Source: Thunnus maccoyii
Taxonomy: Eukaryota; Chordata; Actinopteri; Scombriformes; Scombridae
DNA length: 64,000 nt
Direction: 5' to 3'
NCBI RefSeq assembly: GCF_910596095.1
Contig: NC_056533.1
Span: 7,165,001 to 7,229,000 of the forward strand
Both the position numbers and the translations under genes were made by a program. Below, in pieces: positions 1 to 64,000 of the stretch (its first letter is position 1; each line of letters starts with the position of its first letter). Under the pieces are notes generated by a model that was given only the letters and a program-made list of their open reading frames with translations, was not told the DNA's origin and did no database searches.

Positions 1-1096
1 AATCTAGTTCAGTCTATGAATGCATAGATATTATAAATGTATAAATTATGTATATGGAACCTTGTGAATTGTTTGTCAGAAATTAAAATCTTTGAAGTTT
101 AGTTCTGTATATTTGAAACATCTAAATGCTTGTATGTCATATATTTTTTTACAAAAACAAGATAATTATGAGAAATCCCTGTTGCACTACAGCAAAAACA
201 GCAATATGAGTATAAGTCATGACTGGTAAGACCCAATCAGGAAGTGAACATGGGTGCCTGCATCATTGGTTTTAAAAAAGTCGCAATCCAAGAGTTTTCA
301 AACTAAAATAGGGTCAGCAGCATTTTCAAAATTCTCTGTTTTAGGGGTTCGCAAACACTGGAGTAGTGTGGATGCTAGGCATTAATGTAGCAAATGTTGT
401 GCGTTTTAAAACAAAAATGTATTAGTGTGGTTGTAGTATGTGTCTCTTTTATGTTTGAGTAGGCCTTGTGTAGTGTTGTAGACTGCTGTCCATTTTATGT
501 TCATGTTATTCCTGTGTAAGAAAGACATGGTAGACATGGAGACAGTGCACCTAGCCTGTTGCTGTCTATCGGTGGTGGTGCTGAACCGTTTGTCAATCAA
601 TGCATGTAGTGCTCCGCATGCTGTCCTCGGTGCTGAAACACTTGAACACTTGAACCTGGCAACCTGTCTTTTTTTTTCCTTCAGAATAAGCTTGCTTGAC
701 AAAGTGCCTTCACTATGTTTTCTTAGACATGGGCTTGCTTGGCTCAATAAGTGACAATTTGTGTTTATGGATAGGATAGGATCCATCAGCGTTTTGACAG
801 GTTTGAATTTTTAAAATGACTTTATCAGAAGGGCCCCTTGAAAATGCGCCGACCCCTCTGCGCTGAGAGTCTAGCTCCGCCCCTGCCTAGTATCTTTTAT
901 TTACTGTAGAAATACTGTAAAAATGTAATACTTAATGATTTGCTGATACAGACCGATACACACGCCAACATGTGAATAATGGGAGTACCGGCACTTATTT
1001 TTTTCCACTTCAAGCACTGTTATTAGCACATACTACACATGACACGATATGAGTGTTGCACTATAAAATTGACTTAATATACTATTTTCCTTCCAG
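1..1096. other. Non-coding stretch, probably an intron of the partial adhesion GPCR
   Basis: No open frame here has coding character and no TM1-type exon is visible. The next exon downstream starts in phase 2 and needs an upstream exon like the one 1.9 kb before the equivalent exon in the paralogue at 12052-12170. This stretch is therefore most simply the tail of that intron. Confidence 0.5.
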
Positions 1097-2217
1097 AAAT
1101 TGGCGTCCAGAGAAGGTGATCGGTGTGCATATGCAACTAGCAGGGGCACTGCTCTGCCTCCACCTCAGCTTTCTGGTGTGCAGTATGTTAGTGTTGCAGC
1201 AGAATGAGAACGAGGAGGGCTGGGTTTGCCAAGTTATGGGTCTCATTTTACACTGGTCCCTGCTGGCCACCATCAGCTGGACAGCTCTGGAGGGATTCCA
1301 TCTCTACCTTCTCCTAGTCCAAGTCTTAAACGTGAAGAGATACCTGCTCAAACTCAGCTTGGTGGGATGGGGTGAGTAGATTCTGAGTTGGACAGTGAAA
1401 CTGTCGAATAGTTGTTGCATTTCATTTAATTTCCTTAAATCAATACATGCAACCATACAGTCAGGGCTTGTGGACATAAACTCTGTCTTTCATGTCTTTA
1501 TGCAGGTCTTCCTACACTGATTGCAGTGGTTTGTGGGGTTTCAGGTGTTTATGGGAAATACAGTCTGGAACTGAGGGATGCCAACAACCACACAACAGTG
1601 CAGATGTAAGAAACCAAGATTCATTGTTAGGATTTTAAATATGTAACCACCTTGGGTGTTTGAATTTTCAGCAAGTATACACTGTGATTTGCTCTGCTCT
1701 TCCTTATTCTCCACCAACAAGCAGGTTATTTGGAATTCAAAGCTTTCTGCTTAAACATTTTTCCCAACCTGCAGGTGCTGGATGAGCAGCAAGTTCCCAC
1801 AGAGGCTTTTGGTCAGCTATGTCATTACTATGGCCCTTCTGTTACTGTTGATACTGTGTAATTCCTGTATGCTGGGACTGGTGGTGTGCAAGCTGCAGGG
1901 GCTGAGAGGAGGTGGCGGGGATGTGATGAACAGAGAGAAAGGAAGCAGGTTGTGGAAGGACTGTGCCACAGTGCTGGGTCTCAGCTGTGTTCTGGGGTTA
2001 CCATGGGTGTTAGGCAGCGCCACCTTAATCTCCCTCCCCCAGCTGTACCTGTTCACTGTACTCAACTCCCTGTCAGGTCAGTATGTTCTGGATCCTCATA
2101 GAGTAAATATTGCTTATATGTAAGACTGGAAGACAAATTTACAGCTTTTCTTTTCTCCCCTCAGGTGTATTTGTGTTCCTGTGGTCATGGTCTTTGATTG
2201 ACGAGCCTCAAAGATAA
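1097..2217 (+). CDS. Adhesion GPCR, ADGRG3/ADGRG5-like, 3' part only (four last coding exons)
   Basis: Coding exons are 1097-1371, 1506-1605, 1775-2076 and 2165-2217, stop TAA at 2215-2217. All junctions are GT-AG and the frame is continuous (phases 2, 1, 2, 1), the same structure as the complete paralogue at 7441-16555. The translation covers TM2 to TM7 of a family B2 receptor. It includes the TM3 motif [20 protein letters not shown], a TM4 start LSLVGWGLP, TM5 after a CWMSSKFPQRLL loop, and TM6 with GLSCVLGLPW. No stop interrupts it, so it looks functional. The extracellular region, GPS and TM1 must lie left of the window. The cytoplasmic tail is very short, ending about nine residues after TM7, whereas the paralogue has a Ser/Asn-rich tail about 20 residues longer. 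The extracellular loop 2 exon is one codon shorter than in the paralogue. Ligand and coupling cannot be read from the sequence. Confidence 0.85.
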
Positions 2218-2433
2218 TGGATACCGGTCTCAATAACTAATATACAATGCTAAAACAAATGTTTCATGTATAACCTTTATTAGGTGTTTTGGTGTCCATG
2301 TATAATGGACAGTCCAAATATAATCAAATCTGAACAATAACTTGATTTGCTGATGGTCAAATGAAATCGCATTTAATATTATTATCTAATTTAATGGTTA
2401 AATGGTAATTTATTTGGTTGGAGATGCCAAAAA

Positions 2434-2439
2434 AATAAA
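2434..2439 (+). terminator. Candidate poly(A) signal of the partial adhesion GPCR
   Basis: AATAAA lies 217 bases after the stop codon, in an A-rich context. It is the first canonical hexamer downstream of the gene. Confidence 0.5.
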
Positions 2440-2937
2440 ACACAAAGTAAAGACAACTAAATCAGAGGAGATCATCTATAAAAATCCTGTATGACCTGTA
2501 TGACCCTGAAAATCAATTTAAAAATTTGACACATATGACAATAAAACAGTTCAGAAGTGCCTGTAACAATGGTGAAAGATAAGGTACAGATGGCTGCAGC
2601 AGAAGGAACAAAGGACAGCTTAAATCTTATAGTTTTGATCTTACTTTGCAATGTCCTGCCTCTGTTGCTCACTCAAACCTCTGGTGTAGGTGATGTGTAC
2701 AGTATTTTAGGATGCCAGACATATTTAAAATCTGGTCATTGTAAAGTTGTGCTACTGTTCAAATGTACTCTTTGATTTCAAATATCTTAGTCGCTTTCTT
2801 TATATTTACGATTCTTAACACACACATTGACAAACATATAAATCAAGCCAAAAGTTAAGTAACTCTGTGACACCGACTTGTAAAGAGTTGAAGGACACTC
2901 TGACTGACCCAAGAAAAACATTCTTTGCTGCAGTGTT

Positions 2938-2977
<40 letters not shown>

Positions 2978-3972
2978 TACATTGCAGATTATTTTCAAGA
3001 CTCTTTCAAGGGCTCATCAGAGTAATCATCAGGTCCCTGTTTGTCTTACAGTAACATGAACATTATTTTTACATCATCTAATCTCTCTAATAACACATAC
3101 TGTGTTTAATGTTTTGTAATATATTATGTTATATTATATGAATTTATTTTTGATTGTTGATTATTTAATCATGTTTAACAATATGGCTAATGATATGTTA
3201 ACAATATGATAGAATAACACCTTTTATTGAACAGAAGTTGCCATACAAATTTAGTAAATAGAAAACATTTTTTATTTACATTACATATTAATCTATTATT
3301 AATAAGAATTAGAAACAAGCTCAATTAGCAAAAGTATAACTACAAGAGATGTAACCACTAAAATTAAATGCAAAATGATTTATTGAGAGATGATTTGGCG
3401 CAGACTCAACTACCATTGTGCTCCATGGCTTGTTATAGCACCGCCTGGTGGATTGGTGATGTTTAGTCACACCTAGTGGAGAAGAAGGAGGATGGAGGTG
3501 GAGAGGAGGAAGAACAAAAACAAAAAGAGCAACAAGAAAGACAAAAGGTTAAGGATGAAGAGAAATAAGAAGAAATATTAAGAAATATTGCAAATAAATA
3601 AATAAAATAAAATAAAAAATAAAGCATCACTTTGATATGTTATGATATGAATCAGCTGCACCGCAGCATCCCTGGACAATCCCTGACTACATGAGAGAGA
3701 TGATTATAAGTGGTTTATTTCTCTATTATATTGCCTACGCAATGTCTTAAAGAAGTAAAAACAATAATCACTGTCATTGGGTTCCAGTTATATAGACAAA
3801 CTCTGCCATCCACAGGTTCCCTGTTCGATCAGATCACATCTATTGAAATAAACCCTGGTGTTCTGTTTGATGGTACTTTGGGTTTTGAACATCATGCCAT
3901 GAAGCTTTGAAATATTTCAATTTTTTCAGTATTCACAATTTGAAATTGCTTTTAACTTTTAAAGATGCAGAG
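2440..3972. other. Intergenic DNA, low complexity in places
   Basis: No gene is recognised. It holds a CTTT microsatellite, an A-rich purine stretch at about 3480-3640 (AAAT/AAAAT repeats at 3590-3625) and short unremarkable frames. A frame at 2557-2775 starts with a hydrophobic stretch, but no splice partner can be supported. Confidence 0.5.
2936..2978. repeat. (CTTT)n microsatellite
   Basis: About ten uninterrupted copies of the tetranucleotide CTTT, directly visible. Confidence 0.95.
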
Positions 3973-4455
3973 ACCTTCTTACATGTGAAAATCAAAATTA
4001 ACCACCGCACACTGTAATGACTTTACTGTGACTTTATTAAGAGCGAACAACGCGTTTCGCCTGTAGCTACTTCATTTTCGCTCAGTACAACTGCTGAGTA
4101 CTCACAGGTGTGATAAATACATTTGAGTCACATGACTAATTATCACAGTCTTCATTTTCTCAAAGTGAACATTTTACAAAGGGCACGAAAATGAAAATAT
4201 ACATATTACAAAAAACATGACGTGATTAATGTTGCACAAAGTTACAAGAATTACACCATTTTATATAATTAAACTTCATTACATCCCGTAAACAACTGAC
4301 TGAATAGGATGGGTAGAATTCCCTAAGCAGAATGGACTACAGGTCCTACAGCTGTCCCTCTACATCACTAAATGGGAAGGGTGAGTGCCAGTGGCTCATC
4401 TCTCCCTAAGAGTCCAAATAGCCTGTGGAGAGAAATAAAAGTTAATATTTACATA

Positions 4456-4545
4456 TCTCAGATGAAAACTCAAATCCTGTGTTTCATAAAGTTAACATAC
4501 TCATATCACAGAAAAGAACTCGAATCCTGTGTTTCATTAAGTCCA
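4456..4545. repeat. Local tandem duplication at the 3' end of the Penelope-like fragment
   Basis: Two imperfect copies of about 35 bases containing ATCCTGTGTTTCAT, at about 4457-4493 and 4508-4545. The second lies in the final codons of the endonuclease fragment and the first just beyond it. Confidence 0.6.
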
Positions 4546-4825
4546 TAAGGTTCAATAGTATTCAATTCATAAATCCAAAATGCCTCACTTCTTAAGAGCT
4601 GGTTAATCAAGTCACCACCTCTTGGATTGCGTCGCACTCTTTCAATGCCGATAAATTTGAGGGACGTAGCTGACCCATGGTTTTTCTCCTTGTGGTGTCT
4701 AGCAATGGCATAATCCATATTACCATTTCTTATGTTCAGCAACTCTTAGTTTGAGATGGCGCTTTGTTTGGCCTACATACATTAAGCCACATGGGCATTT
4801 CAAGATGTATATGACATGTGTAGAG
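4506..4825 (-). pseudogene. GIY-YIG endonuclease fragment of the Penelope-like element, frameshifted
   Basis: One minus-strand frame from about 4814 reads VIYILKCPCGLMYVGQTKRH, the core GIY-YIG motif of Penelope-like endonucleases, and reaches AEHKK before a stop near 4730. The frame that starts at 4742 continues the same protein through RNGNMDYAIARHHKE, RGGDLINQLL and WIYELNTIEPYGLNE to its natural C-terminus at 4506. The two parts overlap out of register, so an indel has broken the gene. It is too degraded to be active. Confidence 0.75.
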
Positions 4826-4847
4826 AGACAGTACCTTCTTACATGTG

Positions 4848-6230
4848 TTTATTTACTCATGCTCTGATTATTGCAACAGCCTCTTAGCTTATTATCATGC
4901 TGCAGATGTGTACAGAACTCCAGATGTATTAAATAGCATAAAACCACAGAACCTTTGCATCTCTTATTAAAACAATCTTTTTTTTCTGAGATCTCATCCT
5001 GGTTTTTCTTTAATCTTATATTACTGGAATCTGTTTTAGTAATTTTATTCTGGTCCAGTCGACGTCTCTTGTTACCTTTAAGTTCTCACTTTGATTTGAT
5101 GTTATATTTGTGGATTTTAATTTTGAAAATTGCTTTATGAATAAAGGTTTATATAAAGACTTTATAATGCTCCAGTGGTGCTTATGGATTCTTTTCTTGG
5201 TAAATGAATGAATTTTCTTCAAAGAGTAAAGTTAGGGGAATTCACAAGAAACTGATTTTAAAATAATTCATATCATCAAAATATTACTGAATGTAGCATC
5301 ATATTGACACTGAGGCCTCTAAACATTTAAAACAGATACAACCAATAAATAATACAAAACATCCAATTGAAAGTAATGAGATGAGAGATAATTTGCTGCT
5401 CAAAATGCTTTTTGATTTTTTTTTCATTTGAAAGCTGGTTCCTGGAAGCCTTCAGCAGGATGTTTTTGCATGAGAATTGACGCAATGGCTGTAAACATCT
5501 CCTGTGGGCTCACATAAGTGGAGGCGGTGTTTAAACAGATAGTGAGTGATAATACACATGATAAATGCTAAACGGGGGGGCTTTACGTGAAGTGCTACCA
5601 AAATCTTATCTGGTAACATTGTGCTAATTGTTTTTATTTTTTGGCAACACACACAAAGAAAATACTCGTGCTGATTAAAGAACTGTGTTGATTTTGCTAA
5701 ACACGTATGAAATTATGAATATGATTACATTTAGTGGCCTCACTGTGCTGGGTCTTACCTGCCTCATGGGGACCACCTGAGGCCTGGCCTTGCTGGGCTC
5801 AGGATATATGAACTACCCCATATTGTGTGTCTCTCTGTTGGCAGTTTTTTGTCACGTGTGTCTGTTCAGGTTCTCTTTCACCAGCTTGTAACTCCACCCA
5901 AGATGTTGTAACATGTGTTTCTTCGTCAAGGTTTCTTCATCTTCTTCAAGCAAGGGAAGAGAGATATGAAGGACAGGATGACTTCAGGAATCAAATCTGA
6001 TTAGAACCCCAACCCTTTCCTGACATTAGTCCATATGATAAAGCCCAGATGTAATCAAACTTCCCCTGATAATCCCCCATCATGTAACTATAGCAACATG
6101 TAAGTCTCCTAATAACCCTGCTCATAGTAGCCTTACTGTAAATTAAGTTACAAAGCAATTTTCTTTACAGAAACATAAATCTTTGTTTAGACAGGTTCCT
6201 AATTTCTCAAATGTGTCTTAAAACAACAGT
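4848..6230. other. Intergenic DNA
   Basis: AT-rich and without a supported gene. The segment at about 4840-5165 resembles a worn LINE 3' end (a 'DYCNSLL'-like remnant, later an AATAAA at about 5140). Nothing further is recognised up to 6230. Confidence 0.4.
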
Positions 6231-6231
6231 T

Positions 6232-6715
6232 ATGTGTCCATATGAACAGTGTGTGTGCTTTCAATATAGGTGATGGGAGCCAAAATCCACAGTGTGTCCA
6301 CACAGTCATTTTGTGCAAAAGTTCATCTGAAGTTTATATGAGGCTTCAGCAGTCTGAGTTAGTCATATCAAGTGAATATCTGCCACATTTACAGTCTTTT
6401 TAGCATCAAATTCCCTCTTTGTGATTCTTCGGACAGTGTTTCCCTGCTAAGTAACAAAAAGAGGGGCTTTGGCACTAAAAAGACTGACACTTAACAATAT
6501 CTAATTGATTTGACTCATTTGGATGACTGAAGCTTCATATTAGCATCAGATAAACTTTTAAATACATTGTTGAACAGAAGGAGGACTGTGGATTTTAGCC
6601 TTCGTCATTTACATTGTAAGTGCATTATGAAGAGATCTTCTGATGGTCAGTATGAACAGGAGGAATGATTATGACTAGAAAAACCTATTTCAATGTTCAT
6701 TTGGGCTCCTGACTG
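6232..6715. mobile_element. Fold-back (long inverted repeat) non-autonomous element, copy 1
   Basis: The two halves are imperfect reverse complements. GGAGCCAAAATCCACAGTGT near 6270 pairs with a segment near 6580-6600, and a 'CTTCAGCAGTCTGAGTTAGT' arm pairs with the opposite strand near 6510-6530. The left arm has lost about 70 bases relative to the right. A second member lies at 10312-10834. There is no coding capacity. The structure fits the fold-back MITEs common in fish; the superfamily is not certain. Boundaries are approximate. Confidence 0.7.
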
Positions 6716-7440
6716 TGGTTTTAAGAGAAATTTGAAAAGTTGTGAGCCTGGCCTTTAAATCAATTTTCATTAAAGTTTTTTCCCTCACAAACCTTGAATA
6801 TTGCATGTGTTTATGAATAAAATAAAGCATTATAGGAGAGTGTCTAGTTTTGCCAAAGCCAATTTCATTTTTTCATGTGAGCTGCCACCTTTGGAACACA
6901 TTAAGTGATGCAGGTCTGTCTCTTTCACTTCCCCCGCTAACAGTAAGTGTCTGTATTGTTGACCACTATGACTTGACTTCTTTCTGCTTGCGTATTGGAA
7001 AAGTGTCACATTTGAGAAACTTCCCCTTCATTCTAGGCAGTGCCTAGAGTGAAAAATCATTATAAAATATTCCCATCATTTGTTTCTATGAACAACTACA
7101 AACATGTATGTGATATTGTCTATTGTAAATGATATAACTAATAAATAACATTTTAGCTTGGCTCAGTGATTCATATAAATATAAGTCATTCTCTCATGAG
7201 CAGATAAATATGTTCATTAGATTTCTTTTAAAACTCAACTTCACTAGCTCTCTGTAAAAATCCTTATGTCATTGTACTTCGTTTGAAAACATATCTGATA
7301 TGGATCACTTCCTGTCAACCCTCACTCTGCCACCAACATGTGATGTATGCCGATGTGACTCAAACAACCTCAAACAAGCAGAACAGTGCAGTGTGTTGAA
7401 CTGATAGACCATACGTGTGTTTGAGGAACAGTGAGAGAGG
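6716..7440. other. Upstream flank of the ADGRG3/5-like gene
   Basis: Presumed promoter and 5' UTR of the gene starting at 7441. I see no clear TATA box close to the ATG and no other gene. Confidence 0.4.
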
Positions 7441-10400
7441 ATGTGGATGACTCTTTGTCTCGTCTCGCTCGTCTGGGTTTCTACGACTCAAGCTGGTGGT
7501 GAGTTTTTCCACATGTTTATTTTGTGTTAATGGTTGTGTGCTTGTGAGGTGAGCACCACTTGAACTGTTAATATATATATATCAAGGTTCCCCGAGTAAG
7601 TGGTGGACAGTTTCTCTCATGTTCTTATTCTGGAGTGAGATCTGTCATTAGCATGTTTTATCTTATACTGTCAATCTTGTATCCAGTGTGTATCCATCCA
7701 TACACTGTACTATCTTTAACTATTTGACTTTCTTTCTCTGTCACTTTGACAGGCTGTGAAAATGTCTTCCATGAGTGTGGCCAAACTGTCTCCTGGACCA
7801 GGTAACTCATTCAGTGGATACTAAGCTCATGCTGTAGATCTTACACTCCTCCTTTTAAGGGCAATATACATCTATCTACTACACCAATGTTCCCTGATGT
7901 CTAATGAATGCTGGAGTAGCTTTGATATGATTGTGAAAGACAACCTGAAAGTAAAAAAGGACATAAAAAAGCGACTGAGCAAATGAATTATAACATACCG
8001 TATATCATATACATGACTCTGTGAATATCAAGGTTTTGAGCTTTTTCTCAACCCATAAATGACTGCGTATGATAATCCTTAAATTAATGTCACAAATCTG
8101 CAATGTTTTTACTCAGCAGGACCAGTAGTTGTTAATCTAAAAGTTTTCTCATAGAAATAATTGATTCATGTAGTTATCTTTCTGTATAACTTTGCTTGGT
8201 TTGCTGAAATGCTGAAATGTGTCTGTGTTGGTAGGTGTTATGACCACAAAATTCGAAAATGTACGATAAGAGGCCGTGGTATGCTAAACTTCATTCAACA
8301 GAGGGTGAACTCGTCTCAAGAGGTGAGGTCAAAATTTGGGGTAACAGACCCTGCAGCTTCTGTCTTGGTTCTTAGAGGTAAAACTATATGAAGTTTTATA
8401 TGGAATTCACCAACAAATGAGCAAAACAGGAGAAAAAAATGTTTTTGTGTTGTTCATCAAGAGTGATTAAAGACAGAGAATAATAATAATTTTACATATT
8501 CCACATCATACATACGAGTTCAGGATGTCTTTCTTGGAACGTACAAAAAACCAGAACAATTAAAATCATCCTCAACAAGTTACAAGTACATGTATTCATC
8601 ATTTTTATTGCCAATGAGTGAACAGGCTGTAATGTTACATAAAAAATGAGACCTTCCCTGTCTTTCTCGGATGCATGTCACAGCCTGTGGACTGGTTTCT
8701 ATGTGACCACAAAAAGCCTTGTCTCTCTCTCGCTGACGTCAACAAACAACCAGCATAACGACACAACAATACAACACAACAAACTGAGTAGAAACACCTT
8801 GCAGATATTAGCTCTCCAGCTAATGACACGGATAACTGCCTCCGTCAACCACTATACATTTCACAACTAAACATCCCTGCAATGACAAGTCGCCCACTCC
8901 GGAGCTACCTCTTTAGTTTTTTCTGTTGATAGTCCGAAGGTGATAATAAGCACACATTTCACAACAAAACTGATTGACTGGGAGTGAGAGATGCTTTGCT
9001 GAAACACAGTGCAAAACACAACATTAGAGATCTTTTATGTTATTATGAGAAGCGAGCACGCAAGCGAGAGTAGCAGGATGTAGACTGCAGCTCACTCAAC
9101 AGCTACTGGTGTCACCAATTTCTGATTGGAATTTCTGATTCTTACAAATAGAACTTTTACATATATGTTTTCCTTGGTGTTTGTGATGTTTTTGTGTGTA
9201 CTTGTGTTTTTTTAGGCTGAGGAGAGTCCTACTACTGAACACAGGGTTCACATCCCATCCTCAGCTCTACAGACATGCAGAGGAGATGATCCTGAGGAGG
9301 AGGTACAGCTGGTGATCACTGTGCTCAGCAGCACTTATTTCAAGGTCAGTAGCTGAACATGCAAACTTTGAGCAACAGGAGACTTCTTTAGTTACTCCTC
9401 GGTTGCCTGTATTATTCAATACTAATCACAATGGACATGTAGATACAGAGAGGCAGGTGAATTAGGAAGTTTTTTTTTTCAGGAGAATAGATAAGGAAGT
9501 GGAGCCTAATGTTAGCTTCCACTTTAAGTTGGTTGCATTTTCTTTTCATGCTGATTTGCACTGATTTCCAAAAACTCTGTATAACCAAAGTCAGCTGTTG
9601 TGTACAAATAAAACTGAGGAAAGGTTGATACTGTAGCTCATGTTGTTGCAATTCTTCTACATTTCAAATTAACTTCATCCAAGCCCTCATGTCATGTATC
9701 GCTACTGGAACTTTTGTCCATTGTTGCAGCTGAGTTCCCCGCTGCCAAAAGGACGGGGGAGAGTACTCAGACCCAGCCCTCCTGTCCACAGGCAAGACAC
9801 TGTTATGGGGGAGTCAGTGCTGGTAGTGAAGGCAGGGAACTCCCCAGTCAGAAACCTCCCACAACCCATCAAATTAATCTTCAAACACAACAAAGAGGTA
9901 AAATGACTAAACCAGTTGTGCTAGCATTACAAAAGTGTCACAATCTGCTTTCCTCTTATGTTTTTGTAATATATGTTTCAGGTGGAAAATGGGACTTGTG
10001 TGTTTTGGGAGGAGTCAGAGCTGGGTGATGGAACAGGTGGGTTACATACAGCAGATCAGTCTACAGTGAGTTTCACCTCAATTTTTCTCTCAAATAAAAA
10101 AATTAACTCTTTTATATGTGTCTGTGTGTTTTCAGGTCACTGGAGTAAAGTCAGTGATACCAAAGACAATGGAACTCATTTCATTTGTAGCTGTTACCAC
10201 CTGAGCTTCTTTGCTGTGCTTGTGGTAAAAGCATCTTTGTACAGACTATTTCCTCTAAGTATTTGTTCTTTTTTCAGTCATTTTCTCACACATTCACACA
10301 TTTTAATACATTTTTCTTGCCATAATCATTCCTCCTGTTAATACTGGCCAGTAGAAGATCCCTTTATAATGCACTTACAATGTAAGTGATGGGGGGCAAA

Positions 10401-13400
10401 ATCCACAAGCCTTATCCTGTGCATAAATGTATTTAAAGGTTTATCTAAAGCTAATATGAAGCTTCTGCCACCCAAATGAGTCAAATCAAGTAGATATGTC
10501 AATGTTACAGTCTTTTTAGTGCTGACTTTCCTCTGTTTGTTACTATACTTCTGCTGTTTAACAGTGAAACACTGTCCAAGGAAACACAAAGAGGGAATCT
10601 GATGCTAAAAAGACAGGCAGATATCCACTTGATATGACTAACTCAGACTGATGAAGCCTCATATAAGCCAGATAAACTTTTAAATGCATTTTTGCACAAA
10701 ATGACTGTGTGGATTTTGGCCTCCATCACTTACATTGAAAGCACATTTGAAGGGGATCTTCTCATAGCCAGTATGAACAGGAGGAATGATTATAGCAAGG
10801 AAAAACTGTCAGTGTCCATATGGACACTTGACTGAACACAGACTTAAAAAACTGTGAACTTAACATGTTCACATCATGCAGTATGTCACAGGAGGAAAAG
10901 TACAGGTGTGAATAATCTAATATTATAATGGCTGAATTCCACGTGGCTGCTTCAGTTTCAGGGTCTTGGTATTGTGCATTCTGGCTCACTGCCACACTGT
11001 CTTGGCTAACTGGGACACTTGAATTGAACAGAGCCATCATTAATGTTATTAATAACACCTGTGTTTTTCCCGCTATAAATGTCTGCTATAATAAAGGACT
11101 ATGGGTCCACATGAGAGTGGATTCGCAGCTCCACAAAGTTTTTTCTGGTAGTTTGGGGTAGAAGTTTGTACCAATTGACCGTTGGCTAAACCCTTCCCCC
11201 AAACAGCAATTGTTCAGTCATAGCCTGGCAACCATGAAGGCACAGCAGGCCTGTCAAGCTTTGTATTTTCTCAACAAGTGGGAATGATGTGAATGGAGCT
11301 GTAGCAAGAGCAGCACTCTGCTTTTAAATAGGGAGGGTGGAGTCTTCTTTAGACTTTCCAAAGGGTTAGCTAACTACTCAGCTGGAGGGAACAGACATTT
11401 TGCCTGAGACGTGTTAGCTTTTTTTTTTTTAGCACATTATCATGTAGGTATCAAGTAGCCTATGAGATTATAATTTTAAAATGAGGCAGCTGGAAATATT
11501 AAACATTTTTCTTGACTAACTCATGGAGCTAGTTAATGTTAGCCTAATTATCTAGCTACAGCTGATCAAATCTGGCAGAGAAAGTTGACATTACAGACGA
11601 CCAAATGAACGGTTGCTGGCTAGAAATGAGAAGCCTGCTTTTGTCAACCTCTGTCTGAAATCAATGAGTCAAAAAATTACAAAAAAAATTTGAGTAGTAA
11701 ATCAGCTACTGTTATCATGGTAAAGTGCATTATGTACTGTGTGAGAAGTAAAGCTCAACAAGCGTAGTAACAGTAACTGAGGGGAGCGGAACTTAGAAAA
11801 TAGCTAATTCAGCCACACAGATTTTCTCATTCTAGCTGAAAGACTACAGGCTATCACTGTTTGAAGGTACTTTATTGTCACTTGGGTACGTAACTGGGGA
11901 ACGACATTGTCACAGAGGCACAGAGCAAAGCTATACTTTAAGTACTAGTAAACCTGAATCAACTAGTACATTATACTAAAGAAAGCTCTGTCTGCCTTCT
12001 GAGCTTTAAATACAGTTTGAATATTTTTTATTGTATCTTGTCCTCTTCCAGAACCCCAAAGTATCAGTGGATAAAAGAAATGCTGAGAACCTTAACTATA
12101 TCACCTACATTGGATCAACCCTCTCCGTCTTCTTCACAGCCATCAGCTTGATCATCTATATATGTCTACAGTGAGTTTTTTGTTTGACTTTAACTGAACA
12201 TTTTGATAATGATAATAATCTTTCTTAAGTCCTTTTTGTCAAGGGACTGAAGCAATATATGCATGGTAAATGTGTGTTCTTGGATTTTCTTCACAGAACA
12301 ACAGTGTTTTCTTCTAGACACATGGCAGAATTTTTTAGATGAGATTCTGTTCTTATATTTTGACTCATGACTAATTTAGTCACTCTCGGCTGCTTGAGTG
12401 TTGTGCCCAAAAGTTATGTGGGTCAAAGGCTCTTTTATGCACAAAACAGGTTGATTCTTTTATAGTGTTGTTCTCTGCGTGTACAGTTTTCACATGCCTT
12501 TTCGTGCAAGGTGGGTGAGAGTGACTCACCTCAGTAAACAAGAACAAACCAAAAAGAGAGAGCATGTGCAACAAATACACAGACATATCCTGCTTCACCT
12601 GCAGACGTGATTACATGTGCATCTACTAATATGTGAAAAATTAGTAATGGGGCATTGAAGAAAGTGTTGGTAGTATGCATTTTTCTAAGACTTCAGTTCT
12701 GCAAAGGAAGGCATGCATCTTTGCACTCCGAGGTCACAGAAGTTTGTCATAAGGTCATGTAGGTCAAACAAGGTCAGTGATTGAACTCAAGATGCAGGTT
12801 CAAAACAAAAAAAAAATGTGTGATATGTTTGCGTTACTATAGATCTTAATGATACCCGAGCATGTTTATTTACAGACAGCCCAAAGAAGCATCCTGTTCC
12901 AGCCCTCTTTACCCAGTGACACATAGACAGGATGCTTTATCTTGCATGCCTCATCTGTTATCAACTGTGGAGAAATACAAACTCATTTGCTTTGCTAGTG
13001 TGTGGTTTTCTTTTCAACCACTGTGCAGGAGTTTTGACACTTTGTCATGATTCAAAGTGAAATATCCCCTCACCAGTGGTTTCTGAGATGATGCATGTTT
13101 ATGCCAGGTCGCAATGCATCCTGGGCCATGTTGAAAGACCCCTTACTCAACTGACGTCGTCTATTTCCCAGCAGACTTGGCAGGAGAATTGCATTGCTGC
13201 CTCCAGGTCCATGTACCCTCCGTCCAATGCTGTGTTAAACTTGTTTGATAAGAGGATAAAGAAATTGATTATTTTATATTTCCGTTTTAGTGAGAATTAA
13301 AAAAAAAAAAATCTACTTCCCATTTTTCAAGTTCCCCTAATCTGTTTCCCTCTTTAAATCAGCAGTTGTAATACAAATTAAACCAAAACCAGAAAATAAC

Positions 13401-16400
13401 TTGTTTTTCACTTGTCTGACTAAAAAAGTATTTTAGAAGCTAAACGTTTAATCCTTTTTTTTCTGGATAGTCCTGTCAAGATGATAACTACAGTTTTTTA
13501 GTTTTGCTGCGCTGCTCGACATAATGGAGCTCAGGATTTATCAGGAGGATGGCTGCTTAAATCCAAACAGTATAAACCTGGACTTTGTGTGTAACAGCTG
13601 ACCTTGAGGATGTGTAGAAGAACACAGAACATTATTTAACATTAGATCCTGACTGATCCTGTCAGTGTGTCAGAGATTTTAATAATCAATGCAGTGACGC
13701 TGCTGTGGGGTGCAGCCCCTCATTGTCATACAGTAATGAAGTAAGCCATCAAGATCAAATACAGCAGACTCTCTACTCAGTCTCAAATTAGTGTGGTAGC
13801 CACCCAGCCTGCACAGAGTAAACAAAAAAGTACTACATCAGTGGCTAAGGTGTTTGATTGATTGATGTCTTTACCAGTTTAGCGTGGTAAAGTGATCAAT
13901 ATATGAAATTAAATTGTGTTTCAGCTGGACATAAAGGATGGCATTCAGGACTCAAGAGGATGTGATTTAAGTGGAATTGTTATTTACAGTGTGATGATGA
14001 AATCGGTAAAAGATAGAATTCAGGTCAGAAATAGCCAGATGTAGTATGTGCTGAGCAGGCAATACAAAAATGTACTCATTATATGGTGTATTCTGTTTCC
14101 TTACAGACGGCAGCGTCCAGAGAAGGCCATTGGTTTGCATATGCAGCTAACAGGTGCGCTGCTCTGCCTGCACCTCAGCTTCCTGCTGTGCAGCTTTTGG
14201 GTGCGGCTGCTTGATGACGAAGACTGGGTTTGCGAAGCTCTCGGTTTCTTTTTACACTGGTCCCTGCTGGCCACCATCAGCTGGACGGCTCTGGAGGGAT
14301 TCCACCTCTACCTTCTCCTCGTCCAAGTCTTTAACATCTACGTCAGGAGATACCTGCTCAAACTCAGCTTGGTGGGATGGGGTGAGTGGAGCTTGGGTTG
14401 GACAGTACTTCGTTCCAACAAGTCAGTTTTTTAAGGTGTATGAAGGTGTTGTCTTCTGATGTACTGTTGATAAGTCAGACAAATAGCCAAATTAATATTG
14501 CCTGAATAAGACTGATGTATGAATGTTTGTTTTTTCAGTTCTAATTATTTATTAGAATTATATATTATAATACTGTGACGACATTGGTGAAAAACAACCA
14601 CCACTGCAGAAATATGAAACATATGGTGTCTTGTAGCATGCACACAAGTAGTATCACGATGAGGGCAGGATTACCAACTGAACTACCCCAGGCCCTGAAT
14701 GCCCCTATATTCCTTTTGTGTCAGTTGGTTCTATATACAATATCAGCTGAAATATTGGGGGGCTTAAACCTGCAATAATTTTTTTTTTTGGCCACAGTGG
14801 AAACAAGCTGTGTAAACTAACATGTTTTCCCCTGACAAGTTGATATAACAATCTTGTTAGCAAACTGTTGCTTATTTACACATTCAGCAGATACTAAGCA
14901 ACATTAGCATTCATTAAGAGAGATATTTCTGTCCACCTGATAAATGTAAATCCAATATTCTCTCTCCTTTTAACTCTGTTGTTGTTTGTTGCAAACTCCT
15001 GGGGAAAAAAAAATCTGTCTCTTTGGCTACTAAATGCTCACCAGCTAATCCTCAACTTTGTCTGAGCAGGTAGCGTACAGTGGGTTTATTAGAGCTTTTT
15101 TCACTGAAAACAGCTTATTGCAGCTGAAAATGACACTAATGAATGTAATGAACCAAAATAGTAAGTTGCAAGCTGTAAAACCAAAACAAAGAGCTGAAAG
15201 ATGCTAAATTGCAGAGTCAGGTGAAAATCCTCCTCAAGCAACACCTTTCACATACTAGTACTCATTCCATACTAGTACTCATCCACATACTGGTAGATCC
15301 ATTATTAATATAAAACTATTGATAATAACTGCTTTAAGGTGGCTCCTACATTATTAACGGTCTAGTGGAGCACTGTGTCAAACTTTACACAGCACACATC
15401 CCTTTTAACAAATAGTAAGTCTGCAGGTTAATGACTGTGATATACATTTCCGTTGGCTGCTGCAGGCAGCTGCACCAAAAGAAATAGCAATGCAATAAGA
15501 GTAAAAGAAGTCTGCAGCAGATGTAATGAATGCAAGTTTCAAAACAAGGAAGGAAATGTTTGAATATTAACGGTTGACTTTTTGTTGGTCTCAGTCACTG
15601 TATAGTAAAATGTAACCAAAGGTCCTTTGAGTACCTTGAACTGGAAAAGATTCTTCTCTATGTTATTTAGACAATGACTTTAATTCAAAATCTTAATGTA
15701 AAGGAATTCATTTGCACCACCGCAGATAACCATACAGTCAGGGCTTGTTGGAGTGAACTCTGTCTTTCATGTCTTTATGCAGGTCTTCCTACACTGATTG
15801 CAGTGGCTTGTGGGATTTCAGGTGTTTATGGGAAATACAGTCTGAAACTGACTGATGCTAACAATTCCAATTCAACAGTGCAGATGTAAGAAATCAAGAT
15901 TCATTGTGACAATTTTCAATATGCATCACATAATGGATTTGAATTCTTAGCAAGTGCACATTGTGATTTCAACTTTGCTATTTATTCACTGTCCTCATGC
16001 AGGTTATTTTTTAATTGTCTCTCTGATTCTTCTTTTTTAAAATACCCTGCAGGTGCTGGATGAGCAGCGAGTTCCCACAGAGGCTTTTGGTCAGCTACAT
16101 CACTACTGTGGCCTTTCCATGCCTGGTGATACTATATAATTCCTGCATGTTGGGACTGGTGGTGTTCAAGCTGTGGGGGCGTAAGATAGGTGACGGTGGC
16201 TGGAACAAGATGAACAGAAAGAAATGGAGCAGACTGTGGAAGGATTGTGCCACAGTGCTGGGCCTCAGCTGTGTGCTGGGGTTACCTTGGGGGTTAGCCA
16301 GCACCACCTTCATGTCCCTTGCTGGGATATACATCTTCACTATACTCAACTCCTTGCAGGGTCAGTATGTGCAGGATGCTCACATATAAAGTGTTCTGTG

Positions 16401-16555
16401 TTTATATGTTTGCTGGAATTGACAGCTTTTCTTTTCTCCTCTCAGGTGTATTTGTGGTCCTGTGGTCCATAGCTTTGACCTGTGCATCCCGATCCAATAA
16501 TAACTCCTCAGTCAAAGACTCTTCCTCTCAGAAAATGATGACTACTAGTTTATAG
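7441..16555 (+). CDS. Adhesion G protein-coupled receptor, group G, ADGRG3/ADGRG5-like (complete, 516 aa)
   Basis: Twelve coding exons: 7441-7498, 7753-7801, 8235-8322, 9216-9344, 9730-9897, 9982-10036, 10136-10224, 12052-12170, 14107-14381, 15783-15885, 16053-16360, 16446-16555. All are GT-AG with matching phases; the sum is 1551 nt. Residues 1-18 are a signal peptide (MWMTLCLVSLVWVSTTQA). A short Cys-rich segment with four Cys follows (about 21-45), then a GAIN subdomain B and a GPS (170-206, CVFW... CSCYHLS) with predicted autoproteolysis between Leu205 and Ser206. The tethered agonist would begin SFFAVLV. TM1 is at about 226-250 and TM7 at about 462-490; the tail is Ser/Asn rich. The ectodomain of about 200 residues is short like ADGRG3/ADGRG5 and lacks the ADGRG1 PLL domain. 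Oddity: the second of the four GPS cysteines is replaced (Asp190 region). Orthology within the subgroup is inferred; function is not readable. Confidence 0.9.
10312..10834. mobile_element. Fold-back element, copy 2, inside an intron of the ADGRG3/5-like gene
   Basis: A nearly complete palindrome with arms of about 240 bases and a centre near 10557. CTTGCCATAATCATTCCTCC at about 10318 pairs with the region ending at about 10801. CAATGTAAGTGATGGGGGGC at about 10379 pairs with about 10715-10735. It belongs to the same family as 6232-6715 and is better preserved. It is non-coding and lies in the 1.8-kb intron between the GPS exon and the TM1 exon. Confidence 0.8.
10860..11103. mobile_element. Short inverted-repeat MITE, copy 1
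   Basis: The ends are imperfect inverted repeats: GGAAAAGTACAGGTGTGAAT on the left mirrors ACACCTGTGTTTTTCCCGC on the right. A related element with the same arm motifs sits at 59272-59472 in the other receptor gene's intron. It has no coding capacity, and its edges are approximate. Confidence 0.6.
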
Positions 16556-16697
16556 TATAATAACTGAAACAGCTAAAACAACTGTATTATTTATCCATTA
16601 CCTATATTAGGTCTTTGCTGGCCTTTGGATTCCAGTTTTATGCAGCTAAATGATAACTTACAATAATTTTATTTGTTGATGTCTTCCTGCTTCTTTT

Positions 16698-16703
16698 AAT
16701 AAA
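16698..16703 (+). terminator. Candidate poly(A) signal of the ADGRG3/5-like gene
   Basis: AATAAA lies 143 bases after the stop. The equivalent position is AATAAT in tandem unit 2 and intact AATAAA in unit 3. Confidence 0.6.
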
Positions 16704-17789
16704 GATAGAATTGAAAACCACGCATCAGGTTATTTATCTATGGCATCACCACCTGGGCTGGCTTTTGCCGATATAATTGTGACTAAATTGGAAAAGACTA
16801 TATTTACATTTCTGCCATAAAATGATATGCCTGTTTTGTCAATGATATTCTTGTTTTGGCCAGACATCGGTCTGTCCCAGGATTCTGGACTGTTAAAATG
16901 CTTTTCATCCACATTTTGTGTTCACTGATTCATTTTCTAATACTGACACTATTCATTTCCTAGACCTAAACTTCAGATCTAATAATGAGATCTTCATATT
17001 CTAAATTATGACACACAAGACAATACATTCATTTCACCAGCTTTATTTCTTAGCAAGACTGAATCTCACTGATTAAAACTTAACAAAAACTCTGTAGTCC
17101 TAATCAATTAAGTCTAGAAGAAATATTATATACAAGATCATGACAAAATTGTGGTAGGAAAAACCATTCAAGTAACCTCAAGACAGACTGTTGTCCTGAG
17201 ATATGGATTCATCTATTCCACAATTTACTGGAAAACTTGTAGAACAAATCTTAAAAGATCACAAAATCCAAGAGGAATCTAACTATAGAGGTCAAGTTCA
17301 GAATGTGGGACTTTAAACTTTAAAGTATTTTAAAGTTCTGTTATAAATCACGTCAAATCTCCAACACAAAATGCTGCTTGATTTCCAGATAAGATAAGTG
17401 AACATGTAAGAACATAATGAAATGAATTCAAACATCTAACTGCTATAACGAAACATCCTGTTGAATCAGGCTTGACACCTGGAACAAGGCTGAAGACAAC
17501 TCATGAAAAAGACGTTAATCTATGGACAATATGCAACAACCCAGATATAATCTACCAGAGTAAATACTTAGTCATCCTACTTCTAAAAAAACATTGGTCA
17601 TTAGCAGAAAATAAACTTCCCTTGAACTGTGGTTTCAAAGCTTCTAAGGAACTGAAGTTGTTGACGTGACATTTAGAGCTTTTGGTTTTGACATTTATTG
17701 ATGTCCAGTCTCGCAAGCAGTTTAGGCCTGTGATGACATCATCAGCCTAACTGATGCAACTAAGTAATCACCACATTTATTGATTGAGA
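16704..17789. other. Intergenic part of tandem unit 1
   Basis: No gene is recognised. The same DNA recurs in units 2 and 3. Minor frames seen here recur only because the DNA is duplicated. Confidence 0.6.
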
Positions 17790-20062
17790 ATGAGGAAGAC
17801 TGGGTTTGCGGAGCTCTTGGTTTCTTTTTACACTGATCCCTGCTGGCCACCATCAGCTGGACGGCTCTGGAGGGATTCCACCTCTACCTTCTCCTCGTCC
17901 GAGTCTTTAACATCTACGTCAGGAGATACCTGCTCAAACTCAGCTTGGTGGGATGGGGTGAGTGGAGCTTGGGTTGGACAGTACTTCGTTCCAACAAGTC
18001 AGTTTTTTAAGGTGTATGAAGGTGTTGTCTTCTGATGTACTGTTGATAAGTCAGACAAATAGCCAAATTAATATTGCCTGAATAAGACTGATGTATGAAT
18101 GTTTGTTTTTTCAGTTATAATTATTAATTAGAATTATATATTATAATATTGTCACGACACAAGGACAGTAGTATCACGATGAGGGCAGGATTACCAACTG
18201 AACTACCCCAGGCCCTGAAGGCCCCTATATTCCTTTTGTATCAGTTGGTTTTATATACAATATCAGCTGAAATATTGGGGGGCTTAAACCTGCAATAATT
18301 TTTTTTTGGCCACAGTGGAAACAAGCTGTGTAAACTAACATATTTTCCACTGACAAGTTGATATAACAATCTTGTTAGCAAACTGTTGCTTATTTACACA
18401 TTCAGCAGATACTAAGCAACATTAGCATTCATTAAGAGAGATATTTCTGTCCACCTGATAAATGTAAATCCAATATTCTCTCTCCTTTTAACTCTGTTGT
18501 TGTTTGTTGCAAACTCCTGGGGGAAAAAAAATCTGTCTCTTTGGCTACTAAATGCTCACCCGCTAGTCCTCAACTTTGTCTGAGCAGGTAGCGTACAATG
18601 GGTTTATTAGAGCTTTTTTCACTGAAAACAGCTTATTGCAGCTGAAAATGACACTAATGAATGCAATGAACCAAAATAGTAAGTTGCAAGCTGTAAAACC
18701 AAAACAATGAGCTGAAAGATACTAAATTGCAGAGTCAGGTGAAAATCCTCCTCAAGCAACACCTTTCACATACTAGTACTCATTCCATACTGGTACTCAT
18801 CCACATACTGGTAGATCCATTATTAATATAAAACTATTGATAATAACTGCTTTAAGGTGGCTCCTACATTATTAACGGTCTAGTGGAGCACTGTGTCAAA
18901 CTTTACACAGCACACATCCCTTTTAACAAATAGTAAGTCTACAGGTTAATGACTGTGATATATATTTCTGTTGGCTGCTGCAGGCAGCTGCACCAAAAGA
19001 AATAGCAATGCAATAAGAGTAAAAGAAGTCTGCAGCAGATGTAATGAATGCAAGTTTCAAAACAAGGAAGGAAATGTTTGAATATTAACGGTTGACTTTT
19101 TGTTGGTCTCAGTCACTGTACAGTAAAATGTAACCAAAGGTCCTTTGAGTACCTTGAACTGGAAAAGATTCTTCTCTATGTTATTTAGACAATGACTTTA
19201 ATTCAAAATCTTAATGTAAAGGAATTCATTTGCACCACCGCAGATAACCATACAGTCAGGGCTTGTTGGAGTGAACTCTGTCTTTCATGTCTTTATGCAG
19301 GTCTTCCCACACTGATTGCAGTGGCTTGTAGGATTTCAGGTGTTTATGGGAAATACAGTCTGAAACTGACTGATGCTAACAATTCCAGTTCAACAGTGCA
19401 GATGTAAGAAACCAAGATTCATTGTGACAATTTTCAATATGCACCACATAATGGATTTGAATTCTTAGCAAGTGCACATTGTGATTTCAACTTTGCTATT
19501 TATTCACTGTCCTCATGCAGGTTATTTTTTAATTGTCTCTCTGATTCTTCTTTTTTAAAATACGCTGCAGGTGCTGGATGAGCAGCGAGTCTTTTGGTCA
19601 GCTACATCACTACTGTGGCCTTTCCATGCCTGGTGATACTATATAATTCCTGCATGTTGGGACTGGTGGTGTTCAAGCTGTGGGGGCGTAAGATAGGTGA
19701 TGGTGGCTGGAACAAGATGAACAGAAAGAAATGGAGCAGACTGTGGAAGGATTGTGCCACAGTGCTGGGCCTCAGCTGTGTGCTGGGGTTACCTTGGGGA
19801 TTAGCCAGCACCACCTTCATGTCCCTTGCTGGGATATACATCTTCACTATACTCAACTCCTTGCAGGGTCAGTATGTGCAGGATGCTCACATATAAAGTG
19901 TTCTGTGTTTACATGTTTGCTGGAATTGACAGCTTTTCTTTTCTCCTCTCAGGTGTATTTGTGGTCCTGTGGTCCATAGCTTTGACCTGTGCATCCCGAT
20001 CCGATAATAACTCCTCAGTCAAAGACTCTTCCTCTCAGAAAATAATGACTACTAGTTTATAG
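17790..20062 (+). pseudogene. ADGRG3/5-like 3'-half pseudogene, tandem unit 2
   Basis: Recognisable exon remnants are 17790-17957 (5' truncated), 19301-19403, 19571-19867 and 19953-20062. The Trp codon of the TM3 motif [10 protein letters not shown] has become TGA at 17834-17836. The TM5-TM6 exon has an 11-bp deletion right after the CWMSSE start (297 instead of 308 nt), which shifts the frame. Its poly(A) hexamer is also mutated (AATAAT). No GAIN, GPS, TM1 or promoter is present. With two independent disabling lesions and no 5' end, it cannot encode a receptor. Sequence otherwise matches unit 1 almost base for base, so decay is recent. Confidence 0.93.
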
Positions 20063-21348
20063 CATAATAACTGAAACAGTTAAAACAACTGTATTATTTA
20101 TCCATTACCTATATTAGGTCTTTGCTGGCCTTTGGATTCCAGTTTTATGCAGCTAAATGATAACTTACAATAATTTTATTTGTTGATGTCTTCCTGCTTC
20201 TTTTAATAATGATAGAATTGAAAACCATGCATCAGGTTATTTATCTATGGCATCACCACCTGGGCTGGTTTTTGCCGATATAATTGTGACTAAATTGGAA
20301 AAGACTATATTTACATTTCTGCCATAAAATGATATGCCTGTTTTGTCAATGATATTCTTGTTTTGGCCAGACATCGGTCTGTCCCAGGATTCTGGACTGT
20401 TAAAATGCTTTTCATCCACATTTTGTGTTCACTCATTCATTTTCTAATACTGACACTATTCATTTCCTAGACCTAAACTTCAGATCTAATAATGAGATCT
20501 TCATATTCTAAATTATGACACACAGGACAATATATTCATTTCACCAGCTTTATTTCTTAGCAAGACTGAATCTCACTGATTAGAACTTTAGTGTCTTGAG
20601 TCAAAAACTCTGTAGTCCTAATCAATTAAGTCTAGAAGAAATATTATATACAAGATCATGACAAAATTGTGGTAGGAAAAACCATTCAAGTAACCTCAAG
20701 ACAGACATCAGTCTGTCTTGAGGTTACCACCTTAAAACCTCAAGACAGACTGTCCTGAGATATGGATTCATCTATTCCACAATTTACTGGAAAACTTGTA
20801 GAACAAATCTTAAAAGATCACAAAATCCAAGAGGAATCTAACTATAGAGGTCAAGTTCAGAATGTGGGACTTTAAACTTTAAAGTATTTTAAAGTTCTGT
20901 TATAAATCACGTCAAATCTCCAACACAAAATGCTGCTTGATTTCCAGATAAGACAAGTGAACATGTAAGAACATAATGAAATGAATTCAAACATCTAACT
21001 GCTATAACGAAACATCCTGTTGAATCAGGCTTGACACCTGGAACAAGGCTGAAGACAACTCATGAAAAAGACGTTAATCTATGGACAATATGCAACAACC
21101 CAGATATAATTTACCAGAGTAAATACTTAGTCATCCTACTTCTAAAGAAACATTGGTCATTAGCAGAAAATAAACTTTCCTCGAACTGTGGTTTCAAAGC
21201 TTCTAAGGAACTGAAGTTGTTGACGTGACATTTAGAGCTTTTGGTTTTGACATTTATTGATGTCCAGTCTTGCAAGCAGTTTAGGCCTTTGATGACATCA
21301 TCAGCCTAACTGATGCAACTAAGTAATCACCACATTTATTGATTGAGA
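20063..21348. other. Intergenic part of tandem unit 2
   Basis: Duplicated non-coding DNA with no gene. Units 2 and 3 share about 20 bases near 20594-20614 (around TTTAGTGTCTTGAGTC) that unit 1 lacks. Confidence 0.6.
20690..20727. repeat. 17-bp perfect inverted repeat inserted in tandem unit 2 only
   Basis: GTAACCTCAAGACAGAC (20690-20706), a 4-base spacer, then its exact reverse complement (20711-20727). A third, direct partial copy follows at about 20738-20751. Units 1 and 3 have only the single ancestral copy at this place. Confidence 0.9.
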
Positions 21349-23699
21349 ATGAGGACGACTGGGTTTGCGGAGCTCTTGGTTTCTTTTTACACTGGTCCCT
21401 GCTGGCCACCATCAGCTGGACGGCCCTAGAGGGATTCCACCTCTAACTTCTCCTTGTCCAAGTCTTTAACATCTACGTCAGGAGATACCTGCTCAAACTC
21501 AGCTTGGTGGGATGGGGTGAGTGGAGTTTGGGTTGGACAGTACTTCATTCCAACAAGTCAATTTTTTAAGGTGTATGAAGGTGTTGTCTTCTGATGTACT
21601 GTTGATAAGTCAAACAAATAGCCAAATTAATATTGCCTGAATAAGACTGATGTATGAATGTTTGTTTTTTCAGTTATAATTATTAATTAGAATTATATAT
21701 TATAATACTGTGACAACATTGGTGAAAAACAACCACCACTGCAGGTACTGTAGGGCAAAGTTTCATAAGCTGTCTTGTAGCATGCACACAAGTAGTATCA
21801 CGATGAGGGCAGGATTACCAACTGAACTACCCCAGGCCCTGAAGGCCCCTATATTCCTTTTGTGTCAGTTGGTTCTATATACAATATCAGCTGAAATGTT
21901 GGGGGGCTTAAACCTGCAATTTTTTTTTTTGGCCACAGTGGAAACAAGCTGTGTAAACTAACATAACGTTTTCCCCTGACAAGTTGATATAACAATCTTG
22001 TTAGCAAACTGTTGCTTATTTACACATTCAGCAGATACTAAGCAACATTAGCATTCATTAAGAGAGATATTTCTGTCCACCTGATAAATGTAAATCCAAT
22101 ATTCTCTCTCCTTTTAACTCTGTTGTTGTTTGTTGCAAACTCCTGGGGGAAAAAAAATCTGTCTCTTTGGCTACTAAATGCTCACCAGCTAATCCTCAAC
22201 TTTGTCTGAGCAGGTAGCGTACAATGGGTTTATTAGAGCTTTTTTCACTGAAAACAGCTTATTGCAGCTGAAAATGACACTAATGAATGTAATGAACCAA
22301 AATAGTAAGTTGCAAGCTGTAAAACCAAAACAAAGAGCTGAAAGATGCTAAATTGCAGAGTCAGGTGAAAATCCTCCTCAAGCAACACCTTTCAGATACT
22401 AGTACTCATTCCATACTAGTACTCATCCACATACTGGTAGATCCATTATTAATATAAAACTATTGATAATAACTGCTTTAAGGTGGCTCCTACATTATTA
22501 ACGGTCTAGTGGAGCACTGTGTCAAACTTTACACAGCACACATCCCTTTTAACAAATAGTAAGTCTGCAGGTTAATGACTGTGATATACATTTCTGTTGG
22601 CTGCTGCAGGCAGCTGCACCAAAAGAAATAGCAATGCAATAAGAGTAAAAGAAGTCTGCAGCAGATGTAATGAATGCAAGTTTCAAAACAAGGAAGGAAA
22701 TGTTTGAATATTAACAGTTGACTTTTTGTTGGTCTCAGTCACTGTATAGTAAAATGTAACCAAAGGTCCTTTGAGTACCTTGAACTGGAAAAGATTCTTC
22801 TCTATGTTATTTAGACAATGACTTTAATTCAAAATCTTAATGTAAAGGAATTCATTTGCACCACCGCAGATAACCATACAGTCAGGGCTTGTTGGAGTGA
22901 ACTCTGTCTTTCATGTCTTTATGCAGGTCTTCCTACACTGATTGCAGTGGCTTGTGGGATTTCAGGTGTTTATGGGAAATACAGTCTGAAACTGACTGTT
23001 GCTAACAACTCCAATTCAACAGTGCAGATGTAAGAAATCAAGATTCATTGTGACAATTTTCAATATGCATCACATAATGGATTTGAATTCTTAGCAAGTG
23101 CACATTGTGATTTCAACTTTGCTATTTATTCACTGTCCTCAAGCAGGTTATTTTTTAATTGTCTCTCTGATTCTTCTTTTTTAAAATACGCTGCAGGTGC
23201 TGGATGAGCAGCGAGTTCCCACAGAGGCTTTTGGTCAGCTACATCACTACTGTGGCCTTTCCATGCCTGGTGATACTATATAATTCCTGCATGTTGGGAC
23301 TGGTGGTGTTCAAGCTGTGGGGGCGTAAGATAGGTGACGGTGGCTGGAACAAGATGAACAGAAAGAAATGGAGCAGACTGTGGAAGGATTGTGCCACAGT
23401 GCTGGGCCTCAGCTGTGTGCTGGGGTTACCTTGGGGGTTAGCCAGCACCACCTTCATGTCCCTTGCTGGGATATACATCTTCACTATACTCAACTCCTTG
23501 CAGGGTCAGTACGTGCAGGATGCTCACATATAAAGTGTTCTGTGTTTATATGTTTGCTGGAATTGACAGCTTTTCTTTTCTCCTCTCAGGTGTATTTGTG
23601 GTCCTGTGGTCCATAGCTTTGACCTGTGCATCCCGATCCAATAATAACTCCTCAGTCAAAGACTCTTCCTCTCAGAAAATGATGACTACTAGTTTATAG
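21349..23699 (+). pseudogene. ADGRG3/5-like 3'-half pseudogene, tandem unit 3
   Basis: Exon remnants are 21349-21516 (5' truncated), 22927-23029, 23197-23504 and 23590-23699. The last three are intact in length, frame and splice sites. The first has a stop: the Tyr codon after GFHL is TAA at 21444-21446, a different lesion from unit 2. The upstream exons are absent. The poly(A) hexamer AATAAA is kept at about 23842. Because its last three exons are intact, it could in principle serve as alternative 3' exons for a long read-through transcript, but no evidence for this is in the sequence. Confidence 0.92.
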
Positions 23700-24917
23700 T
23701 ATAATAACTGAAACAGCTAAAACAACTGTATTATTTATCCATTACCTATATTAGGTCTTTGCTGGCCTTTGGATTCCAGTTTTATGCAGCTAAATGATAA
23801 CTTACAATAATTTTATTTGTTGATGTCTTCCTGCTTCTTTTAATAAAGATAGAATTGAAAACCATGCATCAGGTTATTTATCTATGGCATCACCACCTGG
23901 GCTGGTTTTTGCCGATATAATTGTGACTAAATTGGAAAAGACTATATTTACATTTCTGCCATAAAATGATATGCCTGTTTTGTCAATGATATTCTTGTTT
24001 TGGCCAGACATCGGTCTGTCCCAGGATTCTGGACTGTTAAAATGCTTTTCATCCACATTTTGTGTTCACTGATTAATTTTCTAATACTGACACTATTCAT
24101 TTCCTAGACCTAAACTTCAGATCTAATAATGAGATCTTCATATTCTAAATTATGACACACAGGACAATATATTCATTTCACCAGCTTTATTTCTTAGCAA
24201 GACTGAATCTCACTGATTAGAACTTTAGTGTCTTGAGTCAAAAACTCTGTAGTCCTAATCAATTAAGTCTAGAAGAAATATTATATACAAGATCATGACA
24301 AAATTGTGGTAGGAAAAACCATTCAAGTAACCTCAAGACAGACTGTTGTCCTGAGATATGGATTCATCTATTCCACAATTTACTGGAAACAAATCTTAAA
24401 AGATCACAAAAACCAAGAGGAATCTAACTATAGAGGTCAAGTTCAGAATGTGGGACTTTAAACTTTAAAGTATTTTAAAGTTCTGTTATAAATCACGTCA
24501 AATCTCCAACACAAAATGCTGCTTGATTTCCAGATAAGACAAGTGAACATGTAAGAACATAATGAAATGAATTCAAACATCTAACTGCTATAACGAAACA
24601 TCCTGTTGAATCAGGCTTGACACCTGGAACAAGGCTGAAGACAACTCATGAAAAAGACGTTAATCTATGGACAATATGCAACAACCCAGATATAATTTAC
24701 CAGAGTAAATACTTAGTCATCCTACTTCTAAAAAACATTGGTCATTAGCAGAAAATAAACTTTCCTCGAACTGTGGTTTCAAAGCTTCTAAGGAACTGAA
24801 GTTGTTGACGTGATATTTAGAGCTTTTGGTTTTGATATTTATTGATGTCCAGTCTTGCAAGCAGTTTAGGCCTGTGATGACATCATCAGCCTAACTGATG
24901 CAACTATGTAATCACCA

Positions 24918-26753
24918 TTTAGTATTACTAGTTGTAACTTCCTGACACCTCCAGCTTCTCCTAATGATGGTTTAAAGTAACACCAAAACCTTGGAACTGT
25001 AATAATGCCTCTATCCTTTTCGGAGAGATTTTGGTTTTTGTTATATGAATTGTGATCTGTTGCTCTGTACCTCAGGCTGACTGTTACACAGGTTCAACTA
25101 AATACTCAAGAAACTATCACACTCAAGAGATACCTTAGAAACTAAAGTATTTATTAGACCCAGATGATTAAATAATCACAGACTTTTAATTATGTACAAA
25201 AAAACTGCACACAAAAGACATACAATGCAAACATCCTCTCTCACATATGATGTAGAGACAAACCTTATGCAAGTCAGCTGAAACAAATGCAGTGTTTAAG
25301 GTTTCCATTCAGGTTGCATGTGCTGCTGTGTGGTGGCAGTTGGGCGCCATCTGTTGGGTTTTTAGGTTCCAGTATATACCAGTATTCACTAAGTCAATCA
25401 ACCAAACTTTCAAATAACAAAAAGTATCTAATGTAAAATGAACTCAATCCTGTGTTTTTCTGCTCCGTTATTTTATCATTACACAGACTAACAACCATAA
25501 ACTACATTAGATTAGATTTAAGTAACACAGTGAAGTGTATGTTATTTGCATCACCTAATTTTCTTTTTCTTTAATGTAAAGTTTTGTTCTCAAAAGGACA
25601 CCACTATAGATACATTTATTGCCATGGAAAGATATAAACCGAAACTATATCAAATATAATAATACATTTCTTTTGATGATCTGTTTCCTGTTTCTCCATG
25701 GATCAATGGGGTGAATAATGTTTCTCTTTCTCTCATTTCTCCTTTCTTAATAAATGCTTAAAACAGCCACTGGAGCTTCCTGTTAGTGCTGTCATCATAG
25801 TTTTAGTTTCTTCTGCCAGTAATTTAGAGTCAGTCTGTTTGGTAATTCTCAGGCTCTGGTAAGGTTTGTAATTATCACAGGATTTCTTCCTATTGAAATT
25901 ATTTTGATAACCATTTCTAGTGATTGTGCAATAAAATTGGGTTTAAATAATACATGAATAACATATTACTCCTGTAGTACTGAACTATGGTCTGACAGAT
26001 CTGTGAAGTCTTAAATTTACTAAAGAAACCAGAGAACCAGCTAATAAATGTGTTCACAGTGCATAGACATGAAGTGGAAAACTGGGAGTAAACAACATTA
26101 TTTCAAAGCAAAACTTGATTTATATAGCACATTTCATTCCAGATGGAAGCACAATGTGTTTCACAGAGCGTGAGCTACCACGGAAGCTGCAGCCAGAAAA
26201 ACTATGTAGGTAATGTACAAGATAAAACATCAGACATAAGTAAACACAGTTAAAACAAACACATAAATAACACATGTGAGTTACAAAAAACCATTAAGAA
26301 AGTAAGAATAAAATAAAATAAAATAAAGTAATAATTAAGAGCAGCTGCCAACCAGTAAAAAATAATAAGACATGTGAGTTAAAAACCATTTAAAAAGTAG
26401 GAATAAAATAAAATAAAATAATAATTAAGACCAACCTAGAGTAATGAAAAGAGCAGCTGCCTTCTGGAGTAGCTGCTGCTGATCAAGATGCTTTTTTCGT
26501 ATTCATTACAGTAGTCTAGCAGTAGTCTGTCAGCATCCTCCTGGGATAAAAAGCTCCTTACCATCACAATATTTCTTAAATGATAAAATCCAGTTATAAT
26601 TACGCTGCTATTACTGGAACATAATATTCTGACATAATTGCTACATGAGCCTTTGATAAAGTTTCAAGCCTTGTTGGATTGTTTCATTATTAGCACTTCT
26701 GTGACTTTACCTTAAATGATAAGAAATCATTTTCTGGAAAACAAGCGACACAT
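24918..26753. other. Intergenic DNA between the receptor array and the TRIM gene
   Basis: Mostly unique, AT-rich sequence without a supported gene. The part nearest the TRIM stop (26480-26753) is presumably its 3' UTR. A worn retroelement tail and a local duplication occupy about 26105-26460. Confidence 0.5.
26105..26460. repeat. Worn retroelement tail with a local tandem duplication
   Basis: It begins with TTGATTTATATAGCACATTT, a segment very common at the 3' end of fish retroelements. It then carries two imperfect copies (about 26270-26340 and 26371-26430) of a block starting ACATGTGAGTTA and ending in (AAAAT)n TAATTAAGA. Family assignment is from memory of fish repeats and is tentative. 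Confidence 0.5.
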
Positions 26754-28385
26754 TCAGTCAGTTTTAAGGACAGCAGAGATCCTGAGAGGGGCAGAGTTGT
26801 CACCATCATCATTAAAACAAGGACTGAAGAATGGGTAGAGTTCGTCACTGAAGGAGCAACTGGTGAAAGAGTAGATAATATCTGCAGCATCGATATCATA
26901 AAAGGTGACCAGACCCTCCTCGTAATCCACAAACACTCCCACCTTCAGAGGCCGTGATTTCAGAGAGAGGAGGACATCGGGGTCGGCCAGAGCCATGTAC
27001 TCATTTCCATTCCTCAGCTGCAGAGTCCAGTAGCCGGCCTCTGGGCTCGATGTGATTTCTCCCTTCCTGTTGGCCGACCCGCTGGCCACTCCTAAATCCC
27101 ATTTCGTTTTCCCTTTAACTTCCACCTCATAGTAGAATCTGCCAGAAGAGAAACTCTGCTTTCCCAAGACGATGACACAATATGAAAATCTCTCTGGGTT
27201 GTCTGGGAGATTCTTCTCTACATTGTTGTGATTGACTTGTTTCCCATCGTCAGACAGGATGAGTTTGCGATGTGCTGTATCGGGATCGAGAGTTATGTCC
27301 GCTGCGTACTGCTGCACCCTCCTCAGCTCAGCTTCAAGCAGCTTCTCCATCCCTTTGCTGAGCGTTTCTTTGAGCTGAGACACAGCTCTCACCACAGTTC
27401 CCCCAAAAGATGGCTGACCGAGGCTGACTTTTGTCCAGTCCTTTGTGGGTAGAGAGGCGTTCAGTGAAGGGAACCGTCGGAGGAGTTGGAGGTGGTCTTT
27501 GGAGAGCGAGAGCAGCTCCGCCTCAGCATTTCTCTTCATCAGCTCTGAGATCTCCCGATCCAGCTCTTTGATGAAGCTCTCGGCCTGCTTCGCTGTGGTT
27601 TTCTGCTTCTTTTTGATCGTTTCAATGAGCTCAGCCAGGCCTGTCTCGACAGACTGCACCAGAGAAGTGAAGACCTGCACGCCATCTGCTATCTCTTTGT
27701 CTGCAGCCTCACTGCTGAGCTTTGCGGACTGTTTGAGCTCATGCATCTTCAGCTGTCTCTCCCGAATCATCTGCCGAAATTCGGCCTCTGTCTTCCCAAG
27801 CTCGGCCTTCTTCCCCTGCCATTCTTCTTTCAGAGGAACAACATCGTGTGACTCGTGGTCCGACTCAGTGCAAAACTGGCAAACACACATGCGGTCGGTC
27901 TTGCAGAACAGCTCCATTATTTCATTGTGCTTTGTACACATCCTGTCCTCAAGGTTCTCCAGAGGATCAATAAGCGTATGTCTCTTCAGCCCTGATACTG
28001 TCTGATGGCGCTCCAGGTGAGTCTCACAATATGAGGCCAGACACACCAGGCAGGATTTGAGGGCCTTCAGTTTGATCCCGGTGCAGACGTCACAGGGAAC
28101 ATCTCCTGGTTTAGCACGGTGTTGCTCTGAGCCTTTCTTTACAACTGACTCTCTGAACTGAGCAGCCATCTCTGATATGAATATATTGACATGCAGCTCA
28201 GGTCTTTTGTCATAAAGCTTTTTGCACACAGGACAGTGACATTTTCTGTTGATTCTCCAGTTTTCAGTGATGCAGTTTTTACAGAAGTTGTGTCCACACG
28301 GTATGGTGACAGGAGTGGTGAACACATCCAGGCAGATGGAGCACAAAAAGTTCTCCTCAGACAACAGACAGGTGGCAGCTGACAT
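26754..28385 (-). CDS. TRIM E3 ubiquitin ligase, bloodthirsty/TRIM39-like (543 aa)
   Basis: A single uninterrupted coding exon. From the start chosen here it has a C3HC4 RING (residues about 15-57, CSICLDVF, PCGHNFCKNC, CPVC), a B-box1-like zinc region (PCDVC...CLVC...CETH), and B-box2 at about 145-185 (MCTKH, CVCQFC, DHESHD). A long coiled coil follows at about 190-320, then a PRY-SPRY domain to the end (DITLDPDTAHRKL, KWDLGVA, LYPFFSPC). The family transfers ubiquitin to targets chosen by the SPRY domain; fish members of this type are often linked to innate immunity or erythroid development. The open frame extends upstream to an ATG at 28427. However, a good 3' splice site (TCTTTACTCTCGGTCTCAG, exon from 28395) lies between the two, so the Met at 28385, followed by SAATCLLSEENFL, is the likely start. 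The exact orthologue is uncertain because the family is large. Confidence 0.93.
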   Translation of the reverse strand: MSAATCLLSEENFLCSICLDVFTTPVTIPCGHNFCKNCITENWRINRKCHCPVCKKLYDKRPELHVNIFISEMAAQFRESVVKKGSEQHRAKPGDVPCDVCTGIKLKALKSCLVCLASYCETHLERHQTVSGLKRHTLIDPLENLEDRMCTKHNEIMELFCKTDRMCVCQFCTESDHESHDVVPLKEEWQGKKAELGKTEAEFRQMIRERQLKMHELKQSAKLSSEAADKEIADGVQVFTSLVQSVETGLAELIETIKKKQKTTAKQAESFIKELDREISELMKRNAEAELLSLSKDHLQLLRRFPSLNASLPTKDWTKVSLGQPSFGGTVVRAVSQLKETLSKGMEKLLEAELRRVQQYAADITLDPDTAHRKLILSDDGKQVNHNNVEKNLPDNPERFSYCVIVLGKQSFSSGRFYYEVEVKGKTKWDLGVASGSANRKGEITSSPEAGYWTLQLRNGNEYMALADPDVLLSLKSRPLKVGVFVDYEEGLVTFYDIDAADIIYSFTSCSFSDELYPFFSPCFNDDGDNSAPLRISAVLKTD

Positions 28386-28700
28386 GTTGAACACACTGAG
28401 ACCGAGAGTAAAGATATGAAAAAACAATTTTCAGTACTGAATTTAAAAAATACTTGTTTTAAAAAGAATAATGTTCGATTGTTAGGATATTAGTCGAAGT
28501 ACATTTGAATTATTGTCTTCTAGAAATGTTCATTTATCAAGAGCAGTGTCTTTCAGAATACAGCATGTATGTGTTAAAATTGCAAAGAGTAAAAATTGCA
28601 CTTACCTGTATGTATTTATGTAACTTCTCTGTTCTTAAAAAAGGCAGACTAAACCAAGCTTTGAATTGTCTTTAGAAGCAAAGACCTGTGGTGACTGCAG
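28386..28700 (-). other. Probable 5' UTR intron and non-coding first exon of the TRIM gene
   Basis: On the minus strand, CATACAG|GTAAGTGCAA (donor at about 28607) and the acceptor just before 28395 define a short intron of about 210 bases in the 5' leader. The promoter is presumably upstream of about 28700. No TATA box is claimed. Confidence 0.5.
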
Positions 28701-30429
28701 CCCAGCTGTCACTCTTTAAGAAACCAGTAAGTACACTGGGGGATGTGTTACTCTTCTTTTCAATGTTGCTTCACCTCCTCATAGGCTTAAACTTGTCATG
28801 TGACTACCCCCTGAGGACAAACAGCCTAATATCTTTTCTTCTGTCCTAAGTGACCAGCCCTAGAGCCCTCCTGGCATACACAAAACGTGCACAGACTACT
28901 GCCAATGTTGCTCAGCAAGACTGACCAGATTGTTGATGTAATGTGACCGCAAATCACATTTTACACTACAGGAATGTGAAAGGAAGGAAAGATGAGCTGG
29001 GAGGGCAGTATGAGTTTCAACACATGATTTAGAAGACACATGTTAACACAACAAAAGTTCACACACTTGATTTTAAAATCAATCAGAATTTGAGCTTAAA
29101 ACGTACATTGGTGTCCGATTGTTAATGCAATTCTCAACATTTTTCCTTGGTATTCACTGAGTTTTTGTTGAATTAATTGTGAGACAAAGAACATCCCGAA
29201 TGATGATGATTTGAATCATTTAACATCAGCTGTTAGGTAAGTAAATAGTTCAGTTTTCTTAACTTCAGTTTCAGTTTTTGGTACATCTGAACACTGTGTG
29301 CTCTCTCCGCAGCCCCATGCACAGACATCTGGTTCAAAATTTGTAGTATCACTTCCTCCCTAAATATATCAGATGTAACTAAGCCTTCAGCAAAGGGCCA
29401 TATGTCACAGATCTTCCAATTTCAACAAATTCAACAAGATGAACTTTTTTCAAGCGCTGCAAATATAATATGTCTACAGGTATCAGAAGAGAATTATTTT
29501 AGTCTTTATAAAAGTATTTATCTTAGTAATTTGTACCAAATCAAATTAATTCATTAATAATTGATCTATAATCTGTTTCCTAAAATTATTAAAGCATGAC
29601 CTGAAATTACTTAATTCATTCTCTTGGCTGTCGGGTGGGTTTGAGAGAGAAAACCAGCCAGTAACTACATTACAGCCAGTTTAGTGTCAAGAGTGTGCCA
29701 GCTAAATAATTATGATTTCTTATAGTCGATCAGTTAAACACATTTTAAAAATTCTAAATCTAAATTATGCACTAAAATAGCATTTATTAAAGATTATTAA
29801 TTGCGCAAAGTAACAGTTCCGCTTGTATATACAGTATTGTGTTCAAATGATAACTTTTCTGTATTCATTTATAACTGGAAAAAAATGACTTTTTAAAATA
29901 TGGACAAGTTAAATACTTTCTAAAAGGGTGTATATTTTTTCCTTTTTTTTAGTCTCCACTTATAAGGTTTCTTTGTATTAGCCTGACCACTTTCCCTGTT
30001 TAATTTGAAGACATGCTGCCAGTGTGTCCCACTAATTAAACTCAGGGAACTGGTTGGCCAGCCATTATCCTCAGTCAGCTGGCCAATGAATTCATCATCA
30101 TTTAAAACATAAACTGCCAAAGACAAATGATGTTAACATGATAGGAAAACCCAACTGAATAACAAACCTCCAAGTTTAAAAGCCTTTTAGGAGATTTTTT
30201 TCCAAATCTATTTCAACATTTTATTTATCTAGTCTCCATTTAAAGACAATAATAATAATAATGAAATAGAATTATAAATTGGCACATTTAACAACCATTT
30301 GGCTTTTGGATACCATCATTTAATTGTAATATAAACGTTTCTGTGGTGGCACAGTCGACTTCAAATAATGAGCTTAGAGCACATTTTAAATCGAGTGAAC
30401 AAATCAAGTAATTCGATTAAGTAGAAGTT
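28701..30429. other. Intergenic DNA, divergent promoters of TRIM (-) and slc7a6os (+)
   Basis: No gene is supported. The frames are short and AT-rich. This interval must hold the regulatory DNA of both flanking, divergently transcribed genes. Confidence 0.5.
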
Positions 30430-30518
30430 TCATGACGTCTGCGGTATCCAGAAATAAAGGCGGAGTGAGAGCTCTCGCCTTCTCCTCTTCTCTGAGTGCC
30501 AGGCAGACTGAGGACAAC
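30430..30518 (+). promoter_or_regulatory. CpG-rich 5' leader of slc7a6os
   Basis: Base composition changes sharply at about 30430 from AT-rich to GC- and CpG-rich, continuing through the first exon to about 30780. This is typical of a TATA-less housekeeping promoter. An upstream in-frame ATG at 30432 would add 29 residues (MTSAVSRNKGG...). The family starts immediately before the ILRVKRKR motif, so this segment is taken as 5' UTR. Confidence 0.5.
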
Positions 30519-33500
30519 ATGGATCCAAACACGACGATTCTGAGAGTCAAGAGAAAAAGGGGCACCGACCCCGCGGATGCTTTGTTGCTGGCATGCAAAC
30601 GTATCCGACCGGAGACGTCCCAGAGCACCGTCGAGACGGTACCGGAGCCCAATGAAGCCGAGGTGGAAAACTCCGTCTTCAAACTCGTGGCGACCGTAGC
30701 GACGCAGGTAAGAGGCCCGCTGGTGCATCCGCAGCTAACCGGGCTAACGTCAACGCAGCTGGCGGGGGAAAGGGTTAGGAGTGCCTGTGGGTAAATTCAA
30801 GTTAGTTAACGTATCGGTACAAACGCAGCTGGTTTAGTTAAGTTGACTGACCGATAGGAAGCTGATTTTGATAACTTAAAATGATGTTTGTCGTTGGAAA
30901 AATAATGCGCCCTCTGTGTTAGCTGTTGTTAGCATAGCGCTCAAGCTAACTTGAATCAATGCTGTCGTCAAACAGTGGCCTCTGCTAGCTGCTGTCGTTA
31001 GCTCATTTTGTTGATGTTGAACGTCGTTGTGACGTGTTTGCTGGCCTGTAAAATGGTTTTACTCAATCCAAAATCAAAGCCAGTCGTATGATTGACATGA
31101 TAATGTATTTAAATGTACATGTCAACATTTTCACGCAAGTCACATCCATCACTTAAGCGAATTATTTCAGTTTGTAAACATCACAAGGCCTTCACTTTGG
31201 GTTTATGATATCACTCACGAGTTTGATTTTCATTTCTGCCGTGAGTTAAATAGTCATGTTCTACTTCTTCATTGTGTTTCTGCTGACTGTCCCCATCTGA
31301 TGCAGCAAGTGTTTTTTTTTTTTTGTTTTTTGTTTTTTTTAGTGATGCAGTGAAGATTGGGTATGAAAGTAAATCATGGGTGGTGTGTTGTTCTTGAAGG
31401 TTTATCACCTGACACATGTTTGTGTTTATTCCAACCTCAAGGTGCTCTAAACTAAAGCTAGATATCTGTTAATTTCCGTGTAAGAGCACTATAGATTATG
31501 ACCTCCTGTCATCTCCTCCCCAGGATGCCCCCGTTCAGACGCAGGTTCGACAGGCCTTGGCCCGGCCTCGCATGGCCCATGCGCTGCGCCCATCTGCTGG
31601 CAGTTCACAACGGATCACCGGGGACCTACGGAGCACAAAGTGGAGCACCCGGAGGGAGGAACGCTACAGAATACTCTCCAGCCACCGCACAGGGCTGCCG
31701 AGCCCAGCTGAGCAGCAGGATCCCCAGACAGATGACTCTGAGAGTGTAGAGGAACCCGGGAAACACCAGGATAAATGTTTGGGTCTTGGTGAAATCCAGG
31801 TGGTTGATCTCATACATGAGGATGGACAAGGCGAGGACAAATCATCTGGCAAGGTGAGTTGAGTGTTATTGTAGCTGGACGATAAGGGATGGGTATTGTT
31901 AAGATTTTGTCTGTATCTTTTGTTTCTACTGCTCATTTAAATTGATCCATCTGAATAGTCTAATTGACGGTCAGGCAGAAGTTTGTGTCTTGAAGTTTTG
32001 TTGCTGCTTCACTTCCCACAAAGTAACAAAAATGGAAAGAACAGGAAGTATGTGGTGTCACTCCTGCATTATTAGAAAAACAAGCATGTGGACTTCAGTT
32101 CCATCCAGGAACCTTTGTTGTATGTGATAACCATCTTTCTGTCTCAACTATCAACTGTTCAATCATGGCATAACCCAAAACACCTACAGAAAGTAGGCCC
32201 GGAAAATGGTGGAAAAAGTGATGCTGATGGTGTTGCTTTGTGAAGGAAATAATAATTAATTGAGCAGGGCTCTGTATCAAAATCCTGTACCCTCAGGGTA
32301 CAATTCAAAAATGGATGTATACTAAGGATACTTAGACAATACACAGGCTGCATAGTGATAGCGGCACGTTAGCAGAGCAGCAGCAGAGCTTTCAGTCCTC
32401 TGTCTCTGTATACACACAATACGGTGCATTCAGGCACCGTATTGTGTGTAGGTCAGTGGCAGTGCTTTAGACCCAAACATAGACACATGAAAAGAAAACA
32501 GATTCACAAATGCCAAAAATCAATTATTAAAATGATGATGATGATGATGATGATGTTAATGCTATATTGATGGAAAGGAAAAAGGCCGAAGTCGATTAGT
32601 GCAGCTCCCAGGCGGTGATGAAAATAACAGTGTGCTCAGTCTGTTCCACCTCAAAAAAACCATGAACCCATTCAGTGTGTTGGACAGTAATGGCTTTCCC
32701 CAGAGCTAACAGTGCAGCAGAGAGGCTGATCTCCACTGCTGGAGACGTGATGTTATAAACAACACAGCGGAGCACTCCTCCCCCTCGGCTTACTTCACAG
32801 CATACACACCAAATTTGTTTTTTTACAAAAAAACATGTAAGCAGCAAACCCACCAATCTGTACACATTTTGTGTAGCAGGTGACGCAGTTTGCTGATACG
32901 ATTTTAACGATTAAACTGCACAAAAAGCTGGTGACACCTGTGAGTTCGATTGTGCACGTCAAGTCTAATTGCAAGAGGCAGCAGCGGTTAGCCTGCCAAA
33001 AAGCAAAAGAAGAAGAGTCCGACCAATCATGGCATCGGATTCATTCCCCTGCCTTCACCCGGATGTCAAGTGGGGGATGATCATGATTGACAAATGCATG
33101 ATGTCATTTCAAGAGACTGCGAATCAACAGCAACACGACATTGATTTTATCCCTCATGTTCCCCCTCCTCACTCCTGCTGGCTGCTCTCTCAAGTCAGAA
33201 CGGTTCTTTTAACTCCTTTGCAAAGCGTAACGGACTGAGGTGGATGTGGAAAGTTGAAATTGCAAATTAAGTTAACACAGATCTGCCAACCTTGGGGAAA
33301 ATATTTAACATTAATAACATTAGCCTAACATTATGTAATTTGCTAGCTTGCTTGTTCACAAGGCATTTAAGTCGGCAAAGTAACGTTAAGTAATATCCTC
33401 TGTCTCTCGCTGATTGTGAAACGTGACTTTTCATAGTACTGTATTCATAATTATTATTATTGCAGCCAAAGCCATAACTATAATGAGAGGAGCAGATGAT

Positions 33501-33563
33501 GGCACGACGGGGAAGGGGAAAAAAGCGAGTGCATGTGCTGCAGAAATAACGTTACCAGGAGGG

Positions 33564-33616
<53 letters not shown>

Positions 33617-36600
33617 GGCATTGTAGTCTATAACTTTGCCTACTGTTGGAAAATTTCAAGGAAACACGTTTATTGCAAATTAAGTCTAATATGTAAGGAG
33701 GGATGTGATGACTTCTACAGTTTCAACAGCCATGTTCATATTCAGCCTGTCATTAGGTCATCATTCAGTAATAGGCTGCCTATAGTGAGAACAGTTGTAT
33801 TAACCAGCTCTAAAATATTTATTTCATCGTAGCCACAAAATGGTCTGGGGCAGGTTACAGGTGAAAGACAAACGGGCATAAATGACCAACTGACAGTTTT
33901 GGCGTCTGCAGATATTTTTGTAAACAATCTGTTATTGGTATCAAGAATTTTCATGAGTGTATCTCTCACTTTTTTTGTCTGTTTTGACTGCTGCGTGTAT
34001 GCAAATGATGTGCTGTGATGCGTCTGTATGCAAACGATGTACAATAATTCATTGCGCGCATAGCAGTTATTTGCATCTGACGCATTCAGGTCACTGCAGT
34101 AGTACTCAAGAAATTCATCTGAACCAGTGATATTAGTTAATAAATGACACTTTCATTTCATTATTCTCATTCAGGCAGAAGACTGTAAGATGCTTCCAAA
34201 ATAATGCAGTTAACTTTTTTTTAAGTTAAAGAGCTGCTTTCTCTCACACTTTTATCCGGTGATAGTGACCTACAGGCCACTACAGACACTGAACTACTGA
34301 ACTAAGAGACTAAAATAGTGTCTTCTTTTCTATTCATTCAACCAAGAATCGATGTGCAATCAAATCATGAGATTCCCAAAGAATCCTCCCTCTAATTCCT
34401 GAAGACTTTGAGGCTGAGACTAACCAGCCCTCCTCCTGTTCCAGGAGTACCTGCTGAGCAGAACAGAGTTAACAGAAATGTTGAAGTCTGCTTTGTCTGT
34501 CACAGTAATTAAATGGAACTGAGTGGTAATTTTATATAGTAAAACTCCCATCTTGACAAAGGGTGAAAAATGCAATTTTTATTGTGTAAAAATGATGTGT
34601 AGCAGGAAAGCAACTATCTATATTGGCAGTATTGATGATGTGTGAACAATGGTGACATCACGCTGGTCAGGGTGGAGGATGGGCTATACTGATCCAGCAG
34701 CAGATTTCTTCACACTCCGTCCAAAACACTGCACATATTTGTCACAATGTCCCTTTAGGTTGCTGGTTTTACCATTTCCCATTACATGTACCAGTGGCAA
34801 TCTGGGAGATCCCCAAAGATTTTCATTTAAATAAATGTCTGTTAAGTCACTATCACTGAATGATGTAACACTATGGTGGCTGAGCCCATGGACTGCTGAT
34901 GAACGCTCTTGCATTTTCAGTATTATGATTATTATAAACCAGGTGTCAGTGGCAACTTTCCCAAGATGCATTCAAATCACAAGCAGCGCAGTTGATGCAT
35001 TTTCCATCATCCAGTGTTTGATCCACCAGAGAGGGAAGCTAATGCAACAGACTCACTCTTCAATTCGCTTGTGTGTGTGCTCTTTACTTTTTTCCTGGTC
35101 TCTGCTAGCATGACGTCACACAGCAACACAGTTGGTTCCCTTGGAAGAGGTCCAAAAACACACCTGCAATTACAGTTTATCACCATATGGTGCCGCCACA
35201 GACAACGAAACACACCTTCAAACACATCTTAACCTGAACTCCAGTGTTTTAACCTGTTTGGCATAGCGCCATGCTTACATCCCTTATCAGTCATTCATCC
35301 TGTGGAGAGCCCTGCACTGTGAAAAGAAAGGTTGGAATAATGTTAGACTTTCAACAGAATCATAGTGGATGTTTAATAGCTTATGAAATAATTGTTGAAT
35401 AACGGTTTAATCCAAAGAATAGATCTGCGGGGTTGTGACAGAAGGTGCAAAAAATCCTGTTTGTTGTGTTGTATTAACTGCCTTTGTTAATGTGTCAGAG
35501 GTTATCGGTCAACATTGCTAATATGGACGACCTCACTAGTGATTAATTTATCCTCTCACTCCATTTTTCCAAAGACGCAGACCCCAGACCCAGAAGTGAT
35601 CCTGTGCAACAACACAAAGCTGCTGCGGGAGCGTCTGAGCATATCTGGGGAGAGAGCCGGGGAAGAGCACCGGGAGCAGGAAGATGACTACGTCTACGAT
35701 CTTTACTACCAGGAAACAGTCACACCCGGATGGATCCAGGACATCCTGTCTGTCAGGGCCTACGCTGATGAGGGAGAACTGGTGTGTGTGGATGGATGGG
35801 CGGACAGATGAATGAGTGCTGAAATCGGAGTGAGTGAATGAATAAATGGGTGAAGTAGAGGGTAGACATGGGGGAGGTTCACACCTGTCACTACTAGATT
35901 CCTGTGAAATGTGTATTTGGATAAATGAGCAAGAGTCAGCTGGCATGCAGCTGCTCTTCACTTTATTACAGTCTCATGCTCAACAGGTGACTCACAGGTT
36001 TGGACAATGGAACAAAATGATCGCCCTCTAGTGGTCATTCAGGGTTATGTATAAACCATGTGACTGTATCTTTATTATTAACAGTGCCTCAGAAGACACT
36101 AAAACCAATAATGAATCAACAAAAACAAGGCTATCACATAAATGGGTCTTTGTTTATCTCAGGTGCCCGACCTTGTGGTTCATGAAGAGGAGGTGTATGA
36201 AGATGATGACGACGAGAACGAAGAAGGCAACTGGAGGAATGACTACCCTGATGAGGAGAGTGACTCAGACAGCGACAGAGAGGAGCGCTACGGTGGTACG
36301 TCCTCATGCTGCTTCACTTGTTTGTCAGTTATATAAGACTGTAGGTTTGAACCCAGTATCACCACAGACTGTGAACGTAGACTGAGTAATGCTACGCTCG
36401 TATTATGTGGCAGTACGTTACACTACGCTTCTGTCATACTGAAAGCTAGTGTGATGTCAGCTCAGGTGTACTGTGTTGGTGCTGTTTGCTTTGCAGCTAT
36501 GACATTAGTTTGGTTTCACACTGCAATGTCCATTTTAAACAAGGCCAGATAGAGTGTTTCAGTTACTTGCAAAATAGTCTTAAAAACCAACATGAAAAAT

Positions 36601-37265
36601 AATTGATAAGATTGTGGCTCATGATCCTGCCTGGAAAAATTCTGATGATATTTTTACCAATCGCCCACCCCTACGTTCCACCGTCACATTAATGCTCGTC
36701 ACTTAAGGTGAATTTTCCAATAAAATATCTAACTAGCAACCCTATTGGTTGGTAAACCCAGCAGCCTGTTCCACAAGCTTCCCATACTGCCATTCTGATT
36801 TCACAAGATCCCCATATCTCCATTAACACTAAATCTAAAAAGGACAAAAGTAGACAGGAGTGCTCCGTGAACACCTTGTCTCCGTTTTGTTCCTTTTTGT
36901 TCACATTATGAGACGTGTCAGGCAAGTCCCGACACATCTCAGCCACTTATAAGACCGAGATATGAACCATTAATAACCGACAGATCATCACAGAAGTGTG
37001 AGTGTGCCTGGAGAGACAGCGATGACTGTTCCCAATAATCACTTCAGTTACAACATGCTTCCAAATGCCATTTAACCGTCCCTCCAGTCACTCATTGGCT
37101 GATGTCGCTCTGCCTTGTGTGTGTGTGTGTGCAGGTTACTGGGAGGAGGAGCACTCGTACAGCCGGAGGAGCTGGGAGCGCTACCAGAGGGAAGTGCTGC
37201 ATGAGCGTGGTGAAGATGACGACGACGATGATGATGATGATGGGAACAAATATGATTCCGATTGA
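30519..37265 (+). CDS. slc7a6os: SLC7A6OS, Iwr1-family RNA polymerase II nuclear import factor (329 aa)
   Basis: Five coding exons: 30519-30707, 31524-31853, 35575-35781, 36163-36295 and 37135-37265, in frame (990 nt including stop). The start ATGGATCC is followed by the family N-terminus TILRVKRKRGTDPADALLLA. A variable middle with REERYRILSS follows, then the conserved Iwr1 block DDYVYDLYYQE and GWIQDILSVRAYADEGEL, and a very acidic C-terminus with a nine-residue Asp run just before GNKYDSD. In yeast the homologue Iwr1 binds assembled RNA polymerase II and supplies the nuclear localisation signal; the basic N-terminal KRKR and acidic tail fit that. It is close to the usual family length. 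It converges on slc7a6, as the name 'opposite strand' implies. The third exon could also start six bases later at a second AG. Confidence 0.95.
32411..32450. repeat. 17-bp perfect hairpin in slc7a6os intron 2
   Basis: TACACACAATACGGTGC at 32411-32427 and its exact reverse complement at 32434-32450, separated by ATTCAG. Confidence 0.9.
32531..32555. repeat. (ATG)n microsatellite
   Basis: Eight consecutive ATG/GAT trinucleotides in slc7a6os intron 2. Confidence 0.9.
33566..33615. repeat. (GT)n microsatellite
   Basis: About 24 uninterrupted GT dinucleotides in slc7a6os intron 2. Confidence 0.95.
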
Positions 37266-37591
37266 TCTACCCCTTTAACCCATCTGTCTGTGGATCCCCT
37301 TTTCATGAATAACACCGTACTCCATAGACCTCTGTGTAGGGAAAACAAAACATCAGAAAGGCACTTATGTGTAGCACTCATCACTGTTTAATAATGAGGT
37401 CCAATAACAATCCCCTATGCATCAAAACAATACATTCTATGTGCCAATGTTAAAAATTGTGACTGAACCACAGAGCATTTAGTCCTCTCACTGTTCAGAG
37501 AATTGCACACGTACCCTACATCAGGTCCATCCCTCTCTTTGCTACACAGATGTTGAAGGAGCAGGTGTTATTTCCAGCAGGACCCAGTGTC

Positions 37592-37680
37592 TTTTTTTTT
37601 TTTTTTTTTTTTTTAAATCTGTGGTGGAGTGAATTTGTGTGTGTGTGTGTGTGTGTGTGGGTGTTTGTTCAAAGTGGATG
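37592..37680. repeat. Poly(T) and (GT)n in the slc7a6os 3' UTR
   Basis: A T run of about 23 bases is followed by a GT microsatellite, both inside the presumed 3' UTR. Confidence 0.85.
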
Positions 37681-38018
37681 TGTGTGTGTTAGAAATGTTG
37701 CACATCAGTGTGATTTGCCTCGTATGCTTTGTGCTGTTAACACTTCTGTTAGTGAGACGTCTCGGGCCGCGTGTGGTTGCAATTTAGGGTGTTTGCATTT
37801 TGTGCATGGTAGTGCGTGTACGTACAATTGTGTGTTAGATTTTGCATAATGTGAAAGCGTGGTGCATAATTTTTTTTTTTGTTGTGGGTGTGTGAGTTTG
37901 GTTCAGAAATTCTCCCTTTTTGAAATTCCGATTGTTTCTCTTGAATGCTTGTTGAATTAAAAAAAATACAACTTTTTTTTTGTAAATATGTAGATGTGTA
38001 TAAAAAGAAAGCTTTCAA

Positions 38019-38024
38019 AATAAA
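38019..38024 (+). terminator. Candidate poly(A) signal of slc7a6os
   Basis: AATAAA lies 754 bases after the stop, followed within 30 bases by a T-rich stretch. Composition changes after it. Confidence 0.6.
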
Positions 38025-39725
38025 TGGAAAACATCTGGATGTCATTTATTCCTGCATAATAAACATACAGACTGGTTAATTTACATATTAGTTGCACAAA
38101 CCTGCTGGATAGATCAGTTTACAGAATGAACACAGGATGTAATTCAATATCCAACAAAAGTAAACAGTGCTATGATCCACAACTTTAGAGGTCTATATGT
38201 TTCACAGATGAGAGACTCGTTGGAAGTGCTGGCCTGATGTTGCCTGCTCATTTTCCCAAGGCTGGAATAGTCTTCTTTTTATGATTGACAGTCAACGTCC
38301 CAGAGGTCACAATAGGAAATCAGTACCAGTTGGTCCAAAATTGTCAGAGATGCATAAGTTGTTTGAGCAGAACTGTCCTAACCTGGTCATCAAAGCTTTC
38401 AGTTCCATTAATGTTTTAAAGTTTATGAATGGTGCAAAACGACGCACTAGGTTCAAATCAAGAGCTTTTAAGTTTGATTTCTGTCTTTTGAATAATTCAA
38501 AATGTTTTCAGTCTTGATCTGTTGGCATGAACCTCGTCATACAAATGCTAATTAATTTAATATTTATATATTAATTTTAGTTTTTCTCCTCATCAAATTG
38601 TATCCAGATTCATGAATGAAATGACAAGAATTGGATGTAAACTGCAAGTGTAGAAAAAAAAAGGTTGTAAATGGTGATTTCATTCACTCTCAAATGACAA
38701 CTCACAGGAGTGAGTGTAGGAGGCTCCACAAGTATCTCAAGTCCTCTGACTGAAGCCAAACCAAGCAGTGATTCAGAGATAGTTGACGATACTTGAAAAT
38801 GTGGGACAGGATTTGTAAATGCTGCACAACTGGACGTGATTTATAAATACAAAACAAAACTACGTTAATGCTATTTTGTCCAAAGTCTGAACATCTGTTG
38901 ATATCTCCAATAGTTGGGCAAATTGAAAACTGTAAAGAATTAGAATAAATTGATTTAGTGCTACGCAGTTTAAAGCAAAGCTACAGTTGCCTATAGTGTT
39001 GGACTGGATCTTGCAGACATTTAACTCACCCCGCCAAAATGCTTGAAACATTCACCAGTCATTAAACATAATGGAAAAGAACCAAATGCTCTGTTTCAAA
39101 CATGTAGCATCAAGAATAATAATATGGGCAACGTAGCAGCAGACAAATATTTTCTTCCCTTTTTTTCATTCAGGAAGTGAACATGAACATATTTCTTACA
39201 ATAAATCCTCTGGTTAGATTAAGTACTTTCTCCTGCTCACATATACTGCACACAATCCCATCCCTCTGATAAAACATCCATTTGACAGCATATAGTTGCA
39301 TCATTATCAGGTCCCTGTAAAATCTCACAGGCGCATACTGCTCAAAAAGCATATTTACAATTAACTGTTGAACTAACAAGGCAAATCATTTATAATGGAG
39401 GTCATTAAATAGTGTGAATTTAAACTGTATGTAACAATATCCACTATATGGAGTATAACACTATAACAGCATCTGTGCCTTAGGTAAAAATTCCTTGACT
39501 GTCCTTGAATTTCAGTGTGAATCTGCGAGTGAACATGTGCGTCAATGGCAGCGTTGTCAGTGTTGTAAACAAGTCAGTTAAGTCTGAAAGCTTTGACGTA
39601 GTGTACAGTACAATAAAAAAAAAAGTCATAGATCCTTTATTTTCCCCCCTCACAGCAGCATCCCTTGTCTGGTCCCCCTGGTGGCTGTGAGGCTGCAGAG
39701 GCTTCTGGGTAAAGTGTTCGGAGTG
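38025..39725. other. Tail-to-tail interval between slc7a6os and slc7a6
   Basis: No gene is recognised. On the minus strand, an AATAAA (complement at 39637-39642) lies only 84 bases past the slc7a6 stop, and further sites may extend that 3' UTR. The two 3' UTRs may approach or overlap, but the sequence does not settle this. Confidence 0.5.
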
Positions 39726-42700
39726 CTATTCACTTTTGTCCATCTCTGTCAGTACACAGTAGCAGCTGTACTGGGTGAAATGAGTCAGAGAACCTGCAGT
39801 GACAGACAATAACATGTTGTTGAGGGTAAGAAATAACCAATATGACACAAGTGTCTTGAGATACAGGATGTGGGGTAGACTCACGCAGTAGCTTAGTGAT
39901 GATAGGCGGTCGTTTGGACTCGGGGAGATAGACGCCTAGGAAGTAGACAGGTACACCTGACAGGGCGATGGCAATGCCAATTAAAGAGTTGAGGGTGTCG
40001 CTGTAGAGAGGCACGGCCACCAGGAACACCGCACACATACAGAAGACCACCGGATACAATAACGTCAGCTGCAGAGAGAGAAATGAGGAGGGAAACCGTG
40101 AGCCACAGAAACAGCAAAAAACTTTCTGTTGATTTATTTGTACTACGTGGAAAGATTCTGCTGTATTTTAGTTATTTGTTTTACTATTTCTTTTTATAGT
40201 TTAGTTGGTGTCACATTCCATAAAAACTTTTAAGGGGCGGCTGTGGCTCAGAGTTAGAGCGGGTCGTCCACCAATCAGAAGGTCGGTGGTTTGATCCCCG
40301 GCTCCTGCAGTCTGCATGCTGAAGTGTCCTTGGGCAAGATACTGAACCCCAAATTGCTCCTGATGGCTGTGCTATGGATGTGTGAGTGTGTGTGAGTACA
40401 TTAGGTTCTCCTCCTGATATGCACCTTTACCACTGAGCTCTGTTTTGTACATAAAAAAATGAACGTGTAGAAGTAAAGTGCACATAGCGATGCAGAATGT
40501 CACTATTTTCATTTTATTCATCTGTGATTCTTAGCAGCAGTTCATACTGACAGATCAGGTGTATTTAATATACAGTACAACATGCCAGTAGAAGCTACAA
40601 ACCGATGTCACATTTCTTCAGTGTAGAAACTTTCATGTACTCCACAGACAATCATTAGTGATATCTGTATTAATCATGATGGCTGCTGTGCCATGAAGGC
40701 CAATGTAATACAGTAATCAATTAATTTGATTCATTACAGCTTGTATGGCTGTAGATTAATATCAATAACAATGAGTCTCTCTTTTTATTAACATCCAAAT
40801 GTTGCTTTTCTTTCTGTTTACAGTATGCAGCAGCTTACTGAAGAGTTTTAATGTTTAAGTGATAATCTGCTGTTTTCAGCTATTTCATTGCTGAATCCTT
40901 CTGTAATCTCAGTTTTTACAATATTCTAGACAATGAAAATAACTGAAACTCATACAGTATATGTAGGGTTTGAATCATTCTGACTCTGAACAGGTGTATT
41001 GCTGGGGACCCAAGGAAGTGCAGTGTCGAGTGCGAGCTCTGTATAACTGAATCATTATTAAGAATTATCACATTTTGACAGAGCGTTTCTCTTTTACCTG
41101 GCGCAGCTTTTCTAGCCTTTGGTTTAACAGCCCAGGAAATTCACAGACCAACTGCATGTGTTGTAAATCATAAACATGATGCTACTCAGCCAATCAAATC
41201 TGTGCATTCCCATAAGCACTGTGACTGAGACACACACACACGGGAACTTGAAATTTTTACTCTAAGAGTACTTTATTATTTATAATAATAATTTTTATCC
41301 GTTAAAGTAACAATAACAGACGCCAAGCAATCCACACATTTTCAAGAGGCACTGCACCAGTTAAACCTCGATTTCAGAACATAGCCTAGTTGTGATTGGC
41401 TGGTCTTACCTTGAGAGGTCTGGGTCGGTCAGGCTCCTTCCAGCGGAGGTAGATCTGTCCGGCGATGGACAGTCCCATGAAAAACCAGTAGCTGAAGCTG
41501 TAGTAGTTGATCAGTTGAAAGACATCTTCCACCGTCAGGTAGATCAGTGACATGATGCACTAAACGGTGGATGGATGGAGAAACAATGAGAAATTACATA
41601 ACTGAGGTGTTTGATCAAATTTAATTTTACTCTTTCACCTTAATGAAAAATGTGTTTGTTTCCAGCATGGAGAGCAAAGATTTAAAACTTTTTGTAATTT
41701 AAAATTAGTGCAGTTTCACACAATCAGCCCATTTATGAGGAGGAGACTCTACTCTACTGTTAACAACCACTACAAAAATGGAAGATTCCTGTACTTCCTC
41801 CACTATACTTTACATGTAATTGATCCGTATTCATACATTGAAGATGAGAGCAGGGATCGGAGTGAATCTCTGTATGTGGATCATGGACAGAGCGTCTGGA
41901 AGGTGACCCTCACGAGAGCCCACAAAGAACAACCTGAACACAACAAACATGCATTAAGATGCATACCATGACGCCATTCTAAGAGCTGGACTTTTATGCT
42001 GCAAATGAATCACAACAAAGCAGCAAGACTGGATTAATAATCATTATAAAACAACCACTGCAGATTTTTTGCAACTCTAACTGATGCTTTAGTGTTCTAC
42101 CTGGATGCAGCTATAATGGAGGCGTTGAGGCCTCCATAGCAGGACAGAGCCACAGCGATGGGGATGGTCCAGCTCATCACACCAAGCGTATGATCTGCAA
42201 ACGTCTGATTCAGACACACAAAGTGCTTTAGCGAGTGCGTTTTCAGCTACTAACACACACATGCATCTTGTCATCCATCTCAGTCCTTCTGTGCTGCTGT
42301 CACACTCACCACTGCCACTGCGTCACTAGCCAGTATAGCACTGATGTCCAAAATAGCATAGTAGGCCACATTAGTCAGGATGTAGATGATGGTGACGATG
42401 GGCATAGAGATGGCGATGGCCAGCGGCAGGTTCCTGTAGCACAAGGTTGTTGGATTATAATCAACCTCTGGAGTTATTTGGTGGCTCCAGGAGTCAAAAA
42501 AAAAAGAAATGTTACCTCTCAGGGTTTTTGATCTCCTCTGTGACAAAGTTGAGGGTGTCCCAGCCGGAGTAGGAGAAGAGGGCAGAGTAGAGCGCCAGCG
42601 CGATGTCGCCGGGATCTGTAGACGATCCGTGAAAGGCGGATTCAAAGTTGGTTGTGTAACCTGAGACAGAGACACAACATTTAAATGAGCAATCTGGGAC

Positions 42701-44025
42701 ATTTTATAACATCAACAAAATGACTGTGGGTTTATTTTCTTAAGTCATAGAGATCTCAAACTCCTTATATAGGCAGTTTGGTCTGTACTGTTTCAGCAAC
42801 TGGTTTTCAGCCATGACAATATGCCAAAAAAATGGCGCTCTCCCTCTCACACAGACAAACACACATGCACGCACAAGCTGTCCACATGCTCGTGCATGTA
42901 TGCAACAATTAGCTCACAGAGGGTTTGCCTATTAAGACTGAATATGGTTCATGTCACCAAATATTTCAATACAGACTGATAAAGTCTTATTCCTTTTTTG
43001 TATGACAGTGCAACATCATTTAAAATATGTCCAAGTGATCCAAAACCCATCAATTCTCCTCTCACATCACAAATCCTTTTTTTTTTTTTTTTTTGTTGCC
43101 ACAAACAAAAAGCTGTGTGGGCCACAGATGATCACAGTGCAGGTGGGTGAGTGAGAGTAGGTGAGATTGTGGAGGAGAAGACATGTTGGCTGGTGTGGTT
43201 GAGCTTATCCATGCCCTAGATCTTTCCTTTTAACCGTGTTGAAGCAAACAACAGCACTGCAGCACTCCTGACAGTTATGAGCACTGTCATGACACCGCTC
43301 ACCCTGACACAGCTTGACGATTCCGGTGACGATGATGACGATGAGGGCCGCCACCTTGGCGTAGGTGAAAATGTCCTGCACGCGGGTGCCCCACTTAACA
43401 TAGGCGGAGTTGATGAATGTCAGTAGGCCTGGGGTGAGAGAGAGAGAGAGGAAGGTTGCACAGATGTTAAAGATATTGTGTCTTGTCTTGTAAGAACAAG
43501 CTAGAGTGACGTGTGCAGACGGCAGTGGGACTTACATATACATGCTGCAGCGATGAGTCTGGCTGCTGAATAGGGTGGTTCACATGTTGGGAAGAGCGGC
43601 TGTACCAGGTAGTTTGCGAACGTAATGGCTATGACCGCCTGGCTGGTGGGCTCAATAATCAACAAAGATGTCCACAAGCGGATAAAGGCAATGAAGCCAC
43701 CGAATGACTCCAGGATGTATGCATAGGAGGCCCCTGATTTGGTGATGGTGGTGCCCAGTTCAGCGTAGCAGAGGGCCCCCACCACAGAGAACAGGCCCCC
43801 AATGACCCAGATGACTAGCGACAGCCCGTAAGAGGCACTATAGATTAGCACGCCCTTGGGGGAGACGAAGATGCCAGAGCCGATCATATTACCTACGATC
43901 AGGCTGACTCCGTTGAGCAGCGATATCTCTTTTTTAAGCTGCATGCTCTCCTTGGGCGGCTCCAGCAGCTGGGAAGAGTGGTCGGCACTGCCGTTCATCT
44001 TCCTGGAGTCTTCACGGTCGGTCAT
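39726..44025 (-). CDS. slc7a6: SLC7A6, y+LAT2 light-chain amino-acid exchanger (495 aa)
   Basis: Nine coding exons on the minus strand, 5' to 3': 44025-43536, 43428-43303, 42660-42516, 42433-42310, 42204-42101, 41933-41837, 41559-41410, 40068-39885, 39793-39726 (1488 nt, in frame). The protein is a 12-TM APC-superfamily transporter with the GSGIF substrate motif at 49-53, VSPKG next, and the Cys-Val-type loop KLCQG conserved in LAT light chains. It also has [40 protein letters not shown] and [17 protein letters not shown]-type segments. Known y+L members pair by a disulphide with SLC3A2 and exchange cationic amino acids for neutral ones plus Na+ at the plasma membrane. The choice of SLC7A6 over SLC7A7 rests on the neighbouring slc7a6os. 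The C-terminal tail after KLLR is divergent. Confidence 0.93.
40233..40475 (+). mobile_element. tRNA-derived SINE in a slc7a6 intron
   Basis: It begins GGGGCGGCTGTGGCTCAGAG with an A-box-like TGGCTCAGAGTTAG and a B-box-like GGTTTGATCCC at about 40289. It continues with GTCCTTGGGCAAGATACTGA and CCCCAAATTGCTCCTGATGG, the body of an abundant fish SINE. The 3' end is approximate. It is antisense to slc7a6. Confidence 0.8.
43077..43094. repeat. Poly(T) tract in a slc7a6 intron
   Basis: A homopolymer of about 18 T, directly visible. Confidence 0.85.
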
Positions 44026-47000
44026 AGTGCCGTTGTGTCGGGGCTGAACCAGCGGGAAGTGAGGACCAGCTGTGGACGCTACAGGCCCTGCTCCCTTTCT
44101 GGCAACCTCTGGAACAACCTGTCCAACACATTCAGGAGAAACAAGTTAGTTTGAGTCAGAATGAGAAGAGGAGGGCGTTTAAAATGTACCTGAAACAAAT
44201 GACTACAAACAAACCAACTCAAAATGTGAATATTGGGGCTGATAATGTCGTTATGAAAGGACATGTGGCAAAATGTAAATACGGCAAGTCATCAACAAAA
44301 CATCAGTGAAAAACATCTGTATTATTTTCAGGAACACATAAACTAAATTAGATCTCCTTTTTTTTAAATAAATGACATTGTCTATGATTTGTTTTGCCTG
44401 TTTGACAAAGAATGAACTGATAACAAGCTAAAAATCTACTTCCATCACCAGATTTCTGCCACAACAACCCTCCCCCCACCTCCTCTCTGCTTTTATATGG
44501 CAAGACAGCCCAGTGGGTCACAAACTGGCAGTCATGGTTAGCTGAACAGACATGAGGAAAACACCTCAAAATGTCTTTTCATTTCAATTATTAGAGTTAA
44601 AACATTACTGATGACCATATTTAAAAGACTGTCATGTCTCATAGCTCACACAAAAAAACAAGACATACCTCCTTTACAATCTCATGTTTGCCAGGTGATC
44701 ACATGCTATCAGTTGAAGTTATTAAGGAACATGTATTTGTGATATTGGGCTGCAGATGTACTCTGATAACAAGCTGAACTATCAGTTGAGACTTGTAGAG
44801 AGATGAAGTGACATGTAGATGAGCAGGTTAGAAGTGCAGTGCTGTATGTAACGTACTGTAGGTGTGGAATGTACAATCTACAGTTAAATAAGACACATAT
44901 AAATCAGACTGAAGGCTCTGCTATCACAGAGTGCTCCGGTGCTCGCTTGTTGTCTGTGTGCATGTGAGCTGCATGCTTCAGTTCAATCATTAGGCATCTG
45001 TTCCACATGCGCAAACTCACCGCAGCACCACCTGTTTATCTGCTGGTAAACACACCGATCAATGACTCAGACAACAACAACACCGCTGTTAACGAGAATT
45101 ACTCAGCAGACACCCTACCATACACATCAGTAACACAGCAGTAACAGAGTTTGTGTGAAGCCTAGATGAAAGCAACAGCTCGTGTTACGTGCTCGGTGCG
45201 CAGGTGATGGTGGTGTGAGGGTTTATCTATGTATGTGTGAACTCAAGTGTGTGAGGCTGTGAAATGTGGCGACCGTTCAACTCTTTGTTAACGGTCGTGA
45301 GGAAGACGTAGCACGCTGTGAGTGTGATGTACAGTAAACTTTGTAATCAGGAAATCAGAGCGGAAGCAATTTATTTATTATTTGACTGACAGAAGATGAA
45401 CTGGTTTCAGCTACAAACTACATAGATCGTTTTGTAGCTTTATTAGTCTCTTATGTCCTAGAAAGTGAGTTATTTAGCATCTGTGGCTGCGTGCTATATG
45501 AGAGCTGTTTACACACTCACACAGTAACCAGAGACAGGCCCAGTATAGGAGGAGCCACAGCCAGGTAAACATGACAGAGAGCTCCACATAATGACAACTA
45601 ATCATCTACTCCTCTGCTCTTCTTTTTCAAATCTGTGACACTGACACAACCCCCCCTCCCCCCCGCCCCCCCCGCCCCAACTAGAAACAACTAGAAACCA
45701 ACTCTGTTTTCAAACACAAATGTCATTTACATGAATCACAACAACCACTGATAACTGTTTCAGAATTGGATGGATTGTATCCAACGTGCTCCACAAGCAA
45801 GTTTACATTTCAGCATTCAACTTGAAATGTGTAACTGTGTCAGCTTCTACAAGCCTTAACTGTTCACGCTATACACATTATATTCTAATAGGCATCTATC
45901 ATATATGAATAGACATCAATGGATGTGGAATGCTCTGCTTACAAATGTCATAGGCTGAAGTTTATGGAACAAGATTGTGATAAAAATGTGGATAAATCCT
46001 TTCAGCGAGTAAAGGGAGGGTGGTGATGAGTTATCTCTGCTGCTACCATCGATCTGATGACCTAAACCAACCAGGATGAGCTCATTTCAGTTTTTAAGGC
46101 TGGACCAGCAGGGATCGGTCTATTTACTGATATGATATAAGATTTATGTTAAGTGAGTCGTGTCTGTCACATTAGAATGAACATGATTATAAGAGATAAA
46201 CATCTTTAACAAAGCCCGACCGGCGTCTCCGTAGTGAAGGAAACAGTGTCAAGTTATACTGAATTACAAAACCTGACTTCCGTATAAGACTTTCAAAATA
46301 AAGCCACAATCATATGTTGTCGTAGTTTCTGAGGAAAATGTTTCGTGTCTTACTGAATATGTAAAGATAATTTCACCTGTATAAACCAAAACCACATAAC
46401 GTTGTATCACATATAACCCATGCAGGGCACGAGGCAACCGGAGATATAGCGGAGCCCCGTTAAAATAGTAAAACGGGTAAATATGGCAAAAAATGAGAAT
46501 AAAGCACGTAGCGTCGTTTTTCTGTTAACAGACAGTTATAATACACATAATAATACAATAAACATCAGGCAGGGATAATAACTTCATAATAATGACAGTG
46601 CTAGCATTACAAACTATCTTACTCTATGTAAAGGACCAGTTCGCTTAACGTCAGTAACGTCAGGTAAGCTGATTCTTTGTTCTGACTCGTAGCTAATGTT
46701 TCCGCAGCTTTGATTCCTACATATGCAACCCAGAGAAAATATCTGCATTCACCTCACTTTTAATGTTTGTGACAGAATACACAAAGCGAAAAACTGCTCA
46801 TTCTGGCTTTCATTTTGAACGCGAAACTGCTCACCTCCGGTATTATCGCGGCTATCTGCGGTTAGCTTGTCGCGGCTCCCCAAAAAACAAATAAAAACGG
46901 GACTTCCCTTTTGTCCCGCAGGTAGCTCTGTCCTCGACGAATACACGAATGTCGTTCTTGCTGTAGCACAAAACGTTATTGCTGAGCGGCAACGGTTTCA

Positions 47001-47027
47001 GAGTGGGTTTTCCAGTCTTACCTGTGC
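44026..47027 (-). other. 5' UTR and long leader intron of slc7a6
   Basis: On the minus strand the coding exon is preceded by a 5' UTR with an acceptor GTTGGACAG|GTTGTTCC (exon from about 44118). A matching donor AGCACAG|GTAAGACTGG lies at about 47028. The 2.9-kb span between them is a non-coding intron without any other gene. Confidence 0.55.
45650..45678. repeat. C-rich tract (G-quadruplex motif on the minus strand)
   Basis: Four or more runs of 4-9 C separated by single T or G. The slc7a6 transcript strand therefore carries matching G runs inside the leader intron. Confidence 0.8.
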
Positions 47028-47165
47028 TGGTTTTCCTCCTGCCAAGTGTTTTTTGACAGCCAGCCAACACGGTGTCCGTTGGCAAACGCATCAGCACCCG
47101 TAAACAACTGAGTGCTGCTGCCGCTGCTGCTGCTCCGCGGGTACGTCATGTGACGCTGCTGCGCT
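47028..47165 (-). promoter_or_regulatory. Probable non-coding first exon and promoter of slc7a6
   Basis: A local GC- and CpG-rich island with GCTGCTGCCGCTGCTGCTGC and CCGCGGGTACGTCA. It contains GTCATGTGAC at 47145-47154, an E-box/M-box-like site of the kind bound by USF or MiT/TFE factors. The exon would end at the donor near 47028. No gene of opposite polarity is seen upstream. Assignment is by splice-site logic only. Confidence 0.5.
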
Positions 47166-49133
47166 GCAGGAGCATCGTATGACTTCACTACACTAGACAC
47201 ATACATGCTGCATGTGTTGGGATTATTTTCAGATCAGAACATTTCTTCACTTACTGAAAAACCCATTTTGGTTGTCATGATTTATATGCGGGGCCCTGAA
47301 ACATTGTGTTTGTGTATTAGATTTCCAACACAGCTTCATTATGGAATGTATACAGGGCTAAGATTTTTATAGAAAAAGTGTCACAATCCTGAAAATATAT
47401 ATGTAAACAACTATTTGTAAGCACTCTGGAAGCCAACATTTAATTATGATTTTTTTTCTTTTTTATCATATTGTTGTTACTAGCTGATTTGCCACTTTCC
47501 TCATCATTTCTCTTATATTATAGTACCATAAACAGTCCTGTGAGATTGCCATTAAGACTAGCGCTGCTAGTGTGTGAAGAACAGGCGTGTAATTAGAGCT
47601 GTCCTGCTAGGAGCATGGGGCAGAGGGGATGGGCCTTTGAACAGTATGTGCCATTAGCATGTTAGTGAAGTGTCAGAGATGGTGCAACACACACACACAC
47701 AGATGCAGGCAAACTATGGTTTTGCGGAGGGAAACACAAACTCAATACTGTGCTGGCGTGAATTACAGGAGCCGTTCATAGAATACATTTTACTAGATAA
47801 TGGGTAAAGAAATGCTGGAAGAGGAAAAAACACAGCAACTATTAGTTATATTAAGTGTTAAATATATTATTTTAATATAAAACGTAATTTTACTATTACT
47901 CTTTTTATTTTTATTTCAATTTTATTTTAGTTTCAGAGCATGAAAGAGATTCAGGATTCCAGGTTAGCTGACATGTTACCAATAACAACAAATATTACAA
48001 TTACCATCTTAGAGAAGCTGCCCAGTGACAGACACACACAGAGAAGAGTGCCGCCTGCAGACACGCTGACACCACAGCAGTAAGAACCTACAGTATCAAC
48101 ACCAATCATGAATAACAGTAATTGTACTGTAATGCTTTATAAATCTACAATTGCTTTTCAGGCCACATTGGGGGAGGTGATGCCTTGAGAACACTCCTGG
48201 TTTGGGGCCATCTTTTATCACACTGTGACCTGACATGCTTCTGCTTTGGGTGGCAGTGTAGATAAAAGTCTTGTAAGAGAGTAAAAATAGGCCGCTTTTA
48301 AGTTTTTCTTGTGACCGTTAAGTCAGCTTCTTCCAAGATAGTACTGATTATCATGATGTCGAGGGAAAAGAAACCGTGAGCTGTAGCAGAGACATTGACA
48401 ATTTCGACGGCAAACAAGCAGCATGTTAGAGAAGAGAACAACAAATGTCAAACCCTGAGGGAGGAAACACAGGCACAGATAAGAAGGAGGGACGACTGAA
48501 CAGGAAAACAGCAAGCCTCGAATGTGCTTACTTTGCACTGTCATACACACACACACACACACACATTTAGACAAACAACCACTTGTTCCTTCTAAACAAA
48601 AAGATTTTTTTTATTAATTCTCTCTATATATATCCACAAAAAACTCAAATAATTCCAGACAAATTACAAAAGTTCACAATAGAAAACAAAAAAGTGCAAA
48701 CATCACAGTATCTAAAAGTTCACTTGAGGGTTCAGCTGGAGATGATAGTAATGCTTTATTAATTACATTACGTAGGCAGGAATTTGAAATTTATACTTTA
48801 ATCAGACCACATTCTGCTAACCTAATATAGTTTAAACTGTGGTTTCATTTAAGTGCCTTTTGGTCCATTTTGAATTATTGTTTTATTTGTATTACATTGA
48901 CTGAAGTTCTGGAACAATCTCAATGTTCATCCTTTATAAAACATTCAGCTATTATTTTACAATACAAACATACTGTATATGAAATGTCTTATAATGCATA
49001 TTACAACAATAGAAAAGATGACTTCTATATGAGGCGGCTTGTATAAACAATAAGCAATATAGTTTCCCATTCACTGAGGTTCTATAAGTACATTTTTAAA
49101 AGACTGAAAATCAAAAGTGCTACTTTAAAAGAT
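47166..49133. other. Intergenic DNA between slc7a6 and the ADGRG1-like gene
   Basis: No gene is supported. It includes short CA repeats (about 47690-47702 and 48543-48564). The right part may hold the ADGRG1-like 3' UTR. Confidence 0.5.
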
Positions 49134-49191
49134 TTAAAGGACCAGTGTGTAGGATTTAGTGGCAGCTAGCGGTGAGGCTGCAGATTGCAAC

Positions 49192-49226
<35 letters not shown>

Positions 49227-49524
49227 GCGTGTAGGAGAACCTACGGTGGCTTGGAAAAATGTGAAAGTCCCTCTCTAGAGCCAGTGTTTGGTTTGTCTGT
49301 TCTGGGCTACTGTAGAAACATGACAGTGCAACATAGCGGCCTCTGTGGAAGAGGACCTGCACTCTATATAGATATAAAGAGCTCATTCTAAGGTAACAAA
49401 AATACAACAATTCTTATTTTCATGGAAATATATACTAATTAAAACATACTTATGAATATTATATTCCATTTCTGCCAAGTCAGTTCTGCTAGATGCCACT
49501 AAATCTTACAGACTGGTCCTTTAA
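49134..49524. mobile_element. Inverted-repeat MITE with TTAA ends
   Basis: The left end TTAAAGGACCAGTGTGTAGG and the right end CAGACTGGTCCTTTAA are reverse complements with few mismatches. The similarity continues inward to the shared ATTTAGTGGCA/CTAGC motif. Both ends begin and end in TTAA, consistent with a TTAA-targeting non-autonomous element, though the superfamily is not proven. A degraded relative lies at 62275-62592. No long coding frame is real here. Confidence 0.75.
49193..49224. repeat. Poly(C) homopolymer, 32 bases
   Basis: An uninterrupted run of 32 C inside the MITE. The relative at 62275 has a mixed sequence at this position, so the run expanded in this copy. Confidence 0.9.
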
Positions 49525-50007
49525 AAATAGCTACAAAACAAAGTACAAAATTAAAAAGCTTATCTACGGTTCAAAAAATGACAGCAATTCGATAATAATA
49601 TATATTTTTTTCTTTACAGCTGATACAAAAGCAATCACAGTGCAATAAGCTGCAATTATTAAATTTCCCCATGTTTTTTTGTCTGGAAATGAAGACTTAT
49701 ATTGTCTTCATTTTACATTTTTAAAATCTTTAATCCCTAATCTCTTTCCCTTCTTTAACTAGACCCAGTCTAGGTATTTTACATATACACATATACAAGC
49801 TCCAGGCTTGTATTATGAGTCCTGAGTGATGGTTTGTGTTATTTCCTCTCCACTGACCCAGAGTGGAATCAAGTAATCAAGTCGCTTGTCAAATGGCACC
49901 AAGAGGTAACTAACTGATGGTTGATGTTAATGCTGGTGCATGACAAACCTTAACTGCTGAAGCTTTGAGTCTACCTGTGTGACACGTGCCACATCCTTTT
50001 AATCCAT

Positions 50008-53000
50008 CTAGCTCTTCTCCTGTAGCATATGATGTCTGGTGGATCCGGTGCTGGTACTGCCAAGGCCAGAGCCGCCAGCCTGTTTCCGCATCCAGTCCAG
50101 CATGTAGAAGCGCAGCATCAGGAGGAAGCCTGGGGGGACAGATCAGAACCAAGATTCATTTATTTTCTCTTCCTAGTTCAGCTTTTCAGAATCAATCTAC
50201 AGCACAGTGACTGTGAGTCTTTCAGCTACACTGATTTTAGCTTAACTCAATCAATAAAGGAAATGCACATACTCACTAGAGCATGTACACAGTGTTTGGA
50301 GGGTGATTTTGCTTCTGTTGTTTGTGAATGCTGCCTTGCAGACGTCTGATATTCTCTGTCTTGTATTACATTTATGAACTTGGACTTGCTTAAGTTATGT
50401 AGTTTTTCAATAGGCTTTGTTTTTTTTTTGTTTTTTTCACTTAGTTACAAAGTGTGTATTTCAGGGGGGAAAAGGATTCTTTCTTTTCCTATGAAATGTA
50501 TTTAAATCTTTTAATCTTTTCAGTGATATCATGTAATTTAATTGGTTATCAATAGGAGAGAACTTAGAGTAGTATCTGGTAAAATTAAATTAAAATTGTG
50601 TGTACTGTTTGCATGAAGCTAACTCATAACATAATGTCTCATGGAGCACGTGTGAATATAGGGCCATGCATACTCCAGATGTGGGTCTAAGCACTTGTGT
50701 TATTAACTGTCACATGTTAGCAAGTTGGTATAGAGAATACTATTTCTGAACTACCAACGTGCAGCAAAAACAGGGTTAATAAGTTGAGTTTTTGGACGTG
50801 AATCAACAATAAGTGTGCTGCATGTCAGAGGAAACAGCTTTTCTTCTGATAGGCACCAGTAATAGAAAGCCTTGATTAACCATGGCCATTGTCTCATTCT
50901 CACACTGATACAATGGACCACTGGCTCCGAATACAGTCAGCAATCTCTTGGAAAACAATGAAAATAACTCTGCCCAAAACCTGACTATATATAGTTAAGC
51001 CTTCTGTGACAGTGGTAAAAAAATACTGTAAAACTATGCAGCTTGTCATTGTTCATTCTAACTCTGTCTTCCTTTGGATCACTATATTTGCCTGTGTGAC
51101 AACAATGCCAAGTCTGGTGGCGGCATATGATGCCAAGAAATGCAATTCTTCTACCTTGAAATGAATTGAGGATGCAGGAGAGGAAGAGAATGCAATCAGA
51201 GAGAGGTGTGAAGTCCAGGAAGGTGAGACCCCAAGTTGTCCCGAAGAGGCAGCTGAGGCCCCAGATACTGAGAAATGCGACACGGTTCTGCTTCCATTCG
51301 TTCCTGGTGTGAATCTCCCTGTAGACCAGGACCAGCATCACAATGCCCGAGATCACCAGGATGGCCAGGACCGTCATATTGGTGAAATAATGCGCCAGCC
51401 AGGCCTTTTTGTTGTTTTTCATCCAGCACCTGGAAACACAAGATACCCTTAGAGAAAGAAAAGCAAACAATCCCAGAATAGTTTCCAAATTACTTATTTT
51501 TTTCTGAAACTGACATGACATCACTCCTCTACTGTCAAAATAAAGTATGTGGACTGTGATTTATGATACTGGCTTTTATTTGTACATTATCCAGGCATTA
51601 CTGCGTATGTTTCTCTATTTCGAGTATCATTGTAATAATAATCTTGCTTACATCAGATAAGGATTGGATACGTCATCGCTTGGCACCACCTCTCTCACGC
51701 CATAGACGTCACCCACTGCAGCCAGGATGATGATAGGAACAGCAGGGAGAACTGGAAAATACATTTTAAAGGTTATACACACATTACTATCATGTTTATC
51801 TTAATGTACCTTGAATTAAGAAATGTTACTTAACACACTCACTGTAGCCGACCAGGTTCCAGATGTACGGCTTCGGGGAGGGGTTGAAAACCATGCAGAC
51901 CAACCAGAAGGTGTGGAAAACCTCTATGCCCATCCAGACGAAGGAGCTGAGCAGGGCGTAGTGAAGGGCGGCCCCCACCCAGACGCACACACCTTGCCCT
52001 CCCACGTTGGCCAGGATCCCGGTGAAGAAGAAGAGCAGATTGAGGAGGGTGAGGGAAACAGCTAAGCCCAAGTGGATGGGTATGGACTGCTCATTAGATC
52101 GCCTGCTAGAGGCGAGAGAGAGACAGAGAGTGAAAGAAGGGGGGAGTGGAAATGGGTTTGTCGCATCATTCTTAAAGATCGTTTGATTTTCTGATACGCT
52201 GCATAAGCTCTGAAAAAGTAGTGTTACCTCCTCCTGAAGAGGAAGATGATGAGAGCGATACAGCTGATCACTGACACGGCGCAACCCAGAGATGTAATGG
52301 TGGTCAGTGCCAGGAGGTGGCGCACTGGTCGAGCCTCCAGTTGCTGTCATGGTACACAGAACAATGAGAAGAGAAACAGGGCCTTTGAACATCTAAATAC
52401 GCTGTTCATGCTTCTCTTCATATGTATTTTTTGGTGTGTTTCTTCTTCTTCTTCTTGTATAAAAAAGTATCAGTGTATTGGCTGTATATCTCACCACTAG
52501 GACAGAGAAGTAAGTCATGTGGTCACAGTGGCACTCGGTGTGTTTTGGTCCTTTCCCCTGTGTCTCACACCCGTCAACCAACCAATTCACCTTCATCGGA
52601 TCTACACAAAGAATTGAAACATACTTCGTTATCATGTATGGGATCGAGAGAGAAACCAATATATGTTATGTGAGAAATTTTGTGGGGTTTTTTTTAGTTA
52701 ATAAGGGGGTTCCAACCTTTCCTGGTGTCCCATGAGACACATTTCCTTGAATGTGTTTTCTGAAATGACACAAAAAAAGAGATGTAAGCTATTATTATTA
52801 TTTCACATGAAGACAGATGCTACAACATTTACAGTCATATCAAGAAAAGGTCAGGTACTTGGTAGTAAACACCGCACAGCTCAAGTCACGGTCAAAAAAA
52901 CCCCGACATGTCAGGTAGCATATTAAACGGTGGGTTTATGTGCGAAAGCGTCTTGATTGTCTTAAGCGTATAAACAACACCATCTGTTTTCACAAGATGT

Positions 53001-56000
53001 GAAGTAAGAAAAGAAAAAACCTCAAGTGGTTTTTGTGTGCTCTCTGTGTTGTTTAGGCAGCTTGAAACAGACGTCATGGAACAGGAAAGGAGCATCTATT
53101 TTCCTTTTTTTTTTCAACTGTGTTTGCAGCAAACCAACATTTGAGCGGTGTTAACGGACATGTACAGCGCAGACATTTGTTAGAGTTGTGTTTGTTACAG
53201 CAAGGGTTTGGCAGCATTTCAGGAAAAAATATCCAACTCCACTCACAGTAAAGGGCTTTCCATGCTGTCTGTGTGATCAATTCATAAAAGCACCTGTGGC
53301 CACCATTAAACAGTGAGCAAAACCACCAATTTTCCCTTAATTAGTTAACAAAGACAATTACATTCACTGTTTGTAGCATCAAACGCTTGAATTTTGAATG
53401 GGAGACTTTTTGCACCACATTTTAAAACAGTAAAATCTGAAAGTATAGATTTAGATGATATAAACTCTCATTCGCAAAAGCAAGCGGACTTACAGGAATG
53501 ACATCATGGTGGAAACTGATCTTGATTGGCTCAGGCAGATCTCTGATGACCTCGTTCTCCACGGTGATTCCTACCACGTCATTGAGAATGATGCCCTCTT
53601 TGTGACCCTCCTGAAACACACAACTCACATCTTTACCTTCCCACTCGTACAAGTCTACATATTCACATATAGGAAGAGAAGTGTCTCTTCTGTGTTGTGT
53701 GTGTTGATAGAGAGCAAACAGAGGCTCACCTGGAACAGGGAGTTGTTTTTGAAGAAGGTGCAGACTACTTTCTTATTGTTCTTTGCAGCTTGTTTTAGAG
53801 CAGGGGGCAGATGGACAGAGGTAACGGACTCTGGAGGAGCATCTTTCATGACCTGGAAAACAGAATATATAGAGTGAAGAGAATACATGAAAAGTATTCA
53901 GTTTAATAGATGTAGTAACATTGCCAGTAAATTCAAATGTTTTCACATTAAAATTGTGAGAGAAATCAATGACACGACTTGTTCCACCCTGCTGCTCTGC
54001 TTGTGAGAGTGTGCATCACAACCTCATGGTGTACACATTTGTAATGAGTAGATCTGCCTGTAGATTGCTACCTATGGCCGGGTACTTACACAAACGGATC
54101 TATTTTAAGATCATTTGGAAGAAAAAATGTCAGCTTTCCACATCCATCCTCTACTTGCCAGTGAAATGCTGTTATCTGTCTCTTTCATGTGGCTAGCCTC
54201 TCATCTATTTCCTCATCTTCAGTAAATCACCGTGCTAGACTTGAATGAAGCTGTTGAGAGTTACTCATTCACTGGGTTAAAAACCTCCTATAAAGTAAGC
54301 CAATGATTAAAAAATGGACGCACACAGTCACAGATGTGTGGCAGTCTACCAAGTAGAGCAATGTTATAGAGGGGAGGTGAGTGTAAGTCCTCTGTAGCCA
54401 TTGTAATGCTTCCTAAGCGCAACTAGAGGACAGATACACAGGCTGTGAGTTATTTTCTGGATTTATTAAGCACTTTGCATGTGAATTAAGAGAATATATT
54501 AAGCTATATTTTTAATTGTTCATCTTTAAACAGGAAAACTCTCATTCTACCCATTGCTGCCACTGAAGAGGAATTATTTTATACTTTTCATATACAGAAC
54601 CAGCTCTAGAAATATCACTAAATTATAAAGTCACTACTAAGAAATAAGCAACGCTACTACTACAGCTACTAATAATGCACTCTGAGAGAACTGCTGTGTC
54701 AGATGCATGATGACAGACTCTTCATGGTACCAGTAGGACTGCTGTGCAGCTTAAATATTTTTGAAGAGGACCATGTGATGCAGTTGAAACCTACAAAAAG
54801 CTTATAAGTGGCTATTTGAGTTAAGATTATTTTGCTACAGTGATTCATTTCACTTTCAGTTTACGTATAAGAGGAAATGTGCTTTATTTTTTGAATATGC
54901 TGCTAAAACACAAGAAGGAACCAGTGGGGTCACAGTCATGCTGATGTAGTCTGTGTAAACCACATCATATTTACTGGTAAGGCTTCTGTATTTTTCTTAC
55001 TCTAGACAAATACCAAAAATGAATTCATCCTACTAACTGTGTATCCAAAGTAGTGCATCAAAAATAGTTCCCAACAAATACGCTATTTACTTTGGTAGTA
55101 ATGTTTGCTAAAAGCTGTTTTAGGAAATTGTTTAGTCATTTAAAAAGTGAAAGTATGTATTTGTCATCTGTTTTTAAAGATTTACATCTTCAGTAGAAAC
55201 CAGTGAGCTGGAGGCTGACCACATCTTACAGCTCAGGGAAGATGAAAAGTATTGAGAGATGGACTAATGTACAGCTGGTTTTGGTCTTTTCATTAAGTCC
55301 TGGTATCCTTCTGAATGTGATAATGAGTCAACTCCTCTTTTTGTGTGTTTGTCTTACAGGCGAAGTGATGTTGTAGCCTCTGAAATCCTCCTTCATCTCC
55401 ACCTCAGAGCTGCGAGCACAGGGGGTATTCTTCAACCTAGACACACACATTAACACACACCACCATAATTTGACATGATAAACTGCAGTTTGAGATGGCT
55501 ATTATAAAACAACAATTGATTTTTTAACCCTAACACAGTATCAAGTTTAGTATCCTGTTTGTAGTCAAAGTTCGTTTTTTTCACTGACGCTTGATTACAC
55601 AAAGCCTCTAGACATTGGCCTCAGTAATTAAGACAAAGTCATATGAGGAAGGATGTTGACTAAAACACCCTGTCATGCTACTACGACAGTTAACGTCATG
55701 GCATATTTGAGATTAAAGAGAGAGGAAATTACATGTTGTCTTCCTGGCTCGTATTAGGACACAATGTTTCTGCAAAAAACAAGAAAGAAAGCATAGTTTT
55801 GACATGTCAAACACAATCAAAATCATTTGGATCATCTTTGGATTTTGAGTTGAACAAATCCATCCATCCTTGCATACATTTGACTGGACAAAGGGGAATT
55901 TTAACAATTAATGTGGAGAAACTGACTTTTTGTAGTCATCAATAACACAGAAAATCTTCACTTTACTTATAAAGAATAAAACTTATTCCATATACAGGTG

Positions 56001-59000
56001 AGATAGATAACATTAATCCTTCCTTACTGCAGCTTTTGTGGGTTCCATTGAACACGTAGGCTGTCAGTGTTTTATCGGTGACTAAATCACTTTTGATCAT
56101 TCCATTGACAATGCCGTAGGTTGCTTCTGGGAAGTTTTGGTCATTAGACAGCTCAGAGCAACAGGAGTCTGGCAGGCCAATGGGCTCGCATAGAATAAAG
56201 TTCTCTCCTCCAACCTGTACAACAAATAAGAAAAGACAAACAACAACAAGCTGCATTATGCTCTTCAACAAGGAATTAAGCTACTGTAGAATATACAGTG
56301 CAAACTGTACACATTCACTGTTTGTTTTATCATTTGCTGCTTTTCACTTGGTATTATCTTGATAATGCATCTGCCAACAGCAGTTACTTTTGTTTTCACA
56401 ATATCTATATTGTAGGAGGATGACTTCTTGCTATCCTCCCACATTGAGCAGGTTTAGAAAAATGTATTTGTCTTTGATGTTATGGAGCCAGATGATCATG
56501 AAGAGATACAGTGTGCCTGATCACTCACGGGTGATAAATCTGGCTTACATTAGCTTCTGAAGGTGAGAAGTTGCTGCATGCAAACATACTCCACAACAAA
56601 TCCTCATCTTGCCTTCTTCCGCCTTGTGTTACCTGCAATTTCATCTGGTCCCGCAATGGCTCCCAGTACAGACAGAAGTGACTTTCCCCCCTTGAATCAA
56701 GTCCATACTGGTTGAGGAGAATCACCTCAGACCGTGCACACTGAGCCGTGATCTGTCCACTGATGGACAGAGAGCTCTCATTGGCTGATATTAAGATCTG
56801 ATTACAGCCTGTAGACAGGTTGATGTTCAGGCTCAGGGAACCACTGCCATGTCGCCAGGTGCCACAAAAGTCCCAGTCATTTTCACTTGAAACTGGTGGA
56901 TGGAGAGACAAAAAGAGGTTGACAAACAGTAGCTTGATGTTTGGTTTTGTGTTTGAAAAATGACTGAAAATACATATTCAGTCTTAATAAGATATGTGAA
57001 TTCAATTTTGACACAATGGTGTTTTACACATAAACCCACAGACACACAGATGAGCTCACACTCTAAAAAATAAAAAAAAGTAACACCATCCTGACACACA
57101 TTTTTCATGTGTAGAAACATTCTTATTGACGCAAATAATGGTCAAGAAGATTTTGGGCTTGTGAAATAATGTTAAGAAAGAAACAAGCCTGTGGTTGATC
57201 ATCCTTTGTAAACCTGTGAAAAAGATCTGCATGAGAAAGTCCGCACATATCAACAGTGAGTTTACACAAAGACTCAGAAAAAAAACCTACTATGTGTGAA
57301 ACTGAGAGTGAACTTACTGTGAACTATTTCCATGAGTCACTGGTACGTACCATGTATGTACGGTGCAAATAGAGGTTAAGTCCATTTAATTATAGAACAC
57401 ATTTTAAAACAACAAATGTTGACCAAAGTCATTTACAGTGAGATGAGAATTACTATCAAATAAAATCACAGATATAATTATGAGGATCAGGAGGTAACAA
57501 AGAACGCTACAGGATGTTATTCCTTCCAGCTGTACAGTGACACCCTCAGTGTCCAGAGAGGGGACCACTCTGACAGTGAAGACATTATCCATCACACTGC
57601 CATTTGAACCCACACTGTGGTCAGAGATTACATCCGTAGTGATAAGAACTACCAACTACCGGTTTAACTCTCTAACGCCTGGGACACACTGGATGTGTGA
57701 GCAGCGCGCGTGCGTCGCGGAACCTCTTGCTTTTCATTTCAGCGCCCGTGTTAACAGGTAAGAGCAGCCACACAGCCTGCTGCGTCGCTTCATCTTGAGA
57801 TTCGAGGTCTCGACTATTTTCTCCATGTGACGCGCGCGGTTCTCAGCAGAAATAGACCGGGGAAAGAGAAAGATAAGACTGCCAGTGGCAGAAGCGCCAC
57901 AGCAGATGCGCTTCCTGTGTGGACGCTGCAAGCATGAGAGATGCAGCGGTTCAGCAACGCACACCCACTAATGAGGTTCACACATCCAGTGTGTCCCAGG
58001 CGTAAACAACAAGTTAAGAGATTAAGCTCTATTCTCGGTCCTCACACTTGAGAACTTTGTATGTGTGTTGGAGGCATAGTGCATGTCTCGGGCACGTTTT
58101 GAACGGACACTACAGTTCATCCAATCAACTTCAACTCAACACAAAATTGTCGACTCCAGATATTCTTCATGTGAAGTGTTTAGGGAACATTGGTAAATTA
58201 TAGCGTCTACTGATAGCCTGTGTATGAGGCATTTAGGGAACATTGGTAAATTGTATCATCTACTGATAGCCTTCATCTGAGGTGTTTAGGTAAATTGTAG
58301 CATCTACCAATAGTCTGCCTGAGAGGCATTTAGGGGACGGGCACAACTCTCTCTAGGTATTGAAAAATCGTCCTGTTCCGAACACACATGTTTAGAACAG
58401 GCACTGCAATAGTGTACACTTAATTCTAACATCCATGGACAATCATGCACATTACTACCGAAGCAATTCCACCTGACTTGCACTAATGTACAGTGTATTA
58501 TAGCATAACATCACTGAACAGTGTATACTCAGCAAATAGTATATTATAGTTATGGTTATATCTCTAGTCTCTATTCTATTTATTCTTTAAATTGTATTTG
58601 TTTCTTTATCTACCTTACTGTTTTTGTATTTTGATTAATGTCAAGTGGCTGCTGTAACATTTTAATTTCCCTTTGGGACTAATAAAGTACTTTGTCTGTC
58701 TATCTAATGAAAGCATAGGATAAAAGTAAAAGACTTCTGGTATTTTTATGGCTGGGCTTGTCTGTGGCGTACTTGAATACGGGGCGGGATCAGTAAGAAT
58801 ACATTATCATACATTACGGGTGGCCGTGTTAGAGGCCGTGACAATCAAGGCCAATAACATTCGCTACTTTCATCCCTTTTAGACAAAGGGCATTTCCTGT
58901 TATGCACTGGCAGTTTGGAAATCATGGTGAGAGCTCTTCAGAAACTTAGTGTTTTCTGGGGCATGAAGACTTTCATATATGACTACAGCAGCTCACATAG

Positions 59001-60836
59001 ATCGATAAGAGCGGCTAATGACTCTTAAGTAGAATGAAATGTTCCATGGGACTGTGTGAACTGTTTTCAATGTGTCAGTATTCAACACAGCTGTGGATTT
59101 GTGCTAGAAACTGAAATAGGATAATCAACCATAACAGATATGTTTGATAAGCACAGAAGTTTCTGTGGTTATTTTGTAACAGTCTGCTAGTTGCAAAAAA
59201 ACTTAAGTGGTGGATGTCCTGTGTGTAACTGTGGCTTGACAGTACGCATCATCGCTCCAACAGACCCTTTTCACAACAGATTTGTTGAAGCAAAAAGTGC
59301 ACAGGTGTAAATAATAACACTAACAATGGCTCCATTCTAATAAGTGTCCCAGTAAGCCATGTCAGTGGGTGAGCGCTGGGACTGGCTCATCTACATGGAA
59401 TGCAGCCCTCATTAATGTTATTAATTCCAACTGTGCTTTTACTGCTTTGACAAGTCAAAATGGAAAAGGTCTATTAGATGGAGAAGAAACAGATACCTGC
59501 CATCAAAAGAGAGTCACCAGAATAAAGGAAATGCCTTCAGTATAGTCTACTAACTGGTCTTAATAAGAGATGCTGGTAAGAATCACTGATTCATCTTAAC
59601 GTTATCAGAATAAAATAGTATTTTTCAGTGTCATCGCATCAGCTGGAAGAATATAGAATAAAGGTGAAACAGACGAGCAAAACTTAAATAAAAGGGTGAT
59701 TTTAGAGAGGTTTGTGTAGGCGAGATTTCGTAAACCTTTCTGGAAACCGCATAGTTGCAGACAGCATGACAGACGCGGTCATCCTTAGCACCAAGACTGC
59801 AGTGCAACATGAGTGACTAAAAACCCACAAAATTTGCACTTGTGACTTAAAGATGTGTGCATGTACATGTGTGAACAAGTAACTTCATGTGGTTTTTTTT
59901 ACAAGTTTATGAAGGGAGATACTAGGGGTGCGCTAAAAAAAAAACGATTCACATAAGAATCGCAGTTTCTATCTCTGTCGATTCAGAATCCATTCAGAAA
60001 ATAATGTTTTATTCCTCTCGTTCACCGGCTTTCTCTCCACCACAGCTCGTTTTCCTTGTGCACTCTCTGGCTTGCTCGACCACTGCTTCTCTCTCTCTCT
60101 CTCTTGTCTTTTTGAAATGAGTCGGGAAGCCGTCAGCAAAGCTTTACTTTTAACGTTATCAAACAAAGAGAAATGTCCTCCCCTCTTCCTAGTAAAGTTT
60201 TTGTCATACGGCGGCGTTGTGCAGCATTACAGGTTGCGTTTCTCCAAAAGTTGACTGTGGTTCAACTTTCTCTCTGTGGCCCCCAACCCTGCAGCCTAAG
60301 TGCACAACACACAACCTGTCAGCCTGCCAGCTGGTTACCTTTGCAGCTAAATATAGCAGGTGGCTTTTGTTTGTTTGATTTTGTTATTTGAAGTATGAAT
60401 TTAAGTTATTATTTGAAGCTTTACACTTAGTTTGCAATCTTTGCAATCATTTTTATTTTTGTATTAAGTATTCATTTTACTCTTTGTCTCAGGGCCGCTT
60501 TGGTTTCCTGTTGACTGAGTGTACTACAGGAAAACTAATCTTACTCTGGTTGACACTGTTGTTTATTTTCTCATCTGAACAATGTAAGCAAAACTGAAAG
60601 TTTCCATGTTCCACTGTCACATGCTCAAATGTCCTCTGTGGTCCAACCAAAAGACATATACATACAGACGTATGCATCAGGCTGGAGCTGCAGTGTGTAG
60701 TAGCACAGTTTTGACGCTGAATATGAGGATCAAACAGCTGCTTAAGATGATAAAGTCACTTTTTCATCTTACATGTGGAGTGGAGGATGATTAAGATGAA
60801 GCCAGCCCTCAGAGTATTGGTCAGTCGGAGCTCCAT
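50008..60836 (-). CDS. adgrg1: Adhesion G protein-coupled receptor G1-like (GPR56-like), complete, 657 aa
   Basis: Fourteen coding exons, 5' to 3': 60836-60773, 56892-56549, 56214-56028, 55769-55733, 55436-55358, 53852-53730, 53610-53494, 52759-52717, 52601-52495, 52343-52228, 52102-51843, 51751-51652, 51429-51155, 50129-50008 (1974 nt, all phases match). Exon 1 encodes a signal peptide after CACCAATGG. Residues about 25-175 form a PLL domain (WDFCGTW, HFCLYWEPL), diagnostic of ADGRG1. A GAIN domain follows, with a four-Cys GPS (C324, C343, C355, C357) and predicted cleavage between Met360 and Thr361; the tethered agonist would begin TYFSVLV. TM1 starts at about 380; the tail ends MLQEKS. Known ADGRG1 binds matrix proteins and acts in cortical development, myelination and immune cells. 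Oddities: the 43-nt exon has a weak donor (GTTGGA), and P1 is Met rather than Leu. Some similarity to ADGRG3 means orthology should be tested by phylogeny. Confidence 0.88.
57676..58002. mobile_element. PIF/Harbinger-like MITE in intron 1 of the ADGRG1-like gene
   Basis: Perfect 25-bp terminal inverted repeats, beginning CGCCTGGGACACACTGGATG on the left with the exact reverse complement ending at 58002. They are flanked on both sides by TAA (57673-57675 and 58003-58005), the TWA-type target duplication of PIF/Harbinger elements. It is 327 bases, GC-richer than its surroundings, and has no transposase. Confidence 0.88.
58160..58340. repeat. Minisatellite, about three units of 40-62 bases
   Basis: The motif TTTAGGGAACATTGGTAAAT followed by CTACTGATAG recurs at about 58180, 58230 and, shortened, 58288. 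A fourth partial unit starts near 58325. Confidence 0.8.
58380..58710 (+). mobile_element. 3' end of a LINE-type retroelement
   Basis: It ends with TTAATTTCCCTTTGGGACTA, ATAAAGTACTTTGTCTGTC and a TCTATC-like tail, the typical 3' terminus of abundant fish LINEs. No coding part remains and the left edge is unclear. Confidence 0.6.
59272..59472. mobile_element. Short inverted-repeat MITE, copy 2
   Basis: Inverted ends of about 60 bases: AGACCCTTTTC and GTGCACAGGTGTAAATAATA on the left mirror TATTAATTCCAACTGTGCTT and GGAAAAGGTCT on the right. It is the same family as 10860-11103 and lies in intron 1 of the ADGRG1-like gene. Confidence 0.7.
59922..60140. mobile_element. Possible hAT-like repeat fragment
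   Basis: AGGGGTGCGCTAAAAAAAAA followed by GATTC/GAATC-rich DNA resembles the start of hAT-type elements common in fish. No second terminus or transposase was found, so this is a weak call. Confidence 0.3.
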
Positions 60837-62274
60837 TGGTGACAACTGCAAGAGGTAAGCACAGGGAATGAAATGCAGCTGTAAAAAAGGAACAAATACA
60901 TGGTTAATTTCTGCATATAGGCAGGGAGAGCAGTCAGTAAGCACATGAGAAACTCCACCGTTGAAACCGGCTGGTGATAAAGTGGAGGATTAAATGAAAA
61001 AGCATGGTGTGCATGTGCTGCCTGTACAAATAAGTTATAATTATGTATCCAAAGGCAAATTCCAATAAAACACAGGCATATCCCTTACATTCTTTCTATG
61101 TGCAGACATACATCCTGTATGAAACAAAAAGTCCCTATCTAAAGGCAACACAGGTTTGACATCATAAAAAGTTTTATAAATAATATTTTCCTGCACTGTT
61201 ATCTATACTCATATCCATGAATACAAATGGGTTCAGGCTCAATATACACAGTGACCTTTCTGTGCTGTTATCAAGTCTTACCCTTTAACTTGCACACACA
61301 CAGCAACAGTTCATTTTTTTCATCATGCCAAGTTTCAAAGAAAAGAGTAACATAGTTGATATTGACTGTTTCTATATTAACCGCAGACATTAAGTAACTA
61401 AGTTCCCCTAAAAAACTTCCACTTGCAACATATTAGACTGAGAACCAAGTGAACGTTATCAGACAGACATTTGTCAATTAACCACACACGTCATTTTCAA
61501 TTTCTATCAATTTCTGTGTGAGAGAACCCACTGTAACCTGGTTATACACTACATGATAACACAAGTCAATGATTCCTGTCAAAATGATTGCTTCTCAAAG
61601 TTCTATGATGAATGATCATTTACTACAATAACATGATCTCAATTATTTTGGTCTAATTTGTTATTTTATATTATTTACTTTTATATACATATATATATAA
61701 TTTATTTCTCATTTTTTTCATTTAGTTTTTATTTGTTTTTCAGCTGAATTATATTGAAAGTTCGAGGAAATGTTAAAAAGTTCAATAAATGCATGATGTT
61801 TCCAAAGTCAATGAGTAATCGTGTTACATAATCCCAGTGTTGACCGAAATAATTGTGATAAAGATTTTTGCCATGATCGAGCAGCCCTGATGTACAGTAT
61901 GTGTGACAACGAAAAGTTGTGTAAAGAGATGTAGCCTAGGTTTTGGAGGGGAAATGGAACAGTCGTGGTTGTCGTCACAAGACAGACAGGAACCGGCTGA
62001 ACCACAGACATAGCAAAAACTGCACAGTCTGTGGGGTCAGTAGCCTATATATAAGTAAGAGATACACACCTAATACTCGAGACAGACCTAAGCCTTGAAC
62101 AACCAAGAAGCCACACACATACACAGACAATTAAACAAACACACACACACACACACACAAACTACAATGAATTTTGTGCTTTATAACACTTCACCACTTT
62201 AACAGCTTGTGCATCATTTACTGATTTAACATTGCAACAATGCCATTTTCACTGGTTTTCACCGGAGTGTTTAA
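60837..62274. other. Upstream flank of the ADGRG1-like gene
   Basis: Presumed 5' UTR and promoter near 60837-61000. No gene is recognised, and no TATA box could be assigned. A short CA repeat lies at about 62140-62160. Confidence 0.45.
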
Positions 62275-62592
62275 TTAAAAGTGTGTAAGATTTAGTGGCA
62301 TCTAGCGGTGAGGTTACAGATTGCAACCAAATGAATACACCTCCCCTCACCATCCCCTTCCAAGCATGCAGGAAACCCTACAGTGGCAGCGTAGCTCTCT
62401 AGAGCCAGCGCTCAGTTTGTCTGTTCTGGACTACTGTAGAAACATGGCGGTGCAACATGGCAGGCTCCATGGAAGAGGACCCGCTCCCTATGTAGATATA
62501 AAGGGCTCATTCTAAGGCAACGAAAACACGACGACTCTTAGTATCAGCTGATTATACACTAATGAAAGCATGTTATGAATATTATATTAAGA
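62275..62592. mobile_element. Degraded relative of the TTAA-ended MITE
   Basis: It begins TTAAAAGTGTGTAAGATTTA and shares GTTTGTCTGTTCTGG, CTACTGTAGAAACATG and ATAAAG(A/G)GCTCATTCTAAGG with 49134-49524. Similarity stops at TGAATATTATATT, so the right terminal repeat is missing. Confidence 0.75.
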
Positions 62593-64000
62593 GTGCTCAG
62601 CAGCCACACAATTCTCCGCTCTCTATTTGGTGTTGTCAGGTTAGGTTAACCAGTTGTGACTAACTTTGGAGCTGTTTCACTTTTCTAACCACTTGTGCAT
62701 TTCAGTTCTTCAAATGCAATATTGCATATTCTTAGTTTTATCATTTCCATACCTATTTACAACTTATTTGGGGTAAAATCAACCAGCATAACATACAGTG
62801 TGAGACTGTGTTAAAGATGGACAAACAGCTCAGAAATAAAAGATATATTCTGGGGAAGGTGAGTAATCTGTATGTCAGAATGACTTGCTGTACATAATAT
62901 ACTATTCTACTGAAAAAAGGACAATATATAAATACTAATAACTTTGACTTGAGGATGCACATGAGGATATGCAGCCTCTGTAACTCTGTGACATAACATC
63001 ATTTGGTTGCGTTGTGGTTTTGGTACTTCTCCTTTAGATGACTAGAGCGGCATTAGAAGATTAGGGAAAGCTAAGGTGTGACTTCACAGTGGTTTATGAA
63101 GAGGAACTAATGTTAAACACACCCGCATGCACGTACACACAGTCATGTTTCCAACACTGCAGAGGATATTACATTGACTTACATTCATTTCCTGGAGATT
63201 AACCTTAACAATATCCAAAACATGCCTAACCTTAACCCTTACCTTAAAAAAGGCAGCTGTGGGCAAAAGCGGCTTCAGTTTCTGCTCCTTTGTTAATCTG
63301 TGACTAAAAACTCAGTGAGAGGGTGTCAAACTTTAGTCTTTTCAAAGTCTTCTAGTGTATGGTAGGCATTAAGTATTTACAGCTACAGCACTTTTACTGT
63401 GGAGCTCCTGAGACTATTTAAAGGAATCCATTGTAAACATAAACAAAAGCTAAATAAGCTTATTTTATTACAACAGAGGTTGCAGCCCAGAATGGGGTCA
63501 GACCCGACTGGCTTGAAGAGCACACAGTCAAGTGGTCCTGTGGTGATAACTGTGGATACAAATGCGGTGGTGGTCTACTACATCATGTTATGCAGAAACC
63601 TGGTGTGGTTTCAAAAGCACAAACCTACTTATCAGGCAGAGGAAGGTTTTGGAAATTCAATTGAGAAATGTGAGAGTGAAAAGGTCGTTCTTTAACCCTG
63701 AGTTACAAAAACTGAAGGTCCACTTACTAGCTTTTCAGAGACCTTCAAACGTACCTCATGGTATTCATCAGCAGATGGGAGTTGGCTCTGTTGTCATGGA
63801 GATGTCATCTCCATGACAACTGAGCAAACCATTTCTTTGTCTATTGATAAAATAGACAAATAGATCAAATGACCAGGTGGGAATATCTGTTTTTGGCTAC
63901 TCCAATGATATAAATACCAGGACAAGGAAATGTGAATTTGAAATGTTACAAATTCGTAACATTTCAACATTATCTGTAATGCAATAAAAGCCACTCTTCA
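62593..64000. other. Intergenic DNA at the right edge
   Basis: No gene is supported. The last 220 bases contain three short palindromes. The longest frame (63399-63695) shows no recognisable domain and no splice context. Confidence 0.4.
63790..63820. repeat. 15-bp-arm near-perfect palindrome
   Basis: GTTGTCATGGAGATG, one central T, then its exact reverse complement. Two further inverted repeats follow: 63836-63860 (arms TTTGTCTATT, 5-base loop) and 63940-63965 (arms GAAATGTTAC, 6-base loop). Confidence 0.9.

Follow-up and report, generated by a model that had tools for sequence, protein, structure and literature searches.

A partial tandem array of an adhesion GPCR gene in Thunnus maccoyii, with a short and readable joint

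The closest parallel found for the locus described here is the MYH3C array of the threespine stickleback, likewise a tandem array in a fish (PMC12776057). In the cited part of that preprint, a crossover origin was tested through the middle copies, which are expected to resemble the last copy at their 5' end and the first copy at their 3' end. Partial gene duplicates form a second relevant class, being DNA-based duplications of part of a gene like the array described here, and conversion over the shared part is discussed as a constraint on them in the cited part of PMC3449122. A third comparison concerns the joint itself, since templated insertions are held to be indicative of polymerase-theta end joining in the cited sections of PMC11724358, and the TMEJ templated insertions treated there (GDBr) resemble the present joint in placing a short insert from nearby sequence at the breakpoint. 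The present analysis covers a window of 64,000 nucleotides from Thunnus maccoyii (NC_056533.1, positions 7,165,001 to 7,229,000) and describes an ordinary partial tandem duplication that is decaying and has an unusually readable joint.

The duplicated gene, gene A, lies on the plus strand and was traced from its GPS to its stop, with an open frame from the GPS onward. Its GPS exons, matching Pfam GPS, occupy 9982-10036 (...CVFWE...) and 10136-10224 (...CSCYHLSFFAVLV), followed by a TM1 exon (NPKVSVDKRNAENLNYITYIG...) at 12052..12170 with an open frame, its splice sites and phase being set by eye. The TM2-TM3 exon (exon a), at 14107..14381, matches Pfam 7tm_2, and exons b, c and d at 15783-15885, 16053-16360 and 16446-16555 (stop) complete an open chain in one frame. 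The order is that of an adhesion GPCR, with a class-B type seven-helix domain after the GPS. When stops in the frame were read as X, Pfam GPS scored E 6e-4 and 20.7 bits, under the 22.5 cut-off; the joined exons from GPS to stop gave GPS above the cut-off (E 4e-9) and 7tm_2 at E 3e-26. A Pfam scan of the plus strand of 4301-14202 found a single GPS, before unit A, and no other domain. The best PDB match is ADGRG3/GPR97 (E 1e-50), and ADGRG1-G6 constructs take the top nine scores among 23 distinct sequences; judged by these best matches, the predicted receptor is nearest to the G-group (ADGRG). The gene A intron right after the second GPS exon holds a 97-nt inverted repeat (10311-10407 and 10708-10804, 86% complementary, 300 nt apart), perhaps a mobile-element remnant.

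An upstream paralogue, P, lies on the plus strand at 1096..2217, where TM2-TM7 exons were identified by alignment and by a Pfam 7tm_2 match on the first exon, with no exon found 5' of them. Read in the frame of A, its last exon (2165-2217) ends prematurely, with GVFVFLWSWSLIDEPQR then a stop, which may mean damage to P or simply a very short tail. For polarising sites P served as the outgroup, though a distant one. A third adhesion GPCR gene is present on the minus strand at 50985-56977, with 7tm_2 pieces and a PLL match below cut-off, the PLL domain being a feature of ADGRG1. The minus strand also carries a long open TRIM frame (RING, B-box, coiled coil, PRY-SPRY) downstream of the array at 26754-28430, and amino-acid permease exons at 42280-44145 (AA_permease_2, one of two pieces below cut-off).

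Self-comparison and an ungapped repeat search of the window revealed three direct copies, each about 3.56 kb long, from 14.2 to 24.9 kb, all on the plus strand. Unit A (14213..17773) is the 3' half of gene A with about 1.2 kb of flank, and units B (17785..21331) and C (21344..24917) are decayed. Each carries the exons of an ADGRG-type adhesion GPCR that run from TM2/3 through the stop, and then about 1.2 kb, the stop of A ending at 16555 and the unit therefore taking in this length of 3' flank. The left edge of the repeated unit falls inside the TM2-TM3 exon, its exact position being blurred because the bases of B and C before clear homology are nearer to the exon of paralogue P than to A. The outer right edge lies at 24909-24917 (plus strand) and reads TAATCACCA, after which homology stops. 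In the alignment each unit starts directly where the preceding one ends. Repeat searches and alignment thus bear out the initial annotation, made from the sequence before this analysis, in its description of three direct units running from the TM2-TM3 exon to 1.2 kb past the stop. Triplication of the whole gene was rejected, the units being contiguous and each only a 3' half in the alignment, with one GPS, ahead of A, in the plus-strand Pfam scan of 4301-14202.

Differences were counted over the 3469 gap-free core columns of a three-way alignment, with 62 between A and B (1.79%), 42 between A and C (1.21%) and 64 between B and C (1.84%), a likeness far above chance level. The indels include, in A coordinates, gaps of 32 and 24 bases in B at 14588-14643, 41 extra bases in B at 17188, a 10-base gap in C at 17233 and an 11-base gap in A at 17083; B also lacks 11 bases in the TM5 exon. 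The near-identity claimed for the units therefore holds as 98-99% likeness, with several indels besides. Within unit B, the 41-bp insertion creates perfect 17-base inverted arms and a further direct copy at 20690-20752, and is possibly another mark of local template switching, seen in B only.

The same 16 bases, ACATTTATTGATTGAG, stand at 17773 and 21332 with a spacing of 3559 bp, and both strands of the window are otherwise free of them. The initial annotation had reported one 16-base filler at both internal joints, absent at the outer edge, without spelling it out; taking ACATTTATTGATTGAG as that stretch, the statement is accurate save for the first of the 16 bases, which the outer edge also has. 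The right edge of C shares TAATCACCA with the joints and then diverges. Joint 1, between A and B, spans 17773..17784 with the insert ACATTTATTGAT, its first base common with the outer edge, and joint 2, between B and C, spans 21332..21343 with the same 12-base insert, both on the plus strand. No long homology exists between the two edges, which are unlike outside the unit, and extra bases are held at the joint. Microhomology at the copied stretch, judged by eye, amounts to no more than 1 base on the left; at the right end it is hard to read because A's exon differs there.

A putative template for the insert is an exact 12-mer in the 3' flank of unit A, at 17691..17702 on the plus strand. Within the window ACATTTATTGAT is present only at 17691, at 21250 in unit B and in the two joints, the first two places each lying 82 bp before a joint. 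A match as long was reached by 14 of 20,000 shuffled 17-base fillers and by 18 of 20,000 random 17-mers of the window, both against 300 bases on either side and both strands, and by 54 of 20,000 window 17-mers against their own upstream 300 bases on the same strand. The insert thus matches sequence near the break, as in polymerase-theta templated insertion, with a modest significance (about 0.0007 to 0.003) for a match noticed post hoc; MMBIR is an alternative source of such an insertion.

The exon-like start of unit B (17785..17800, plus strand, reading ENEED) is nearer to paralogue P than to A. In the 23-base stretch that ends in TGGG, 19 bases are the same as in the P exon by an eye count. 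A and P differ at 11 of the 18 positions ahead of TGGGTTTGC, and at these 11 B equals P at 7 and A at 4. These 7 agreements were reached by 373 of 50,000 random n-mers in the 18-base case, and the figure varies with the length taken, from 373 to 1086 of 50,000 over lengths of 15 to 22 bases (B only). Judged by these P-like bases, the exon that was copied probably resembled P more closely than A does today. The last joint bases would then be exon sequence, and P-like exon bases following the 12-mer point to a filler that is mainly a short templated insertion. The filler is therefore probably not random, combining a templated 12-mer with receptor exon sequence. End joining, to which the initial annotation had attributed filler DNA, agrees with a joint that lacks long homology, and fully random filler was rejected on the 12-mer match 82 bp upstream.

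Both extra units carry disabling changes. In the TM3 exon of unit B, TGG has become TGA at 17834-17836, the 11-bp deletion in its TM5 exon is a frameshift, and AATAAT stands in place of AATAAA. In the TM3 exon of unit C, TAC has become TAA at 21444-21446; its exons b-d are open and keep their splice-site motifs and AATAAA, with one residue differing from A (D to V). No GPS or TM1 exons precede B or C in the alignment, where the units are contiguous. The proposal that such 5'-less duplicates are born dead is upheld by the missing 5' half, the nonsense codon in each and the frameshift in B, and B and C look like dead partial pseudogene copies. Odd-one-out sites number 2 in A, 9 in B and 7 in C over 671 coding gap-free columns, and 18, 23 and 15, respectively, over 2798 other gap-free columns. 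Coding changes are fewer on A (2 of 20 versus 16 of 54 changes), which is not significant (Fisher p 0.13); from these counts B and C look neutral and A somewhat constrained, though not significantly so. Teleost germline rates are about 3-5e-9 per site and generation, at which a divergence of 1.2-1.8% would be about one to three million generations, an age that gene conversion would make an underestimate. The event is young on the scale of species, as had been proposed, and youth alone is no pointer to the copy-number polymorphism also suggested.

The variable sites form a mosaic. From 84 variable columns, 10 were dropped (edges of the B deletion, a poly-T run and the B insertion), leaving 74. 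C is the odd unit at 9 of 15 sites in the first block (14221-14550), B at 28 of 41 in the middle block (14573-16703) and A at 11 of 18 in the last (16721-17763). This three-block pattern was equalled by 7 of 4000 permutations with the 74 sites and by 1 of 2000 with all 84, and a two-block split was weaker (75 of 2000). A and C differ at 13 sites in the middle block versus 29 in the shorter ends, for which A-C conversion across the middle block would be the simplest reading; B could instead be faster-changing there. Longest-run tests for conversion were not significant (p 0.16, 0.46 and 0.22). The ongoing gene conversion put forward earlier is accordingly favoured by the mosaic and not by the longest-run tests.

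Polarising by P compared 27 rows, of which 7 were unpolarised and 20 used; a further 8 rows, out of the 18 of the first block, were left out because they lie within the joint or ahead of it (5 called A-derived, 2 shared by B and C, 1 unpolarised). The 20 polarised sites include 8 shared-derived ones distributed over all three pairings (BC 2, AC 3, AB 3), which indicates exchange, with some of these calls possibly being homoplasy given so distant an outgroup. Private changes number 7 in B, 5 in C and 0 in A.

With an identical joint in two places, one of the two extra units must have taken its joint from the other, in agreement with the initial annotation; the route of this copying is less certain. 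Unequal crossing over between A and its copy, which that annotation named and which the cited part of PMC12776057 infers for the stickleback MYH3C array, would be expected to give identical joints, and also a middle unit resembling C towards 5' and A towards 3'. Across the 42 A-versus-C sites, the best C-like-to-A-like split of B fits 23, a value reached by 17,330 of 20,000 shuffles. The reverse split (A-like 5', C-like 3') fits 28 of 42 (2018 of 20,000 shuffles), a weak trend opposite to the crossover prediction, and in the last block B equals C at 11 and A at 5 of 18 sites. A simple crossover history was rejected, the expected switch in the middle unit being missing. A crossover that took place while the copies were still identical, or that conversion later overwrote, is possible, and we rate this route as a serious candidate with less than even chances. 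One replicative event, through repeated template switching or rolling copying via the new joint, could have given both extra units, accounting for the identical joints as well as the missing crossover signature. No positive mark sets it apart from two events and B and C share just 2 of 20 polarised sites as derived, leaving it a tentative and somewhat doubtful reading. Allelic differences in some fish span 1.84%, so that the B-C difference would fit two alleles of one duplicate set in tandem by the assembly, wholly or partly creating the third unit. Such an artefact is improbable, since unit-specific indels and mosaic blocks are unlike two clean alleles, and at least one joint must be real because it holds sequence seen at neither edge.

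The joint bases themselves might be untemplated filler of classical end joining with matches arising by chance, as the modest significance, the selection of patterns after inspection and the little microhomology would allow; 12 of the 16 bases recur unchanged at a single nearby site, 82 bp off on the same strand, and we consider this origin unlikely. A working role for the extra units was also weighed, with gene A transcripts skipping to exons b-d of C as alternative 3' cassettes. These exons are open, one residue (D to V) from A, with splice-site motifs and AATAAA, and A-C likeness is highest over their stretch. The first exon of C, however, has a stop and begins past the position corresponding to the acceptor of A, the exons and AATAAA of A itself intervene, the resulting protein would hardly differ, and B is broken, making functional cassettes extremely improbable. 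A reading in which both extra 3' halves are retained, with exons b-d of C preserved by conversion from A to C and serving gene A as alternative 3' ends or a conversion reservoir, would likewise be a very long shot.

The preferred account combines templated joining, recopying of the joint-bearing copy, decay of B and C as pseudogenes and conversion between A and C, and as a whole we consider it reasonably probable. The units, joints, 12-mer match, disabling changes and mosaic are direct observations. In the repair pathway and order of events that we infer, a break at about 17.77 kb, or a fork stalled there, would have been rejoined into the TM2-TM3 exon of gene A on another chromatid or homologue, yielding a tandem copy of 3.56 kb that lacked the 5' half. 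During joining, the end may have briefly copied 12 bases from 82 bp upstream, by polymerase-theta end joining or MMBIR. The joint-bearing copy would then have been recopied once, by homology-based or replicative copying, to give A-B-C with two identical joints. Lacking the 5' exons of the gene, B and C would drift as pseudogene fragments, and gene conversion among the units, chiefly of A with C over about 14.57-16.70 kb and in a direction that is likewise inferred, may have kept parts alike.

The kind of event is already known, and the joint of this instance is short and preserved enough for a probable repair signature to be read in a vertebrate germline. Three units also allow crossover, replicative copying and conversion to be told apart as routes from duplication to array. 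No partial ADGRG array was found among the literature matches listed, which is no proof of absence from print. In the cited part of PMC12776057, the MYH3C array has one microhomology-type joint common to expanded haplotypes, with later homology-based growth inferred, and the history proposed here is similar. The MYH3C unit is described there as a full-length gene copy with an enhancer, whereas the present units are 5'-less and decayed; its middle copies show the crossover signature that the present middle unit lacks, and its copy number varies among populations, whereas the present array is known from one assembly. The partial duplicates given as examples in the cited part of PMC3449122 gained new function or recruited sequence, whereas no recruited 5' exon was noticed here. 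The TMEJ cases, as presented in the cited sections of PMC11724358, concern complex substitutions that show microhomology and were scored relative to a reference, whereas the joint described here belongs to a 3.56-kb duplication and has a left microhomology of at most 1 base.
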